The translations under genes and the position numbers were made by a program. Below are positions 1 to 64,000 of a DNA stretch of 64,000 nucleotides, piece after piece. Source of the DNA: Gemmata palustris (GTDB lineage Bacteria > Planctomycetota > Planctomycetia > Gemmatales > Gemmataceae); the NCBI RefSeq assembly GCF_017939745.1, contig NZ_JAGKQQ010000001.1:1860001-1924000 (forward strand). The letters are read 5' to 3'. Position 1 is the stretch's first letter, and every line of letters starts with the position of its first letter. Under the pieces are notes generated by a model. The model was not told the origin of the DNA. It made no database searches and was given only the letters and a program-made list of their open reading frames with translations.

Positions 1-1179
1 GACGGGCCGGGTTGGGTCGCGATCGCGGAAGCGTGGTTCGCGGACGCCCCGCCCCCGAGCGAACCGGGAGCCAAGGTGCGGTCCCCCGAACTGCCTGCTG
101 ACCCCAACGCGGACAAACTCATTGCCCGCGTGCGCGAGATCGAGGCCAAAATCCCCGATCCCCGGCGCGCCCCCGCGATGGCCGACGGCAACGGCATCAA
201 CGAACACGTGTTCATCCGCGGGAGCCACAAGAACCTCGGCACCGAGGCACCGCGGGCCACCCTCGAAGCGTTCGGCAGATCCGCGTTCGCCACCACCGGC
301 AGCGGGCGCCTCGAACTCGCGCGCACCGTCACCGATCCGTCGAACCCGCTCGTCGCGCGCGTGATCGTGAACCGGCTCTGGAAGCACCACTTCGGCGAGG
401 GGCTCGTTCGCAGCCCCGACGATTTCGGCCTCCAGGGGCAACGCCCCACGCACCCGGAACTGCTCGACTGGTTGGCGACCGAACTGGTCACGAAGAAGTG
501 GAGCCTGAAGTCGATGCACCGGCTGATGGTGCTCTCCACCGCGTACCGGCAATCGAGCCGCGCGACACCGGAACAGACCGTGAAAGCGGTCACCGCCGAC
601 CCACAGAACAAGTTGCTCCACCGGCAGAACGTGAAACGCCTCGAAGCCGAAGCGATCCGCGACAGCATCCTCGCGGTCAGCGGACGACTCGACCTCAAGA
701 TGGGGGGCCAGGGCGCGCCACCGAGCCTCACCGACCACCAGGTCGGGCGCGGGCGCCCGGCGTCCGGGCCGCTCGACGGCGACGGCCGGCGCAGCGTCTA
801 CCTGCAAGTGCGCCGAAACTTCATCAACCCGATGTTCACCGCGTTCGACTACCCCACGCCGTTCACCGCGATCGGCCGGCGCACCGTGTCCAACGTGCCG
901 GCCCAGGCGCTTGTGATGCTGAACAACCCGTTCGTGCTCCAACAAGCGGAACTGTGGGCGAAACGCGCGCTCGCGGCACCGGGCCAGAAACCCGAGGACC
1001 GCGTGCGCCAGATGTACGCGACCGCGTTCGGGCGCGAGCCCACGAACGACGAACGAACCAGTGCGGTCGCGTTCGTGGCAGAACAGGCCGCGGAGTACGG
1101 CAAACCCGACCACCCGAAGGCGTGGGCCGACCTCGCCCACGTCCTGCTCAACGCGAAGGAGTTCATCTTCGTGGAGTGA
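1..1179 (+). CDS. DUF1553 (PSD1-type) domain protein, C-terminal part
   Basis: The reading frame is open from the first base, so the 5' end lies outside the window; about 392 residues are present. The visible part has the hallmarks of the DUF1553 family, the C-terminal half of the large secreted DUF1549/DUF1553 proteins of planctomycetes: a VIVNRLWKHHFGEGLVRSPD-type stretch, THPELLDWLA, a block starting LMVLSTAYRQSS, and MLNNPFV near the end. In complete members an N-terminal cytochrome-c-like (PSCyt1) domain and DUF1549 precede this part. The biochemical role of the family is unknown; these genes commonly lie next to DUF1501 genes, which would be upstream of the window. Family assignment is secure, function is not. 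A long hairpin with a following T run lies just downstream. Confidence 0.88.
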   Translation, partial: DGPGWVAIAEAWFADAPPPSEPGAKVRSPELPADPNADKLIARVREIEAKIPDPRRAPAMADGNGINEHVFIRGSHKNLGTEAPRATLEAFGRSAFATTGSGRLELARTVTDPSNPLVARVIVNRLWKHHFGEGLVRSPDDFGLQGQRPTHPELLDWLATELVTKKWSLKSMHRLMVLSTAYRQSSRATPEQTVKAVTADPQNKLLHRQNVKRLEAEAIRDSILAVSGRLDLKMGGQGAPPSLTDHQVGRGRPASGPLDGDGRRSVYLQVRRNFINPMFTAFDYPTPFTAIGRRTVSNVPAQALVMLNNPFVLQQAELWAKRALAAPGQKPEDRVRQMYATAFGREPTNDERTSAVAFVAEQAAEYGKPDHPKAWADLAHVLLNAKEFIFVE

Positions 1180-1194
1180 GGTGATGAACAATGC

Positions 1195-1365
1195 AGCCGC
1201 GGATCACACAGATCACGCGGATCAGGCAGAAACGGAGATAGATCCGCGGCGGAAGATGGTTACCGGTCTTCGCCCCGGAGCGGCCGGTGTTCGTAGCACA
1301 GGGCTCCCGCCCTGTGCGCTCCTGTTTTGATCCGCGTGATCGGCGTTGATCCGCGGCTCTTTTTT
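1195..1365. repeat. Long imperfect inverted repeat, possible terminator
   Basis: The arms are 1195-1224 and 1328-1358. They pair as a 12-bp block (AGCCGCGGATCA) and a 14-bp block (GATCACGCGGATCA) separated by a 4/5-nt internal mismatch. A run of six T (1360-1365) follows the right arm, so the structure could end transcription of the DUF1553 gene. The GATC-containing arms resemble dispersed low-complexity repeats common in bacterial genomes. A second, unrelated hairpin repeat sits inside the loop. Confidence 0.6.
1267..1317. repeat. Dispersed 50-bp repeat with hairpin, copy 1
   Basis: This shares its sequence with 33364-33413: TCTTCGCCCCGGAG, then a GGCCGG block, then CGTAGCACAGGGC in both copies, with only a few substitutions. 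It ends in a perfect 9-bp hairpin, GCACAGGGC / GCCCTGTGC (1296-1304 and 1309-1317), with loop TCCC. Both copies are intergenic, as expected for a small REP-like element. Confidence 0.6.
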
Positions 1366-1584
1366 GCCTTCCGCGTTGTCGTGCCTCTGCGTTCGCAACT
1401 TGAGCGTTTATTTGAAGGATTTTCGTCGTCCCGACCGGGTCCGGTCGTAACGGTGCCAATAACACCCTAAACCACCTAGTTTCCGCCGTTTGCCTTTGAC
1501 GTATTTTTACCCCAACTCTACCATCGTGAACACGGGGACCGTCTCCACCGTCGCCGCCCGTTCCGAATGTAGAGGTTGCAACTC

Positions 1585-2400
1585 ATGTACAGCATCGTGA
1601 TGCTCACCGCGATGTCGGCCGGTGCCGACGTCACCCCGCCCGCGAAACCCGCCGCGGTTGTCCCCCTTGCCACCGGGTGCTGTGGCGCCGTGTCGGTCGG
1701 GTGCTACGGGTCGTGCTACGGCTCCTCCTGTCACGGGTCGTGCCACGGCGGTTCGTTCGCGGGGGTGCGCTCCAGCGGGTTCCTCGGGCACCGCACCTCG
1801 TGTACCGGGTATTCGTGCTTCGGCTCGTGCAACGGGTACGCGCACTACGCTTCCTGCTACGGTTCGTGCCGCGGGTGCTCGGGCGCGTTCCAATACGGAT
1901 CGAGTTGGGGGCCGCCGATCGGGATGCCGCCGTACACGCTCCACGGGTACAACTCCGGCGCCTCGCCGGTGTGGGGGCCGGGTTACCCGACGACCAACCT
2001 GACCGACCCGCACGCGGTCTACGGCACCATCACCAACCCGAACGCCCCGGCGAACCCGAACCGCCCGCCGGTGATGACGGTCCCGGTCGCCCCGGCGCCC
2101 AAGCCGGGCTCGGACGGCCAGCCGATGGGCGCGAACCTGAAGTTCACCCTCCCGGCCGACGCCAAGCTCTTCGTGGACGGCAAGCCGGCCGCCGGCGCCG
2201 GCCCGGAGCGCCACTTCTACACCCCGCCGCTCGCGGTCGGACAGAAGTTCTTCTACGAGGTGAAGGCCGAGATCATGGTGGACGGTAAGCTCGTGGTCGA
2301 AGAGAAGAAGATCATCGTCGAGGCCGGAGCGAACCTGACCGAAACGTTCCCGAAACTCGTCGCCGCGGCCGGCACGAACGGCACCGTCGCCGGTAAGTAA
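1585..2400 (+). CDS. TIGR03000 domain protein with Cys/Gly/Tyr/Ser-rich N-terminal half
   Basis: The C-terminal ~75 residues match the planctomycete-specific TIGR03000 domain: FTLPADAKLFVDGKPA, then a YTPPL segment and KKIIVEAGANLTETF. The N-terminal half is low-complexity with repeated CYGSCYGS, CHGSC and SCNGY units, about a dozen cysteines in all, followed by a Pro/Asn-rich linker. The first residues (MYSIVMLTAMSAGADV) are a weak export signal at best. The start chosen is ATG 1585, with AGAGG at 1571-1575; an in-frame TTG at 1576 overlaps that RBS. The role of TIGR03000 proteins is unknown. The Cys/Gly/Tyr composition suggests a structural or cross-linked surface protein, which is inference. 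Confidence 0.85.
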   Translation: MYSIVMLTAMSAGADVTPPAKPAAVVPLATGCCGAVSVGCYGSCYGSSCHGSCHGGSFAGVRSSGFLGHRTSCTGYSCFGSCNGYAHYASCYGSCRGCSGAFQYGSSWGPPIGMPPYTLHGYNSGASPVWGPGYPTTNLTDPHAVYGTITNPNAPANPNRPPVMTVPVAPAPKPGSDGQPMGANLKFTLPADAKLFVDGKPAAGAGPERHFYTPPLAVGQKFFYEVKAEIMVDGKLVVEEKKIIVEAGANLTETFPKLVAAAGTNGTVAGK

Positions 2401-2410
2401 GCAGAAGGCT

Positions 2411-2588
2411 GAATTAAAGGCGGATTGGCCACAAAAACGCACAAAGGACACAAAAGAAAACCAGAGGGTCAGAGGACCGAGATCAGAGAACAGAAATTCG
2501 ATCTTCTGCCGCTCTGTTTCTCGGTCCTTTGCTCTCGGTTTTCTTTTGTGTCCTTTGTGCGTTTTTGTGGCCAATCCGCCTTTAATTC
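2411..2588. repeat. Perfect 52-bp inverted repeat between convergent genes
   Basis: Arms 2411-2462 and 2537-2588 are exact reverse complements over 52 bases, with a 74-base centre that itself pairs partly (both sides contain AGGACCGAGA or its complement). The arms include ACAAAAACGCACAAAGGACA. It fills the gap between the convergent TIGR03000 and RNA ligase genes and could terminate transcription in both directions. Its length and exactness are more like a mobile palindromic element than a simple terminator. Confidence 0.85.
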
Positions 2589-2621
2589 TGATCCGCGGCG
2601 CAATTTCGTACTCGCCTGTCC

Positions 2622-3677
2622 CTACTCGTCGTACTTGAGCAGGAATTTCGGGTTGATCGCCTTGAAACTGAGGCGCCCGAGGTAGTCGTCGTCCACCTCG
2701 CGCAGCGGGCGCAGCACGATTCCTTCGCGCTGGGCCTTGGCGTTCAGAACGCTCGTGCCCTCGGACAGCGCGACGAGTTCGTCCACGCCGTGGCCCAGCA
2801 CGAGCGTGCCGAGCTGCGGGACAGCTTCCAGCCCCATTTCGGCGACGGCGGCGAGCGCGTCCGCGTGGTCGAGGAACCGATACGCGCTCACGTCGAACAC
2901 GTTAAATACGCGGAGCCCGACCTCCTTCAGTGCGTACTTGTTCTGCTGCACTCCGGGACCGATCACCTCGCCCTGAACTGCGACCTCGAACCCGCGTGCG
3001 GCGCCGATCGCGCGCAGGCGCTCTTCGAGGTTCAGGCGCTTCGCCACCCCGACGAGCGCGCTCATCGGGTCGGTCGTATCGAGGAGCATGTTCCGGCTGC
3101 ACACGCCGAACTCGCCCTCCCGGATGAATGCGGTAAACGAGGTGCCGTCCAGCTTCTCCGTGAGGCAGAACTCCACGCCCTGGTACCGCGCGAGGACTTT
3201 TTCGAGCACCTGCACGCGGGTCTCGTCCGTCTTCGGCAAGAAGCCGGGGAAGCTCCCGCGCGCCCGACCGCTGGCGCCGGTCTGGGGCGGTTCCCACTTG
3301 GACACGCCCAGGGCCTCGGTCACGTCCGCGTCTTCGGTGGCGGGCGCGCCGGCGGGCAGAATGTCGAGCGGGAAACAAATGCCCTGCGACACCTGACCGC
3401 GGAGCTTGATCGTCTTGATGCGGAACCCGCTCGGGAGCACGACCGCGCCGGCCGCGTCCGTTCGCGCGGGCTTGAAGCAGTTGGGGCGCAGGAACTCGAA
3501 GTCCGCCGTTTCCGGCAGCAGGGAGTCGATTTCGCAGTACACCACTCGATCCCCGGGCTTAAATTCGCCCTTCTTGACGACGACCCACCAACCGAGAACG
3601 CGGATCTTCTCGATCGCGTCGGCGTTGGGGATCGGTTCGGCGGCGTTCACCGTCTGAATGCTGGCAAGTTTGCGCAT
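2622..3677 (-). CDS. RNA ligase, DRB0094 (DraRnl) family
   Basis: The predicted protein has 351 residues. It has the nucleotidyltransferase motif I KLDGTS (residues 175-180, Lys175 the predicted AMP acceptor), motif IV EGIVLR and motif V LSFKAINPKFL near the C terminus. The N-terminal ~100 residues (MRKLASIQTV, WVVVKKGEFKPGDRVVYCEI) match the OB-like N-terminal module of Deinococcus radiodurans RNA ligase. Enzymes of this family seal 3'-OH/5'-phosphate nicks using ATP, acting on nicked RNA strands in duplexes. The start at 3677 is preceded by GGGAG and gives the expected N terminus; a longer frame to 3779 lacks conserved sequence. The gene stands alone, with no neighbouring repair gene. The assignment is firm; the cellular role (RNA repair) is inferred. 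Confidence 0.9.
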   Translation of the reverse strand: MRKLASIQTVNAAEPIPNADAIEKIRVLGWWVVVKKGEFKPGDRVVYCEIDSLLPETADFEFLRPNCFKPARTDAAGAVVLPSGFRIKTIKLRGQVSQGICFPLDILPAGAPATEDADVTEALGVSKWEPPQTGASGRARGSFPGFLPKTDETRVQVLEKVLARYQGVEFCLTEKLDGTSFTAFIREGEFGVCSRNMLLDTTDPMSALVGVAKRLNLEERLRAIGAARGFEVAVQGEVIGPGVQQNKYALKEVGLRVFNVFDVSAYRFLDHADALAAVAEMGLEAVPQLGTLVLGHGVDELVALSEGTSVLNAKAQREGIVLRPLREVDDDYLGRLSFKAINPKFLLKYDE

Positions 3678-3840
3678 GATAGCTCCCGGTCCGGCCCCGA
3701 GTTCGTACCGGGAAGGATAGTCGCGCCCCTGACTTGGTTCGTGCGGTTCCGTGCGGTTGTGCGCCCGGGAGTGCCTCATTCGCCCGCTTTGAATTCTTCA
3801 TAAACGTACAGGCGGCAAAGGCCGGTCTCGGAACAAACAA

Positions 3841-5274
3841 TCACTCGCCGTTCTGGTCGGTGACGACTTTATCCAGGGTGATGCCGAGTTCCCGGAGCTT
3901 GGTTCGCAGAGTGGTGCGATTGATGCCGAGTAGGTCGCTCGCTTGCATCTGGTGCCCGTGCGTGTGCCGCAGCGCACGAGCGATCAGTTCGCGCTCCACG
4001 AGCGCGATCACCCGCTTGTGAACGTCCTTTCCGCCTTCTTGAAGCATCGATTCAATCGTTGCCGCCAAATCGAACGAGAGCGGCGCATCGGGAGCGAGGG
4101 GAGCGGCCGGCGCAAGGGGTGCGTCGGCCAACCCCGGCAAGTCCGTGGGCAGGAGCGTTCGGCCCGCGGTCTGGTAAACGGCCGCCTGGATGCTGTTCTG
4201 CAACTCGCGGACGTTCCCCGGCCAATCGTAACGTTGGAGCAAATCAAGGGCTTCTGGCGCGAACCCGCGCAAGTCGCGGTTGGCTTCGCGCGCGTAGCGG
4301 AAGAGGAAATAGTGCGCCAGCTCGGGAATATCGGCCCTCCGTTCACGCAGCGCCGGGACGTGGATCGTGACCACCTTCAGCCGGTAATAGAGATCGTTAC
4401 GGAACCGCCCGTTGGCGATGAGCTGCTCGAGGTGCTGGTTGGTCGCGGCGAGCACGCGGACGTGCGTCGCGATGGGTTGGCTCCCCCCGAGGCGCTCGAA
4501 GGTCTGGTCCTGGAGCACGCGGAGCATCTTGGCTTGCGCGGCGAGCGGCATGTCGCCGATCTCGTCGAGCAGGAGCGTCCCGTCCCCGCACTGCTCGAAT
4601 TTGCCGATGCGCTTGCGGTCGGCCCCGGTAAACGCGCCCTGTTCGTGCCCGAACAATTCGCTCTCGACGAGCGCGTCCGGGATCGCGGCGCAGTTGAGCG
4701 CCATGAACGGGCGGGACGCACGCCGGCTGTGCGAGTAGATCGCACGGGCGACCAGTTCCTTGCCGGTTCCGCTCTCCCCCAGAATCAGCACGTTCACGTC
4801 CTGCGGGGCGATTCGCCCGATCTGCTTGCACATCTCCTGCATGAGCGGCGACCGCCCGATGATCCGATCGCCGCCCGGGTCGTCCGGGAGCGCGGCCGGC
4901 TCGCGCATGAGCCGGGCGGCCTCGAACGCGCGCCCGAGCACGCCGCTCATCTGCTCCAGGTCGAGCGGCTTGAGCAGGTAATCGAACGCGCCGTGCTTCA
5001 TCGCCTCAATGGTCGTCTCGGTGGTCCCGTGCGCGGTGATGAAGATCACCGGGCGCTTCGGGTCCGCGGTCCGGATGCGCTCGAACAGATCGAGCCCGGA
5101 CCCGTCCGGGAGCTGCAAATCCAGCACGATCACGTCCGGGCGCTCCTGCTCGACCCGGCGCCACCCCTCGGTGACCGTCCCGGCCGTCAGAATTTCCACA
5201 TCGGGCGCGGCGAACACCCGCCGGAACGAGTGACAGATGATCGGCTCGTCGTCAACGACCAGGAGCTTCGGCAT
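3841..5274 (-). CDS. Sigma-54-dependent response regulator, NtrC/AtoC type
   Basis: The 477-residue protein has three domains in the usual order. The receiver domain spans residues 1-120, with phospho-acceptor Asp52 in VLDLQLPDG and Lys102 in YLLKPLD. The sigma-54-interacting AAA+ domain (about 140-365) has Walker A GESGTGKE at 166-173, the sigma-54 contact loop GAFTGA at 213-218 and Walker B LLLDE at 234-238. A Fis-type helix-turn-helix lies at the C terminus (DLLGINRTTLRTKLRELG). It should activate sigma-54 promoters when phosphorylated by the kinase encoded directly upstream. The start codon lies inside the end of the kinase gene (23-nt overlap), which implies translational coupling. The target genes cannot be told from the sequence. 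Confidence 0.93.
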   Translation of the reverse strand: MPKLLVVDDEPIICHSFRRVFAAPDVEILTAGTVTEGWRRVEQERPDVIVLDLQLPDGSGLDLFERIRTADPKRPVIFITAHGTTETTIEAMKHGAFDYLLKPLDLEQMSGVLGRAFEAARLMREPAALPDDPGGDRIIGRSPLMQEMCKQIGRIAPQDVNVLILGESGTGKELVARAIYSHSRRASRPFMALNCAAIPDALVESELFGHEQGAFTGADRKRIGKFEQCGDGTLLLDEIGDMPLAAQAKMLRVLQDQTFERLGGSQPIATHVRVLAATNQHLEQLIANGRFRNDLYYRLKVVTIHVPALRERRADIPELAHYFLFRYAREANRDLRGFAPEALDLLQRYDWPGNVRELQNSIQAAVYQTAGRTLLPTDLPGLADAPLAPAAPLAPDAPLSFDLAATIESMLQEGGKDVHKRVIALVERELIARALRHTHGHQMQASDLLGINRTTLRTKLRELGITLDKVVTDQNGE

Positions 5275-6742
5275 GGAGGTCTCCCGCGGCGGGTAGAGTC
5301 AGGGTGAAACACGCCCCGCCGCTGATTCGGTTGGCGGCGGTCAGCGTTCCGCCGTGATCGCGCGCGACGCGCTGGGCAATGGTCAGCCCCAAACCGGTGC
5401 CGGTCGGCTTGGTGGTCGCGAACGGGGTGAAGAGCTTGTCGGCGATCCGCGGGTCGATTCCCGTTCCGGTATCGGCGACTTCTACGGTCAGGGCGCCGTT
5501 CGGCGCCGTACTGGTGCGAACCTGCACCTCGCCGCCGGGCGGGGTGGCGTCGATCGCGTTGAGGAGCAGGTTCGTGAGGAGCGATAGGAACTGGTCGCGG
5601 TCCACGGACGCCACGGCCGCGGCGGGCGCGGGAGCCACGCGCAGGGCGACCGGTTTCGCCTCGGCGCGCCCGCGTGCGACCCCGGCGGCTTCGGCGACCA
5701 GTTCGCGGAGGTCGTACCGGTGCCGGTCGAGTACCGGGGTTCGGGCGAAGTCCAAAAGCCCCTGCACGGTTCGCTCGATGCGAACGACCTCCTGGCGGAT
5801 CAGTCGGAGGTCTTCGTTCGTCAGTGGAATCGTTTGAGCCGGGCGGAGTGCTCCTTCGACCAGGAACTTGATTCCCGTGAGCGGGTTGCGGACCTCGTGC
5901 GCGATCCCCGCGGCGAGTTGACCGACCGCGGCAAGTTGCTCGGCCCGGAGCAGCCCGCGCTCTTGCTCCTGGAGCCGCTGACAGACCTCCTTGACGCGCC
6001 CGACCACGTAGTCGAGTTGTGCGTCGAGGTCCCCAATGGAGCGCGCGGCGTCCACCGTCAGCGCACCCACTTCCTGGTCCAGTTCGGCTTGGACGGCCCG
6101 GACGCGGACCGAGAGGTGCGCGGCCCGGCGCGTCAACCCGCGCGCGGTCGCGTACCCGCTCAGGAGCCCGCCGAGCGCCCCCGCCAGTCCCAGAACGATC
6201 AGCACGCGCCCGGCCCAGGTCGTCTGCGCTTCGCTCCGGGTTAACCCGGCTTCCATGCGGGCGCGCTGGCGATCGGACAGCTCGCGGACCGGCTGCAACA
6301 GTTCCCGCATCGGGTGCGCATCGGACCAGCGAATGAGGTCGGGCACGGTGCGCGCGGGGAGCGGCAACCCGTCGGGCCCGAGCCGGTGCTTGTATTCGGC
6401 GTAGTCGCGCTCGATGAGTGCGAGCAACTCTTCGTCGTCCGCGATGAGGTTGCGCCGGATGCTGTCGAACGCCGCCTCCACTTGAGCGGTATCGGCCCGC
6501 ACCAGCTCGGCGCGCGCGGCGGTCGGTTCGGCGGCGAAAATGACCGAGTGGAACCGGAGGTGCCGCAACTGGACCTGGAGCTCGTCGGCCGCGTCCATTT
6601 TGGACGCATCGTGCCGGACCGCGCGCGCGAGATCGCCCTGGAGCCGGTTGATGTACCACGTACTGGCCAGGCACGCGGCCGCGACCAGCCCGCCGAGGGT
6701 GACGAGCGGCCACGAGTACCGCGCGAACAGGAACTGCTTCAC
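5252..6742 (-). CDS. Membrane sensor histidine kinase, partner of the NtrC-type regulator
   Basis: The start is taken as GTG 6742 (residues read MKQFLFARYSWPLV), preceded by a G-rich ribosome site; 496 residues. Transmembrane helices at about 11-30 and 178-200 flank an extracytoplasmic helical sensor region of about 145 residues. A HAMP-like and coiled segment follows, then the dimerisation/phosphotransfer helix with His282 in AAGIAHEVRNPLTG. The HATPase domain has an N box (LLLNAIDATPPGG), G1 (DTGTGID) and G2 (GTGLGLTIAQ). The type resembles NtrB/ZraS/AtoS kinases. The gene overlaps the regulator gene by 23 nt, so the two form one operon. The ligand is unknown. Confidence 0.92.
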   Translation of the reverse strand: MKQFLFARYSWPLVTLGGLVAAACLASTWYINRLQGDLARAVRHDASKMDAADELQVQLRHLRFHSVIFAAEPTAARAELVRADTAQVEAAFDSIRRNLIADDEELLALIERDYAEYKHRLGPDGLPLPARTVPDLIRWSDAHPMRELLQPVRELSDRQRARMEAGLTRSEAQTTWAGRVLIVLGLAGALGGLLSGYATARGLTRRAAHLSVRVRAVQAELDQEVGALTVDAARSIGDLDAQLDYVVGRVKEVCQRLQEQERGLLRAEQLAAVGQLAAGIAHEVRNPLTGIKFLVEGALRPAQTIPLTNEDLRLIRQEVVRIERTVQGLLDFARTPVLDRHRYDLRELVAEAAGVARGRAEAKPVALRVAPAPAAAVASVDRDQFLSLLTNLLLNAIDATPPGGEVQVRTSTAPNGALTVEVADTGTGIDPRIADKLFTPFATTKPTGTGLGLTIAQRVARDHGGTLTAANRISGGACFTLTLPAAGDLHAEAPGR

Positions 6743-6920
6743 GTCCGGCCCCCCGCTGTTGGAACCGTGCCAGTTGGCGCCGGTCCCATCAGGGATTCTA
6801 CCGGACCGCCGCACGCGATGCCGCGCGACCCGCGCTCCGCGGCGGGTTACTTGGGATTTGCTGAGTTGGTGAGTTATTGCGAGCGACGCGGCGCGAGCCC
6901 GCACCGGCCGTTCACCAAAA

Positions 6921-6955
6921 CGCCACGGCCCGCCAAACATTGGCGGGCCGTGGCG
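6921..6955 (-). terminator. Intrinsic terminator of the Gfo/Idh/MocA gene
   Basis: A perfect 16-bp GC-rich stem (6921-6936 with 6940-6955) and a 3-nt loop lie just past the stop at 6974. On the minus strand the stem is followed by TTTTGG. This separates the oxidoreductase gene from the kinase-regulator operon. Confidence 0.85.
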
Positions 6956-6973
6956 CGTTGCTTCGTCACTCAA

Positions 6974-8371
6974 TCACGAGGCGTTGTAGCCGATCAGGTC
7001 CCAGCCCTTGCGGTACGTGCGGCGAATGAGCGGGGCCGCTTCCTTGATGTCGGCCTGGCACTTCTCGCCGTCGAAGTTGAACGCCTTGCCGGTGCGGATC
7101 GCCACGTTGCCGAGCAAGAACGCAGCGGTCAGCAGGCCGGCGTAGTCGAAGTTCGAGAGGGCCAGTTCCGGCTTGCCGGCCTTGATCGCCTCGACCCACT
7201 CGTTCTTCTGGCCCTGGTCGCCCTTATCGTTCGAGGGCATCGTTTCGGGCTTGGTGTTGCTGCCGGTCTTCTCGCCGGTGCTGAAGAACACGTTCGCGCC
7301 GTAGTCGTCCGGCGAGTACGCGAAGCCCTTCGTGCCGACGATGATGGAACCGCTGTCCACCAGTTTGCCCTTCGAGAGCGCGGTCGCCTGTTCGACGAGC
7401 TTGTCCGAAGGGAGCACTTTCTTGCCGTCCCTCTTGCCCTCGTACCAGTGCAGCGTGACGGGCACCAGGCCCTCGCGCTTCGGGAACTCGATGGCCGCCT
7501 GGGCGAAACTGGGGCACGTGAGCGGGTTCACGTCGCCGGCCTCGGCCGACACCTTCGTCGGGTGCCCGAGCTTCAGCCCCATGAACGCCATGTTCGCGGT
7601 GTGGCAGGCCATGTCGCCGATGGCCCCGGTGCCGTAGTCCCAGAACCCGCGCCACGCGAACGGGTGGATGCCCGCGGCGTAGGGGCGGTCCGGCGCGACG
7701 CCGAGGAACTCGTCCCAGTGAATGCCCTTCGGAACGGCGCCTTCCTTCGGCGGCTTCTGGTCCGTTACGCCGGGCGCCTGCGGCCAGATCGGGCGGTTCG
7801 TCCACACGTGGACCTCGGCCACGTCGCCGAGCACGCCCTTCTGCAGCAGCTCGGCCGCGCGGCGCAGCCCGTTCGCCGCCGTGCCCTGGTTGCCCATCTG
7901 CGTGCAGACCTTGTTCTTCTTCGCCTCGGCCCGCATCAGGTGGGCTTCGTACACGTCGTGCGTGAGCGGCTTCTGGCAGTACACGTGCTTCCCGGCCCGC
8001 ATCGCGAGGATGCTGACGACCGCGTGGTTGTGGTCCGGCGTGGACACGGTGAAGGCGTCGATGTTCTTGAGCAGCGCGGTGTCGTCGAACAGCTTGCGGA
8101 AGTCCGTGAAGGTCTTCGCCGCGGCCCACTTCTTCGCCTTCGGCGCCAGCTTGCTCTCGTCCACGTCGCACAGGGCGACCACGTCCATCAGCTTCGCGGC
8201 CTGCTCGATGTCACTGTCCCCCTTCCCGCCGACGCCGACGCCGGCGACGCGGAGCTTCTCGTTCGCGCGGTACACGCGGGCGGAGGACACCGCCGGCGCG
8301 AGGTGGAAGTAGCCGAGCGCGGCAGCGGACGCGGCGAGCGCCTGGCGCCGGGTGATCCGACGGGTCGTCAT
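6974..8371 (-). CDS. Gfo/Idh/MocA-family oxidoreductase with Tat signal
   Basis: The 465-residue protein starts with a twin-arginine signal (MTTRRITRRQALAASAAALG), so it is probably exported folded. The Rossmann motif GVGVGGKGDSD follows, then a CDVDE segment and the family motif QKPLTHDVYEAHLM, whose Lys corresponds to the conserved EKP lysine. The C-terminal part (HPFAWRGFWDYGTGAIGDMA) is typical of the large group of exported planctomycete members. The family uses NAD(P) to oxidise or reduce sugars and related compounds; the substrate is unknown. The start at 8371 is preceded by GGAG. The gene is flanked by its own terminator and is transcribed away from dnaG. Confidence 0.9.
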   Translation of the reverse strand: MTTRRITRRQALAASAAALGYFHLAPAVSSARVYRANEKLRVAGVGVGGKGDSDIEQAAKLMDVVALCDVDESKLAPKAKKWAAAKTFTDFRKLFDDTALLKNIDAFTVSTPDHNHAVVSILAMRAGKHVYCQKPLTHDVYEAHLMRAEAKKNKVCTQMGNQGTAANGLRRAAELLQKGVLGDVAEVHVWTNRPIWPQAPGVTDQKPPKEGAVPKGIHWDEFLGVAPDRPYAAGIHPFAWRGFWDYGTGAIGDMACHTANMAFMGLKLGHPTKVSAEAGDVNPLTCPSFAQAAIEFPKREGLVPVTLHWYEGKRDGKKVLPSDKLVEQATALSKGKLVDSGSIIVGTKGFAYSPDDYGANVFFSTGEKTGSNTKPETMPSNDKGDQGQKNEWVEAIKAGKPELALSNFDYAGLLTAAFLLGNVAIRTGKAFNFDGEKCQADIKEAAPLIRRTYRKGWDLIGYNAS

Positions 8372-9054
8372 GTGAGGGTCTCCAACCAACCGTTTTGGGA
8401 AGCGAGCGTGGGAGAAGCTGTGGAGCAAGTGCCCCGTGGGTGGCTTCGGAGAATGAGTCTAAGCCCGGCCGCGGCAGGGGGCAACGAGAAAGGTATCAGA
8501 ACGAAATCGCCCACTGCGCCGGTCGTGCCGGCTGAAGCGCCCGCGCACGAATCACCGACGGTAACGGGACTTTGCGCCGAGATTTCGGGTTCTCCGGGCC
8601 GCCGCTATCCGGGTTGTGGGTTAAGTTTGCGGCGTGCGGCGGTTGGGCGGGAGCTTGCCTTGACGGGTTCTCAGGACCGGCTATAATTCGCCAAGCATCA
8701 ACGGATTGATGCACCGACCTTTATGGCTCAGAGGAGCCACGGCACCACTCGAGATTCCCCACCCCCAATACGGCGCGACTCAGGCACACTCGCTCTTGCC
8801 CGTTCCGTTCCCGGCCTCCCCCGGTAGTACCCCCGGGTACTCCGAACCGAGGACAGGTAACACACGAGAACTGCAAGACACAATGCCGGTTCGCCAAGCT
8901 CCACCAGCACGGGGTTCCAGGGTCCGCTCGACGTCCGCCAAGGCCGACCGACCGCTTTCAGTGAAAAAGTCAAAATGACAAGTGGCGAATGGATGACGGA
9001 TCGTTCTCCATTTTGAACTTCTCATTTTCAACTTTGCACGTTGAAAGGTGTCCC
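8372..9054. other. Divergent intergenic region with dnaG promoter and leader
   Basis: A 683-bp gap between the divergent oxidoreductase and dnaG genes. It holds a near-consensus sigma-70 promoter (8660-8687) and a leader of about 360 nt before dnaG. Inside the leader is a short palindrome, AGTACCC / GGGTACT (8826-8832 with 8835-8841). No convincing small gene was found. Confidence 0.5.
8660..8687 (+). promoter_or_regulatory. Sigma-70 promoter for dnaG-rpoD
   Basis: TTGACG (8660-8665), a 16-nt spacer and TATAAT (8682-8687). Transcription would start near 8694, about 360 nt before the dnaG start codon. It is the best -35/-10 match noticed in the window. Confidence 0.75.
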
Positions 9055-10980
9055 GTGCCGTCCGACCAGGTGGAGCTTACCAAACAGGTCAAAGCCGCTA
9101 GCGACATCGTCGCCGTGGTCGGTTCGTACATCAACATCATCCCGGCCGGCAAGATCTTCAAAGCCGTCTGCCCCTTCCACGCCGACACCCGCCCGTCCCT
9201 CGACATCGATCCCCAGCGCCAGCGGTACAAGTGCTGGGCGTGCGAGGCCCACGGGGACGTCTTCGCCTTCACGATGTTTCAGGAGAAGGTCGGGTTCAAG
9301 GAAGCGCGGGCTATACTCGCGGCGAAGGCCGGAATCAAGCTCGACGAGCAACAATCGCCGCAGGACCACCACCGCACCAAGTTGCTCGAAGTGATGCGCT
9401 GGGCGCAGTCCAAGTACGCCTACCAGTATTTGGAGGCCGACGAGGGTGCGGCCGCCCGCAAGTACATAGGCGAGCGCAAGCTCGCCGGCAAAACCGTCCG
9501 CGACTTCGGGATCGGGTTCGCGCCGATTACCGGGGACTGGCTCGCGAAGCTCGCGCTGGCCGAGCGCGTGCCCATTGATACGCTCGTTGAGGTGGGGCTG
9601 ATCGCCCCCCGCGACGGGAGCCGCGGGCACTACGACCGGTTCCGCGACCGGGTGATGTTCCCGATCAAGGACGTGCGCGGACAGGTGGTCGGGTTCGGCG
9701 GCCGGATCATGCCGAACAACCCCTTAGCCGCCCGCGGACCGAAGTACTACAACTCCGCTGAAACCCCCCTCTTCCACAAGAGTGAATTGCTGTACGGGCT
9801 GGACCTCGCGCGCCACGCCAACGCGGGCTACATCGCGGTGGTCGAGGGCTACACCGACGTGATGATGGCGCACCAGTGCGGCGTCCCGCAAGTGGTCGCC
9901 ACGATGGGCACCGCGCTGAACCCCAAGCACGTCGCCCAGCTCCGGCGCTACGCCCCGAAGGTCGTTCTCCTGTACGATGCGGACGCGGGCGGGTACACCG
10001 GCGTCGACCGCGCGCTGGAAATGTTCGTCTCGCAGGACGTGGAACTCGCGGTCGCGACGCTCCCCGAGGGGCTCGACCCGTGCGACTTACTGGTGCGCCC
10101 CAACGGAATCGACGCCTTTAAAGAGGTACTGACATCGGCGGCGGACGCGCTCGATTTTAAACTGAACAAGCTTTTGGAGCGCGACCCGGTACCCTCAATT
10201 GAAACGAAGCGGCGCATCACGGACGACATCCTCGGCATCATGGCGTCCGCCCCCCCGATCCCCGGGGCCGCGGCCCAGATGAAACGGGAACTGATTATCA
10301 CCCGGCTCTCGCACCGGCTCGGCTCGAAGCAAGAAACACTGTGGGCGCGGTTCGGAGAACTGCGCAAGGCCCACGAGCAGAAAGAGCGCGAAACCGAACA
10401 GAAAGAGCGCGAACAGAGGGGCCGCGAGGGGCGCCCGACACCCACGGTGCGGCCGGACGCGATCCTCCCGACGAACGAGCGCCCCCGGGGCGGGTCAAAA
10501 GCCGGTCCCGCGGCCGCGGCCGAGAGGCAACTGGTCGAACTGCTGCTCGCCGACTCGACACTGGTACCGGCAGCCGCGGCACGATTGGCCCCGGAGGAGA
10601 TCACGCACAGCGGCCTGCGCCGGCTCCTCACCGAGCTGTTCGCGGCGCAATCGGCCGGTATGGTGCCCGATCTGGAAGCGCTCCGCGAGCGCCTCAACGA
10701 CCGGCCCGACCTGTTCGACGCGGCCCAAACGCTCCAGTTCGTCGGCCAGCAGATGCAGGACCGCGAACAGTGGTTGACCCGACTGCTGAAGCGGTTCAAC
10801 GAGATGAAGGCCGAAGAGGAAGCGAAGAAAGCCAAGGAACTGATGTCCGGCGCGAGTGACGAGGAGACGATCGAACTGCTCCGCCGCATCCAGAAAACGC
10901 AACCACCAAAGCGCCCGAAAAACGGAAACAACGGAAGCCCCGAAGACGACCCGGGCCAGCAGGCGACCCCCGCGGCGTAA
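9055..10980 (+). CDS. dnaG: DNA primase DnaG
   Basis: The 641-residue protein makes RNA primers for DNA replication together with the replicative helicase. The CHC2 zinc-binding domain has ligands Cys39, His42, Cys60 and Cys63 (CPFH and CWAC). The RNA polymerase core follows, with a TOPRIM domain (VVEGYTDVMMAHQ; LLYDADAGG). A Glu/Lys/Arg-rich charged linker leads to a helical C-terminal region, where helicase-binding domains normally lie. The start chosen is GTG 9055 with AAGG 6-7 nt upstream; an upstream ATG at 8989 would add 22 non-conserved residues. rpoD follows after 114 nt, the classic macromolecular-synthesis pairing, here without rpsU. Confidence 0.96.
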   Translation: MPSDQVELTKQVKAASDIVAVVGSYINIIPAGKIFKAVCPFHADTRPSLDIDPQRQRYKCWACEAHGDVFAFTMFQEKVGFKEARAILAAKAGIKLDEQQSPQDHHRTKLLEVMRWAQSKYAYQYLEADEGAAARKYIGERKLAGKTVRDFGIGFAPITGDWLAKLALAERVPIDTLVEVGLIAPRDGSRGHYDRFRDRVMFPIKDVRGQVVGFGGRIMPNNPLAARGPKYYNSAETPLFHKSELLYGLDLARHANAGYIAVVEGYTDVMMAHQCGVPQVVATMGTALNPKHVAQLRRYAPKVVLLYDADAGGYTGVDRALEMFVSQDVELAVATLPEGLDPCDLLVRPNGIDAFKEVLTSAADALDFKLNKLLERDPVPSIETKRRITDDILGIMASAPPIPGAAAQMKRELIITRLSHRLGSKQETLWARFGELRKAHEQKERETEQKEREQRGREGRPTPTVRPDAILPTNERPRGGSKAGPAAAAERQLVELLLADSTLVPAAAARLAPEEITHSGLRRLLTELFAAQSAGMVPDLEALRERLNDRPDLFDAAQTLQFVGQQMQDREQWLTRLLKRFNEMKAEEEAKKAKELMSGASDEETIELLRRIQKTQPPKRPKNGNNGSPEDDPGQQATPAA

Positions 10981-11094
10981 CCGCCCGGGGCCGCCGACAC
11001 GAGCCACCCAAGTTTCGCACCACGAGTTTCAGAACCACCCGCCGCAGCAGCCATTGACGGCTCGACGCGGACGACCAGCGTGGGAGGGGTTCGG

Positions 11095-12747
11095 ATGGAC
11101 TGGAAGAACGACGAGGTCCTCAAGGCCCTGATCGAGAAGGGTAAACAGAGCGGCACGCTCACCTACGACGAGGTGAACGCCGCGCTCTCGGCCGACGCCG
11201 AGCCCGAGCGCCTGACCGAGATCACCGAGCTCCTCGATCAACACGGCGTGAGCCTGATCGACGCGGACGAGGAGGCCGAAGACACCCCGGCCGTGGCGGT
11301 GGACGCCATCATCGCCGACCCGGAATCGTCCGCGTTCGAGGACTCCGACGGCGACGGGCGGCACATCGACGACCCGGTCCGCATGTACCTGACCCAGATG
11401 GGCCAGATCGACCTGCTGGACCGCCGGCAGGAGGTCTCGCTCGCGATGAAGATCGAGCTCACGCGCCGCCGGTTCCGGCGCAAGGTGCTCGAGTGCGACT
11501 ACGCGATGCGGCAGGTCGTCGAGACCCTCAAGCGCGTGCACAGTGGCGACCTGCCCTTCGACCGCACGATCAAGGTCTCGCAGACCGAGAACCTCGAAAA
11601 GGACAAGATCCTCGCGCGGATGCCGCACAACCTGCGGACCCTCGAACCGCTCATGGAGGGCAACGTCGAGGACTTCCAGCGGCTCGGGGACGACCGCACC
11701 CCGGCCCCGGAGAAGGACGAACTCCGCGAGCGCCTCCGGCTCCGCCGCCGCAAGACGGTGACGCTCGTCGAGGAGCTGTCGATCCGCACCCAAAAGGTGC
11801 AGCCGCTGATGAAGAAGCTGGAGCAGATCAGCCAGCGGATGGACGAACTCGAAGCGGAGATCGAAACCCTCAAGGGCAACCGCACGGCCAAGGAAGAGCG
11901 CGCGAACCTGGAGAAAGAGCTCCAGGACCTGATGCTCATCACGCTCGAAGAACCGGCCAGCCTGCGCAAGCGGGTCGGCATCATGAAGCAGCGGTTCACG
12001 GAGTACGAGCAGGCCAAGCGCGACCTGTCCGGCGGGAACCTCCGGCTCGTGGTCAGCATCGCCAAGAAGTACCGCAACCGCGGGCTCTCCTTCCTCGACC
12101 TGATCCAGGAGGGCAACACCGGCCTCATGCGGGCGGTAGACAAGTACGAGCACCGGCGCGGGTTCAAGTTCAGCACCTACGCGACGTGGTGGATCCGGCA
12201 GGCGATCACGCGGGCGATCGCGGACCAGGCGCGGACGATCCGCATCCCGGTCCACATGATCGAGACCATGTCGAAGCTCCGCAACGTCTCGAAGCAACTG
12301 CTCCAGGCGCTCGGGCGCGAACCCACGATCGAGGAGACCGCGAAGGCCGCGAACATCTCCTACGAGGAGTGCAAGCGGGTACTGAAGATCAGCCGCCAGC
12401 CGATCAGCCTCGACCGGCCAGTGGGCGAGAGCGAGGACTCGTACTTCGGCGACTTCATCGAGGACAACTCGGTCGATAGTCCGGTGAACGCCGCGACCAA
12501 CGAGATGCTGAAGGACAAGATCGAGGGCGTGCTGAAGACGCTCACGTACCGCGAGCGCGAGATCATCAAGCTGCGCTACGGCCTGGGCGACGGCTACACG
12601 TACACGCTCGAAGAGGTCGGCCGCATCTTCAAGGTGACGCGCGAGCGCGTGCGCCAGATCGAGGCGAAGGCCGTCCGCAAGTTGCAGCACCCGGTCCGCA
12701 GCCGGCAACTCGAAGGATTCCTTGACGGGCTGAAGAACAAGACGTGA
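11095..12747 (+). CDS. rpoD: Primary sigma factor RpoD (sigma-70)
   Basis: The 550-residue protein directs RNA polymerase to housekeeping promoters. Region 1.1 is present ([19 protein letters not shown]), then region 1.2 ([17 protein letters not shown]). A non-conserved helical insert follows. Region 2 includes [34 protein letters not shown] and [10 protein letters not shown]. Region 3 follows, and region 4 carries the [23 protein letters not shown]. The acidic C-terminal part of region 1.1 is longer than in E. coli. ATG 11095 is chosen because GGGAGGGG lies 6 nt upstream; a GTG at 11080 overlaps that site. It lies behind dnaG in the same orientation and probably shares its promoter. A large hairpin follows the stop codon. 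Confidence 0.96.
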
Positions 12748-12765
12748 GATCCGGCTTTCGGGTAC

Positions 12766-12844
12766 GCGGCCGGCGCGGGCCGACTGGTCGAGATGAAGGC
12801 GCCCGAGAGCGCCCGACCCTCACCAGCCGGCCCGCGCCGGCCGC
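12766..12844 (+). terminator. Large GC stem downstream of rpoD
   Basis: Arms 12766-12782 and 12828-12844 pair over 17 bp with no mismatch (GCGGCCGGCGCGGGCCG). The loop contains a second small stem (GGCGC / GCGCC). There is no T run, so it may end transcription with help or act mainly as an mRNA 3'-end stabiliser. Confidence 0.55.
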
Positions 12845-12942
12845 GGCATTTCAGGGTATTGGCGACCGGCGCGACACGAGCCCTGTGCCACAAAACAAAA
12901 GAGGGCTTCAACATCGGTTGGCACGCCCGCACCACCAGCAAG

Positions 12943-12972
12943 TTCACGTTGGCCGTGCGCCTTTAATACAAT
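12943..12972 (+). promoter_or_regulatory. Possible sigma-70 promoter of the zinc-ribbon gene
   Basis: TTCACG (12943-12948), an 18-nt spacer and TACAAT (12967-12972), leaving a very short leader that contains AAGGAG 5 nt before the ATG at 12991. Match quality is moderate. Confidence 0.45.
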
Positions 12973-12990
12973 GCCCGCAAAGGAGCCGCC

Positions 12991-13692
12991 ATGTCGTCTG
13001 TTACTTCTGCGCTTCGCGAGTGCCACCGACTCCGAGTTCACCTCCGCAACCTCCAGGCCGAAATCGATCGCGGGCCGCGCGTGCTCCAGGGGTACCAGGA
13101 CGATTTGGACACCGCGCGTCAGTCCCATAAGGATCACCACGACTCCATCACAAAACTCAAACTCAAACAGCGTGAGGACGAGGGCAGCCTGAAACAGACC
13201 GAGACGCGCCTCGCAAAACTGGAAGACCAACTCACCGGGATCAGCGTGCAGAAGGAGTACGCCGCAAAACAGTCCGAAATCGTTCAGGCGCAAGCGAAGA
13301 AGGGCGAGCTGGAAGACGCCATCCTCGCCACGATCATGGAACTCGAAGAGAGGACCGCCGCGATCCCGGCCGTCGAGCAGGTATGGGCACAGGCGCAAGC
13401 CGACTTCAAGCAGTTCCAGATCGAAGCGGCCGAGCGGCTGGAGGGCATGAAGGGCGACCAAGAAGTGTGTACCGCGGACCTGGCCCGCACCGAGGCGACG
13501 CTCCCGCCCGACGTGAAACCGACCTACGACAACATCGTGAAGACAAAGGGACCGGACTCGTTCGCCGCATCAAAAGCCCGGGTGTGCCAGGGGTGCCGCA
13601 CGAGCATGACCGAATCGCAGTTCATTGCCCTGCGCAACGGTACCTTCCGCACCTGCGCCAGTTGCGGCCGGATGCAGTACCCGGTGGAGTGA
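12991..13692 (+). CDS. CT398-like coiled-coil protein with C4 zinc ribbon
   Basis: The 233-residue protein has a long antiparallel coiled-coil region (about 5-170, rich in Glu/Gln/Lys with heptad-like spacing). It is followed by a four-cysteine zinc ribbon: CQGC and CASC about 25 residues apart near the C terminus. This is the arrangement of the CT398/HP0958-like family (zf-RING_7). A Helicobacter member acts as an RNA-binding and flagellar chaperone, but the general function is unresolved. AAGGAG sits just before the ATG. A DUF4177 gene follows 52 nt later and may be co-transcribed. Confidence 0.85.
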   Translation: MSSVTSALRECHRLRVHLRNLQAEIDRGPRVLQGYQDDLDTARQSHKDHHDSITKLKLKQREDEGSLKQTETRLAKLEDQLTGISVQKEYAAKQSEIVQAQAKKGELEDAILATIMELEERTAAIPAVEQVWAQAQADFKQFQIEAAERLEGMKGDQEVCTADLARTEATLPPDVKPTYDNIVKTKGPDSFAASKARVCQGCRTSMTESQFIALRNGTFRTCASCGRMQYPVE

Positions 13693-13744
13693 CGGGCGTT
13701 TTCGGACCGCTCGCCCGAACAGGTCGTAACGCGGAGCACCAGCC

Positions 13745-13963
13745 GTGACCAAGTGGCAGTACACAACGGCTCAGTTTGTCACCCGAGGACTTGGGAACGA
13801 GTCCGGCGCCGGCGACCTGGAATCGGCCCTCAACCAGCTCGGCGCCGAGGGGTGGGAGCTCGTCTCGTCCACGGTCTACCACAACGTTGAAGCGGAGCAG
13901 GACGTGCTGCTGCTCTGCTTCAAGCGCCCCGCACCACCCGCGTCCACCGCGCAGCCGTCCTGA
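13745..13963 (+). CDS. Small DUF4177-like protein
   Basis: The 72-residue protein begins MTKWQYTTAQFVTRG and contains LNQLGAEGWELVSS followed by VLLLCFKRP. This is the short beta-alpha-beta pattern of DUF4177: an aromatic-rich first strand, the LGAEGWELV signature and a final strand. The start is GTG with GGAG 9 nt upstream. The function of the family is unknown. It lies 52 nt behind the zinc-ribbon gene in the same direction. Confidence 0.8.
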   Translation: MTKWQYTTAQFVTRGLGNESGAGDLESALNQLGAEGWELVSSTVYHNVEAEQDVLLLCFKRPAPPASTAQPS

Positions 13964-14100
13964 CGCAAAGACGCGCGAACGGCAGGACCGGCAGGTGTGC
14001 GATCAGCTGCAGCCGGCCGGTGGCCTTTGCGAACGGCGCGAGCCCGAACCACCGGCTTCTTCTGTTTGCTCACGCGATTTGGCACCCAGGGCTCCGCCCC

Positions 14101-15111
14101 TTACTTCTTCGCCGGTTGACGGAACCCGCGCTCGTCCGCGTCCTTGGGGTCGGTCGAGACCGGCCCGTCCCGCCACAGCCAGCGCATCATCTCCGGCAGG
14201 ATCGCCCCGCCGAACTTCTGCCCGTGGTTGTTCATGCCCCACGAGTAGTTCACATCGTACCCCTTCTTCGTCAGCGCCTTCATCAGCCGCACGTTCTGGT
14301 AGAACCAGTCCATCTTCTCATCGTACTTCCCGCCCCGGAGCCCGCGGTTGTCGTTGCGCCCGTCGCACAGGTACACCCGGAGCGGCTTCTTCTCGGCTTC
14401 CAGAACCTTGTCCGCGTACACGTGTCCGCCCCGCAGGTTGACGAAGCTGCCGACGTTGCTCAGCACCTTGCGGAACTGGTCCGGGCGCTCCCACGCCACG
14501 GTGAACGCCGCGATCGCACCCGAGCTCGACCCGCCGATCCCGCGCATCTCCGGGTCTTTTGAAAGGTTGTAATCTTTCGCGAGGGCCGGTATCAGCTCGT
14601 CCGTGATTACTCGGGCGTATTTGTCGTCCAGCGAGTTGTACTCGGTCGGCCGGTTGGTGTTCCGGTCGCCCCAATCCCGCGGGGTCGGCTCGGGCTGGTC
14701 CGGCTTGCGGCCCGGGTTGATGAACACCCCGATCATCACCGGAATTTCTCGACGGTAAATCAGGTTGTCCATCACGTTCTGTGCCCGCACGTCCCCCTTC
14801 TCGTCTTTGAACGCCTGCCCGTCCTGGTACACCATGAGCGCGGCCGGAACCTTCGGATCGTACTGCGCGGGCACGTACACCCAGTGCGTGTGCTGGGTGC
14901 CGGGGTAAACCGCGCACGGGAGCGTGAACGGCCCCTTAATCTCGCCCTTCGGAACGCCCTCTTGGGGCAAGGAGTCGGGGCCGAGCCGGTACTGGGAGTC
15001 CGGGTTCGGGGGCTGCGCGGAGGCCGGTGGTTGCCCCGTCGCGTGCGCGAGAGTCACGACGGCGGCTCCGGCGAGTCCGAGGCCGATCGCACAGACCAGC
15101 ACGGTTCTCAT
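14101..15111 (-). CDS. Secreted esterase, enterochelin-esterase-like (alpha/beta hydrolase)
   Basis: The 336-residue protein begins with a signal peptide ([20 protein letters not shown]). It has the alpha/beta hydrolase fold of the Esterase D / enterochelin esterase group. The nucleophile is Ser196 in GGSSSG, and the likely acid and base are Asp254 (CDGRNDN) and His296 (NNHG). The segment [17 protein letters not shown] is typical of this group. Related planctomycete proteins are often annotated as feruloyl or acetyl-xylan esterases; the substrate here is not known. It is convergent with the DUF4177 gene and divergent from a CE15-like esterase, so the two esterases share an upstream region. 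Confidence 0.85.
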
Positions 15112-15402
15112 TCGATACCTCCCGACAGTGGAGAAACGGTCAGTAGAAGTGGTGTAGAAGTTCTGTGCCCTGTGGGTACGAGAGCCGCACTCGAATCACC
15201 TCGACCGTACCGCGCTCGGCGGTGCCCGAAGAAAGCGGAAATACGCGCGACGTTTCGTGCCCGTTCGCATCTCGTGAGGTACGCGGCTCGAGATCGCGGG
15301 CGTGCCGTCGATAGAATGACGACCGCTTCACAAAACTGCGGCACACGGGGCAAAATCGATTTCCGTGTGACCGTGGTTCATTCACCACACAACGAGACCC
15401 TC

Positions 15403-16776
15403 ATGCGACGCTCTCCCGTCCCGGTCGCGGTGGCGCTCCTTCTCACGGGGCACCTCTCCGCGGTGAGCCGCGCTGCAGACCCGCCCAAACCACCGGTCAA
15501 GATGACCGCCCAGGAGGACCACAAGCGGATGCTGGAACTCCTGAAGATCAAGGAGATCCGCCGCGGCGCCGACGGCAACCCGAAATCGGCCAACGCCGCG
15601 AACCTGGACGAGTCGAAGGCCAACCCGTACCCGGACCTGCCCGACCCGCTCGTGATGAAGGACGGCACGAAGGTGACCGCCGCGCTGTGGGCGAAGCGCC
15701 GGGCCGAGATCATCGAGGACTTCGACCGCGAGGTATACGGCCGGGTGCCCAAAAACACCCCCAAAGTGAAGTGGGAGGTGACCGCCACCGAGAAGCAAAC
15801 GGTCGGCGACGTGCCGGTCGTCGCCAAGAAGCTCGTCGGTCACGTCGACAACTCCGCGTACCCGCTCGTCACCGTGGACATTCAATTGACACTGACCACG
15901 CCCGCGGATGCGAAGGGTCCGGTACCGGTAATCATGGAGTTCGGGTTCAACTTCGGGGGCAAGGGGCCGGCGCCCAAGGCCGGCGGTCCCCCGAGTTGGC
16001 AGCAGCAAGTTCTCGCGAAGGGGTGGGGCTACGCGATCATCACCCCGACGAGCGTTCAGGCCGACAACGGGGCGGGGCTGACGACGGGAATCATCGGGCT
16101 GTGCAATAGGGGGCAGCCCCGTGCGGTCGACGATTGGGGCGCGCTGCGGGCCTGGGCTTGGGGCGCGAGCCGGGCGCTGGACCACTTCGAGACCGACCCG
16201 GCGGTGGACGCCAAGCGCGTCGGCATTGAGGGGCTGTCCCGGTACGGGAAAGCAGCTATCGTCACGATGGCTTACGACGAGCGGTTCGCGATCGGGTTCA
16301 TCGGGTCGTCCGGCGCGGGCGGCGCGAAGCTCCACCGCCGCGACTACGGGGAGAAGGTGGAGAACGTCGCCGGGACCGGTGAGTACCACTGGATGGCCGG
16401 GAACTACATCAAGTACGCCGGGCCGCTCACGGCAAAGGATCTTCCGGTGGACGCCCACGAGTTGGTCGCGCTGTGCGCCCCGCGGCCGGTACTCATCAGC
16501 GTCGGGTCCCTCCAGGTCGAGGGCGGGTGGATCGACGCACGCGGCATGTTCATGGCCGGAGTCGCGGCCGAGCCGGTGTACAAGCTGTTGGGCAAGAAGG
16601 GCCTGGGTACCTCGGAGTTCCCGGCGCAAGAGACGGCCCTCACCGACGGCGAAATCGCCTTCCGCCAGCACGCGGGCGGGCACACCACCGGCCCGAACTG
16701 GCCGACCTTCCTGAAGTTCGCCGACCGGTACCTGAAAGAACCGGCCGCGCCCAAGCCACCGACGGCCGACAAGTGA
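15403..16776 (+). CDS. CE15-like glucuronoyl esterase family protein, secreted
   Basis: The 457-residue protein has an N-terminal signal (MRRSPVPVAVALLLTGHLSA). It has the alpha/beta hydrolase fold with the CE15 signature around the nucleophile: Ser279 in GIEGLSRYGKAA, where family members have a G-C-S-R-x-G-K motif. GSSGAGGAKLHRRDYGE corresponds to the CE15 SGxGG segment, and the C-terminal HAGGHTTGPNWPTF supplies the catalytic His (423 or 427). Family enzymes cleave esters between glucuronoxylan and lignin. In this protein the usual Cys before Ser is Leu. The start is ATG 15403, which yields the signal peptide; the longer frame upstream reads through unconserved sequence. It is transcribed divergently from the esterase at 14101-15111. 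Confidence 0.82.
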   Translation: MRRSPVPVAVALLLTGHLSAVSRAADPPKPPVKMTAQEDHKRMLELLKIKEIRRGADGNPKSANAANLDESKANPYPDLPDPLVMKDGTKVTAALWAKRRAEIIEDFDREVYGRVPKNTPKVKWEVTATEKQTVGDVPVVAKKLVGHVDNSAYPLVTVDIQLTLTTPADAKGPVPVIMEFGFNFGGKGPAPKAGGPPSWQQQVLAKGWGYAIITPTSVQADNGAGLTTGIIGLCNRGQPRAVDDWGALRAWAWGASRALDHFETDPAVDAKRVGIEGLSRYGKAAIVTMAYDERFAIGFIGSSGAGGAKLHRRDYGEKVENVAGTGEYHWMAGNYIKYAGPLTAKDLPVDAHELVALCAPRPVLISVGSLQVEGGWIDARGMFMAGVAAEPVYKLLGKKGLGTSEFPAQETALTDGEIAFRQHAGGHTTGPNWPTFLKFADRYLKEPAAPKPPTADK

Positions 16777-17105
16777 TACCGAATCAACTGAGAATGGCAC
16801 GTCCTGGAGCAAGAGGTCTTGTAGCGGCGAACGAGTCGAGGCTCTCAGATCAACGAAGAGGTTATCCGAACGCTCCGTTCACCCGAATCCCTGTTCGGCG
16901 CCCGCGCTTCAAACATTGGTGCGTGCGGCGCGCAAACGAATATCACATCCCCGCCGTTGGTGTTCGAGCGGCACAAATCGACTTAAACAGGCCCGAATAC
17001 CGTTCTCGCGTTCTCGCGCCTTCGGGAAAATTCTTTCGAGTTTTTCCGAAGTGTTCGGTACCCAGCAGGAACTATTCTGGCGTCGGTACTCGGTCGGAGG
17101 GGGCA
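16777..17105. other. Intergenic region before the ECF sigma gene
   Basis: 329 bp without a supported gene. It contains a small stem, GGAAAA / TTTTCC, near 17030 and the strong ribosome site GGAGGGGG (17096-17103). No clear promoter was recognised. Confidence 0.4.
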
Positions 17106-18872
17106 ATGGCTGGGTCATCCCGAGGGTTGTTCGGCTTCGTCGCCCGGTTGCGCCCGTCGCTGTCGGCCGATTCCGACGCGGACCTCCTGGAACGGTTCGT
17201 CCGAACCGCCGACCAGACCGCGTTCACGGGTCTGGTTCAGCGCCACGGGGCGATGGTTCTCTCGGTGTGCCGCCGGCGATTGGGAGCCGAGGCCGACGCG
17301 GAAGATGCGTTCCAGGCCGTGTTCCTCGCCCTGGCGACCTCGGCCGCAACGATACGGCAGCGCGAGTCCTTGTCCGGCTGGCTGTACCGGGTGGCCCATC
17401 AGATCGCCCTGAAAGCCGCCGGTCGGCGCGCCCGGCGCCCCGTCGCAGCGCTCCCGACGAGCGAGGTGCCGATGCCCGAATCACAACTCCCAGTGTGGGA
17501 AGCCGACGAGCTGAAGACCGTCATTGATGCGGAAGTCGCCGGCCTGCCGGATAAACTCCGGGCGGTCATCGTGCTGTGCCTGATCGAGGGCCGGACCAAC
17601 ACGGAAGCGGCCGCGGCGCTGGCGGTGCCCACCGGCACGGTCGATTCCCGGCTCAGCGCGGCGCGAAAAACCCTTCAGGCCCGGTTGACGCGCCGCGGGG
17701 TGGCGGTCGGGGCCGGGATCGCGCTCGAACAACTGCTCGGCGGACCGGTAGAAGCGGCCGGCCCGCGACTCACAGAACTGTTTACCAGCACTATTTCGGC
17801 GGTGCTCACCGAGGCCGCCGGACCGGGGGGCGGGGCAGTCTCGCCCGCGGTAATCGAACTCGCACGAGGAGTAACTGTAATGACGACGAATCTTCGAGTT
17901 TTCGCAACACTGGGCCTCGTATTGGGGCTGTTGGGGAGCGCGGGCGCGGGGTTCTACCTCACCGCGGCCGACCCGGTGGCACCTCCGGCGAAAGCCGCCG
18001 ACCGCCCCCTCACCCCGGAACTCGTCACCGCTCCACCGGCCGCGAAGCCCGCTGTGCCCGAGGCGAAAGCGGATGTGAACGCAACCGGAGAGGCCGCGCT
18101 GCTCAAACTGGTGGGGGCAGGACTCGCCCCCGAGGGCGCGACGGTAGAGGAGGTTCTTGCCAAGATTGAGCAACAAACTGGCCTCATCGTCCGCGTCGAT
18201 ATCGCCGCGTTCCGGCGAATTGGTGTAATCAGCCCCGCTGGGGGTGCGGATGGAAATGCTTTCCCAACGAATGCACTGAAAACGATTTACGACACCAAGA
18301 TTGTGCTCCCATCGCGCGCGGAGAAGTTATCGCTGCGTGACGCTCTCGTGGATGCCCTGGCACAGGTCCGGTTGGAGCACCCCTGCACGTATCAGATTCG
18401 AGGAACACAACTGGTCATCGTGCCGGCCTACGTTCCCGCGGTTCGCCCCGGAGTCAATCCACTCGATCACACCGATGATGATGTAGAAACAATCAATTTA
18501 CAAATGTCTAGCGAACAAATTTACGGTGGGGTGGTGAGCGTTTCGGCCGAACACAAGCCACTGGCCGATATCCTCGCCGACCTGCGGAAGCAAACCGGGG
18601 CGAACATCGTGCTGGACCCACGGTGCGAAACTCAGGACAAGAAACCCGGGTTGACAGTAACCCTGAACGACGTGCGCCTGTACGACGCGGTGCGGGTTCT
18701 CGCGGATATGGCGGAACTGAAAATGGTGTATGCGGGGAACATCTACTACGTCACGACCGCTGCAAACGCGAAGACGTTCCAACCGCCCGTACCGCGCCAA
18801 CCCATACTACAAACGCCTCCATTTAACCCGCAGCCGAACCCCGGTGGAGTTGGTGGTGGGCCGGGTCGGTAG
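17106..18872 (+). CDS. ECF sigma factor with membrane anchor and two STN-like modules
   Basis: The 588-residue protein begins with an ECF sigma factor: region 2 at about 27-95 (DAFQAVFLALATSA, GWLYRVAHQIA) and region 4 at about 139-191 (LPDKLRAVIVLCLIEGRTN, TGTVDSRLSAARKTLQ). After a linker one transmembrane helix follows (about 263-286). The extracytoplasmic part has two modules resembling the secretin/TonB short N-terminal (STN) or DUF4974 fold (about 345-440 and 476-552; LADILADLRKQTGANIVLD is the clearest). A Pro-rich tail follows. Membrane-anchored ECF factors are a planctomycete speciality; release or conformational change would free the sigma domain, which is inference. No separate anti-sigma gene is adjacent. 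ATG 17106 follows a strong SD. Confidence 0.82.
   Translation: MAGSSRGLFGFVARLRPSLSADSDADLLERFVRTADQTAFTGLVQRHGAMVLSVCRRRLGAEADAEDAFQAVFLALATSAATIRQRESLSGWLYRVAHQIALKAAGRRARRPVAALPTSEVPMPESQLPVWEADELKTVIDAEVAGLPDKLRAVIVLCLIEGRTNTEAAAALAVPTGTVDSRLSAARKTLQARLTRRGVAVGAGIALEQLLGGPVEAAGPRLTELFTSTISAVLTEAAGPGGGAVSPAVIELARGVTVMTTNLRVFATLGLVLGLLGSAGAGFYLTAADPVAPPAKAADRPLTPELVTAPPAAKPAVPEAKADVNATGEAALLKLVGAGLAPEGATVEEVLAKIEQQTGLIVRVDIAAFRRIGVISPAGGADGNAFPTNALKTIYDTKIVLPSRAEKLSLRDALVDALAQVRLEHPCTYQIRGTQLVIVPAYVPAVRPGVNPLDHTDDDVETINLQMSSEQIYGGVVSVSAEHKPLADILADLRKQTGANIVLDPRCETQDKKPGLTVTLNDVRLYDAVRVLADMAELKMVYAGNIYYVTTAANAKTFQPPVPRQPILQTPPFNPQPNPGGVGGGPGR
17866..17871 (+). promoter_or_regulatory. Internal ribosome-binding site inside the ECF gene
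   Basis: GAGGAG lies 8 nt before an in-frame ATG at 17880 (Met259). Initiation there would give a separate 330-residue protein that starts right at the transmembrane helix and carries only the STN-like modules. The spacing is canonical; use is unproven. Confidence 0.4.
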
Positions 18873-18894
18873 GCGACGTTCGTCACTCGTTGAC

Positions 18895-19005
18895 GCGAAA
18901 GTGTAGTCCGCTCGCTCCGCGAGCGGGGCTTTGGCTTCCAGAGCAGTTAGCGAGTCGCATCGAACCAAGCGAACCGCTCGCGGAGCGAGCGGACTACACT
19001 TTCGC
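18895..19005. repeat. Perfect 32-bp inverted repeat with internal palindromes
   Basis: Arms 18895-18926 and 18974-19005 are exact reverse complements. Each arm contains the 19-mer CCGCTCGCGGAGCGAGCGG or its complement, itself an 8-bp hairpin with a 3-nt loop. The same 19-mer occurs at 28385-28403. It lies downstream of the ECF gene, facing the kinase gene. Confidence 0.85.
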
Positions 19006-19021
19006 AAGGCACACAAAAGTC

Positions 19022-19047
19022 ACGGCCGGCGCAGAAGCGCCGGCCGT
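19022..19047. terminator. Bidirectional terminator between convergent genes
   Basis: Perfect 11-bp stem ACGGCCGGCGC / GCGCCGGCCGT with loop AGAA. On the minus strand it is followed by GACTTTTGTG, so it most likely serves the kinase-esterase gene that ends at 19077. Confidence 0.75.
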
Positions 19048-19076
19048 TGCGTTTCAGTCGAGCGCGTGGGCGGTTG

Positions 19077-22000
19077 CTACTTGACCAGCTCCTTGTCCAA
19101 GTACGCGGCGACCTTCTCGGCCCAGAGCTTGCCGTGAGCTTTCAACCCTTTGGGGCTGAAGTGAATGCCCTTTCCGCCCTCGTCCCGGTTGTCGCCGGTG
19201 AGGGTGTCGGTGTCCGGCCCCTCGAACGCGACGCCGGTCTCCCACAACTTCTTTTGTCCCGCGCGCGGGTTCGGGAACGAGACCTGATTGGGGTTGTGGT
19301 ACGAGACCTGCGCCACGAACCACGGTACCTCCCAGCCGGCTACCCTGCGGGTCTCCCGAATCAGGGCCGTCATCTTGCGGGTGTACTCCTCGGCCGGCAT
19401 CCCGACGTCCGATTCGCCCTGGTGCCACAGCACCGCTCGGAACCCGTTCGGCCCGAATTGGTTCATGCGCCCCGTGGTCCAGCGGCACAGTTCGCCGCCC
19501 GGCGCCCACTGGTTGACGCTCGTCCCGGAGTGCCCGGTCGAAGCGACACCGATGGGAACTTGGTACTCCTCGAACAGCGCGTCACCGAACGCCGGCCAGT
19601 AACTCCCGCCGGAGGTGTTGTCGTGAACGCCGGGCTGCGGGTCGTCGCCGAGCTGCCAGCCGCTGCCGCTAAATGAGGACACCATCCCGGACTTTTGCTG
19701 GATCCGCTCTTGACCGCAGTTGGTGGAGTTGGACTGGCCCGCCCCGATAAAGATTTCGCCGACCCCGACGTGGTCCACACTCATCTCGCCCACGACTTTA
19801 CCGTCCTTCAGCGCGCGAACCTCGACCTTGTACCACCCCCCGGCGGGTGCCGGGACCGTGGCCTCGAAGGATCGTGCTTTGTCCGCGAGCGGAACCTCGC
19901 GCCACTGATCGGGCAGCATCCCCTGGAGCGGCTTCCCGGTGGTGCGAATTTCCAACCGGTCGTAGGCCGAGCGCATCCGCCCGCGAACGACCACCGCGCC
20001 CTGGAGCTTGGTCTTCCGCTGGAACACCTGGTAATCCGTTGGGGCGTCCAGAGTCAGGTCGGTCGCGAGCGCCGGCTTGGCCCCGGTGAGGTCGCCGAGT
20101 TTGCCCGCTTCGGTCGCGTCGGTCAGCCCGATCTCAACCGTGATGACGCGCTTTTCTTTGGGCGCGAGGAACGCCTCCCAAACCTGGTACTTCCCCTCCC
20201 ACGGCCCCCAAAGTTTACTCGCGCCCGTCAGTTTCATCTTGGCGCGCCCCGCGAACCAGGTGGTGGTCCCCCACCCCGCGCCCTCGGGGGCACCGGCGTC
20301 TTTCGTGACGGGCAGTTTCGACCACTCGTCTTTTTCGTTCCGCACCCCCGTCACCGACGTGTCCATCACGACGAAGAGTGGCATCCCCTGGTCGGACCGG
20401 TTCTCGGCCGTCCAGGTGATCTTGTTCGCAGCGAAGTCGTACTGGATCGCGGCCTTGTCGCACTGGGCGGTGATGGTCGTGGGGGCGGACTGTTTGATGT
20501 CGAACGGGAGCGGGTACCCGGGCAGGAAATAGACGCCGCGCGACACGTTGATGTTGGCTTTCAGCACCTCCACCCCGTCGATGCGGAGGCTCGGCATGCA
20601 CCCGTCCGAATCGACCGTCGCTTCGTACAGTTCGGTCTGAACGACGCGCGCGGGGCCGGACCGGGTGACGATAACGGCCCCCGGCGTCAGCACGGGTTTC
20701 GGAACCTCGGCGCTGATGGTCGGTTCCAGGGTGAACTGCACGCGGTTGTAAGTTTTCGCCGCGCTCTCCCAGACCTGGGACCGGAACTCCGAGAACGGCC
20801 CCCAAATTTTGGTCGCGGGGTCTTCCGTCAGGTCCGTCACCTTGAGCGCCGCGCGCCCGGCGAACCAAGTCGTCGTTCGCCACTTCGGGTCGAGCGGATC
20901 GGCCTGGGTTCGGGCCGCGGGGACCGAGAGTTGTTCGCCCTTATCGTTCGCCACGTCGTGAACCGCGCCCGAATCGAGCAGGAGGTAATACGGCACGGTG
21001 TCGTCGGTCGCGTTGTTCGCGGTGATCGTGAGCGCGTTCGCGCTGAACTCGTAGCGGATGCTAAATTGACCGTTCTTCGCCTCAATGACGTTCGGGGCGG
21101 TCTGCTTCACGTCGGTCAACTTGACCAGCCCGTGGTGCCCGGCCTTTTCGTAGTAAAAGTACCCGCCGCGCGCGATCGTCTGCCCGCCCGCGAGAGCGGC
21201 CCCGTTCCGAAGGAACTCGACGCCCGCGACCCGGAAACTGCTGAGACAGCCGTCCGCCTTGTCGATCAGGGCTTCGTACTTGGCCGTTTGAACCTGCAGC
21301 CCCTCGGCGCCGGCGGTGATGACGACTTTCGGGTTGGGCCGAGGAGCGTTTGGCCCCGCCGGGGTACCCGGAGCACCCGGAGCGTTCGCATCCGGCCCCG
21401 GTTCGACGGGACCGGGCGTTTGTTCGGTGCGCGGGAGTTGTACCGTTTGTTTGGGGGCCGGCCAGACCACGTAGCCGACGGCCCCGACGACCCCGATCAG
21501 CGCCAGCACCGCCCCGATCGCGATCCACCGGCGCCCCGATCGGCGCTCGGGGGGCGCTTCGACCGGCGCGGGTTTCGTGGTGCGCTTCGTCCGTTTGGTC
21601 GCGACCTCGGCGAGCGTCGCGCGCAAACGAGCGGCGCTGTCCTGGTCGCTCGCCGAGATCCCGACAACGACCTTCTGTTCGCTGGCGTCGGACAACCACG
21701 GCGCGAGCGCCGCGATCACCTCCCCCGGGGTCTGGTAGCGGTCCTCGGGCTTCTTCGCCAACATCTTCGCGACGATCTGGGCCAGTTCCGGCGGGAACGT
21801 CCGGTCCTCCGCGGCGAGGTCCGGCGCCGGCTTCATCTGGTGCTGGGCCAGTTTCTGGGACGTGGTTCCGCGGAACGGCGGTTTGCCGGTCACGAGCGCG
21901 TAGAACGTCGCCCCGAGGCTGTAAATGTCGGCCCGGATGTCGATCTGGTCGTCACCGAGCGCCTGTTCGGGCGCGAGGAAATCGACCGTGCCGACGATCG

Positions 22001-22721
22001 CGCCTTTGTCCAGCATCTCGGTGAGATTGTCGCCCTCGCTCGTCAGCGACCGGGCCAGCCCCATGTCCAGGATTTTGACGGTGCCGTTCGAGGCCAAAAT
22101 GAGGTTGGCGGGCTTGATGTCCCGGTGAATAAACCCCTTCTCGTGCGCGTGTTGGAGACCGGCCGCGGCCTGTGCGATGTACCCCACGGCCAGCGAGGGC
22201 GCGACCGTGGCCCCGCGCTCGAGGAGCTGGTCGAGCGTGCGCCCCTCGACGAATTCGAGCGCCAGATAGTGGACCTCGCCCTGCTGGGCCACGTCGTGAA
22301 TCCGAACGATGTTCGGGTGATCGAGGGCGGCCGCGGCGCGGGCCTCGCGCATGAACCGCTCGACACTCACTTTTTGGTCGGGACCGCGCTGGGAGCGGAG
22401 CACCTTGAGCGCGACGCGCCGACGAAGGGTGCCGTGTTCCGCGAGGTACACCGCGCCCATCCCCCCCTGCCCGAGCACGTCTTGAATGACATACGGCCCG
22501 AGCCGGAAGCCCTTGTGCCGCCCGGCGAGGAGCTGTTTCGCCTGGAACCGCGTGAGGAGCCCCTGGCGGACCAGGAGTTCGGCCGCCCGAATCGGCTCGT
22601 CCGGGAGGTCGCGTATTTGGGCCAGGCGCTCCTCGAGAGCGCTCGGCGGCGTGTGAATCCCGCTCCCGCGAATGAGAGCGAGGAGCTCCGCGGTTGTGGC
22701 CGGCAGAGGTAGTGCAGGCAT
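19077..22721 (-). CDS. Serine/threonine protein kinase fused to an SGNH (sialate O-acetylesterase-like) esterase
   Basis: The 1214-residue protein has a cytoplasmic Hanks-type kinase (about 72-345): glycine loop GQGGMG at 84-89, Lys106 in VALKVL, the HRDIKPAN catalytic loop from His199, DMG in place of DFG at 219-221, and a GTVDFLAPEQ activation segment. A single transmembrane helix lies at about 399-420. A beta-rich extracytoplasmic region of roughly 550 residues follows, with two similar halves (each with an EALIDKADGC/EATVDSDGC-like start and a TTTWFAGRA segment). The C-terminal SGNH esterase domain has GAGQSNS (Ser997), WHQGESD (from Trp1099) and IHFSPKG (His1187). The Asp normally just before that His is not in its usual place. 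Signalling through an esterase-like sensor is inference. Confidence 0.88.
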   Translation of the reverse strand: MPALPLPATTAELLALIRGSGIHTPPSALEERLAQIRDLPDEPIRAAELLVRQGLLTRFQAKQLLAGRHKGFRLGPYVIQDVLGQGGMGAVYLAEHGTLRRRVALKVLRSQRGPDQKVSVERFMREARAAAALDHPNIVRIHDVAQQGEVHYLALEFVEGRTLDQLLERGATVAPSLAVGYIAQAAAGLQHAHEKGFIHRDIKPANLILASNGTVKILDMGLARSLTSEGDNLTEMLDKGAIVGTVDFLAPEQALGDDQIDIRADIYSLGATFYALVTGKPPFRGTTSQKLAQHQMKPAPDLAAEDRTFPPELAQIVAKMLAKKPEDRYQTPGEVIAALAPWLSDASEQKVVVGISASDQDSAARLRATLAEVATKRTKRTTKPAPVEAPPERRSGRRWIAIGAVLALIGVVGAVGYVVWPAPKQTVQLPRTEQTPGPVEPGPDANAPGAPGTPAGPNAPRPNPKVVITAGAEGLQVQTAKYEALIDKADGCLSSFRVAGVEFLRNGAALAGGQTIARGGYFYYEKAGHHGLVKLTDVKQTAPNVIEAKNGQFSIRYEFSANALTITANNATDDTVPYYLLLDSGAVHDVANDKGEQLSVPAARTQADPLDPKWRTTTWFAGRAALKVTDLTEDPATKIWGPFSEFRSQVWESAAKTYNRVQFTLEPTISAEVPKPVLTPGAVIVTRSGPARVVQTELYEATVDSDGCMPSLRIDGVEVLKANINVSRGVYFLPGYPLPFDIKQSAPTTITAQCDKAAIQYDFAANKITWTAENRSDQGMPLFVVMDTSVTGVRNEKDEWSKLPVTKDAGAPEGAGWGTTTWFAGRAKMKLTGASKLWGPWEGKYQVWEAFLAPKEKRVITVEIGLTDATEAGKLGDLTGAKPALATDLTLDAPTDYQVFQRKTKLQGAVVVRGRMRSAYDRLEIRTTGKPLQGMLPDQWREVPLADKARSFEATVPAPAGGWYKVEVRALKDGKVVGEMSVDHVGVGEIFIGAGQSNSTNCGQERIQQKSGMVSSFSGSGWQLGDDPQPGVHDNTSGGSYWPAFGDALFEEYQVPIGVASTGHSGTSVNQWAPGGELCRWTTGRMNQFGPNGFRAVLWHQGESDVGMPAEEYTRKMTALIRETRRVAGWEVPWFVAQVSYHNPNQVSFPNPRAGQKKLWETGVAFEGPDTDTLTGDNRDEGGKGIHFSPKGLKAHGKLWAEKVAAYLDKELVK

Positions 22722-22963
22722 TTTTATTGTCACGCGAGAAAGGTGCGGGAACCGCGAGAAGACGGGCGACATGTCCGCGGTTTATCGTCCCGAAACATAG
22801 CTTACCTTTTCCGATCGTGCTGCCGCAATAATTATCTGTGGGGAGCACGAGAGCGATCGAAGGGCCGTTTATACGGTCCGCGAAACCGCCGATCCGCGCC
22901 CCAGCTTCCGCACGAACACGCCCCACCGCCCCAACGTCAAAACGTGAACCACGAGAGGCAAAA
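22722..22963. other. Region upstream of the kinase-esterase gene
   Basis: This stretch lies between the kinase start and the terminator of the downstream-facing cluster. It must hold the kinase promoter, but no clear -35/-10 pair could be chosen. No gene is supported. Confidence 0.35.
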
Positions 22964-23008
22964 AAGCTCTGTGGGCCACGCGCACGATGCGCGTGGCCCA
23001 CAGAGCTT
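22964..23008 (-). terminator. Strong intrinsic terminator closing the 13-gene cluster
   Basis: A perfect 21-bp stem (22964-22984 with 22988-23008) and a 3-nt loop lie 21 nt past the last stop codon. On the minus strand it is followed by TTTTTGCC. Confidence 0.9.
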
Positions 23009-23029
23009 CTGCGTTACACGGTCGCCCAC

Positions 23030-25186
23030 TCAGATCCGGTCGAGCGAGTCGATCCAGTTCTGGAAGTCCTTGAACGTGGTCTCGTCGAAATACTCTTTGC
23101 CCGATTCCTTCATCTCGCGGAAGATCACCGGGAACCGCTTCTCGATGAGCAAGTTCTTGTGCTCCACGATCTCCTTGATGAGCGGGTCTTTGTCCCCGCC
23201 CGTAATGAAGAACGACAGCGGTTGGTTCGCCACGTTGTCCTTGGGCGCGGTGCCGAGCGTCGCGCCCACGGTACAAACCCCGCGGAACACGTCGCGGGCG
23301 TTGAACCCCACGTAGAACGCCATCTGCCCGCCGCTCGCCATGCCGTGGGCCACGACGCGGGTGCGGTCGATCGTGTACTGACCGAGCACCGTTTTCACGT
23401 CCTGTACCACGAGTTCCGTTTCGCTCGCGACCCACCCGTCGGCGCCGTTGGACTTCGGTCCCATCACGATGAAGTGATTGTCCTCGGCGAAATCGCGGAA
23501 AGTCTTGGACATCTTCTCGCCGTCCTTACCGCCCTGCCCGGCCGGGTGGAACCACACGATCAGCCCGTGCGACACGTTCGGGTCGTAGTTGTCCGGGATG
23601 TACACCCAGTACTCGCGCCCGAGCGCCTCGTTGGTCCGCGTCAGGTACCCCGTTTCGACCTTCGGCTTGTCCTTCTTCTCGTCTTTCTTGTCGCCCTTCT
23701 TCTCGTCTTGGCCACCCGCGTCCGCGCGCACGTCGCTCAGGCCCTTCGGCGGGAACGGGTCTTTGGGGAACGGGTCTTTGGGCGGGTCTTTCGGCTTGGG
23801 CTGCCCCTCGAGCGCCTTGCCCGCGGAGGACGGCAGCGGGAGCTTTTCCGGCACTTCGTCGGGCACCGGGGTGAGCTTCGCGGACACCGTTTCGACCTTT
23901 CCGCCCTCCTTCCGCTTCACCTCCACCTTGACCTCGACGCCGGGCGTGAGGGTTTGGATCGCCGCCAGGAACGTGGCGCGGTTCTGAACGGGTTGCGCGG
24001 TCGCGCCGAACTTCATGATGCGGTCGCCGACCTTGATCCCCGCGGCCTCGGCCGGGCTCTTCGGGTACACGAAGCGGACCTCGACCCCCGGACCCGGGTC
24101 GTCCCGCATCGGCAGGATGCCGAGGTACGCTTTGACGTATGCGGTCGTCGTGCCGAGCAGCTTGATCCCCTTGAACTCCATCTCCTTGTCGCCGCGCACC
24201 GCTTTAAGCGCGATCTCGTCGCCCTCGTACAGCGGCCCCAAAATGTGCTGGAGGGCCGAATAGTCTTGGACCTTCTTGCCGTTGAGTTCGACGATCTTGT
24301 CATTGACCTGGAGCCCGGCTCGTGCGGCCGCGGAGTCCGGTTGAATGGCCCCGATCACGGCCGGGTTGTACACTCCCTCGCCCTTGGGCTGCACCCCGAG
24401 CAACCCGCGGCGCAAGTCCTGTCCCGCCTTCAAACGCGGCAGCGACGCGAGAACGTCTTCCAGCGGGACCGCGAACCCGATCCCGCCGTCGTACACGTCC
24501 ACTCCGGCCGTCTCGCCCTCGGCGCGGTTCGAGGCGGGAACGATGACACCGTACACGCGCCCCTCGATGGAGACGAGTGCCCCGCCGTAGTTCACGGGCG
24601 AGGTCTTCGCGTCGGTCTGAATCGCCTTGCCCCAAATGCGGTTGGTCGCGCTCACGATGCCCGCGCTCATCGACGGCGGGTGGTCCACGCTGTTGTCGAG
24701 CGTGCGCCCGAGCGACAGCCCCCACTGACCAATTTCGACGTCCTTTTTCGGGACCGCGTCGGGAACGGGCAGGTCTTTCAGCTCGATCTTGAGGAGCGTG
24801 AGCATGCGCGACTGGTCGTTGGCGACGATCTTCGCGACGACACGGTCGCGCCCGGGCACGGTCACGAAGATGTTGGCGGGTTTGTTCGCGAAGTTGAACG
24901 CGCTGGAGATGATGAACCCGTCCGGGGAGACGACCAGCCCCGTGGTCGGCCCGACACCCTTGCGGATGCCCGGCCCGGCCCCCTTCTTGTCCGAAACGGT
25001 TTCGGCCCCGCCAGTGGTTTCGATCTTCACGAGCGACGGCGCGACCTTCGCGGAGGCCGCCTTCATCGCCTTCTCGGTCGCCTCGTTGATGTCCGGCTTC
25101 GGTTGCGCCGAAACCGGCGCGGCGAGCAGAGCCGCGGCGACCACCGTGCCCCACGGCCGCGCGGTTCTGGGTACTGTGAATGTCAT
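23030..25186 (-). CDS. HtrA-like pseudoprotease with two PDZ domains and a C-terminal pseudo-hydrolase
   Basis: The 718-residue protein has a signal peptide (about 1-28), a trypsin-like fold (about 40-250), two PDZ domains (about 255-345 and 350-440), a Pro/Lys-rich linker (about 445-512) and an alpha/beta hydrolase (about 513-718). By alignment to the intact paralogue two genes upstream, the catalytic His is Phe97, Asp is Met128 and Ser is Tyr200 (PVNYGGAL in place of PGNSGGPL). In the hydrolase, the G-x-S-x-G position reads GMASG (Ala617), and the usual C-terminal GHEY reads GKEY (Lys697). Both domains therefore look inactive, so a scaffold or binding role is likely. It is the last gene of the minus-strand cluster, 83 nt behind its paralogue. 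Confidence 0.85.
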   Translation of the reverse strand: MTFTVPRTARPWGTVVAAALLAAPVSAQPKPDINEATEKAMKAASAKVAPSLVKIETTGGAETVSDKKGAGPGIRKGVGPTTGLVVSPDGFIISSAFNFANKPANIFVTVPGRDRVVAKIVANDQSRMLTLLKIELKDLPVPDAVPKKDVEIGQWGLSLGRTLDNSVDHPPSMSAGIVSATNRIWGKAIQTDAKTSPVNYGGALVSIEGRVYGVIVPASNRAEGETAGVDVYDGGIGFAVPLEDVLASLPRLKAGQDLRRGLLGVQPKGEGVYNPAVIGAIQPDSAAARAGLQVNDKIVELNGKKVQDYSALQHILGPLYEGDEIALKAVRGDKEMEFKGIKLLGTTTAYVKAYLGILPMRDDPGPGVEVRFVYPKSPAEAAGIKVGDRIMKFGATAQPVQNRATFLAAIQTLTPGVEVKVEVKRKEGGKVETVSAKLTPVPDEVPEKLPLPSSAGKALEGQPKPKDPPKDPFPKDPFPPKGLSDVRADAGGQDEKKGDKKDEKKDKPKVETGYLTRTNEALGREYWVYIPDNYDPNVSHGLIVWFHPAGQGGKDGEKMSKTFRDFAEDNHFIVMGPKSNGADGWVASETELVVQDVKTVLGQYTIDRTRVVAHGMASGGQMAFYVGFNARDVFRGVCTVGATLGTAPKDNVANQPLSFFITGGDKDPLIKEIVEHKNLLIEKRFPVIFREMKESGKEYFDETTFKDFQNWIDSLDRI

Positions 25187-25269
25187 CGGTGTGTTCCGAA
25201 TAAGTGCGGTCTGTTAATAATTGTGACGTCGTTCGCGGCGCCGACCGGGGCCGGCGCAACGGAGCCCGA

Positions 25270-26454
25270 TTACTTCTTCGGAGGGGTCGGGACGGTCGGC
25301 GGGGCCGGGGGCACCGGCTTGCTCGGTTTGGGCGGGTGGGCACCGAGGTCCACCTCGATGGTCTGGAGGGCCTCCCCGCGGCGCACTTCGAGCCGGACCT
25401 TGCTGCCCGTTCGCGTGTGCTTCTTGATGAAATCGTCGAACGCCTTGATGCTCACGATCGGCTCACCGTCGACGAAGCTCACGAGATCATCGGGGCGGAG
25501 CCCGGCCTTGTCCGCGGGCGAGCCCGGCACCACGTCCTCGATGAACGCCGGCGTGCGCTCGAGCACGTTGGGGACGAAGACGATCCCGTGGTACCCGCCC
25601 TGCCCGATGACGTCCTTCCGAACGACCGGCTTGTATTTGCCCTGCAGCGCCAGGGTGACGAACTCCGGCATCGCGATCGTGGTGATTTTCTCCTCCTCGA
25701 CGTCCCTGCCGTCCTTGTCCTTGGTGAGCACCTTTTCCTTCACGTCGACCTTCCCGCCGACCGGGATCGCGTAGTTCATCCACGTCTCGGTCAGGCTGTT
25801 CTTGATCTCGCGGCCGATGATGCCGAGCAGTTCGCCCTTGCGGTTGAGCAGCGCGCCGCCGGCGGCCCCGGGGTTGTTGGTGATCGCGTCCACCACGTAC
25901 ACGTCGCCGGTGTACGGGAACTCGAAGATCCCGCGGCGCCCGGCCATCTTCGTGTACGCGGAGACGACCCCGCGCTGCACGCTCAGCGGCTCGTCGCGGA
26001 GCGCGATCTCGAACGTGTTGCTCATGGCGATGATCCAGTCGCCCGCGCCCGCGGGCGGGCGCTTCGCGGCCGCGCCGAAGTCGAAGTAGTCGAGGTCGAG
26101 CCCGGTCGGGTCCTCGAGCTTCTTCCCCTCCGGGCGGATCTTGATGAGCGCGACGTCGAGGAGCGGTTCGGTCACGATCACCTGCGCCGGGAGGCGCTGG
26201 CCGTCGTAGAGGTGGACGACGAGCGCGGTCGTGTCGAGCAACTGGCTCGCGACCGTGAGGACGTGCCCCTCCTTGCTGATGACGATCCCGGTGCCGTAGT
26301 TGTTGATGCGCTGGAACCCGCCGGCGCCGAAGATCTTCACGAGCTTCTTGTTCGCCTTTTCCGCCGTGTCCGCGAACGGGTCGGCCGCGGGCGCGAGGGC
26401 CGGCGCGCCGAGAACCGCCAGGGCCGCGAGGAAAACGGAGTGTCGCGTAAACAT
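25270..26454 (-). CDS. HtrA-like protein with degenerate active site and one PDZ domain
   Basis: The 394-residue protein has a signal peptide (about 1-24), a trypsin-like fold and one PDZ domain (about 290-375; VPGSPADKAGLRPDDLVSFV). Aligned with its intact neighbour, the His position is Ser70 (GHVLTVASQLL), Asp100 is kept (PLLDVALIKI), and the Ser position is Ala198 (NNPGAAGG in place of NPGNSGG). It should bind substrates or partners without cleaving. The C-terminal tail is Pro/Lys-rich. The gap to the upstream paralogue is 73 nt and contains a GC-rich hairpin, so co-transcription is likely. The family call is firm; loss of activity is inferred from three aligned positions. Confidence 0.85.
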   Translation of the reverse strand: MFTRHSVFLAALAVLGAPALAPAADPFADTAEKANKKLVKIFGAGGFQRINNYGTGIVISKEGHVLTVASQLLDTTALVVHLYDGQRLPAQVIVTEPLLDVALIKIRPEGKKLEDPTGLDLDYFDFGAAAKRPPAGAGDWIIAMSNTFEIALRDEPLSVQRGVVSAYTKMAGRRGIFEFPYTGDVYVVDAITNNPGAAGGALLNRKGELLGIIGREIKNSLTETWMNYAIPVGGKVDVKEKVLTKDKDGRDVEEEKITTIAMPEFVTLALQGKYKPVVRKDVIGQGGYHGIVFVPNVLERTPAFIEDVVPGSPADKAGLRPDDLVSFVDGEPIVSIKAFDDFIKKHTRTGSKVRLEVRRGEALQTIEVDLGAHPPKPSKPVPPAPPTVPTPPKK

Positions 26455-26486
26455 GGTAGTTGTGGTGTGCCGTGGTGAGGGATCGT

Positions 26487-26514
26487 GCGGCCCGCGCGTT
26501 CGGGCGCGGGCCGC
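26487..26514. other. Intercistronic GC hairpin
   Basis: 11-bp stem GCGGCCCGCGC / GCGCGGGCCGC (26487-26497 with 26504-26514), loop 6 nt, no T run on the minus strand. It sits between the active and degenerate HtrA-like genes, so it is more likely an mRNA-stabilising or processing element than a terminator. Confidence 0.55.
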
Positions 26515-26527
26515 GCGGTGGCCCGAG

Positions 26528-28348
26528 TTACTTGCCCAGTGTCCACTTCGTCGGGGTGAGGACCGCGTAGCGCTTGTCGGCGTGGCGCACCTCGATGCGG
26601 CCCGGCACCTTGCGCCCGTCCACGTCCTTGTAGTCGGAGAAGTACACCTCGCACGGGTCCGCTTCGGCGTCCTTCGAGTCCTTCGCGATGTACGACTCGA
26701 ACCCGAGGAGCGTGGCGTCTTTGAGCGAGAAGAACCACTTGCAGTTGACCGAGCCGTGCTTGCTCACGATCACCGCGCAGTCCACGCGGAGCGCCGCGAG
26801 CGACTTGGGCGCGGAGCCGTCGGCCGGGTACGGGTAGAACGGCTCGTTTCCGCCGTGGGCGAACTCGCCCTCGAACCCCTTCGCGCCGAGCGTCAGGAGC
26901 CGCTGGTACTGGTACAGGGCCGTCATCAGCCCGCCGCTCCCGAGCGGCTGCTTCTGCAGCCCGATGTCCGTCTGCTTGAGCGGCTCGAGGCTGGTTTCGA
27001 CGTTCATCTTCAGCGTGACCTTGGTCGTGTCCTTGGTCTCGGCGATCTCGACGCGCAGCGCCCCCTCGCGGTCCGGCATCTTGAACCCGCCCTCGATCGT
27101 CCACGAGCCGGTGGCCGTCGAGAAGTCGCCGTGCTTCTTGAACGCGGCGAGCAACTTGTCGCGCTCGAGCGCGTTGAAGTACCAGTTCGAGTACCCCTTC
27201 TTCGCCTCGTACATTTTGGCGATCTCGCCGGTCGCCTTCGGCGCCGGGGTCGGGGGCGCCGGTTGGGGCGGACCCTCGCCGGGCACCGGCGGCTTCTCCC
27301 GCTCCTTTTCCATGTTCCCCATCAACCGGACCAGGAGCTCCTTCTGCTCGTTCGCCCGGCGGATCGTGACCGGCAGGCGCCAATCTTTGGGGTAGATCCC
27401 GAGCGCGTTCTTGAACTGGTTCGTGCTCGTCATCGCGCGCCCGGCGAACTCGAGCAACTGGTCGTTGTTCTCGAGCCCGCGCCGGGAGGCGTCGCTCTCG
27501 TCCAGGATCTGCTTCACGACCATCTGGGCGAGCGGGGCGTCCTCGGACTTGCTGGCGACGAACGCGCCGAGCGTGGCGTGGTCCGTGTCGATCCCGGCCC
27601 GCAGGTGGCCCATAAAGTTCTTGATCTGGTTGATCGAGATCGCGTACCCGACGCCGGAGTTCACCCGGCCCCGCTTCTCGAACGACCCGCGCCCGTTGAT
27701 CCCGATCAGTTCGCCCTGCATGTTGAACAGCGGGCCGCCCGAGTTCCCGGGGTTGATCGAGGTCTCGATCTGGATGCAGTCGGTGTACTCGAGCAGCCCC
27801 TTCCCTTCGGGCGGCTGGTACCGGTTCACCCCGCTCACGAGCCCGTAGGTCACGGTCGGGGTGAAGTCCATCGCCAGCGAGAACGGGTTGCCCATTGCGA
27901 GGGACCAGTCGCCCCCGCGCACCTTGTCGCTGTCGCCGAGCTTCACGAACGGGAACGGCTTGCCCTTCTCCTTCGGGACCATGCGAATGAGGGCCACGTC
28001 CCCGACCTTATCGATGCCGCACACGACCGCGTCGTAGAGCACGCCGTCGGCGAGCCCCGCGCGGGGCAGCGGCCCGGTCGCCTGGACGACGTGGAAGTTG
28101 GTCAGCGCGTAGCCCTCGGCGTCGATGAGCACGCCGGACCCGCACCCCTCCCCGTTGGGCATGCACACCGCCACCACAGCCGGGTGGACCTTCTTGATCG
28201 CGGCGATGCGCTGGGCCTGGGCGTCGAGTACGCCCTTGTCCACGTCGAGCGGGGCCGCCGGGGCCACCGGCACCAGCAGACCGGCGGTCGCGACGACCGC
28301 ACACGCGGCCACCGCCGCGAGGCGGGACGGTCGAAGAAATCGGCTCAT
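26528..28348 (-). CDS. Secreted trypsin-like (HtrA/S1C) serine protease with PDZ domain
   Basis: The 606-residue protein has a signal peptide (about 1-32). Its trypsin-like domain has an intact triad: His86 (ALTNFHVV), Asp117 (VGDVALI) and Ser203 (NPGNSGGPL). A degenerate PDZ-like region follows (about 265-350), then a Pro-rich linker (about 355-375) and a beta-rich C-terminal domain of about 230 residues not recognised. It should act in the periplasm or at the envelope as a housekeeping or quality-control protease. The start at 28348 is preceded by GGGG; the longer frame to 28474 overlaps the upstream gene's end and lacks a signal. It is the only catalytically complete member of the HtrA-like trio. 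Confidence 0.9.
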   Translation of the reverse strand: MSRFLRPSRLAAVAACAVVATAGLLVPVAPAAPLDVDKGVLDAQAQRIAAIKKVHPAVVAVCMPNGEGCGSGVLIDAEGYALTNFHVVQATGPLPRAGLADGVLYDAVVCGIDKVGDVALIRMVPKEKGKPFPFVKLGDSDKVRGGDWSLAMGNPFSLAMDFTPTVTYGLVSGVNRYQPPEGKGLLEYTDCIQIETSINPGNSGGPLFNMQGELIGINGRGSFEKRGRVNSGVGYAISINQIKNFMGHLRAGIDTDHATLGAFVASKSEDAPLAQMVVKQILDESDASRRGLENNDQLLEFAGRAMTSTNQFKNALGIYPKDWRLPVTIRRANEQKELLVRLMGNMEKEREKPPVPGEGPPQPAPPTPAPKATGEIAKMYEAKKGYSNWYFNALERDKLLAAFKKHGDFSTATGSWTIEGGFKMPDREGALRVEIAETKDTTKVTLKMNVETSLEPLKQTDIGLQKQPLGSGGLMTALYQYQRLLTLGAKGFEGEFAHGGNEPFYPYPADGSAPKSLAALRVDCAVIVSKHGSVNCKWFFSLKDATLLGFESYIAKDSKDAEADPCEVYFSDYKDVDGRKVPGRIEVRHADKRYAVLTPTKWTLGK

Positions 28349-28379
28349 GGTGAAGCCCCGGAAGGAACGTGAATTCGGC

Positions 28380-28417
28380 GCGGGCCGCTCGCGGAGCGAG
28401 CGGGTGCGTGGGCCCGC
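28380..28417. other. Intercistronic hairpin containing the dispersed 19-mer
   Basis: Outer arms GCGGGCC / GGCCCGC (28380-28386 with 28411-28417) enclose CCGCTCGCGGAGCGAGCGG (28385-28403), an 8-bp hairpin with loop GGA. The same 19-mer occurs in both arms of the inverted repeat at 18895-19005, so this is a third copy. Confidence 0.6.
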
Positions 28418-28470
28418 AAGTTGAGGTTCGTAATTGTCGGCGCGACCCACTCGAAGAGCGAACGGTACGG

Positions 28471-29721
28471 TCACTTCTGGACGCGAGCCTCGGCCAGCGT
28501 GACGTAGTTCCCGTTGAGCGGCGTGTCCGCTTCGACGATGATGCGCAACTGTTTGACGCCCTTAACGGCAAGAACTAACCCTTTGGGTTTGTCCTTTCGC
28601 TTCAGTTGTTCGGTGAACAGCACCTGACCGTCGGCCTCAATGGTCACCCGGGCGGCGCTCGTCGCGTTCGCGCCGTTCTCGTCGATCCCGACCGTCGCCT
28701 TGAATTGCGTGTAGTCGCCCCCGAGGTTGAACGTCGCGACCGTTTCCGGGGCGATGCACACGCCCTTCGGGAACGACTGGTTTTCCAGTTTGATCGTCTC
28801 GTTCGAGAGGGACCGGTCCTTCAGGTACGCCGCGGTCGGGTTGAGGCGCTTCTCAATGAGCGGCACCTCGGGCAGTTCGAGCTGCGGGTCGAGGTCCGAC
28901 AGGTACGCGACGTTGCCGAGCGCGTAATCGAGCTTCACCAGGGCCGCGGTCGAGGCGTACTTGATCGTGGCGCCGGCCACTGTCGTCACGGAAACGCCCT
29001 CGGGTGCGATCGAGATCGCGGACGCGGTGAGCGCGTTCCCGAACACGTCGGTCACTTTGCACAGCGTCGCCGGGATGACCGGCGGTTGCGGCTGGTAGAA
29101 CACGAGCCCCGCCGCACGCGACAACGGGAGCTCGTCCTTCCCGCCGCCCTCCTTCTCGAAGGTTACGAACGGCCTGTTACCCGTCGCGGTCCCGCTCAGC
29201 ACGGTGCCCTGAATGTACGTGAAGCCGGTTTCTTGTGCGATCACGTACAGGTCGCGCTTGCCGCGGTTCGCCAGCATCTTCTTCCAGGCGTCCCGCACCT
29301 TCGCGTCGTCGGCCCGCTTCATCGCGGAAAAAACCGCGCCCATCGGGAGCTCGATTTTCGGAAGGGGGAGGCCCTGCGGACCCGGGACCGGGTCGGCCTC
29401 AAACTGTTTGTCTTTCAGGGAGAACTTCACAACGCGGAACGTCGAACCGTCGGTCAGTTCGATCTCGGAGAAGGTCGTCACGTCCTTCGGGACCGGCGCG
29501 ACCTTGTTCCCCAAATCGACCACCACGATGTCGCGCGCCGGGATCTGCGCCTTGCTCTCGCCCACGGCGAACATCACGCCCTGAGCGTCCACGGCCACGA
29601 GCTTCCCGTTGAGCTTCTTGCCGGCACTGGTGGTCACGTCGTCGCCGGTAGCACCGGGTCCGGTAAGAGCAAGAACCGTGAGTCCGGCGGCGAGAGCCAC
29701 TGCGCGGCGGGGGAATCGCAT
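28471..29721 (-). CDS. Secreted NPCBM-domain protein
   Basis: The 416-residue protein has a signal peptide (MRFPRRAVALAAGLTVLALT). The N-terminal and middle parts are beta-rich without a recognised family; GKKLNGKLVAVDAQG is a typical strand-turn segment. The C-terminal ~140 residues match the NPCBM/NEW2 type of putative carbohydrate-binding module: RSLSNETIKLENQSFPKGV, then TVGIDENG and a final LRIIVEADTPLNGNYVTLAE. Such modules occur on exported glycan-related proteins. It lies between a helical secreted protein and the HtrA-like trio and probably works at the cell envelope. GAGG precedes the chosen ATG. Confidence 0.8.
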   Translation of the reverse strand: MRFPRRAVALAAGLTVLALTGPGATGDDVTTSAGKKLNGKLVAVDAQGVMFAVGESKAQIPARDIVVVDLGNKVAPVPKDVTTFSEIELTDGSTFRVVKFSLKDKQFEADPVPGPQGLPLPKIELPMGAVFSAMKRADDAKVRDAWKKMLANRGKRDLYVIAQETGFTYIQGTVLSGTATGNRPFVTFEKEGGGKDELPLSRAAGLVFYQPQPPVIPATLCKVTDVFGNALTASAISIAPEGVSVTTVAGATIKYASTAALVKLDYALGNVAYLSDLDPQLELPEVPLIEKRLNPTAAYLKDRSLSNETIKLENQSFPKGVCIAPETVATFNLGGDYTQFKATVGIDENGANATSAARVTIEADGQVLFTEQLKRKDKPKGLVLAVKGVKQLRIIVEADTPLNGNYVTLAEARVQK

Positions 29722-29795
29722 CGTTGAGTTCCTCGCGCTGACGGAAGGGACGGGTGGCCCGGGCACGCGGTCGACCGCACCCACTGCGAACGGAG

Positions 29796-29827
29796 AGGCG
29801 GTGGCCGATTGCGGTCGGCCACCGCCT
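29796..29827. other. Intercistronic GC hairpin
   Basis: Perfect 13-bp stem AGGCGGTGGCCGA / TCGGCCACCGCCT (29796-29808 with 29815-29827), loop TTGCGG, no following T run on the minus strand. It lies between the stop at 29857 and the NPCBM gene start. Confidence 0.6.
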
Positions 29828-29856
29828 AGATTATACCGCCGTAACGCGCCGACCAC

Positions 29857-30957
29857 TCACTTCTTGTACCCGTGGATCTTGTCCAGGGACTCGAAGTAGT
29901 TCTTAATCATCGGCTCGAACTTGGCCGGCAGATCACGGGTAATGTCCTGGACGACCTTGGCCCGTTGCGCGGCCGGCAGCGAGCCCCACTGTTCGGCGAT
30001 CTTGCGGAGCTCCTGGTCGGTGACCTTGCCCGGCCCGCTCCCGCCCATGATCTTGCTGTCGGCGGCCGGCTTGCTCGGGTTCAGGTTGTTGCCGTTACCG
30101 TTGCCGTTGCCCTGGCCGCCGCCGGGGCAGTTGCCGCCGTTGCACTGACCACCCTTGCACTGGGATTCGAGTTCCTTGATGATCTCGTCGAGGCGGAACA
30201 CGATCTTCTTCTGGATGTCCTGGGTCTTTTCGCCGCCGCGGGACAGGTCGAGCCGGCGCCCGCTGTTGTCCATCAGGCGCTCGATGTTCGACAGGTCCTT
30301 CGGGTCGCTGGCCCAGTTCTGCATTTCAAAGAACATGAGGGTGGCGACGATCTTGTAGCGGTCCGGGGCGTCGGACACGTCGTCGAGGAGCTTGACGATC
30401 GAGGTGATCGCCGCTTCCTTGTCGCCGGTCTTCATCGCGGTCGCGTGGTGCGAAACGGCTTTGAAGAAGTACAGGCTGGCCGGGTCGACGGCGACGTCCG
30501 GGTTCACGCCCTTGAGGGCGTCGATGGCCTCTTCGTACACCTTCTTGCTGGCCGCGGCCTTCGCGAACGCGAGGGCGACGTTGGTGCGGAAGAAGGCGTC
30601 CTGCTTGTCGTCCTTCAGAATGCCCGGGACCGCGGCCGGGGCCACGGCGTCCTGCTTGCGCACGCTGGCGAGCATCGCGGCGACTTCGGAGTTCCCCAGC
30701 GCGAGCGCGTCGGCGGTGCGGTCGAGAACGGTTCGCTTCTCGTCGGCCCAAACCTTGTCGAAAGCGGCCTGATCGAACTTGCCGACCGACTTCAACCACG
30801 CTTCGGACTTCGCCTTGGCGGATTCCGGGGTGGCGGCTTTCAGCGTGCTGAAGCCGAACGTCGGCTTTTTGGCCGGTTCAGCGGCGAACGCTGGGGTGAC
30901 GGTTGTGACCAGTCCCGCGGAGACCGCGGCGGCCGCAAACAGCTGGCGAATCTTCAC
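29857..30957 (-). CDS. Secreted helical protein of unknown function
   Basis: The 366-residue protein has a clear signal peptide (MKIRQLFAAAAVSAGLVTTV, cleavage near 25). The mature part is almost all helical, in TPR- or HEAT-like short helices (about 45-255). A Cys/Gly/Asn-rich stretch follows (CKGGQCNGGNCPGGG at about 267-281) with a GNGNGNGNN run, then a helical C-terminal segment (ELRKIAEQWGSLPAAQRAK). That last segment resembles the ends of other planctomycete proteins found beside MoxR/DUF4175-type genes, but no named family could be assigned. Its place in the minus-strand cluster suggests an envelope role. Confidence 0.7.
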   Translation of the reverse strand: MKIRQLFAAAAVSAGLVTTVTPAFAAEPAKKPTFGFSTLKAATPESAKAKSEAWLKSVGKFDQAAFDKVWADEKRTVLDRTADALALGNSEVAAMLASVRKQDAVAPAAVPGILKDDKQDAFFRTNVALAFAKAAASKKVYEEAIDALKGVNPDVAVDPASLYFFKAVSHHATAMKTGDKEAAITSIVKLLDDVSDAPDRYKIVATLMFFEMQNWASDPKDLSNIERLMDNSGRRLDLSRGGEKTQDIQKKIVFRLDEIIKELESQCKGGQCNGGNCPGGGQGNGNGNGNNLNPSKPAADSKIMGGSGPGKVTDQELRKIAEQWGSLPAAQRAKVVQDITRDLPAKFEPMIKNYFESLDKIHGYKK

Positions 30958-31138
30958 GACACAACTCCTCGGGTTCGGAAATGGAGCGGAGAGTCACTTG
31001 CGATTTTTGCGGACACGCGGTGGCCATCTCTGATCAGAAGACGACCACCACACGCTTTTTTCACACCTGCAACTTACCTTTTTCTGGAAACGGACACAAC
31101 AAATTTCGTGCCACCATCAGGCACTCCTCATTTTCGGC

Positions 31139-33085
31139 TCACTGATTTTCCTTGTTCGCGATCTTGTGCAGCATGTCTTGCAGCACTTTCTGGCGGGCGG
31201 CGAGTTGGTTCAACTCCGCCTGGATCAGCGGATCTTTGGCCTGTTCGCCCGGATCTTGCTTGTTGTACATGACCGTCCGCTTGTTCACCTGCTCCTGGAG
31301 TGACTTCACCAACTTGAGTTCGGCGAGGAGTTCCAGCAGCTTGTTGTCCGGCTTCTTGGCGTTCGGGTCGTTCGGCTTCGGTTCGCTCGGTTTGTTTTCC
31401 AGGTCCTGCTTGGCCTTCTTGAGAGCCTCCCTCATCATCTTGAGTTGTTCGATGATGTCGCCCTCGATCTGCTGCGTGTCCTCGCCGACGCGGGCCTCGT
31501 TGAGGCGCTTCTGGACCGCTTCCATGTCGCCCCGAACTTCCTTCAGCACGCCCGCGAACACGACCGCGCTGCCCTCGCCCTCCATCAGCTTGAGCGTGGC
31601 GTCGGCGATCCCGATGATCTGGCTCTCCTTGTCGGCCTGAGTTTGGCTCTTCTGGATCTCCGCGACCGCCGGCTTGCCGCCGAGCGACTGCACGGTTTTG
31701 TAAATGTTTACGGTATCGCCCTGCACTTCGGTTTGCAGCTTGAGCATCAGGGTGACGCGCTGTTCGAGGTTCGCAAGGAGCTTGGCCAGTTCCTTTTCGC
31801 GGAGCTGCTTCAGGCGCGCTTCCAGATCCTTGAGCGCCTCTTCCAGCTTCTTGATCGCCTCGTCCTGCTTCTTGGTGGCAGGGGTCTTCTCGTTCTTCTT
31901 GATGTCCTCTTCAGCGCCCTGCTGTTGCGGGACGGCCTCTTGCACGTTCTGCGCGGCCGGGTCCTTCTTGCCGCCTTGCGGGGGCGGGTTACCGCCCGAG
32001 GGCGAACCGCCGCTCTTGGAACCGCCGGGGCTGGGCTGGCCCATGCCCATCCCGCCCATGCCCTCGCCGCCCATCGGCTTGCCCTCGCCGCCCGGTTGGC
32101 CGGCCGACGGCTTGCTATCGGCCTTACCCGCGCCCTGGGCCTTGCTCTCGCCGCTCATCGGCTTGGGCTCGCCGCCCATCGGGTCCATCGGTTTGGCTTC
32201 GCCGCTCGGCTTGGCCTCGCCGCCCTTCGGGTCCATCGGGGCCGGCTTGTCGCCGCCGGGCATCCCGGCCATCGGCATCCCGCCCACCGGCTTGGCTTCG
32301 CCCCCGCCCTTCGGGTCCATTGGCATCCCACCCATACCCTCGGCCTTGTTGTCGCTCTTGTTTTCCTTGGTGTCGGGCTTGTTCTCGGCGGTGTTCTCGC
32401 CCGGCTTCGGCTCGGCCTTGTTCTCGGACTTCGGCTCCTGTTTCTCGCCGCCGTTCGGGTTGCCCTTGTCGTTCGGGTTGGCCGCCTTCGCGAGCGCGTT
32501 GGCCAGGTCCTGCGTCTTCTTCGCGAGGTCGTTCTGGTCCTTCGCGAGCTTGTCGGCGTCGCTCTTCGGGTTGAAGGTCCGCGCGAGCAGGTTCTCCTGC
32601 TTGGTTTTCACCTCGCGGATCGCCTTGATCGCCGCTTCGAGCTTCTCGATCTCCTTCCGCAACCGGGCGCTTTCGTCATCGGTTTCGAGGATACTGAGGA
32701 TCTCGGTCAGCGCGTCAATCAGCTTCTTGTCCTTGCCAAGTAGCGACTCGAAGTCGCTGCCGCCGAGGTTCTTACCGTTGAGCCCCTCAATGAGCTCCTT
32801 GAACAGCTTCTCGACGCCCCGCTCTTCGGCCAATTTCAGAACGGACCGGAGGGACTTGGCCCGATCCTTGTCTTCGGGGCTGTCGCTCTTCTCCCACTTC
32901 TGGGCGAGCCGTAACACCTGTTCCGTGAAGCTCTTGTAGAACTTCAGGTTCTCTTCTTGACTCCGCTTGGTACCGGTAGCGGGCACGGGCGTTGGCTGCT
33001 GGGCGGTAATGACCGAGGTGAGCACGAACAAGCCGACCGTCGCTGCGAAAGTCAGCGGCAGGAATGTCGGCAACCGGCGGAACAT
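31139..33085 (-). CDS. Exported coiled-coil protein with Gly/Met/Pro/Lys-rich central region
   Basis: The 648-residue protein has an N-terminal hydrophobic signal or anchor (LPLTFAATVGLFVLTSVI). Two coiled-coil-forming regions (about 35-200 and 400-640, rich in Lys/Glu/Gln) flank a low-complexity centre (about 205-385). The centre repeats units such as GGMPMDPKGGGEAKP and GGEGMGGMGMGQP. No enzymatic motif is visible. The position between the DUF4175-like membrane gene and a secreted helical protein suggests a structural partner of the VWA membrane proteins. GGAGG lies 8 nt before the chosen ATG at 33085. The family is not recognised. Confidence 0.75.
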   Translation of the reverse strand: MFRRLPTFLPLTFAATVGLFVLTSVITAQQPTPVPATGTKRSQEENLKFYKSFTEQVLRLAQKWEKSDSPEDKDRAKSLRSVLKLAEERGVEKLFKELIEGLNGKNLGGSDFESLLGKDKKLIDALTEILSILETDDESARLRKEIEKLEAAIKAIREVKTKQENLLARTFNPKSDADKLAKDQNDLAKKTQDLANALAKAANPNDKGNPNGGEKQEPKSENKAEPKPGENTAENKPDTKENKSDNKAEGMGGMPMDPKGGGEAKPVGGMPMAGMPGGDKPAPMDPKGGEAKPSGEAKPMDPMGGEPKPMSGESKAQGAGKADSKPSAGQPGGEGKPMGGEGMGGMGMGQPSPGGSKSGGSPSGGNPPPQGGKKDPAAQNVQEAVPQQQGAEEDIKKNEKTPATKKQDEAIKKLEEALKDLEARLKQLREKELAKLLANLEQRVTLMLKLQTEVQGDTVNIYKTVQSLGGKPAVAEIQKSQTQADKESQIIGIADATLKLMEGEGSAVVFAGVLKEVRGDMEAVQKRLNEARVGEDTQQIEGDIIEQLKMMREALKKAKQDLENKPSEPKPNDPNAKKPDNKLLELLAELKLVKSLQEQVNKRTVMYNKQDPGEQAKDPLIQAELNQLAARQKVLQDMLHKIANKENQ

Positions 33086-33423
33086 GGGAAGCCTCCCTCC
33101 GAGGGGGCGATGCGGCAAATCCGCGTCGCCGGGTGTTCATTCGTCTGCCATTGTGACGACCTGCGAGAGGGCCGCCAACAGACAACGGGGGAAAAACCAC
33201 AAGCGTTCGGGCAGATGTTACAGTCCGTTACGAATTCGATTTCTGCCTGCCCGTAATTGCACCGCGGAGCGATCTACTTGTGGGCACATTCGCTCTGTGA
33301 GCGGGCAGGTTTGGAACAGAAAGAACAAGGCGGACGCCGCTCCTTCACAGCAGGAAGCACCAGTCTTCGCCCCGGAGGGGCCGGCGTCCGTAGCACAGGG
33401 CGGAACCCCTGTGTGATTGAGAA
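33086..33423. other. 338-bp gap in the cluster with dispersed repeat copy 2
   Basis: This is the longest gap within the cluster. It holds the second copy (33364-33413) of the 50-bp repeat also found at 1267-1317. No gene is supported. A promoter for the downstream genes may lie here, but none could be picked. Confidence 0.4.
33364..33413. repeat. Dispersed 50-bp repeat, copy 2
   Basis: Same sequence type as 1267-1317: TCTTCGCCCCGGAG, GGCCGG and CGTAGCACAGGGC blocks shared. The terminal stem here is weaker (ACAGGG / CCCTGT with a larger loop). Confidence 0.6.
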
Positions 33424-36400
33424 CTACTTCACGACCACCGTCACTTCAACCGGGGCACCAACAGCCGGGGTGAGGGTGATCTTATAAGTGCCCTCTTTTG
33501 CTCCCGCTTTGACCTCGTAATCGAACCGGAACTGGTGCGTTTCGTAAGTGAGTTTCAGTTCCGCGGGTACCGTAATGGAGGGATCGGACGCGATTACTTT
33601 TACGGTGAGGTCGTCTTCTTTGTACTTCGCCCAGATGATCGTGTGGCTCAACTTCTTGGCCTCGCCCTTCGTCAGGGCCACCGCACCGATCTGGCCGATG
33701 GTCGGTTTCTCACTGAGGTAAATATCGTCAAAAGCCCTTTTCATCTTTTCAATTTGCGCCTGGACGACAAGCTGATCGTCCTTGATTTTCTTAATCATCT
33801 TGATCACGAACTCTTTGTTCTGCGACTCACCGATCTCCTTGCGGATCTCCGCGAGAAGTTGCTCGAGCGTCCACAGTGACTGCTCGGCGTCGCTCACCGC
33901 GACGAGGGGCGCCCAGCGGCCGCCGTTCAGCACGTTCTGAACGTTGTTCATCAGGTTCTGCGTTTTGGGGAACGCGACCGACGCTTGCGGGTCCTCGCTC
34001 AGGATGCCCTCGAGGCGCCCGCAATACTTGAGGTAGTTATTCGTGGTCACATCAATGACCCGGTTCACCTGGCACTCGCGGGCGATCCGGCGGAACTCGC
34101 GGAGCACCGTCTGAACGATGTCCCGGGCCTTCTCGACGTCCTGGGAGGCGTCCTGGTGGCGCACCTTGACGGCGTCCACTTGCTCGGGCGTTTCGTCCTT
34201 AAAGCCGTTCGAGTTGCGGATGAAGTCGTACTTCCGTTTGGCCGCCGCGAGTTTCACGAGCGCCTCGTCGAGGCGCGTGCCGAGTTGCTCCTCTTCCTTG
34301 CTAATTTCGAGCAGCAGATCGCCCTCGGAAACGATGCGCAGGCGGATCGGCTCGCTACTGCGGGTGACGCGCGGGCCGCCGTCGGCGTCGGCGTTATTGT
34401 CGGTGGCCTGCACGAACAGGTCCATGCGGTAACTCGGCTGGATGTCGCCCCGCGGCGCCAGGATCTTGATGATCCCCTGGTCGTTGAGTTCCTTCAGGTC
34501 GAAGTAGTCGCGGTCCGCGTTCTTCAGTTCGATCTTGCGCACCGCTTCGGGGTTCGTCTCGTCCGCGCTGGGCGTTTTGAGCAGGGCGTCGAGGCGCTCC
34601 TTGGTGTCGCGCCGGAGCTTGCTGCTCTGGTTCACGAACTCGCTGACGAACACCGACGCACTGAGCCGGTCGTCGGACTTGTCGAGCATGCGGAAGTTGT
34701 CCGCGTGCAGGCGCGGGAGCATAAGGGCCGGGAGGTACCGTTGACCGGCGCCGGGCGCGTCGAGGAGCGAGCGCAGGGCGTACTTCGTCCGTATCGCGCG
34801 GACCGTGTCGGAGTCTTCTGCGTAGTAGTTGAACTGGTACTCGACCTTGCTCAGCCCGTTGTCGTCCTTGATGAAGCTGTCCGGGTTGAACGGGATGCGG
34901 GCCACCGGCGTGACGAGGTACACGTTGCCCGACTTGCGGATCACGTCCACGCCCACTTCCACCACCGGCGGTTGGTCCTGCGTGACCTGGATCAGGACCG
35001 ACCGCGTCGTGCTGACGGCGTATTTGTTCGTGTACGTCACCTTGAACTCGACCGGGTCTTTGAGCCGGAAGTCGACGTTCGCCCGCGCGTCTTTTTCGGG
35101 GTAGGCGCCCTTGAGAACCGACACGGCGGCCTGTGAGACCGGCCCCAGGTCGTCCCACGTGTTGCGGAACATGATGCTGAAACCCTTACCGCCCTCGGTC
35201 ACCTGAACCGGCACGGGCGCCTGCGTCATCTTGCCGTCGTCGCCGAATGCCGCGCCCGGGAACTTCCCGGTGACCGGGACCGCGACCGCGGACACGACCG
35301 CGTCGTTGTCCGACAACTTGCCCTCGTCGTCGGTATAGGCGTCGGCGACGAGGAGCACCTGCGAGCCCGCGGGCACCACGACGACGGACCGCTCGCCAGT
35401 GAGCGAGAGGTTCCGCTCGGTCATCACCTGGCGCTTGCCCTTCAGGTCGTCGAAGCTCGCCCCCTGGGGCGGCGCGTGGTGCAGGTAACTCGGTTCTTCC
35501 TGGACGCGGTACAGCCGCTTGAGCGAGGGGGGCGGGATGAGCCGGATGCGGTGCCCGCGGGTGGAGAAGTCGTCGGCCCTCACGACGAACTCGACGTCCT
35601 CCTTCAGCCCGCTGATGTCACCGGTGAACTCGTTGTTCTGCTTCGGCGTCAGGGTGCCGCCGCCGCGGAACTTGGCCCCAACGTACTTGAACGACACCTC
35701 GATCGGCACCTCGACCCGGAACGTCTGCCCGCTCTCGTCGCGCTCCGCGTTCCCGTCCTTGTCGGACTTGGTCACCCACCGCGTCAGTTCGAGTTTACGC
35801 AGGGTGCGCCCCATGCTCGGCTGGTCCGCTCTCGCGCTCAGGGCCTTGAACACCTCTTGCGCCTCGGCGAACTTGTCCCCGAGTGACTGGCGCAGCGACG
35901 CGCGGTAAGCGGCCGCTTCGGGCGCGAGCGATTCGTCGGGCGCGTCGTCCGGGACGAACAGCCGGCGCTCGACGGTGTCCACGGTCCATTCGGACGCGCT
36001 TTTCGGCACGCTGCCCTTCGGCTCGTCGGCGAACCGCAGCACTTCAAAATCGAGCTCCGGAGCCTTGCGCCCGACGAGCCCCTCGGTCACGTCCGCCCAC
36101 ACCATCGGGCGCCACCCCTCGGGCGCGGAGGCGTCCGCGACGACCCACTTGTACGCGCGGGCCGTGACCGGCACCGTCGCCACGTCGCGGCTGACGGTCG
36201 CCTCGGTCTCGGGGAAGCCGACCAGTTCGATGTGCGCCCGGCGCGGCCAGGGCGTGTTCATCAGGGCGACGTTGCGCTCGAGGAAGATCCCGGTGACGTG
36301 CGCGAACTTCCACCCGAACCGGTACGGGCTGGCCGCCTTCGTTGCGACCGCGTGGCTCGCGAACGCGACGCCCAGGGTGCCGACCAGCAGCCCCAACGCG

Positions 36401-36939
36401 ACGAACCCCATCACCCACAACCGGCGCCAGTCGAACACCTCGTTCACCGGCACCGTGCCGACCCGCTCCCGGGCCTCGGCGATGGTGATGTTAATCATCT
36501 CCTTCGAGTACCCGAACTTGCCCATCGCGTCGACGTCGGCCATTTCGACGGCGGTGATGAGTCGGTCGCCGAGCACCTTCGGGAACTTGCGCTCCAGAAC
36601 CAGCGCGAGGGCCGGGTAGGAAAACTCTTTCGTCAGTCGGGTGGCGATCCGGAACACCAGGAACGCCGCGAACAGTCCCAGCGCGGCGATCAGGGCGACC
36701 ACGCGGAAGCCCCGCCCCGCGTCGAGCGCCCAGTCCCAGCCCGAAACCTTGAACAGCCCGAAGTCCAGGACCAGCCCGAGCACGAACCAGGCGGCCACGA
36801 AGAGGATCGCGGAGATCGCGCCCTCGATGACGATGTAGCGCCGGATGATGCCGCGGAGCCGGTCCAGCGGGTGGTACACCTGTGGGTCGCGCGCCCGGTC
36901 GGAGCCCTCGGACCGTCGGGTTTGTTCCGCGGTTGCCAT
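33424..36939 (-). CDS. Large DUF4175-like membrane protein
   Basis: The 1171-residue protein has three transmembrane helices in the first 200 residues (about 37-60, 77-98 and 173-195). A segment between helices 2 and 3 reads YPALALVLERKFP and LGDRLITAVEMAD, typical of DUF4175-like proteins. A very long extracytoplasmic part follows, with beta-sandwich-like repeats, then a helical, Glu/Lys-rich C-terminal region. No catalytic motif is visible. In other bacteria proteins of this type lie next to MoxR/DUF58/VWA genes, as here. Assignment to DUF4175 is by pattern and could be only a remote relation. A GC hairpin separates it from the VWA gene upstream. Confidence 0.7.
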   Translation of the reverse strand: MATAEQTRRSEGSDRARDPQVYHPLDRLRGIIRRYIVIEGAISAILFVAAWFVLGLVLDFGLFKVSGWDWALDAGRGFRVVALIAALGLFAAFLVFRIATRLTKEFSYPALALVLERKFPKVLGDRLITAVEMADVDAMGKFGYSKEMINITIAEARERVGTVPVNEVFDWRRLWVMGFVALGLLVGTLGVAFASHAVATKAASPYRFGWKFAHVTGIFLERNVALMNTPWPRRAHIELVGFPETEATVSRDVATVPVTARAYKWVVADASAPEGWRPMVWADVTEGLVGRKAPELDFEVLRFADEPKGSVPKSASEWTVDTVERRLFVPDDAPDESLAPEAAAYRASLRQSLGDKFAEAQEVFKALSARADQPSMGRTLRKLELTRWVTKSDKDGNAERDESGQTFRVEVPIEVSFKYVGAKFRGGGTLTPKQNNEFTGDISGLKEDVEFVVRADDFSTRGHRIRLIPPPSLKRLYRVQEEPSYLHHAPPQGASFDDLKGKRQVMTERNLSLTGERSVVVVPAGSQVLLVADAYTDDEGKLSDNDAVVSAVAVPVTGKFPGAAFGDDGKMTQAPVPVQVTEGGKGFSIMFRNTWDDLGPVSQAAVSVLKGAYPEKDARANVDFRLKDPVEFKVTYTNKYAVSTTRSVLIQVTQDQPPVVEVGVDVIRKSGNVYLVTPVARIPFNPDSFIKDDNGLSKVEYQFNYYAEDSDTVRAIRTKYALRSLLDAPGAGQRYLPALMLPRLHADNFRMLDKSDDRLSASVFVSEFVNQSSKLRRDTKERLDALLKTPSADETNPEAVRKIELKNADRDYFDLKELNDQGIIKILAPRGDIQPSYRMDLFVQATDNNADADGGPRVTRSSEPIRLRIVSEGDLLLEISKEEEQLGTRLDEALVKLAAAKRKYDFIRNSNGFKDETPEQVDAVKVRHQDASQDVEKARDIVQTVLREFRRIARECQVNRVIDVTTNNYLKYCGRLEGILSEDPQASVAFPKTQNLMNNVQNVLNGGRWAPLVAVSDAEQSLWTLEQLLAEIRKEIGESQNKEFVIKMIKKIKDDQLVVQAQIEKMKRAFDDIYLSEKPTIGQIGAVALTKGEAKKLSHTIIWAKYKEDDLTVKVIASDPSITVPAELKLTYETHQFRFDYEVKAGAKEGTYKITLTPAVGAPVEVTVVVK

Positions 36940-36995
36940 ATCGTCGTCACCCAGTATTCAGTGGTGTCGTGTTCGTTAGTTCGGTGTTCGTCGCC

Positions 36996-37027
36996 GCGCC
37001 CGGCGGGGTTCGAGGTCCGCCGGGCGC
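36996..37027. other. Intercistronic GC hairpin
   Basis: 11-bp stem GCGCCCGGCGG / CCGCCGGGCGC (36996-37006 with 37017-37027), loop 10 nt, no T run. It lies between the second VWA gene and the DUF4175-like gene. Confidence 0.55.
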
Positions 37028-37042
37028 GAAGCACCAGTCGCG

Positions 37043-40000
37043 TTACGCCAAGCGGAGGAGCTTGCGGCCCAGCCACTCGAACGAGAGCAGGAAGATGACC
37101 GCCAGCATGACGACCGAGAGCCGCTGACCGGACCACCACGAGGCCAGGTACTTGTTGGTGCCCTCGCTCTCCGGGGTCCAGGTCGGCATGTCGAACCCGC
37201 GGTCCCACAGGTCGTTCACCGGTCCGCGGTTCTGCGTGCTCACCTTCTTGGTCACCATGCACTCGGGGATCAGTTTCAGCAGTTCGGGCTCGCCGACCTT
37301 GAACGCGAGACGGTGGACCCCGGCGTCCTTCGGGAGCTTGGTTCCGAATTCGACCTTCACCTTGTCCGGCAACCGGGCCTGGAAGTCCTTGTCGAACTCG
37401 CTGGCCATCCGGAGCATCGACGGGAAGTCGGGTTTCTTGTTGTCCATTTCCGGGTCGGCCGCGCGGATCTTGAACTCGCCGGACAGCTTTTCGGACGAGT
37501 CCGGGACGTCGATCTCGACGCGGTAGAGCGCCTCGCCGGCGGCGAAGGTCTTCGGGTCGAGCAGAACTTGGCCGCCGTAGTAGCCGTCGAACGCGCCGCC
37601 GGGGTTCGTCTTGGGCGCCAGGTCGAACGGGCCGAACGAGCGCTTGTCGCCCCCGCCCGCGGGCTCCTGGACGATGGTGAACTTCGGCGCGGCCGCGGTG
37701 ATGTCGTAGGGCCGGGCGCTCTCGTTGAGGACGCGGGCCTGGACGCGGAGCGGGGCGCCGGAGACGGCCTCCTTCGCGACCAGCACGCGCCCGCGCGGGG
37801 CCTTGATGTTCCGCTTGCCCGCCATGTACTTAATCATCTTGATCCAGATGCGCTCGAAGTACTCGCGGCCCGTGCCCTCGCCGGGCTCGAACACGCGCAT
37901 CTTGTAGAACTCGCCCGACGCGAGGAAGCAGGTGCGCCAGGACGCGGACGGGTTATTCGTCACCAGATAGGGGAGCTTGACGAGTTCCCCCGTGTCGCCC
38001 ACGTCGGCGAACTCCGCGAGCACCGCGCTACCGGCTTTGACCCCGCCGATGCCAACGTCCGCCTTGAGCGGGTAGCACGAGAAGAAGCCGCGGGCCGGGA
38101 ACAGTTCCGACTTGAGGTCACCGTCCGGGACGTACTTTTCGCGGTCGGTGAAGAACCGCTCCCACCCGGCGACGGGGTCGTCCGCGACCTTGTCGTCGAG
38201 CTTCAGCAGGTCCGAACCGATGATCGCCTTCGAGTTCAGGTAGAGGCGCCGCGGGGTCCGCGGGGTCCCCTTGAACCGCACGGCGATGATGTCGGCCGGT
38301 TGGACCGGCAGGACGTCCAGGACCGGGTCGAGTCGGCTGTCCTTCTCGACGCGGGCGAGCTGGAACGTGTTGATCGGCCCGGCGACGTAAATGAGCCCGC
38401 CGCCCCCCTCCTTGACCCACCGGCGGAGGTCCTCGGCCTGCTGGACCGAGAGCTCCGACCAGTCCGGGTCGAACGCCACGATCACGTCGTACTCGTTGAG
38501 GTTGTACGCCTTCTCCGGGTCGTCCTTGATCGCGGGCTTCAGGTCGAACTTCGTCGGGAACCGCGGGATGACGAGTTCGTCCTGCTCGGCGGTGAGCTTG
38601 CCGGTCGTACCGGCGTCGTTCTGCACGAACGTGGTGAGCGACGCGCGCTTGTCCATCACCTCGCGGACCAGCAGCGTGCGGAGGAAGCTGAACTCGCGCG
38701 ACGGGGCACCGGCCATCAGGAGGATGCGGAGCTTCTGTTGGACGACGTTGACCTCGCGCACGGCGCTGATGTGCTCCGGGTCCGGGAACGCCTCGAGCGG
38801 GTCTTTGGCGATCCGGGCGCGCGCGGACCACTTGCCCTCGGGGAGCACGCGCTTCTTGATGGCCGCGTCCTTCGACTCGACGGTGAGCGTTTCCGGCAAC
38901 TTGGCCGGGTCGATGACGAACTCGGTCTGGCCGTGCGGCGGGTCGCCGGGCGCGAACGTGAGCTTCTGCGTGATCTGATGGTCCGGCCCCACGGCCTTGA
39001 TGTCGCGGCCCGGCAACCAGAGGTCGAGGAACACTTCGACTTCCTTGTTCGCGAGGTTCACGCCGTCGGCCTCGACGATGATCTTCCACGCCTCGTCGAT
39101 CGGTGCGCTATCGGGAGCCTGGACGTCGGTGATGGTGATCGCGGCCGAGGACCGCTCCTCGCCGACGGTGATCGTGAACACCGGGATCTTTTCGCGGACC
39201 GCGCGGTCCCGGAGCTCGACGTAACTCGAATCCGACCCGAGGTTGCTCCGGCCGTCCGACAACACGATGATGCCCTGCACCATGTTGGACGACTCGCGGT
39301 TGATCGCGGCGGAAATCGAGTCGGGAACGTTGGTGCCCATCGTGATGGTGCGGGCCACATCGATCCGCTTGTCGAGCTTCTCCAGATTCTTGCGCAGGGC
39401 CGTGATATCGTCCTCCGACTCGAGGCCCGAGAACGACTTCAACTCCGCGTCGGCCTTGCGCGCGAACCAGGTCTGTGCCCAGTCCGCGGTCCCGGGGCCG
39501 TCGCCCCATTCCCGCACGCCCCGGATTTGAGTCTTGCCAGCCTCCGAGAGCCCGCGGAGCACGAACGGCTTGAAGTCGTACTTGCGGAACGCTTCCCAGT
39601 CCGCCCTGGACCACCCCGCGTCGCCCTGCCCGATCATCGTCGGGGACTCGTCGAGCCGCGTGCCGAAGGCGTAGACCGCGACCGGGTTCTTCTCCAGGAG
39701 GTTCTTCAGGAACGCGACCTTCTCGTCCGTCAGGAACTCGATGAGGATGTCCATCCGGGTCCGGGACTTCTTCGCGGCCCCGGAGCCGATCTCGTCGGTC
39801 ACATCAGTCACGCTCGGGCTGATGTCGAGCAGGAGGACGACGCGCGACTGCTTGTTGGTGTCCTCCCAGGTCTGCATCGCGGGGAGCAGGAAGACGAAGC
39901 AGAGGATCGCGTACACCGTGATCCGCATGAGAGCGAGCGGGCCGGCGAAGTACCACCGCACGGTCCGCGTGTCCTTGAGGTACATGAAGACGACGAAGAC

Positions 40001-40396
40001 CGAGCCGAGCGCGAACAGCCCGATCGTGAGGGCGTACCACTTCACGACGTTCCCGGCGCTGCCCGTCGAGAGGGTCTCGCCCGTGCCCTTCGCCGGCTCC
40101 GCGTCGCGGACGTTGTAGAAGTACATCCCGACCACGACGTAAGTAATCAGGAAGAGCCAGAACCCGGACCGGAGCTTCGCCGCGACCGGGTCCTTCGCGC
40201 CGGGCTGGTGCTTGGCGGCGTTCGCGTACTTGTACGTGACGCGCGCGACCAGCGCGAGGACCACGAGGGCCAGGAGCACCTGACAGTAAATGTTCCCGGC
40301 GAAAGCGCCGATCGCGTCTCCGCTGAACTGGTCGAACGAGTCGGACACGCGCCGGAACACGAACTCGTTCTTTTTCGTCGTCGTTGTTTCGTTCAT
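37043..40396 (-). CDS. Membrane protein with VWA domain and glutamine-amidotransferase-like domain
   Basis: The 1117-residue protein has four transmembrane helices near the N terminus (about 37-53, 77-94, 120-140 and 153-173) and one at the C terminus (about 1095-1112). A VWA domain follows the fourth helix, with an intact metal-ion site DISPS (191-195). After beta-sandwich segments, LRILLMAGAPSREF starts a class I glutamine-amidotransferase-like (DJ-1-like) domain of the type common in such proteins. It belongs to the large membrane VWA group found with MoxR ATPases. The start at 40396 is chosen because the longer frame runs back into the preceding gene. It probably forms a complex with the BatA-type protein encoded upstream. 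Confidence 0.82.
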   Translation of the reverse strand: MNETTTTKKNEFVFRRVSDSFDQFSGDAIGAFAGNIYCQVLLALVVLALVARVTYKYANAAKHQPGAKDPVAAKLRSGFWLFLITYVVVGMYFYNVRDAEPAKGTGETLSTGSAGNVVKWYALTIGLFALGSVFVVFMYLKDTRTVRWYFAGPLALMRITVYAILCFVFLLPAMQTWEDTNKQSRVVLLLDISPSVTDVTDEIGSGAAKKSRTRMDILIEFLTDEKVAFLKNLLEKNPVAVYAFGTRLDESPTMIGQGDAGWSRADWEAFRKYDFKPFVLRGLSEAGKTQIRGVREWGDGPGTADWAQTWFARKADAELKSFSGLESEDDITALRKNLEKLDKRIDVARTITMGTNVPDSISAAINRESSNMVQGIIVLSDGRSNLGSDSSYVELRDRAVREKIPVFTITVGEERSSAAITITDVQAPDSAPIDEAWKIIVEADGVNLANKEVEVFLDLWLPGRDIKAVGPDHQITQKLTFAPGDPPHGQTEFVIDPAKLPETLTVESKDAAIKKRVLPEGKWSARARIAKDPLEAFPDPEHISAVREVNVVQQKLRILLMAGAPSREFSFLRTLLVREVMDKRASLTTFVQNDAGTTGKLTAEQDELVIPRFPTKFDLKPAIKDDPEKAYNLNEYDVIVAFDPDWSELSVQQAEDLRRWVKEGGGGLIYVAGPINTFQLARVEKDSRLDPVLDVLPVQPADIIAVRFKGTPRTPRRLYLNSKAIIGSDLLKLDDKVADDPVAGWERFFTDREKYVPDGDLKSELFPARGFFSCYPLKADVGIGGVKAGSAVLAEFADVGDTGELVKLPYLVTNNPSASWRTCFLASGEFYKMRVFEPGEGTGREYFERIWIKMIKYMAGKRNIKAPRGRVLVAKEAVSGAPLRVQARVLNESARPYDITAAAPKFTIVQEPAGGGDKRSFGPFDLAPKTNPGGAFDGYYGGQVLLDPKTFAAGEALYRVEIDVPDSSEKLSGEFKIRAADPEMDNKKPDFPSMLRMASEFDKDFQARLPDKVKVEFGTKLPKDAGVHRLAFKVGEPELLKLIPECMVTKKVSTQNRGPVNDLWDRGFDMPTWTPESEGTNKYLASWWSGQRLSVVMLAVIFLLSFEWLGRKLLRLA

Positions 40397-40450
40397 CGCC
40401 TGCTCGCGGGTGTCCGGTCGTGTTTGTTCGTGTGTTGGTGTTTCGCTCGC

Positions 40451-40482
40451 GGACCCCGCCCGCCCCTGGGTCGGGCGGGTCC
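40451..40482. other. Intercistronic GC hairpin
   Basis: GGACCCCGCCCG pairs with CGGGCGGGTCC (one bulged C; 40451-40462 with 40472-40482). No T run follows on the minus strand. It lies between the two VWA membrane-protein genes. Confidence 0.5.
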
Positions 40483-40490
40483 GCCTCGGA

Positions 40491-43370
40491 TCAGGCCGCC
40501 CCGGCGGGCGCACCGGCCGGAACCGGCGGGGCCGTCGTGTGGGCGAACGCCGCCGCCGCACTGGGGGCCAACAGTTCCAGGTCCTCCGGCTTCGAGTGGT
40601 AACTGATCCGCACCGCCCAGGCCTGTTCCGCGATCAGCAGGAGCAGGATGAGCAGGTACAGCCAGCGCCGGCTCGACATGTCCGTCGGCTTCTGCTTGAG
40701 CTGATCGATCCACGAGAGGTCTTCGATGTTGTGGAGCGGCGCCTTGTTGGTTTGGGTCGCGAGGTCGTCCGTGTTGGCGCGGTGCATGTCGCCCTCGCGC
40801 GTCGCGTCCACGTTGAAGGCAACCGCGGCGTAGTCCGGCTGCTCCGCGGGCGTACCGGGCGGGTCCTTGTCGCCCTTGAGCCGCGTCAGGCTGAAGATGT
40901 ACGCGCCGGGCACTTTCGCGTCGGCGTAAGACAACTGGAACGGCCGGCGCGGGGCGTCCGGGGCCGCGTCGACCGCGTTCGCGGGCTGGTCGAGCGCCTG
41001 GTCGCCGAGCGCCTTCGGGATCAGCCCGCCCGCGGGCTTCTCGGACTTCACCGGATCGAACGTGAGCAGGTGCCGCGCCACGGAGGGCTTGTACCGCCCG
41101 GCCTCGAACTCCGCGAAGTACCGGTCGCCCAGCGACAGGTTCCCTTCCCCCCCGCCGCCGGACAGGTACTTCTGCATCTCGCTCACCACGACGACCCAGC
41201 CCGGGCTGCCCTTGCCCGAGGGCCAGTCGGTCCACTGCTTGCTGGTGCCGTGCGTGCCGCCCGCGTCGGTGGTCATCACCGCGACGCGCCCGCGCCCGAA
41301 CGTCTTCGCGACGTACAGCGGGTCGCCGAACTTGGCCTCGTCGCGGAGCTGCATCGCCAGCGGTTTGATCTCGGCCAGTTCGGGCTGGTTCCAGAAGTCG
41401 CGCAGGATCGGCTCGCTCTCGTCGCCGTCGTTGATCTGGTCGCAGAGCAACTGGTCCAGGTGCCGCGCGAGGATCGAGAGCGGGAGCCCGACCTGGGCCG
41501 GGGTCTCCTCGATGTTCTTAATCAGTGGGGTGAGGTACTTGCGCGCCTTCTCGAACTTCGCGTCCCCGTACTTCGCGCGCACCGCCTTGGCCAGCTCCTT
41601 GGCCGGGGCCTCGAAGTCCGCGATCGGCTTCTCGTTCGGCATGCAGTACAGCTCCTGCACCGACTTGTCGTCGCGCCAGCTCCCGCGCCGGGCGATGGGC
41701 CAGTACGAGTCGATGTTGGTGAACAAGAAGTATCGCTCGACCTCGCTGTCCTTCGCGGTCCCGCCGCGCTCGTTGGTGTAGATCGCGTTGAGCGCCGGGT
41801 GCAGCCGGTTGGCCGGGTCGCGGAGGATCACGCGCTTGCCGAACGCGATCTCGCGCGCCAGTTTCTGTTCCTCCTTCAGCACAACCGGTTCTTTGATCGA
41901 GAGCGGCACGGGGAAGAACCCTTGCCCGCCGCGGAACATACGCGCGGTGTAGTCCTCGGGCTTCACGTCCGGCCCGAGGAACACTCCGACCCCGCCGCCG
42001 CCCGTGACGAACCGCTCCAGGTTCGTGACCGCGGCCGCACTCAGTTGGGGAACGTTGAGCAGGTAGACCGTGGAGAACGGGCGCAGGTCGTACCCGTCGA
42101 GCTTCGGGGCCTCGGTCACGACCCAGTCGATCCCGCCGAACGAGTCGAGGAACAGCTTACGGAGATAGAAGCTGTCGCCCTCCTGCTTGTCGCGCTTGTC
42201 GACCCGCCCGTCGACCACGAGCACTTGCAGTTTCGGGCGCACCTCGACGACGGTGTGGCGCACGTTGTCGATCGCCAGGCCGCCCGCCTCCGGGGTGCCC
42301 AGGACCGCGGTCACGAGGTTGAACCGGTCCAGCGGCTTGTCGCGCGACCCGGTTTGGGTGAACGTCGCCTGGCACGACTGGACCCGCTCCTGGTTGGCCG
42401 GGAGGCTGGGGAACACCATCGAGGGGATCGTGTCCTTGACGCCGTTGAGGTAGAAGTCGACCCGCACCTCCTTGAGGTCGGTCCCGCCGAAGTTCTTGAT
42501 CCGCACCTCGATGTCGGTCTGCTGGTTGGCCGCGACGACGCGGTTGCGCGGCTTGACCTCGACGATGGACACGTTGTCGGCGGATTGCGGGGACTTGCGG
42601 TCCGGCTTGCGCGCCGGGTTCACGACGTCGATGAAGTGGACCGTGACGCCGAGGTCCTTCAACTCGGTGAGCTTGCCCTGGATCGTGTCGCCGTCCTCGG
42701 CCCAGTCCACGCTCCGCAAGTCGGAGATGACGTGGACGACCTTGGCGTTGGTCGCGGGCGCGTCGCCGAGCAGCGCCCGGGCCGCGTCGAGCCCGTCCCG
42801 CAGGCTCTTGCGCACGGTCGTGACCTGGAGCGGCTTCAGGTGCCCCTCCATCTCGCTGATGCCGAGGGCGGTCACTTTCGCGTCGTCGGTCTTCGCCGGG
42901 AACGGCTTGTCGAGCTCCGAGAGCTTGAGCACCTGCATGGTCTGGTTGGTCGTCGCCTCGGCCGTGGCCGGCATCAGCTTCTCGTAGACGAGCCGCTTGG
43001 CTTCCGCGTAGGCGTCGGTCGGCGAGCCGTCCTCGCGGCGCCAGGCGTCGGCCATGCTCGGGGTGTCGTCGAGGATGACGAGGTGCGTGGTGGGCCGCGT
43101 CTCCATGCCCTTCGAGCCCGAGCACCCCCCGATGTAGCGCGCGAACAGCAGCCCCGCGAAGAACACGAGCAGGCAGCGCAGGAGGAGCAGCAACAACTGC
43201 TCGAGGATCTTGCGCCGGCGCATGCGCTTCTGGGCTTTGAGCAGGAACTCCATCGCCGCCCACTTGACGCGCCGGTACCGGATCCGGTTGATCAGGTGGA
43301 TGATGATCGGCACGCTGACGAGGGCCGCGCCGGCCAGGAACGTCCACGGGTTGAGGAACTGCGACAGCAT
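40491..43370 (-). CDS. BatA-type membrane protein with VWA domain
   Basis: The 959-residue protein starts with the BatA N-terminal membrane domain (FLNPWTFLAGAALVSVPIII, then RRVKWAAMEFLLKAQKR). Transmembrane helices lie at about 8-27 and 57-79. A VWA domain follows with a D-x-T-x-S metal site, DDTPS (101-105). A CARDB-like beta domain (about 275-365) precedes a glutamine-amidotransferase-like part, and a last helix lies at about 915-933 (WLYLLILLLLIAEQAWA). Homologues lie with MoxR and DUF58 genes in planctomycetes and Bacteroidetes. The start at 43370 begins right at the BatA domain. The role is probably MoxR-dependent assembly or sensing at the membrane, inferred from the family. Confidence 0.85.
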   Translation of the reverse strand: MLSQFLNPWTFLAGAALVSVPIIIHLINRIRYRRVKWAAMEFLLKAQKRMRRRKILEQLLLLLLRCLLVFFAGLLFARYIGGCSGSKGMETRPTTHLVILDDTPSMADAWRREDGSPTDAYAEAKRLVYEKLMPATAEATTNQTMQVLKLSELDKPFPAKTDDAKVTALGISEMEGHLKPLQVTTVRKSLRDGLDAARALLGDAPATNAKVVHVISDLRSVDWAEDGDTIQGKLTELKDLGVTVHFIDVVNPARKPDRKSPQSADNVSIVEVKPRNRVVAANQQTDIEVRIKNFGGTDLKEVRVDFYLNGVKDTIPSMVFPSLPANQERVQSCQATFTQTGSRDKPLDRFNLVTAVLGTPEAGGLAIDNVRHTVVEVRPKLQVLVVDGRVDKRDKQEGDSFYLRKLFLDSFGGIDWVVTEAPKLDGYDLRPFSTVYLLNVPQLSAAAVTNLERFVTGGGGVGVFLGPDVKPEDYTARMFRGGQGFFPVPLSIKEPVVLKEEQKLAREIAFGKRVILRDPANRLHPALNAIYTNERGGTAKDSEVERYFLFTNIDSYWPIARRGSWRDDKSVQELYCMPNEKPIADFEAPAKELAKAVRAKYGDAKFEKARKYLTPLIKNIEETPAQVGLPLSILARHLDQLLCDQINDGDESEPILRDFWNQPELAEIKPLAMQLRDEAKFGDPLYVAKTFGRGRVAVMTTDAGGTHGTSKQWTDWPSGKGSPGWVVVVSEMQKYLSGGGGEGNLSLGDRYFAEFEAGRYKPSVARHLLTFDPVKSEKPAGGLIPKALGDQALDQPANAVDAAPDAPRRPFQLSYADAKVPGAYIFSLTRLKGDKDPPGTPAEQPDYAAVAFNVDATREGDMHRANTDDLATQTNKAPLHNIEDLSWIDQLKQKPTDMSSRRWLYLLILLLLIAEQAWAVRISYHSKPEDLELLAPSAAAAFAHTTAPPVPAGAPAGAA

Positions 43371-43511
43371 CGGTGCGAATCTCGGCGTCGGTGGTCGGTA
43401 CGGGTCGCCGCGCGTCTCCCTCCCGCCCATCTCACGGGGCGGGAGCGGGAACCCAGACAACGCTCTGGGCGGCGGTCGGTTCGTTCGGGCACTGGCCCGG
43501 GGAGCGCGCCG

Positions 43512-44459
43512 TTAACGGCGGGCGGGCGCGGCCCGCGTGGACATCCGCTGGAAGAGGAACTTCGAGAGGACCGCGTCCATGTAGTCGCTGGTGCGGAGCA
43601 GCGTGTAGTCGATGCCGATCCGGGTGCAGCCGCGGCGCACTTCCGTGAGGTAGATTTCCAGCTCCTCGAGGTACCCGTCGCGGAGCGCGCGCGGGTCGCA
43701 GAGCAGGTCCGGGAGCTGTTCGAGGCCCTCGAACTTCGTCATCCCGGAGAACGGGAACAGGAGCTCGTCGTCGTCGAGGATGTGGAACACCATCACGTCG
43801 TGGCGCCGGTGCCGGAGCATCTCCAGACCCTTGAAGAGCTGCTCGCGGTCGCACAGCAGGTCCGAGAACACGAGCACGAGGCCGCGGCTCGGCATGCTCT
43901 CCGCGACCTGCCGCATGATCTTGACCATGTCGGTCTTCTCGCGCGGGTTCGACACGTGGAGCGCCTTGGTCACGGCGTCCATGTGGCGCACCGAGCTGCG
44001 CGGCGGGATCGCCTCGCGCACGTCCGAGTCGAACGTGACGAGCCCGCACGAGTCCTGCTGCTTGACGGTCATGTACGCGAGGCACGCGGCGGCCGTGGCG
44101 ACGTAGTCGTACTTGTACAGCGTGCCCGCTTTACGGTGCTTGTCCGCCCCGTAGAGCATGGACTCGCTCGCGTCCACCACCACGTAAGATCGCAGGTTCG
44201 TTTCCGCTTCGTACTGCTTGATGACGAACTTGTCGGACCGCTGCCACACCTTCCAGTCGATGCGGCGCAGGTCGTCGCCGGGCATGTACTCGCGGTGCTG
44301 CACGAACTCCACGCTCTGCCCGTACACGGGGCTCTTGTGCATCCCCGCGAGGAACCCCTCGACCACCTGGCGCGCCCGCAGGTCGAGCTGCGAGATGCGG
44401 GCGATCACCTTCGGGTCGAGGAACCGGCGCGGGTTGTCGGAGTCGCTGCGCTTGGCCAT
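43512..44459 (-). CDS. DUF58 domain protein
   Basis: The 315-residue protein shows the DUF58 signature: GQSVEFVQHREYMPGDDLR, then RIDWKVWQRSDKFVIKQYE. A VWA-like site follows, VDASESM (D-x-S-x-S at 96-100). No transmembrane helix is present, so it is cytoplasmic. DUF58 genes follow MoxR ATPase genes in most bacterial lineages, and the product is thought to be a partner or client of MoxR. A 12-bp palindrome (GCCGTTAACGGC, 43507-43518) overlaps its stop codon. The gap to moxR is 102 nt. Confidence 0.92.
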   Translation of the reverse strand: MAKRSDSDNPRRFLDPKVIARISQLDLRARQVVEGFLAGMHKSPVYGQSVEFVQHREYMPGDDLRRIDWKVWQRSDKFVIKQYEAETNLRSYVVVDASESMLYGADKHRKAGTLYKYDYVATAAACLAYMTVKQQDSCGLVTFDSDVREAIPPRSSVRHMDAVTKALHVSNPREKTDMVKIMRQVAESMPSRGLVLVFSDLLCDREQLFKGLEMLRHRRHDVMVFHILDDDELLFPFSGMTKFEGLEQLPDLLCDPRALRDGYLEELEIYLTEVRRGCTRIGIDYTLLRTSDYMDAVLSKFLFQRMSTRAAPARR

Positions 44460-44561
44460 GACGATTCAGTTCCAGTCAGTTCCAGGGGTCGGGGTGCGGG
44501 TCCAAGTTGGGGCGGCGCCGATCCGGGGTCCCAGTTTGGAACCGGGAACCCGGAACCCGAT

Positions 44562-45620
<1,059 letters not shown>

Positions 45621-45781
45621 CGCGGCTCAGCTCTCGGAGGGTTGGGTGAAGGGGGTCGAATGTAGGGATAGAAATACACTCAGTCCGGTCGTCGTGTCGC
45701 GATAAAAATCCGGTTTCGCGCGCCCGACAAAGCGAACAAGGGGCAGAGCCGGTACAACCCGGCCCGCCGGCACGACTGCGG

Positions 45782-46960
45782 TTAGCGCTGGTAGATGGGC
45801 AGAATACCCTTCTCCAACTGGAGCAAGCACAGGTTGATGCTGGTCACGTAGACGGGCGAAATGGAACTCTGGGTCCAGGAGCCACCGGTCTTGTCCTGGT
45901 TGTCGAGGATCTGCGGGAAATAGACGTCCTTGAACCGCGCCCAACTGAGCCACTTGTCCTTTTCCTTCTGGTCCGGGAACATCTCCCCGTACTTCTCGTC
46001 CCCGAGCGCGTACATGGCCTGGCCGAAGTAGTACGTCTGATACTCGTCGTGGGCCTGGCGCCCCTTGGCCAAGAACGTGCTCTCGTGGTCCTTACAGTAT
46101 TTGAGCCAGCGCTTGGGGAGTTCGCCCTTGTACTGCCCGGCGCTGAACCCGCAACAGATCGCCGCGGCCGTCAGCGGCGGGCGCTCCTGACCGCGCCCCG
46201 CCGCCCCGCCGAGGTAGTTGTAGATGATGCCGCCATCAGTGGTGGTGCAGGCCTCGAGGTAGTTCACGGCCTTGTCGATGTTCTCCTTGGGGACCGGGAT
46301 GCCCGCGTTGCGCGCGGCCCGGAGCCCCTGGAGCGCGGTGATGGTCACCGAGCCCTCGTCGAAGTTCCCGCCGTCGGCCGCGCTCACGTACCCCCAACCG
46401 CCGATGTCCACGTCCTTGCCCTCGGCTTTGCGGTGCTTCTTGAGGGTCTGGGCCTTGCAGATGAACTCGACGGCCTTCTTGAGCAGCTTCTCGAGCTTGT
46501 CGCGCTGTTCCTTGTCCTCTTCTTCGCCGTACACGCTGGCCAGGAACATCGTGCCGAACCCCTGACCGTACATGTACCGCACCGATTCCGTGGGGTTGCG
46601 GGAATCCCCGAGCATCCCGTTGGCCTGCTGGCGCGCCGGCGCGAGGAACCAGTCCACGGCCTTCTTCACCTGATCGGAATACTTGCCCTCTTTGAGGGTG
46701 CTGCCTTCCATCAGGAACGCCATCCCCGCGAGGGCGGTCATGGTCGTCGGGTACTGACCGCCCTGCGCTTCCCAGTGACCGTCTTGGGCCTGGGTCTTCT
46801 TCAGGTACTCGAGCCCCTTGTCGATCGCCGACTCGATCGCCTTCTTCTGGTCCTTGTCTTTCTTCTCGTCGGCGGCCCGTGCCGGTCGAGGTGCGGGAAC
46901 GGTGACCACACCGCCGACCACACACGCCGTCAGGGTCGCGAGCAACCAACTGCGGGGCAT
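45782..46960 (-). CDS. Secreted prenyltransferase/squalene-oxidase-repeat (alpha/alpha-toroid) protein
   Basis: The 392-residue protein has a signal peptide (MPRSWLLATLTACVVGGVVT). Repeated toroid motifs follow: GLEYLKKTQAQDGHWEAQGG, GGWGYVSAADGG, VNYLEACTTTDGGIIYNY and GGSWTQS. These match the prenyltransferase/squalene oxidase repeat, used here outside the cytoplasm. There is no squalene-cyclase DxDD motif, so terpene chemistry is unlikely; planctomycete members of this type have no known function. The start at 46960 is chosen because GGAG precedes it. It lies 161 nt upstream of moxR and is probably co-transcribed. Confidence 0.85.
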   Translation of the reverse strand: MPRSWLLATLTACVVGGVVTVPAPRPARAADEKKDKDQKKAIESAIDKGLEYLKKTQAQDGHWEAQGGQYPTTMTALAGMAFLMEGSTLKEGKYSDQVKKAVDWFLAPARQQANGMLGDSRNPTESVRYMYGQGFGTMFLASVYGEEEDKEQRDKLEKLLKKAVEFICKAQTLKKHRKAEGKDVDIGGWGYVSAADGGNFDEGSVTITALQGLRAARNAGIPVPKENIDKAVNYLEACTTTDGGIIYNYLGGAAGRGQERPPLTAAAICCGFSAGQYKGELPKRWLKYCKDHESTFLAKGRQAHDEYQTYYFGQAMYALGDEKYGEMFPDQKEKDKWLSWARFKDVYFPQILDNQDKTGGSWTQSSISPVYVTSINLCLLQLEKGILPIYQR

Positions 46961-47270
46961 GACGCTCTCCAACGAGAACCCACCTTCGGCTCGACCTGCG
47001 AGGGCCGGTCGGAAAAATGGGGTATGGGTAAAAGACGATCGCGGGACAAAGGATTAACACCGGTGGGCACGGTCTGCCCACCGAATTGGGAGAGGGACCG
47101 AAAAAAGCGCGATGCGATGAGTTTTTCGGCCACAGAGCGAGGAGAGATCGTGTGGCGAATCGGTAACGGTTCACGGCCGGTACCGCGGAATAGCACCGCG
47201 ACACCGGTCCGAGAGTACAGTTAACTCGACAACACAACACCGCGCGAGAGGCCGAACCACAGAAAAACAC
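46961..47270. other. Intergenic gap in the cluster, 310 bp
   Basis: No gene supported. It may hold a second promoter for the toroid-MoxR part of the cluster; none was clear by eye. Confidence 0.35.
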
Positions 47271-50200
47271 TTACTTCTTCGGCTCGTCCGGCTTCTTCGG
47301 CTCGTCCGGCTGGATCAGGACGCGGGTGTCGTACCGGTTCAAGCTGATCGTCCCGTTCTTCGAGTCGATCACCAGGCTGAACGGGTTCCCGTTGTACACG
47401 AGCGGCTTATCGAAGAGCAGGCGCCCGCGCTCCTTTTCGATGACCACCACGGTGTGGCTGTACTGCGTGCCGTTCTGATTCATCACCACCGCGGCCGCGA
47501 TGATGACCGGCAGTTCGTTAAAGTGTTCCAGCACGAGTTGCTGGTTCTCGAGCACCCCCTCGTACATCCACAGCCGCTTGCCGGTACCGCGATCGAAGGC
47601 GTAAATCGGCCCGTTGACCCGCTGGGACCGGAGCATGCTGTTGACGTTGATCTGCCGGACCGCGTTGGGGTCGCGGTCGAGGACCAGGTAGAACCGGTCC
47701 GCGTCCGCGAACACCTGCGCCCCGGTACACGGCTTCAGGTGGGTCTCGAGGTTCTTCTGGTCGATCTTGAGCGTCGCCAGCGCCTCGCCCGTCCGAATGG
47801 AGAAGATCTCCGCGGTCCCGTCGGACTTGATGAACCCGGCCCAATCGGGGTTGAGGGCCGAGGTGACCGGGACCGCCTTCGCGTCGTACTCCTTCTTCCA
47901 CACGTCCTTACCGGTCGCGAGGTCGTACAAGCGGATCGCGCGGGGCTGCTCCCCGGTGCCCGTCGTGACGAGCGCCGTGCGCCCGATGATGCGGTACGAC
48001 TTGGCGTCGGCGAGCACGCGCCCGGAGTCCGGCGAGTTCTCGACCTGCAGCCCGTCCACGGCCCGGAGCAGCTTCGTCGAGAGCGGCTTGTGGTTGGCGC
48101 CCGTGTCGGTTTCGACCAGCACGATGTAGCGCCCGTCGCCGTAGATGTTGGTGCGCTCGGGCACGCCCTTGCGGGTCCAGAGCACGCGCCGGGTCAGCGG
48201 CTCGATCGCCTCCAGCCCGTCGGACGTCAGGAGGCACGCGTAGTTCGCCTGCAGGATCGCGGACCGGCCCATCGGCACCTTCACGCCGTTGGCCAGCCAC
48301 AGTTCGCACTCGCCGTCGGGCAGGATCTCGACCTGGTAGCTCATGTTCGGCTGGAGCGGGTTGTCGGAGAGCAGGTTCTTGTTCCACAGCTCCTTCTTCT
48401 CGGCCAGGTCGAAGCAGTACACCGTCATGCCCATTTGAACGAGCATCAGGTGCCCGTTGCCCTGAACGAACTTGGACCACGGGATCGGCAGCCCGTTGCG
48501 CGAGTACAGGTTCTGGTTCGCCATGTTGGGGAACCGGACGCGCTCGTTGCCGGTCGAGCGGTCGAACCCGCGGAGCGCCCACGTCCCGTTGCCGGAGATG
48601 CTCTGGTCCAGGGTGAACCGGTACTGGCGGTACGCGGGGAACAGGTCCGCGGGCGACTCGACCTCGAACTGCTGGTTGTAGGACACCGGCGAGATCGGCT
48701 GGGTCTGCTCCGCCTTCACGCGGGTCGGGAGCGGGTAGCGGCTCGGTTCGAGGAACGGCAACAGGCGCTTGTCGGTGAGCAGGTTCGTGAGGAAATCGGC
48801 CCCGGTTTTGCCGTCGCGGATGACGACGTTGGGATATTCCTTGCCGAGCTGCAGGTACAAACCGACCGCGTCCTCCATCATCCGGTTCTTAATCATGAGC
48901 TGCGCGAGCGCCTCGGTGGCGCGGGCGCGAACGACCGGGTCGTCGGAGGCCACGCGGAGCTGCGAGAGGTGCGTCTGCGCCTCGCGCGTGTCGGCGTCGT
49001 TGTTGGTCGCGAGCAGCACGTCGGCGAGCTTGAACTGTGCCTCGGTCCCGGTGTCGAAGAACGGCCCGAAAACCGCGACGAACTCGCGGAGCCGCTGCAG
49101 GTTGTTCCCGTCCTTGACCGCGTTCCACTCCTTCACCACGCGGGTCTCGAGCGACTTCTTTGCCTCCGGGGTCGCGGCCCGGCGGATCATCGCCTCGATG
49201 CGCCCGCGCGCCCACACGTCGGGGCGCATCCGCACGTTCGGCTCGTCGGGCATTTCGAGCAGTTGCTTGCCCTCGCCGAGGTTGGCGAGCGCGAGGTAGT
49301 GGTCGAACGCCTCGCTGAGCCGGCCCTGGGTCTCGCGCCCGCGGGCCAGGAGGTAGTAGTGGAGGCGCTTGCGGCGCTTGACCTCGTCGTCGCGCCGGAC
49401 CTTGTCCTCCGGGGTCTCCATCGCGACCGCCGGCACATCACAGAGCGCCTCGTACTCCTTGAGGTACCCCTCGCCCGCGTTGAAATCGGCGCGGAGCAGT
49501 TCCGTGTACACGATGTAGAGCTTGTCCCGCAGGAGCGGGAGCTTCTCGACCGGCAGCTTGTTCTTCTCGGCCGCCTTGAAGTCGGCGATCGCGTCCGCGA
49601 GCTTCCCGTCGTCGAGGTAGAGCTCGCCGCGGGCCAGGAGCCCGAGCGGGTCGTTCGGGTTCTTGTCGAGGAGCTTTTTCATCTCCGCGATCTTGAGCTC
49701 GAGCTGCGGGTACGCGGCGAGCTCCCACGGCGACTGGGCGAACACGAGCCCGTCCTGGAACACGAGGTTGCCGATGCCGTACTTGGCGAGCTCGGTGGTG
49801 TCGTTGCGCTTCCGGGCGCCGGTCTTCGAGACGATCTTGCCGTCCTCGATGTTGACGGCCCAGATCTCGCCGGCCGGGACCGTGTCGCGCCCGGCCGTCT
49901 CCTGGCGCACCGGGACGTAGAAGGCGTTGCGCCCGGTGGCCCCGTGGCCGGTCGGGGTGGGGATCGTGACGGGCGCCCACGCGACCTTCGGCTTCTGCGT
50001 GGCCTTGTCCTCGCCGGTCAGGTGGTACGCGCGGATCTGGTTGGTCCCGACCACGATCACGCGGTCGTTGACCACGCCGCCGACGTACAGGTCGGTGGCC
50101 TCTTTCGTCACCTCCCACAGGATCTTCCCCGTGCGCAGGTCGAGGCACTCCAGCAGGTTCGAGTCGTAAGCGGTCAGAATGACGCGCCCGCCACTGATGA

Positions 50201-52277
50201 CCGGCCCCGCCGAGCGCCACCGGTCGTTCCGGAGCTGCTCCGGGATCTCGGGCATCCCGGTTTGCGGGTTGATCGTGCGGGCCTGCTGGGAGACCTTCCG
50301 GTACCCGTGCGCCCACAGCAGGCTCCGGGACCGGGCGTCCACGGCGACGACGACGCCGGAGTTGGTCGGGCACACGATGATCCCGTCGCTCGCGGCGAGG
50401 GCCGCGCTCTGGTACCGGCGCACCGAGTCGGTGGGGAGCGTGCTGTTGGGCTTGCCGAGCTTCTGGCTCCACACCAGGGTGGGCTTCGGGGTCGGGTCCG
50501 GGCCGGGGGCCTTGACGAGGTTCTTCGGGTCGAGGCACAGCAGGCGGATGACGCCGGCCTGTTCGATCAGCACGTAGAGCCGGCCGTTGATCGGCAGCGG
50601 CGCGCTGAGGAACACCGCGTCGAGGCACAGGCGGAAGGCGTCGGTGTTTTTGTCGGCCTCTTCTTCGGTCAGGCGCGGGGGCAGCGGCTGTTGTTGCGGC
50701 CCCTTCGGGTCCTGGGTGGCCTCTTTCACGCGGCCGAGTTCCCACTTGAGGTTCCCGCTCTTCATGTCCACCGCGGCCAGGCGCCCGGCCCGGACCATGT
50801 CCGCGAGGTCGCCGCTGTGCCGGAACTGCGGCCCGTTGTTGATGCCGAACTCCGGGTTGTTGAACACCGGCGGCGGGGTGATCGCGAGGTCGTCCACGAA
50901 GTAGACGTTCTGGCCGTCGTGGGACAGCGAGCCGATCAGCGGGTTCTCGTAGAAGATGCTGGAAACGTTGACCGCTTTGGTGTTGTAGGTGCTCCACCAG
51001 CTCTTGGCGTCGCGCGTCATGTCCACGTCGTTGGTGCCGTCGCTCTTCATCAACTGGTGCATCCCGGCCGTGGTCTTCGAGCGCCAGACGATCTCGCCCG
51101 CGCGGACGACGCGGCCGTTCACCACACGGTCCCGGGTCGCGACCGCGTACACCCCGTCGTAGCTGCGGAACATGATGAGGTCGGCCGTGGTGACCGGGAA
51201 CGTCCCCGGGAGCGGGATGTTCTTGGGCGCCTTGCCGTCGCGGGCGAAGAGCCGGTCCAATTCGCCCTTGATGAAGAGGTTGGCCTCGTCGTCGCCATCG
51301 TAGAACATCGGGAACCCGAACACCTTGTCGAGGAACGGCGGACCGCCGTCCACGACGCCGTTGCGGGCCGCGTTGCCGCCCCTCACGCCCCACTCGCCGA
51401 CGACAGTATTGGCCCGCATCAATTCGATCGGGCGGTCCAGTTCGGTCCGCACCATTTCCGGCGTGTACTTCTTCCGGCCGATCGTGAGCCCGTCCCGGGT
51501 CGCCTTGAACAGCTTGTCCTCGGCCACTTTAAACAGTTCATTGTGCCGGGGGTCGGGGCTGCGCTTGAAGGCCAGGGCCACTTTGAAGAGCGTGTACGGC
51601 GTGAAGAGCTCGTCCACGTCCTTCCGCGGGAGCACGCGCTCGAACGAGTACGCCGCTTCGAGGAAGTTGCCGCGCTCGAGGTACAGCGTGCCGAGCAGGA
51701 TCGCGGCCTCGGCCCCGGCCTTCGTGTGGAAGAACCGCTGCGACACGTCGGCGAGGACCGCGAGGTCGTAGTTGGCCCGGATCGCGTCGTCGAGGAGCCC
51801 GGACGCCGTGGCGCCGTAGGCCTGCTGGTAGAACTGGAGCCCCTCGGGCTGGAACTCCGCGATGATACGGTTCGCTTCGGTCTTCACGCTGATGCGGTTG
51901 ACGCGGGTCTCGTTCCCGACCTTGTACTTCACGTCGAAGAACGAGTCGCTCTGCGTATCGAGAATGTTTTGGAGCAGCGGACAGATGGTATTGTAAGGCG
52001 GATCCTTGAACGTCAGGTAGTCGCGCGCGGCCTTGAGCTGGTTCTTGGCGTCGCGCTGGTAGGGCGGGGCGAACGGGAGGTTGTCATCGATCTCCGAGCG
52101 ATCGCCCTTGTCTTTCTCCTTGTCCTTGTCACTCTTCTGGCCCGGTCTGACGGGCTGTGCGACCCCGGCGACGGCGGCGGGCTGCCCGTTCACCGAGTGG
52201 GCACTCCAGGTGACGAGCCACGCGCAGAGCGCGGCGAGTACCCCACAGGACAGCAGCCGCATTTTGAAGCCACGCAT
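47271..52277 (-). CDS. Very large secreted PQQ-like beta-propeller protein with helical repeats
   Basis: The 1668-residue protein has a signal peptide (about 7-32). A helical repeat region follows. The middle part has PQQ-type propeller blades (AVDARSRSLLWAHGYRKV, LECLDLRTGKILWEVTKEAT, VNDRVIVVGTNQIRAYHLTG). A TPR-like helical stretch (about 880-1130) separates these from a second propeller (AIEPLTRRVLWTRKGVPERT, LYDLATGKDVWKKEYDAKAV, AFDRGTGKRLWMYEG). The pattern suggests two eight-bladed-type propellers joined by helices, as in scaffold proteins, and no quinoprotein active-site motif was identified. Start 52277 is preferred over 52289 because GGGA lies upstream. It heads the minus-strand cluster. 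Confidence 0.82.
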   Translation of the reverse strand: MRGFKMRLLSCGVLAALCAWLVTWSAHSVNGQPAAVAGVAQPVRPGQKSDKDKEKDKGDRSEIDDNLPFAPPYQRDAKNQLKAARDYLTFKDPPYNTICPLLQNILDTQSDSFFDVKYKVGNETRVNRISVKTEANRIIAEFQPEGLQFYQQAYGATASGLLDDAIRANYDLAVLADVSQRFFHTKAGAEAAILLGTLYLERGNFLEAAYSFERVLPRKDVDELFTPYTLFKVALAFKRSPDPRHNELFKVAEDKLFKATRDGLTIGRKKYTPEMVRTELDRPIELMRANTVVGEWGVRGGNAARNGVVDGGPPFLDKVFGFPMFYDGDDEANLFIKGELDRLFARDGKAPKNIPLPGTFPVTTADLIMFRSYDGVYAVATRDRVVNGRVVRAGEIVWRSKTTAGMHQLMKSDGTNDVDMTRDAKSWWSTYNTKAVNVSSIFYENPLIGSLSHDGQNVYFVDDLAITPPPVFNNPEFGINNGPQFRHSGDLADMVRAGRLAAVDMKSGNLKWELGRVKEATQDPKGPQQQPLPPRLTEEEADKNTDAFRLCLDAVFLSAPLPINGRLYVLIEQAGVIRLLCLDPKNLVKAPGPDPTPKPTLVWSQKLGKPNSTLPTDSVRRYQSAALAASDGIIVCPTNSGVVVAVDARSRSLLWAHGYRKVSQQARTINPQTGMPEIPEQLRNDRWRSAGPVISGGRVILTAYDSNLLECLDLRTGKILWEVTKEATDLYVGGVVNDRVIVVGTNQIRAYHLTGEDKATQKPKVAWAPVTIPTPTGHGATGRNAFYVPVRQETAGRDTVPAGEIWAVNIEDGKIVSKTGARKRNDTTELAKYGIGNLVFQDGLVFAQSPWELAAYPQLELKIAEMKKLLDKNPNDPLGLLARGELYLDDGKLADAIADFKAAEKNKLPVEKLPLLRDKLYIVYTELLRADFNAGEGYLKEYEALCDVPAVAMETPEDKVRRDDEVKRRKRLHYYLLARGRETQGRLSEAFDHYLALANLGEGKQLLEMPDEPNVRMRPDVWARGRIEAMIRRAATPEAKKSLETRVVKEWNAVKDGNNLQRLREFVAVFGPFFDTGTEAQFKLADVLLATNNDADTREAQTHLSQLRVASDDPVVRARATEALAQLMIKNRMMEDAVGLYLQLGKEYPNVVIRDGKTGADFLTNLLTDKRLLPFLEPSRYPLPTRVKAEQTQPISPVSYNQQFEVESPADLFPAYRQYRFTLDQSISGNGTWALRGFDRSTGNERVRFPNMANQNLYSRNGLPIPWSKFVQGNGHLMLVQMGMTVYCFDLAEKKELWNKNLLSDNPLQPNMSYQVEILPDGECELWLANGVKVPMGRSAILQANYACLLTSDGLEAIEPLTRRVLWTRKGVPERTNIYGDGRYIVLVETDTGANHKPLSTKLLRAVDGLQVENSPDSGRVLADAKSYRIIGRTALVTTGTGEQPRAIRLYDLATGKDVWKKEYDAKAVPVTSALNPDWAGFIKSDGTAEIFSIRTGEALATLKIDQKNLETHLKPCTGAQVFADADRFYLVLDRDPNAVRQINVNSMLRSQRVNGPIYAFDRGTGKRLWMYEGVLENQQLVLEHFNELPVIIAAAVVMNQNGTQYSHTVVVIEKERGRLLFDKPLVYNGNPFSLVIDSKNGTISLNRYDTRVLIQPDEPKKPDEPKK

Positions 52278-52335
52278 GGCGGTTCCCATTTCTGTCCGTG
52301 ACCGGTGCGCCGCGAATGATCGGCGCACCCGACCG

Positions 52336-52364
52336 ATTTTGTCACTTCCCCGCACGGTTCACAA
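52336..52364 (-). promoter_or_regulatory. Possible promoter of the 13-gene cluster
   Basis: On the minus strand TTGTGA (52364-52359), a 17-nt spacer and CAAAAT (52341-52336). Each hexamer matches consensus at four of six positions. Transcription would start about 50 nt before the start codon at 52277. Confidence 0.4.
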
Positions 52365-53086
52365 GGAGAAATCTACCCGCTCCCGTTCGGCCGGGGAAGT
52401 GGCGGTCGGCGCATCCCGTTACATGGAGAGGGGCGATATTGTACGACGAACCGGCACCCGCAACCTAACGCCGCGCGCCGGCCACGACACGTACTCATGT
52501 AAGAGACGATTCACCCGCAGCGCGCGTTTGCACAATGCGGGAGCCAGTTCCCGTGCTTTATCGGGCGAAGAGCGCGCGGTGAAGAACCGTCCCCGCACGT
52601 TCCGGCCCAACTATCTGTCGTTTGGGACAGTCACCTGACGGAGGGTTAAAAGGAAACTGCCCTCTACCAGCACTTGGGAACTAGCGACACCCGCCGAGGC
52701 CACTATTACCTCCCACCGAAATTTGCTCGAATCGGTCGAGACCGGTTGGGCGGGATCGTGGCCCCGGACGAGAGTACGGCCATATGGCTGCTCCGAGCGG
52801 TACTCGTCGAAGGCGCACTCGCGCGGCGGGAGGTCACACTGTACCTTCCGGTAGGCACGGCACCGATCCGGGGTAACGAAGTGGTCCGCGCGTTCTGCTC
52901 GGCCTGGTTGTTATGGAAGTTCGTAGAGCTCACAACCGGGAGCAAGTAAAACGTGCCCATTCGCTACCCACCCTCCACAATTCCACAGCGGCGACCGCTC
53001 GCCGCACCTTCATCCGAACTTTAACCGCGTCACCAACGCGGTTCGTATGCTCTCTAGCACTCACACTCTCCGTCCGAGATGCTGCC
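52365..53086. other. 722-bp region without a supported gene
   Basis: Open frames here (for example 52674-52949, TTG start) have no recognisable domain and mirror each other on the two strands. The stretch separates the divergent cluster head and the phosphatase-superfamily gene and should hold the latter's promoter. Confidence 0.35.
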
Positions 53087-54241
53087 ATGTTGGACCTGTC
53101 GAACCTGTGCGCCGCGGTGCGCTCCAAAGGCGGCGCGAAACGCTGCCTGATCTCATCCGCCGCCTTTGTGGTGCTCGCCACACTCACGGCGCCCGCGTCG
53201 GGCTCGGAGCCGGCACGGAAAGCCGAAAACGTCATTGTTGTGACGCTCGACGGGTTCCGCTGGCAGGAGCTGTTCGAGGGCGGGGACGAGTCGTTCATGG
53301 ACGCCAAGCAGGGCGGGGTTAAGGACGTCCCCGGGCTGAAAAAGCGGTACTCGCGCGAGAAGCTCGAGGACCGGCGGGCGGCGCTGATGCCGTTCCTGTG
53401 GGGCACCGTGGCCAAGAACGGCCAGGTCTTCGGGAACCCGGCCAAAGGCGCATCGGCCAAGATCACCAACGGGCTCAAGTTCTCGTACCCGGGCTACAGC
53501 GAGATGTTCTGCGGGCTTGCCGATCCGCGGATCGACTCGAACGCCAAGAAAGCCAATCCCAATCTCTCGGTGCTGGAGTTCCTGAACGGTCGGCCGGGCT
53601 TCAAGGATAAGGTCGAGGCGGTCTGCACCTGGGACGTGTTTCCTTCGATCTTTCGGACGCAACAGAACGGGTTACGCATTCAGGCCGGATGGGAGCCGCT
53701 CAAAGCCGACAAGTTGACCGACCGCGAGCGCGGCCTGAACGAGACGATGGAACTACTCCCGCGGTACTGGCCGGACAATGCGTTCGACGTGTTCACGATG
53801 GGCGCGGCGAAGTCGGCACTGGAGCGGCGCAAGCCCCGCGTGCTGTACATCGGGCTGGGTGAAACGGACGAGTGGGGGCACGGTCGGCGGTACGACCTGT
53901 ACTTGGACTCCGCGAACAAGGCCGACCGGTTCCTCGCGGAACTGTGGGACGGGCTGCAGAAAGATCCGCAATACAAGAACAAAACTGCCCTCCTCATCAC
54001 GACCGACCACGGCCGCGGGAGCACGCGGGTGGACTGGACCGACCACGGGAAGAACGTGGAGGGGGCGGAACACATCTGGATCGCGGTGATGGGACCGGAC
54101 ACACCGGCCACGGGCGAGCGCGAGAAACGCGAAGTGACGCAGAGTCAGGTCGCCGCCACGGTTGCCGCTCTGGTGGGAGAGGATTTCGGTGCGGCGAGCC
54201 CGAAGGCCGCAGCGCCTCTACCGGTGTTCGAGAAGAAATAA
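53087..54241 (+). CDS. Alkaline-phosphatase-superfamily protein, exported
   Basis: The 384-residue protein has a hydrophobic export segment (about 21-40). VIVVTLDGFRWQELFEGG (Asp55) is the N-terminal metal-ligand motif of the superfamily. The C-terminal half has TDHGRGS and WTDHGKN, with GAEHIWIAVMGPDT, matching the metal-binding His/Asp positions of phosphodiesterase and phosphatase members. The nucleophile is probably the Ser or Thr in FSYPGYSEM. Substrate unknown; nucleotide pyrophosphatase or phosphonate-type activities are possible. The first Met at 53087 gives the signal; upstream frame is unconserved. Confidence 0.82.
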   Translation: MLDLSNLCAAVRSKGGAKRCLISSAAFVVLATLTAPASGSEPARKAENVIVVTLDGFRWQELFEGGDESFMDAKQGGVKDVPGLKKRYSREKLEDRRAALMPFLWGTVAKNGQVFGNPAKGASAKITNGLKFSYPGYSEMFCGLADPRIDSNAKKANPNLSVLEFLNGRPGFKDKVEAVCTWDVFPSIFRTQQNGLRIQAGWEPLKADKLTDRERGLNETMELLPRYWPDNAFDVFTMGAAKSALERRKPRVLYIGLGETDEWGHGRRYDLYLDSANKADRFLAELWDGLQKDPQYKNKTALLITTDHGRGSTRVDWTDHGKNVEGAEHIWIAVMGPDTPATGEREKREVTQSQVAATVAALVGEDFGAASPKAAAPLPVFEKK

Positions 54242-54311
54242 CGCTCGGAACGAGCGAACGAACTTGCCCCTTCCGTCTGTGATCGGAACCAATTCTCCCA
54301 CGAGGTTCGTG

Positions 54312-55184
54312 ATGGTTGCTCGGGTGATTTGTTTGGCGGTAATCTTCGGGCTGTCGGCTCCTGCATTCGCCGGTGAAGGTCCGGCCGGCTCGGATGTCAA
54401 AGTCATGAGCTTCAATGTGCGCTACGGCACGGCCAAGGACGGCGAGAACCACTGGGACAAGCGGAAAGAGTTTCTCTCGGAGACGGTGAAGGCGTTCGGC
54501 CCGGACCTGCTCGGAACGCAGGAAACGCTGGGCTTCCAGCGCGACTTCCTGGCCGAGAAGCTCAAGGGGTACGGTGTGCTCGGGGTCGGCCGGAACGACG
54601 GCAAGGAGAAGGGCGAGATGATGGCCCTGTACTGGCGCGAGGCCCGGTTCGAGAAGGTGGACGGCGGACACTTCTGGCTCAGCGAGACGCCGAAAGACGC
54701 GGGCAGCAAGAGCTGGGACAGCTCCCTGCCCCGCATGGCCACGTGGGTGCGGTTGAAGGACAAGCGAGGTGGCAAACCGGTGCTGTTCGTGAACACGCAC
54801 TTCGACCACATCGGGAAGGAAGCCCGGCTCAAGTCGGCGAAACTGATCCGCGAGCAGATCGCCACCCTCGGGAAGGACTGTTCCGTGGTCCTCACCGGCG
54901 ACTTTAACTCCGGCGAGGACAGCGACCCGTACAAGGCCCTGTTCCACAATCGCGGGAACGACCAGTCGCCGGTCTTGGACAGCTTCCGGGTGGCGCACCC
55001 GAAGCGCGAGGCGGGTGAGGGCACGACGACCGATTTCAAGGCCGGAGTGAATCAGGGGAACCGGATCGACTGGATCGGTGTGTCACGCGACTGGAAGGTA
55101 GTCGCGGGGGAAATCGACCGTACCGAGAAGGCCGGCCGGACGCCCTCGGACCACTTCCCGGTGACGGCCGTCATCCGTCGGTGA
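54312..55184 (+). CDS. Endonuclease/exonuclease/phosphatase (EEP) family protein, secreted
   Basis: The 290-residue protein has a signal peptide (MVARVICLAVIFGLSAPAFA). EEP motifs follow in order: MSFNVRYGT, LGTQETLGFQ, NTHFDHIG, LTGDFNSGEDSD, RIDWIGVS and SDHFPV. The set is complete, so an active metal-dependent phosphodiesterase is expected. It is exported, which fits secreted nuclease, sphingomyelinase-type or inositol-phosphatase-like enzymes; the substrate is open. GAGG lies just upstream of ATG 54312. It follows the phosphatase-superfamily gene by 70 nt and may be in its operon, which would pair two extracellular phosphoesterases. Confidence 0.88.
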   Translation: MVARVICLAVIFGLSAPAFAGEGPAGSDVKVMSFNVRYGTAKDGENHWDKRKEFLSETVKAFGPDLLGTQETLGFQRDFLAEKLKGYGVLGVGRNDGKEKGEMMALYWREARFEKVDGGHFWLSETPKDAGSKSWDSSLPRMATWVRLKDKRGGKPVLFVNTHFDHIGKEARLKSAKLIREQIATLGKDCSVVLTGDFNSGEDSDPYKALFHNRGNDQSPVLDSFRVAHPKREAGEGTTTDFKAGVNQGNRIDWIGVSRDWKVVAGEIDRTEKAGRTPSDHFPVTAVIRR

Positions 55185-55319
55185 GAAAACAGAATATGGA
55201 TGGTCGGGCGTGTCAATCCGTACACGCCCACCGCAGCGGCGCCTGAGATAGCGGGAGAGTTAGCGAACAGACGGCGCCGACGTTTGTAGAATAACTCGCC
55301 AGCCTTCTCAGAGTGGCTC

Positions 55320-56462
55320 ATGAGTACCTCAATTATCAAGCGCTTCGCCCCTTCTGAGCCGCCCGCCCGGATGTTTCGTCCGCGAATGGTGCAGTTAGCG
55401 CCCCTCTACCAGTGCAACCTCGCGTGCCCGCACTGCTGCGTGCCGATCGAGTGGCCCGACCGACTCGACATCCCGACCGCGGTCCGGTTCCTCGAACAGG
55501 CCCACCACGCGGGCATCGGCACGGTCGGTTTCACGGGCGGCGAACCGTTCCTGTACCCGGAGTTCCTGAACGTACTCACCGCGCGCGCTGCGGAACTCGG
55601 GTTCCGGTTCGACAAGTTGATGACGAACGGCGTGTGGCACCGCGACGCGGAGCACGCCACGGCGGTGTTGTCCGACCTCCGCGACGCGGGGTTCAACGGC
55701 AAAATCGGCCTGAGCGTGGATAAGTTCCACGGCATGGACATCGAGAAGCTCGCGGAGTTCTGCCGGGTAACGCGCGCGGTCTTCGCACGCGACACGATCC
55801 TCTCGCTGAGTTACGCGAGTCGCGCCCCTAACAAGGGTTTGGAGCCGATCAAGCGCCTCGCAGAAGCTCTGGACGGCGTGGTCGAGTGGTCGAAGGTGCT
55901 CGGGCGCTACCTGCTCGTGAGCGACGACTTCACGATGACCGCGTGCTGGAACCACCTCGCCACCGTGGAGCGCGCTGAGGAACTCCCCGGCGATTCCTGG
56001 GACGGCACGTGGTTCGAGGAGGACTACTGCGAAGGCCCGGGGCAAGCGCTCATCGTGAACCCAAAGGGCGAAGTAAAGCCGTGCTGCGGGTTTGCTTCGG
56101 ACCTGGACCAGCTCACGATCGGGAACATCTACACCGACAGCCTCGAGCAGATCGTTCAGTTCGCGCGCAACCACCCGGTGGTGGGTACGGTCTTCCGCGA
56201 CGGGCTGACCGCGATCCGCGACGAGATCCTGGCACGCGACCCGAACGCCCTCCCCGGCGCCACGAGCAACCACTGTTACTTCTGCTGGTACGTGCTCGCG
56301 AAGGGCATTTACGCTCAAACCACGGGAAAGCTAGAACTCCTCCCCGAACACGGCGGCTCGCAATGGGCCAAGATCGTGGCCGAAAAGGGTAAGACCGCCC
56401 TTCCCCTACTCAGCGACGATCAGGGACCGAAGGGATGCGGAAGTGGCGGGTGTGGCCAGTGA
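55320..56462 (+). CDS. Radical SAM protein with SPASM-like region
   Basis: The 380-residue protein has the radical SAM cluster motif CNLACPHC (Cys32, Cys36, Cys39). It is followed by TVGFTGGEPFLYPEF, the SAM-binding GGEP segment. The C-terminal half has further cysteines (PCCGF near 260, NHCYFCWYV near 320) as in SPASM/twitch auxiliary-cluster domains. It ends with a GCGSGGCG tail. Such proteins modify peptides or proteins, or mature cofactors; no precursor peptide or partner gene is adjacent, so the substrate is unknown. The N-terminal VQLAPLYQCN matches the standard first strand. Confidence 0.88.
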   Translation: MSTSIIKRFAPSEPPARMFRPRMVQLAPLYQCNLACPHCCVPIEWPDRLDIPTAVRFLEQAHHAGIGTVGFTGGEPFLYPEFLNVLTARAAELGFRFDKLMTNGVWHRDAEHATAVLSDLRDAGFNGKIGLSVDKFHGMDIEKLAEFCRVTRAVFARDTILSLSYASRAPNKGLEPIKRLAEALDGVVEWSKVLGRYLLVSDDFTMTACWNHLATVERAEELPGDSWDGTWFEEDYCEGPGQALIVNPKGEVKPCCGFASDLDQLTIGNIYTDSLEQIVQFARNHPVVGTVFRDGLTAIRDEILARDPNALPGATSNHCYFCWYVLAKGIYAQTTGKLELLPEHGGSQWAKIVAEKGKTALPLLSDDQGPKGCGSGGCGQ

Positions 56463-56655
56463 ACTTGTTTCATGCCCAGAGAGAAACCTGAAATCTTTCC
56501 AGCAGCTTTCAAAAACTGACCGAGAACGCGATTACTTGGAGCACGACTGTCTTTTTCAATGACATGCACGAGGCCCTGCTCACGGCTCCTGTAGATTTGC
56601 GAGCGGTGTAAATCGCGGACAGCTTTTGAGCCGGATCGAAAATCCGTAAAATTGG

Positions 56656-57915
56656 ATGCTCCAGATGATTCGCACCGCCGCCGAACTGCTTCACACACTC
56701 CTTGAAATCGAAAAGGCCAAGCTGGCAGAGTGGAAACTGCCCCACAATCCTACGATTGGTGATATGTACGAAGGACTGTCGAGGAACGCACTGGAAAAGC
56801 ACTTGCCGTTTGAGGGATTGCGAGTTGCCTCGGGGTTTATCAAAGACCGTACTGACCAGTGGAGCAAGCAACTTGATTGCATGGTTGTGATCGGTGAGGG
56901 AACTCAGGTGCCACACACCGATTCCCGTGTCTTCACTCTTGACGAAGTTGTCGCAGTCGTGGAGGTCAAGAAAAACCTGTACTCCGAGGGTCTTGACGAG
57001 GGATTCAATAACCTCAGAAGCGTACTCCGGCTCGACCACGAACAGCCGCCTATCGTTAGTAGAATGGTGCGACAGTGCTTTCACATCCTAACCCGGACCC
57101 CTTTGCCCGACGACAAAAACAGCCTGCCACTGCTCCACCAAGGCATCTACTGGTCCCTTGTTACAGAGGCCGCTTGGCCCGTCCGCATTCTGCTCGGGTA
57201 CTACGGGTACGCCTCTTACGATTCGTTCCGTAAGGGTATACTCAAGCACCTGGAGTCACTCGACAAGACTCCAGGCTGGAACGCGGCTTCCATCCCCAGT
57301 TGCATCATCGGGCCAGGCTACTCAGCTGTCAAAAACACGGCCATGCCGTGGGGTACTCCCACATTTAACGGGTGGTGGCCCCTACTCATGACGAACAACG
57401 TCTTGACCCCCGCATACGTTTTGTTGGAGACAATTTGGACAAGACTGAACCTGTTAGGTTTCATTCCTTCATCATGGTTTGGTGAAGATCTCACGAATGA
57501 TGCATGGGACAGATTCGTCGATGCGAAACCCGAGAGCAAAGAAAGATGGTCATTCAGTGTCTTAGAAGAATTGCCTGCTACCACAGATCAGGCTCAGACT
57601 GAATCCGCTTGGTCGCCCTGCTTCGTCAGCCTGTCCGCGTTTACGCTGGTCAAGTTACTTTGCAATCGCGATTCCGCCCCACTCGATTTGTCATGTGTGG
57701 ATGTGCCAGTAGAGGAGTTGGAAGCGGGAGTCACCGAGCTGGAGCAGCACGGTGTCGCCGCCCGCGACGTGGCCGACCGAACCAAGCTGCACCTTTTGAC
57801 TGAAGGTTGTTCAGGCGTCATTTTACCCGATGGCCGATTCGCTGTTGGCGAGGACAACACCGGGCGGCTTACCAGATGGGTCATGAAATACACGACAGCG
57901 GAAACAGGGCAATGA
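56656..57915 (+). CDS. DUF6602-like protein with PD-(D/E)xK nuclease-like motif
   Basis: The 419-residue protein has an N-terminal domain of about 200 residues that matches DUF6602 by pattern: YEGLSRNALEKHLP, KQLDCMVVIGEG, then EVVAVVEVKKNLYS. The spacing of Asp74, Glu103 and Lys105 fits the PD-(D/E)xK nuclease fold seen in restriction and defence enzymes. The C-terminal half has no recognised domain. Base composition is clearly lower in GC and codon use differs from neighbours, pointing to transfer. No methylase or helicase partner is adjacent. An alternative start at Met4 (56665) has a similarly poor SD. Function as a defence nuclease is inference. Confidence 0.75.
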   Translation: MLQMIRTAAELLHTLLEIEKAKLAEWKLPHNPTIGDMYEGLSRNALEKHLPFEGLRVASGFIKDRTDQWSKQLDCMVVIGEGTQVPHTDSRVFTLDEVVAVVEVKKNLYSEGLDEGFNNLRSVLRLDHEQPPIVSRMVRQCFHILTRTPLPDDKNSLPLLHQGIYWSLVTEAAWPVRILLGYYGYASYDSFRKGILKHLESLDKTPGWNAASIPSCIIGPGYSAVKNTAMPWGTPTFNGWWPLLMTNNVLTPAYVLLETIWTRLNLLGFIPSSWFGEDLTNDAWDRFVDAKPESKERWSFSVLEELPATTDQAQTESAWSPCFVSLSAFTLVKLLCNRDSAPLDLSCVDVPVEELEAGVTELEQHGVAARDVADRTKLHLLTEGCSGVILPDGRFAVGEDNTGRLTRWVMKYTTAETGQ

Positions 57916-58221
57916 TCCCAACGTGGTGACGTGCGAATAGTTGTAACGATACCTTGCCTTTGAATGACCAGCCCGTTGTAAACGACCTCTTCAGCTAACC
58001 GATTTGAGGTCGGGGAAATGACAATCCTTCGAGTTATCACGGCTGAGCACCAATTCCGCCGGATAGTACGGAGTTACTTTGCGTGGTTCTCCATCCCTAA
58101 CTTGATCGACAATGACGACTTCAAGCACCCACGCAAGGATTGACCAACTCCGCAAACGGAGACGAAAAGGCCGAAATGATACCTGCTCACCCGCGGCCTT
58201 GCGGCCGGTACTAGTGCAGCT
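57916..58221. other. 306-bp gap between the DUF6602-like gene and the transposase remnant
   Basis: No gene supported. The sequence is lower in GC than the core genome. It may include the end of the IS630-type element; its terminal repeat could not be identified. Confidence 0.4.
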
Positions 58222-59305
58222 TCAGGCGGATAGTTGTGCGAGCGGCTCCAGGTGCTCGCATCCGTAGTAGTCGCACACGCGGGTTCGGACCTCGACTGCT
58301 GCCAGCAGGCGGTCGGGTTCGACGATGGCCCTCTTGCCGCGCCCACTTGGGCTCGATGGGGTTGAGCCACGGGCTCTTCACCGGCAGGAAGCACGCCACG
58401 ATCCGAACCCCGCCCTCCGCACGAGCCTTCCGGTTGTGGCCCTTGATCCACACCCGCACGCGCTTACTGACGTGCCACGCCGCGTTGTCCCACACCAACA
58501 GTAGCGCCTTCTTCCCCTCCGCCTTCAGCCGCTCGCACACCCAACCCAAGTAGTCCTCCGTCACTTGCGAGACCGGGCGGCCCGACACGAACCGCAACAT
58601 CATCCGGCCCGTGTCCCCGCGCAACAGCCCGTAGCACGACAGCGCCTTCGGGTCGGTATCGCCCTTCGGCACCTCGCGCTCGACCAGCCGCAACGGGTCG
58701 TCGGACCAGGCGTGCATCGCGGGAGGGCCAACCGGCTCCACCAGCACTCGTCTTGGTACCCCAGCACCCACTCCGGGTGCGACGCCGCCAATCGGATCAG
58801 CCGGTCGCGCTTTTTTTTCGCGCGTAGGCGGGGTCGGGACTTGTGATCCACTGCTTGGCCCGCTTCCACCCGTGCCCCAGGCGCTTGACCGCCTGCCGGA
58901 CGGCCTCGTGGGAGAGCCGGCGCGGGGCAACTCCTGCTCGAAGGCGACTTCGGCCAACAGATCCAGGGTCCAGGTGCTCCGGGCCTTGCCGAAGCGGCGC
59001 GGGGACTGGTGGAGGATGCCCTTGAGCGGATCGGCCTTCGCCTCGTCGAGGATCGGCTGGGCATCCTTGGGTCCGCGCTTCTTCTCGGCCAAGCAGCCGG
59101 CCCCCTCCTTCTCGAAGGCATGGATCGTGTTGCGAACGGTTTGCGAGCGCAGCCGACCCGGCGCGAGATCTGGGACGGGGTTTTTGGTCGGCGCTGGCCA
59201 GCAGGATCTGGGCGCGCGGAGGGTAAGAACTTCCCGGCTGCGGAGGCCCTGTCGGAGCGCCCCGCGCTCGGATTCCGTCAACTCACGAAGAAACAGTGCT
59301 TTCAT
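58222..59305 (-). pseudogene. IS630-family transposase, multiply frameshifted
   Basis: The protein is recognisable only across several frames. The first Met at 59305 begins MKALFLRELTESERGALRQG. HTH and linker segments are in at least two frames (AQILLASADQK in one, RLRSQTVRNTIHAFEKEG in another). RLIRLAASHPEWVLGYQDE is in a third segment. The catalytic core from Met 58715-58717 to WDNAAWH and NPIEPKW (Asp and Glu of the DDE triad) is in one continuous frame. The end (GKRAIVEPDRLLAAVEVRTR and onward, stop 58222) is shifted again. At least four indels are needed. Amino-acid conservation within each piece is high, so inactivation is recent or some shifts are assembly errors near homopolymers. 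Confidence 0.85.
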
Positions 59306-59340
59306 GAACCATTATTCGCAACCAACTGACCCCTCACAAC

Positions 59341-59487
59341 AAACCGAATGACTCTCCACTAGGACTAAACGACAAAACCCTGGCCATCATCGAAAATCGC
59401 TGGAAGACAGCAGGTTTGTCCGGTAGTCCTAATGGCGGCGGGAAGGTCGGCAACTGGACCGGCACGAAACCGAACTTCACGCGCTAG
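59341..59487 (+). pseudogene. C-terminal remnant of an unidentified gene
   Basis: Between the two transposase remnants a frame ends at a stop (59485-59487) and reads NKPNDSPLGLNDKTLAIIEN, then RWKTAGLSGSPNGGG and GNWTGTKPNFTR before the stop. The composition looks like a protein C terminus, and no start codon or SD precedes it. It may be the end of a gene cut by insertion of the IS630-type element. The family is not recognised. Confidence 0.35.
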
Positions 59488-59490
59488 CTA

Positions 59491-60532
59491 ATAGACCTCA
59501 TTCACGATAGCAGTTGATTCGTAGGATGTCGGGACGAATCTTGCCCTGTCGGATGATGCCGATGATCGCGCGCCTTGAGAACCTGCGGAAGTCCTCGGTC
59601 GTTTTTGGTCACCTGACCGGGTTGACCGTTGCCGCGTTCGATGCGTTGGCGGCTGATGTGGTCCCGGCCGTTGAAGCCGCGCACAAGAAGGCACTCGAGC
59701 GGCCCAACCGACAACGGGCGGTCGGAGGAGGCGACGACTTCGACCTGTCGACCGCCGATCAGGTGCTGCTGACGGTCATCTGGCTGCGCCAGTACCCGAC
59801 CAATGAGGTACTCGGGTTCCTGTTCGGGGTGTCCGACTCGACGGCCAGCCCGCCCGCACCCGGTGCCTGCCGGCACTGGAGCAAGCGGGCCGGGACACGA
59901 TGCGCACGCCCGACCCCGGCACGGCCCGGCGCAGCGGTTGCCGGCGTTGCTCGCCGGCACGCCCGGTCTGGCGGTGGTAATCGACTCGTTCGAGCAAAGG
60001 ACCCCGCGCCTGAAGCGCCGTCCGCGGGCGTACTATTCGGGGAAGAAGAAGGCCCACACGCTCAAGAGCCAAGTGGCCGTAGATGAGGAGTCCGGGGCCA
60101 TCGTGGACGTCTCGGACTCGGTGCCGGGGCCGTGGGCGGACATCAAACGGCTCAAGAAGTCGCGGCTCATGAAGCGGCTCCCGAAGGGGGGGTCGGCGGG
60201 ATCGGCGATCTGGGTTACGTCGGGATGGGCGAACTGCACCCAACGGGGTTGGGCGCGGCCCCGCGACGCAAGCCGCGCGGGAAGGACCGTCCGCCAGAAG
60301 ACCGGAAGTACAACCGCGCGTTCAGCCGGCGCCGGATCGTAGTGGAACACGCGATCGGGCGGTTGCGCGGTTCCGGGCGGTGGCGCACTTAAACCGACAC
60401 CCGCGACCGAGGCACGCGATGCGGGTCGGGCCATTGCCGGGTTGGTCAACCGGATGCTCAAACACCGAGCCTCCTGAACCGGCTCTGGGGAAGGGGCAGA
60501 ACACTCGACCCGCTATCGTGAATAAGGTCTAA
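59491..60532 (+). mobile_element. IS5-type insertion sequence, about 1.04 kb, with inverted ends
   Basis: Left end TAGACCTCATTCACGATAGC (59492-59511) and right end, as reverse complement, TAGACCTTATTCACGATAGC (60512-60531) match at 19 of 20 positions. TA dinucleotides at both borders fit a TA target duplication. One transposase reading region lies inside. Confidence 0.8.
59562..60477 (+). pseudogene. IS5-type (DDE_Tnp_4) transposase, frameshifted
   Basis: The start is ATG 59562 (MIARLENLRKSSVVFGHLTG). The HTH region ending VLLTVIWLRQYPTNEVLGFL is in one frame. After a shift near 59850, VVIDSFEQRTPRLKRRPRAY and YYSGKKKAHTLKSQVAVDEE (first catalytic Asp) are in a second. GIGDLGYVGMGELHP and RRRIVVEHAIGRLRG (catalytic Glu) are in a third. 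The end AIAGLVNRMLKHRAS and stop at 60477 are shifted once more. The catalytic residues survive, so decay is recent, or some shifts are sequencing errors. Confidence 0.85.
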
Positions 60533-60622
60533 TTCCATTAGGTGTTAAAAAGCAGGAGCGACGGCACACCGCTTGCATTGCAGTGAGAGCGTGAGCTCTT
60601 CCTCAAGCGGGAGTCGCATCAA

Positions 60623-61513
60623 ATGGCTGTCACGGTCGAGTACGCCGGGCTGACGGACATCGGCCGCGTGCGCAAGAATAACGAAGACCACTTCCTCATC
60701 GCGGACCTCACGAAACAGCTCCAAGTGACGCAGACGAGCCTGACCCCGCCCCACTCCTACGGGTGGAAATCGGGCGTTACCGGGCACCTGTTCGTTGTGG
60801 CCGACGGAATGGGCGGACTGGCCGGCGGGGAACTGGCCAGCGGCCTCGCGGTGGAAACGATTTCGTGGTACGTCGCGAAGACGATGCCGTGGTTCTACCG
60901 TTACCAGGACGGGCGCGAAAAGGAGCTGGAGAACGAACTCAAGAACGCGGTTCAGGCGGTTCAGGAAGCAGTTAAAGACGCGGCCGAGCAATCGCGGTTC
61001 CGCAAAATGGGCACGACGCTCACCCTCGCGTGCGTGCTGTGGCCGCGCGTGTACGTCGTTCACGCGGGCGACAGCCGCTTTTACCTCCGACGCGACGGCA
61101 AACTCCAGCTCTGGACCACCGACCACACGGTCGGGCAGCGCGCTGTGGACGACGGCTTGCTGACCCCCGCACAAGCGGAAGCGTCCGGGCTCGGCAACGC
61201 GCTCTGGAACTGCATCGGTGCGGGTCAGAGGGATGTTACGCCCGACTTGTACCACGCGACCCTTCAACCGGGCGACGAGTTGCTCCTGTGTACGGACGGC
61301 CTCTCGCGCAAGGTGACGGACGAAGCGATTCACGACATCCTCGTGAGCGCCCCGTCCGCCGAACTCGCCGCGAGCGCGCTTATCACTGCGGCCAACGACG
61401 CCGGCGGCTTCGACAACATCACCGTCATCGTTGCGCGGATGCAGCCCGTATCCGCCCGCGACCTCAACGCGACTCCGCCCGACGGCATCCCGCTCCTGGC
61501 GTCCGGGGTGTGA
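60623..61513 (+). CDS. PP2C-family protein phosphatase
   Basis: The 296-residue protein carries the PP2C metal-site motifs: RKNNEDHF (Asp22), VVADGMGG (Asp61), HAGDSRFYL, LLLCTDGLSRKV and GGFDNITVIV. It lacks a transmembrane helix and is soluble. It should dephosphorylate Ser/Thr residues, possibly those modified by Hanks-type kinases such as the fusion protein encoded at 19077-22721, though it is not adjacent. GCGGGAG lies upstream of ATG 60623. It starts the gene group after the accessory patch. Confidence 0.93.
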   Translation: MAVTVEYAGLTDIGRVRKNNEDHFLIADLTKQLQVTQTSLTPPHSYGWKSGVTGHLFVVADGMGGLAGGELASGLAVETISWYVAKTMPWFYRYQDGREKELENELKNAVQAVQEAVKDAAEQSRFRKMGTTLTLACVLWPRVYVVHAGDSRFYLRRDGKLQLWTTDHTVGQRAVDDGLLTPAQAEASGLGNALWNCIGAGQRDVTPDLYHATLQPGDELLLCTDGLSRKVTDEAIHDILVSAPSAELAASALITAANDAGGFDNITVIVARMQPVSARDLNATPPDGIPLLASGV

Positions 61514-61586
61514 AAGCGTTTTCGCTGTTGTGTTCCCGCTCGCGATCTCGGTGTGAGGAGTGGGGAACACAACAGCGAGATTCGCC

Positions 61587-62057
61587 ATGAAAGCCCTGGA
61601 ACAACTGCTTTTTTGGGTCCACGGGATGTCGGCGGCGGCGTGGTTCGGAGCGATCTTCTACCGCACACTCGTCGTCGACGCGAAAGCGTACACGTTCTTC
61701 GACAAGCGGTCCGATTACGAGCACTTCTCCACGCACCTCGCGCACAACATGCGGTACTTCGTGACGGCCGGGCTCCTGACGTGCGGGCTGTCCGGCTTCG
61801 CGCTCGTCGGGTTGAAGTGGGACGGCTCGAACATCGTGTGGCTCGCACTGATGACCGCGAAAGCCGGTGTGTGGCTCGCGGCCTGCGTCCTGTTCACGTA
61901 TGTGTCGTGGGTCCACTGGCCGTGGCGGGCCTGTGCTGCGTCGGACGAGTTCGCCCGCTACCGCACACAGGGTCAGCGGCTCGCACTCGGAATGGTGGCA
62001 CTGGCCGGCACCGGGTTCGCGCTCGGTCAAGCGTGCCGGGCGATCGCGAGTGTCTAA
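61587..62057 (+). CDS. Four-helix integral membrane protein, CopD-like
   Basis: The 156-residue protein has four predicted membrane helices (about 6-24, 50-71, 77-104 and 130-150). The first contains LLFWVHGMSAAAWFGAIFY, with the His-Gly-x-x-x-W pattern of CopD-like and DUF2269-like proteins. The intervening HLAHNMRYF segment has extra His residues. A metal- or haem-related role is possible but unproven. An in-frame GTG at 61560 is an alternative start. The downstream copper-monooxygenase-like fusion gene makes a copper link plausible. Confidence 0.6.
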   Translation: MKALEQLLFWVHGMSAAAWFGAIFYRTLVVDAKAYTFFDKRSDYEHFSTHLAHNMRYFVTAGLLTCGLSGFALVGLKWDGSNIVWLALMTAKAGVWLAACVLFTYVSWVHWPWRACAASDEFARYRTQGQRLALGMVALAGTGFALGQACRAIASV

Positions 62058-62223
62058 TCGGTTCTGGCCAAGGCTCTTTCGCTCTGACAGGAATCGCTCT
62101 GTCAATGGAACCCGCCCCGTGATACTTCCGTGAACCTGAAACCCGCCCCGGCTGGAGCGTGTATGCTATGAGGGTGTGGCAACGTCGCCTCTTGCGTTGC
62201 TGCGGTCTTGTGGAGGTGCGCGG

Positions 62224-64000
62224 ATGTCTCGGGCGGCTCACATCGGGTTGACGGGCGCGGTTCTCGCGATGGTCGGTGTTCTGGTCGGGTTCTCGGAGCC
62301 GGCGCGCACGTCCGCCGCGGACCCGGACGTCAGCACGGACCGACTCAACAAGGAAATTGAGAACGTGAAGTTCGCCGCGGTCGACGGGAAAACGCCCGCG
62401 CTCCGGGATTTCGCGGGCGAAAAGGGCACGGTCGTCGTGTTCCTCTCGTTCGACTGCCCGGTCTCGAACAGCTACGCGGGCGCCCTCGCGGAACTTCACA
62501 AAACCTACGCCGCAAGGGGCGTCAAGTTCCTTGCACTCGTCCCGACGGACGACAGCGCGGAGCGGATCGCGAAGAAAAGCACAGAGTTCAAACTCCCCTT
62601 CCCCGCCCTGTCTGACAGCAAACTCGCGGCGGCTGAAGCGTTCAAGGCGATCGTCACGCCGGAAGCGTTCGTCCTCGATCACAACCACGTCCTGCGGTAC
62701 CGCGGACGGATCGACAATCAGTATTACGGCCGTCTGAAGAAGAACCCCCAGGTGACCGAACACGACCTGCGGGACGCACTCGAAGCGCTCACCGCGGGCA
62801 AGAACGTGTCGGCCCCCGCGACGCGGGCCATCGGCTGTCACATTGACGCGAAAGAGCGGAAGGTCACCTCCGACACCGTTACCTACCACCGCGACGTGCA
62901 GCCGATCCTCCAAAAACACTGCCAGAGCTGCCACCGACCCGGTGACGTGGGGCCGTTCGCGCTGATGACGTACAAACAGGCGCTCAACTGGGCCTCCGAC
63001 ATCGTCCACTACACACAGTCGAAGGAAATGCCGCCGTGGAAGCCGAGCGCGGGGCTGGAGTTCAAGAACGCCCGCAGTTTGACCGCACGCGAACTCGACA
63101 CGCTCGCGTTGTGGGAAAAGACCGGGTGCCCCGAGGGTGACCCGAAGGACGCCCCGCCGCCCGTCAAGTTCCCGGCCGGCTGGCGCCTGGGCGAACCGGA
63201 CCTCGTGGTCGAAGTGCCCGACGACTTCCATGTCGGCGCTGCCGGCAAGGACACGTTCCGCTGCTTCGTGCTCCCCACGGGGTTGAAGGAAGACAAGTAC
63301 GTGGTCGCTTACGAGGTGAGGCCGGGCAACGCGACCGTCGTTCACCACACGCTCAACTACTTCGACACCACCGGTAAGGCGCGCAAGCTCGAAACCGCCG
63401 AGCGCGAGCGCAAGAAACTCGCGGACGAACTGGATCGCGGTTCCGGTTACCCGGTGGCAATGGGCCTCGGCTTCATCCCGAACCAGGCGGATGCGCCGCG
63501 CCCCGAAATCCCGGCGGTCGGGTCGCTCGGCGGCTGGGCGCCGGGGCAACTCGGCACGCAATTCCCCGAGAGTTCCGGCGTGCTGCTGCCCAAGGAAGCG
63601 GAGATCGTGCTCCAGGTCCACTACCACCGCACCGGGAAGCCCGAAAAGGACCGCACGAAGGTCGGGCTGTACTTCGCGAAGAAGCCGGTCGAGAAGCCGT
63701 GGACCACGCTCGTCGTGGGGGGAATGTCACCGCTCACACTCATCCCCGCGGGCAAGGCCAAGCACGTCGAGAAAGGTTCCGCGTGGACCACCGCGGACGC
63801 GAACCTTCACAGCGTGATGCCGCACATGCACCTGCTCGGCCGGAGCGTGAAGGTGAGCCTGACCCCGCCGGGCGGCGAAACCGTCGTGCTCGTGGACATC
63901 AAGGACTGGGATTACAACTGGCAGGAATCGTACTGGTTCGCGAAACCCGTGTTCGCGAAGGCGGGTACCAGGATCGATGTGGAGGCCGTGTTCGATAACT
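62224..64000 (+). CDS. Redoxin / cytochrome c / copper monooxygenase-like fusion, 3' end outside window
   Basis: 592 codons are present with no stop, so the gene runs off the window. After a signal peptide (about 1-32) a redoxin domain follows (about 45-195; SFDCPVSNSYAGALAELHK keeps one Cys of a CxxC-like site as CPVS). Next is a c-type haem site CQSCH in the segment HRDVQPILQKHCQSC. The remaining part resembles the PHM-type copper type II monooxygenase: VVHHTLNYF, then VMPHMHLLG and DIKDWDYNWQESYWF. GGAGG lies 7 nt before ATG 62224. Such fusions occur in planctomycetes and acidobacteria; the substrate is unknown. Confidence 0.82.
   Translation, partial: MSRAAHIGLTGAVLAMVGVLVGFSEPARTSAADPDVSTDRLNKEIENVKFAAVDGKTPALRDFAGEKGTVVVFLSFDCPVSNSYAGALAELHKTYAARGVKFLALVPTDDSAERIAKKSTEFKLPFPALSDSKLAAAEAFKAIVTPEAFVLDHNHVLRYRGRIDNQYYGRLKKNPQVTEHDLRDALEALTAGKNVSAPATRAIGCHIDAKERKVTSDTVTYHRDVQPILQKHCQSCHRPGDVGPFALMTYKQALNWASDIVHYTQSKEMPPWKPSAGLEFKNARSLTARELDTLALWEKTGCPEGDPKDAPPPVKFPAGWRLGEPDLVVEVPDDFHVGAAGKDTFRCFVLPTGLKEDKYVVAYEVRPGNATVVHHTLNYFDTTGKARKLETAERERKKLADELDRGSGYPVAMGLGFIPNQADAPRPEIPAVGSLGGWAPGQLGTQFPESSGVLLPKEAEIVLQVHYHRTGKPEKDRTKVGLYFAKKPVEKPWTTLVVGGMSPLTLIPAGKAKHVEKGSAWTTADANLHSVMPHMHLLGRSVKVSLTPPGGETVVLVDIKDWDYNWQESYWFAKPVFAKAGTRIDVEAVFDN

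Follow-up and report, generated by a model that had tools for sequence, protein, structure and literature searches.

An HtrA-type protease gene conserved with two HtrA-like pseudoprotease genes and a MoxR-DUF58-BatA cluster in Planctomycetota

Three adjacent minus-strand genes of Gemmata palustris encode one HtrA-type serine protease with an intact catalytic triad (H1) and two HtrA-like proteins in which the triad is not retained (H2 and H3). They lie in a 64,000-nucleotide stretch of contig NZ_JAGKQQ010000001.1 (positions 1,860,001 to 1,924,000), referred to here as the window, and all coordinates below are those of the window. On balance we lean towards a reading in which the three products would form an exported proteolytic module, with H1 as the catalytic component and H2 and H3 as non-catalytic partners, linked to MoxR-DUF58-BatA. 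By analogy with MamE/MamO and CspB/CspA/CspC, H2 and H3 are most likely regulatory or substrate-presenting subunits of H1. The features of the region are listed below, with neighbour counts given out of 20 loci.

22964..23008, minus strand: intrinsic-terminator-like hairpin after H3 (20-bp stem, T tail)
23030..25186, minus strand: H3, HtrA-like pseudoprotease (F97/M128/Y200) with two PDZ domains and a C-terminal pseudo-esterase (about 513-718)
25270..26454, minus strand: H2, HtrA-like pseudoprotease (S70/D100/A198) with one PDZ domain (286-370)
26528..28348, minus strand: H1, HtrA-type serine protease, intact H86/D117/S203, signal-like N-terminus by inspection
28471..29721, minus strand: NPCBM-domain protein, upstream neighbour in 18/20 loci
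29857..30957, minus strand: 366-aa protein, no Pfam match, upstream neighbour in 18/20
31139..33118, minus strand: 659-aa ORF, coiled-coil-like by inspection, no Pfam match above cut-off, upstream in 19/20
33424..36939, minus strand: 1171-aa ORF without a Pfam match, its N-terminal part showing membrane-like segments on inspection, upstream in 18/20
37043..40561, minus strand: 1172-aa ORF without a Pfam match, showing membrane and VWA-like segments on inspection only, upstream in 18/20
40491..43460, minus strand: BatA-type protein (PF07584), upstream in 18/20
43512..44459, minus strand: DUF58/VWA protein, upstream in 18/20
44562..45620, minus strand: MoxR-type AAA+ ATPase (AAA_3), upstream in 18/20
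45782..46972, minus strand: squalene-hopene-cyclase-like repeat protein at the 5' end, within 20 kb in 8/20

The residues that the initial annotation had assigned to the triad positions agree with the profile alignments. H1 has the motifs LTNFH86VV, GD117VAL and GNS203GG; the corresponding segments are LTVAS70, LLD100VAL and GAA198GG in H2, and SSAF97, SRM128LTL and VNY200GG in H3. When aligned as profiles to DegP-type crystal structures, H2 Ser70 and H3 Phe97 occupy the position of the catalytic His, H2 Asp100 and H3 Met128 that of the catalytic Asp, and H2 Ala198 and H3 Tyr200 that of the nucleophile. All three proteins score above the cut-off for PF13365 and below that of TIGR02037, the Do-family serine endopeptidase model (201.9, 110.7 and 143.7 bits for H1, H2 and H3, cut-off 416.2 bits). 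PDZ domains exceed the Pfam cut-off in H2 and H3; the PDZ region of H1 (about 263-345) falls below it (18.8 vs 27 bits), and the profile alignment of H1 to DegP runs through this region.

Models of H1 and H3 matched HtrA structures in a fold search. The AlphaFold model of H3 (mean pLDDT 85.6) has the HtrA fold, aligning with Legionella DegQ over 360 residues (Z 27.6, rmsd 6.9) and with Rv0983 over 272 residues (Z 27.6, rmsd 3.9). Residues in H2 and H3 were placed from the profile alignments, the H3 fold search being without a residue-level table and the fold model covering H3. A triad hidden elsewhere in H2 or H3, which the initial annotation had named as a finding that would refute it, gained no support from the profile alignment for either protein or from the overall fold for H3. 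The C-terminal domain of H1 (about 375-606) gave no Pfam match up to E 0.001, DUF6544 reaching E 0.1, and a sequence search of the PDB was likewise empty up to E 5; in the fold search with the whole H1 model, the matches were all taken up by the protease part.

H3 comprises two dead enzyme folds, one HtrA-like and the other an esterase-like alpha/beta-hydrolase. Its C-terminus is significantly related to PHB depolymerase-type esterases (NF050058, E 3.7e-14; PDB 3wyd, E 2.5e-9), with family scores below the cut-offs (52.8/150 bits for NF050058 and 12.8/23 bits for PF10503). Ala617 stands at the nucleophile position and Tyr699 at the His position; among the H3 rows, column 617 is Ser in 2/56 and column 699 is His in 0/56, the alignment of this domain being loose outside the family.

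The gaps between the trio genes are 73 and 83 bp, with no minus-strand terminator-like site inside either, which together with the hairpin following H3 is consistent with a single transcription unit for the trio. Further upstream, the MoxR, DUF58 and BatA genes follow in a row, each above the cut-off of its Pfam family (AAA_3, DUF58 and BatA), an arrangement present in 18/20 loci.

Conservation was examined at 60 Planctomycetia loci picked by their H2 match. The order and strand of the trio are kept in 55 of these, and the H1 triad reads H/D/S in 60/60 rows. H2 is without the catalytic His in 61/61 rows, and Tyr replaces Ser in all 56 H3 rows. The loop that formerly held the nucleophile is the best-conserved 12-residue stretch in H2 and the second best in H3. 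In comparisons with two close relatives, dN/dS for H1, H2 and H3 was 0.11-0.16, and a third relative gave 0.17-0.24, the values of H2 and H3 being similar to those of the active H1. All three are under purifying selection. Across the class, H2 was matched in 244/297 genomes and H3 in 277/297, some of the weaker H3 matches being other HtrA proteins. In many H2 rows a His lies one residue downstream (as in WSH), out of register with the catalytic His column; the one H2 row with Ser at the nucleophile column, L046, is without this downstream His.

H2 and H3 each form one clade (SH-aLRT 99 and 98, respectively). The initial annotation had described a stepwise loss of the triad running from H1 through H2 to H3, and this chain has to be given up, as H2 and H3 are, judging by the tree, separate ancient clades and not steps of one series. 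Those clades, the dead alpha/beta-hydrolase on H3, the greater length of the cluster and the spread of the trio through the class and into others are additions to that annotation.

The trio was found at 16 of 20 chosen loci from other Planctomycetota classes so that, with the Planctomycetia loci, it recurs in related genomes as the initial annotation required. A single ORF encodes H1 joined to H2 in 3/16 of these other-class trios, from three assemblies and two families, and in 0/60 Planctomycetia loci; by eye, the fused H2 domains have Q, P and Y at the place of the nucleophile. The Ser column of other-class H2 was left out of the counts (MAFFT misplacement). One other-class H2, L196, retains the catalytic His, and in the most distant loci of the H3 clade the His is lost and the Asp kept. 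The H1 row of L200 was aligned at an unlikely His context, and its frame contains LTNYHVV. As the H3 profile match spans only about the first half of the protein in 15/16 other-class trios, the principle does not depend on the second PDZ domain and the pseudo-esterase.

Among the genomes checked, those of better assembly either retain H1, H2 and H3 as a set or have lost all three. Five class genomes have no H3 nearby (one of them also no nearby H1), and all three genes were retained in 5/5. Conversely, in families f3, f7 and f8 the 14 checked genomes that are without H2 are also without H1. In G099 and G103 (97 and 99% complete), and in all 12 searched genomes of family f3, which we take to be Isosphaeraceae, the H2 search was empty at 1e-15 and no H1 match extended past query residue 380. 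The matches of these 12 f3 genomes to the 1172-aa protein of the cluster were no more than weak (best E 3e-12). Seven Gemmataceae-level genomes are without the full set, several of them fragmented or incomplete; in G034, H1 is complete, H2 gave no strong match and H3 is present as a fragment only.

The fold and PDZ layout of the trio, the H1 triad and the DegQ alignment of H3 resemble DegP/DegQ/DegS, from which the trio differs in that two of its three members are inactive, in the extra C-terminal domain of H1 and in the esterase-like domain of H3. Another parallel is MamE/MamO, where, according to PMC4794232, an active HtrA protease and an HtrA-derived pseudoprotease share one gene island, and MamE proteolysis needs inactive MamO, whose own site is dispensable. 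That system has one pseudoprotease and not two; MamO is a metal-binding protein with a TauE-like domain, and its family is described as specific to alpha-proteobacterial magnetotactic organisms, similar pseudoproteases having arisen independently in other magnetotactic groups. The trio scored at most 92.3 bits against NCBIfam MamE (NF040960) and 42.5 bits against MamO (NF040961), the cut-off being 800 bits.

The Csp proteases of Clostridioides difficile, which are not known to carry a PDZ domain, are likewise comparable. As PMC6464247 describes them, CspB, CspA and CspC are one active and two inactive paralogous proteases of one transcriptional unit; CspB and CspA are made as a fusion that is cut later, and CspA and CspC are proposed germinant receptors holding CspB in check. 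They are subtilisin-like and act in spore germination, whereas the trio matches trypsin-type families. MoxR, DUF58 and BatA genes also stand together in operons of the Bat type, in regions described from Bacteroides, Leptospira, Rhizobium and Borrelia (PMC5700661); the word HtrA is absent from the main text of that paper. Among the matches listed in the planctomycete and Gemmata HtrA-type literature, no account of the trio was found in titles and abstract starts, subscription papers being mostly outside this set. PMC12053348 mentions a MoxR-like ATPase of an aerotolerance operon and HtrA proteases apart from each other, and PMC6411480 counts PDZ proteins in planctomycetes, its main text being without the words inactive or catalytic.

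It is conceivable, although in our view unlikely, that H2 and H3 work on their own as envelope chaperones or holdases, using the HtrA fold and PDZ domains to carry unfolded clients alongside H1 instead of acting on H1 itself. DegP and DegQ act as chaperones once the Ser is removed, the fold and PDZ layout of H2 and H3 match theirs, and signal-like N-termini were seen by inspection on all three proteins; a shared complex is nevertheless the better fit to the fixed Tyr at the H3 nucleophile position, the retention with H1 and the H1-H2 fusions. Rather improbable is a structural or carbohydrate-associated role in the envelope, as components of the MoxR-BatA cluster with no part in proteolysis, adjacency to H1 being a relic of tandem duplication. 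Such a role would suit the placing of the genes in a large conserved cluster that also encodes NPCBM and BatA-type proteins, and the added, likewise inactive, esterase-like domain of H3, but not the completeness of the split trio, the absence of H1 from the checked f3, f7 and f8 genomes without H2, or the fusion of H1 to H2.

The MoxR and VWA-type neighbours also recall the MoxR-vWA type conflict or immunity systems of the VMAP proposal (PMC7159879), under which H2 and H3 would be decoys or dominant negatives, and that paper places inactive trypsins in such systems and reports the systems in planctomycetes. There the inactive trypsins are effectors fused to vWA proteins, whereas here they are separate proteins with signal-like N-termini and, with the reservation on weaker H3 matches given above, occur in most genomes of the class; we give this explanation very little credence. 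Loss of the catalytic residues could also mark functionless, decaying paralogues of a tandem duplication, but the genes are under purifying selection, the residues that replace the triad are held and the trio persists across families and classes, which leaves this next to no probability, and chance or decay was judged very unlikely on the clade tree and dN/dS.

The module reading, with H2 and H3 as partners of H1, draws on the constant order of one active and two inactive genes, the invariant H1 triad, the held replacement residues and conserved nucleophile loop, the H1-like dN/dS, the single clades, joint retention and loss, the fusions and the MoxR-DUF58-BatA genes upstream. The trio products would form one module, exported as their N-terminal segments suggest, with H1 presumably active and the sole catalytic subunit. 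H2 and H3 may bind H1 directly or within one complex, and would license, restrain or feed it, the direction being either activation or inhibition. The pockets of both are remodelled (NPGAAGG in H2, NYGG in H3) and probably hold a ligand, such as a peptide, that is left uncut; the three PDZ domains of H2 and H3 would recruit clients, and the module may act in the cell envelope together with the MoxR-DUF58-BatA products of the adjacent upstream genes. The proposal in the initial annotation that the pseudoproteases serve the active HtrA is strengthened by the wide conservation, the retention when unlinked and the three fusions; regulation, scaffolding and presentation look the same from sequence. 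Counting against the module are the small number of fusions and their confinement to other classes, the roughly half-length H3 matches there, the intact triads of other HtrA proteins of the genome, the Gemmataceae-level genomes without the full set, G034 included, and the H2 proteins of L046 (Ser at the nucleophile column) and L196 (His).

More tentatively, and with some doubt, the trio may represent a heteromeric HtrA machine found over much of the phylum, in which a protease is permanently paired with two pseudoproteases of fixed and specialised pockets as an envelope sensor and client selector under a MoxR AAA+ system. The proteasome and ClpP/ClpR are mixed active and inactive assemblies comparable in principle. 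If true, this would make it an HtrA complex in which inactive subunits are a built-in part, one of them (H3) doubly pseudoenzymatic, and would tie the MoxR-BatA cluster to envelope proteolysis. The bacterial pseudoproteases in the papers cited (MamO, CspA and CspC) each belong to a narrow setting; the present set of an active HtrA protein and two inactive ones has been kept together in most sampled families of a class and extends to other classes of the phylum. The natural series of linked, unlinked, fused and wholly lost trios offers a way to ask what an inactive protease contributes to its active partner.

The Gemmata palustris genome has 20 Trypsin_2 matches above the Pfam cut-off. Of the proteins matched, 12, H1 included, align as H/D/S (one of them in two pieces), and H2 and H3 do not. 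Since the other HtrA proteins have intact triads, H2 and H3 could serve those. The remaining six matches are two in a tandem-domain ORF, two in a split locus and two without a resolved alignment, the tandem-domain ORF and the split locus giving partial or non-H/D/S readings.

The three adjacent HtrA-like genes described in the initial annotation as showing stepwise loss of the catalytic triad were all found on the minus strand of the window, separated by intergenic gaps of 73 and 83 bp and followed by a terminator-like hairpin:

26528-28348, minus strand: H1, intact-triad protease, 606 aa
25270-26454, minus strand: H2, HtrA-like pseudoprotease, 394 aa
23030-25186, minus strand: H3, HtrA-like pseudoprotease, 718 aa
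22964-23008, after H3: terminator-like hairpin, 20-bp stem with a T tail

Catalytic residues were placed using profiles of H2 and H3 relatives aligned to solved DegP-type structures. H1 retains the triad (LTNFHVV, KVGDVAL, NPGNSGGP). In the profile alignment H2 (LTVASQL, PLLDVAL, NPGAAGG) has Ser70 at the His position and Ala198 at the nucleophile, and H3 (SSAFNF, QSRMLTL, SPVNYGG) has Phe97 and Tyr200 there, as had been claimed; a His-Asp-Ser triad was found in neither H2 nor H3. All three proteins match Pfam Trypsin_2 above cut-off, and none reaches the cut-offs for Do, MamE or MamO. Pfam finds one PDZ domain in H2 and two in H3, that of H1 falling below cut-off. The predicted model of H3 (mean pLDDT 85.6) matches the fold of DegQ along 360 aligned residues (Z 27.6, rmsd 6.9). 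Residues 370-606 of H1 (26531-27241, minus strand) form a C-terminal domain of high model confidence, with no Pfam or PDB sequence match.

To follow the trio in related genomes, 60 stretches around H2 matches were taken, one per genome, from 60 genomes of many genera of the class Planctomycetia. H1, H2 and H3 keep their order and share a strand in 55 of the 60, although in five of these more than 600 bases separate neighbouring frames; within the fetched stretches, four loci have no H3 and one has neither H1 nor H3. Absent H1 or H3 copies contribute no row to the alignments below, and the L086 H3 and L049 H1 are partial. The H1 of L049, like that of L116, is apparently split across two overlapping frames in the assembly.

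Residues at the triad columns in the class alignments, window included
H1 (60 rows): H, D and S in all
H2 (61 rows): His column S44 N11 T4 G2; Asp column D49 E10 S1 Q1; Ser column A43 G11 H2 S1 N1 Q1 T1 P1
H3 (56 rows): His column F51 Y4 A1; Asp column M47 K3 R2 L1 S1 H1 N1; Ser column Y56

An overlapping set of 80 named loci, selected with the H3 profile from Gemmata, Limnoglobus, Fimbriiglobus, Schlesneria and uncultured relatives, holds the trio in 66; seven are without H1 and seven without H1 and H2. Some of these incomplete trios lie at contig ends, and in L108, L159, L165 and L166 the genes are truly apart. Among the aligned triad rows of this set, window included, H1 reads H/D/S in all 46, none of the 38 H2 rows has the His, and all 45 H3 rows carry the Tyr. 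The best-conserved 12-residue stretch of H2 is DAITNNPGAAGG, and in H3 DVYDGGIGFAVP ranks first and TDAKTSPVNYGG second by the same measure. Between the window and two close relatives, dN/dS (NG86) is 0.14-0.15 for H1, 0.15-0.16 for H2 and 0.11-0.12 for H3, and with a third relative 0.19, 0.24 and 0.17, respectively. Judged from sequence, the dead sites of H2 and H3 are preserved as sites.

At E 1e-15, 244 of 297 class genomes have an H2 match and 277 an H3 match, although the weak H3 matches of family f3 (1e-16 to 1e-25) are probably other HtrA proteins. In 12 f3 genomes no HtrA match to H1 extends beyond query residue 380, so the H1 C-terminal domain is absent. All H1 matches of G099 and G103 (97 and 99% complete) likewise end by model position 318 at E 1e-40, a threshold at which searches with H1, H2 and H3 returned only these partial H1 matches and one generic H3 match in G103 (6.1e-44, positions 18-358). 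All three genes are present in the five class genomes without a nearby H3 (G051, G186, G250, G295 and G265), at strengths below 1e-200 for H1, 1e-120 for H2 and 1e-230 for H3; in G186, H1 is also apart from the rest, and the H1 and H2 matches carry one stop codon each. Within the Gemmataceae every one of 95 genomes has an H2 match at E 0.001, 88 of them strong (3.6e-63 or better). The other seven (G032, G034, G050, G054, G067, G076 and G083; best E 1.3e-14) hold no full set, which speaks against a strict rule of joint retention: G034 has a full H1 and an H3 fragment without a strong H2, G054 and G067 have H3 fragments, G083 has part of H1 where a contig ends, and G032, G050 and G076 have no H1, H2 or H3 at the cut-offs used. 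Since their assemblies are mostly fragmented or incomplete (G032 is 92% complete, in 390 contigs), these genomes were counted neither for nor against joint retention.

Outside the class, an H3 profile search of 294 phylum genomes gave 20 loci, chosen by best score or tandem matches and not at random, of which 16 have the ordered trio with an active-triad H1 and an H3 bearing NYGG. In 15 of these 16 trios the H3 profile covers only about the first half (protease and first PDZ). At the more distant L206-L209, an HtrA with an intact-type site adjoins an H3 relative whose His column holds Phe, whose Asp is retained and whose Ser column reads V, S, T or V; L207-L209 have an additional degenerate copy. 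In a tree of 131 protease domains, built by a quick method without bootstrap, H2 and H3 each form one clade (SH-aLRT 99 and 98), and two changes are needed for H1, which may reflect the best-score labelling of degenerate copies as H1.

H2 has its own frame in all 60 class loci, whereas H1 and H2 form a single continuous frame in L196 and L203 (985 and 993 aa; G529 and G548, one family) and in L197 (1290 aa, of which about 400 at the start look non-coding; G350, another family). Each fused frame has two Trypsin_2 stretches; the first halves read H/D/S and the second H/G/Q, S/G/P and T/L/Y, the last letter being read by eye. These natural fusions of an active protease to a pseudoprotease are the best hint that H1 and H2 may be in contact.

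The C-terminus of H3 (about 513-718) is kin to PHB-depolymerase and feruloyl esterases (NCBIfam NF050058, E 3.7e-14, below cut-off; PDB 3wyd, E 2.5e-9). Ala617 stands opposite the nucleophile-elbow Ser in three printed alignments, and Tyr699 opposite the catalytic His in the 3wyd alignment. Among 56 class rows, aligned loosely outside the Gemmataceae, two have Ser at column 617 and none has His at 699; in the named, mostly Gemmataceae-like loci, Ser occurs at 617 in 2 of 45 rows and Tyr at 699 in all 45. H3 is thus predicted to be doubly dead, both its protease site and its C-terminal esterase-like site being lost.

Upstream of the trio, on the same strand, lie genes for an NPCBM protein, 366-, 659- and 1171-aa proteins without a Pfam family, a 1172-aa protein, BatA, DUF58 and MoxR. 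No sigma-70-type promoter, the only type searched for, was matched in 22800-34000. MoxR, DUF58 and BatA precede the trio in 18 of 20 class stretches, and the nine-gene run from MoxR to H1 is complete in 15, the exceptions being L179 (H1 alone), L183 (without the MoxR end) and L177, L184 and L187 (one gene short each). Twelve f3 genomes have only weak matches to the 1172-aa protein (best E 3e-12). Of the 20 other-class loci, 13 have one or more relatives of the NPCBM, 366-aa and 659-aa proteins close by (E 1e-4), and the trio of L195 is immediately preceded by MoxR and DUF58. MoxR ATPases and their VWA partners are reported to take part in the remodelling or maturation of target complexes (PMC9976466, PMC13036017).

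The interpretation in the initial annotation, that the inactive members regulate, scaffold or present substrates to the active one, is partly supported and made more likely, and to it are added the spread across the phylum, the second dead domain of H3, the H1-H2 fusions and the MoxR context. Two systems offer parallels. MamO, an HtrA-derived pseudoprotease, is required for MamE-dependent proteolysis with its own site dispensable, and physical contact between the two had not been detected (PMC4794232); H2 and H3 may similarly serve H1. In C. difficile one transcriptional unit yields three Csp proteases, two of them inactive; this inactive pair is proposed to act as receptors restraining the active Csp (PMC6464247). 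By analogy with MamE/MamO and Csp, H2 and H3 would sense or select and H1 would cut.

Downstream of the trio, a single ORF (19077-22772, minus strand) combines Ser/Thr protein kinase and SASA-type acetylesterase domains. A plus-strand ORF at 16473-18872 has sigma-70 regions 2 and 4 mid-protein and, near its end, a weak STN-like segment scoring below cut-off. A DDE_3-type transposase lies at 58211-59305 (minus strand). Elsewhere in the window's genome, G000:C1:365351-366517 (L246, L249) is a single ORF with two tandem Trypsin_2 domains, its triad readings partial in the alignment, and G000:C1:3128231-3129372 (L253, L254) holds adjoining partial HtrA-like frames, with Cys at the Ser position in one row.
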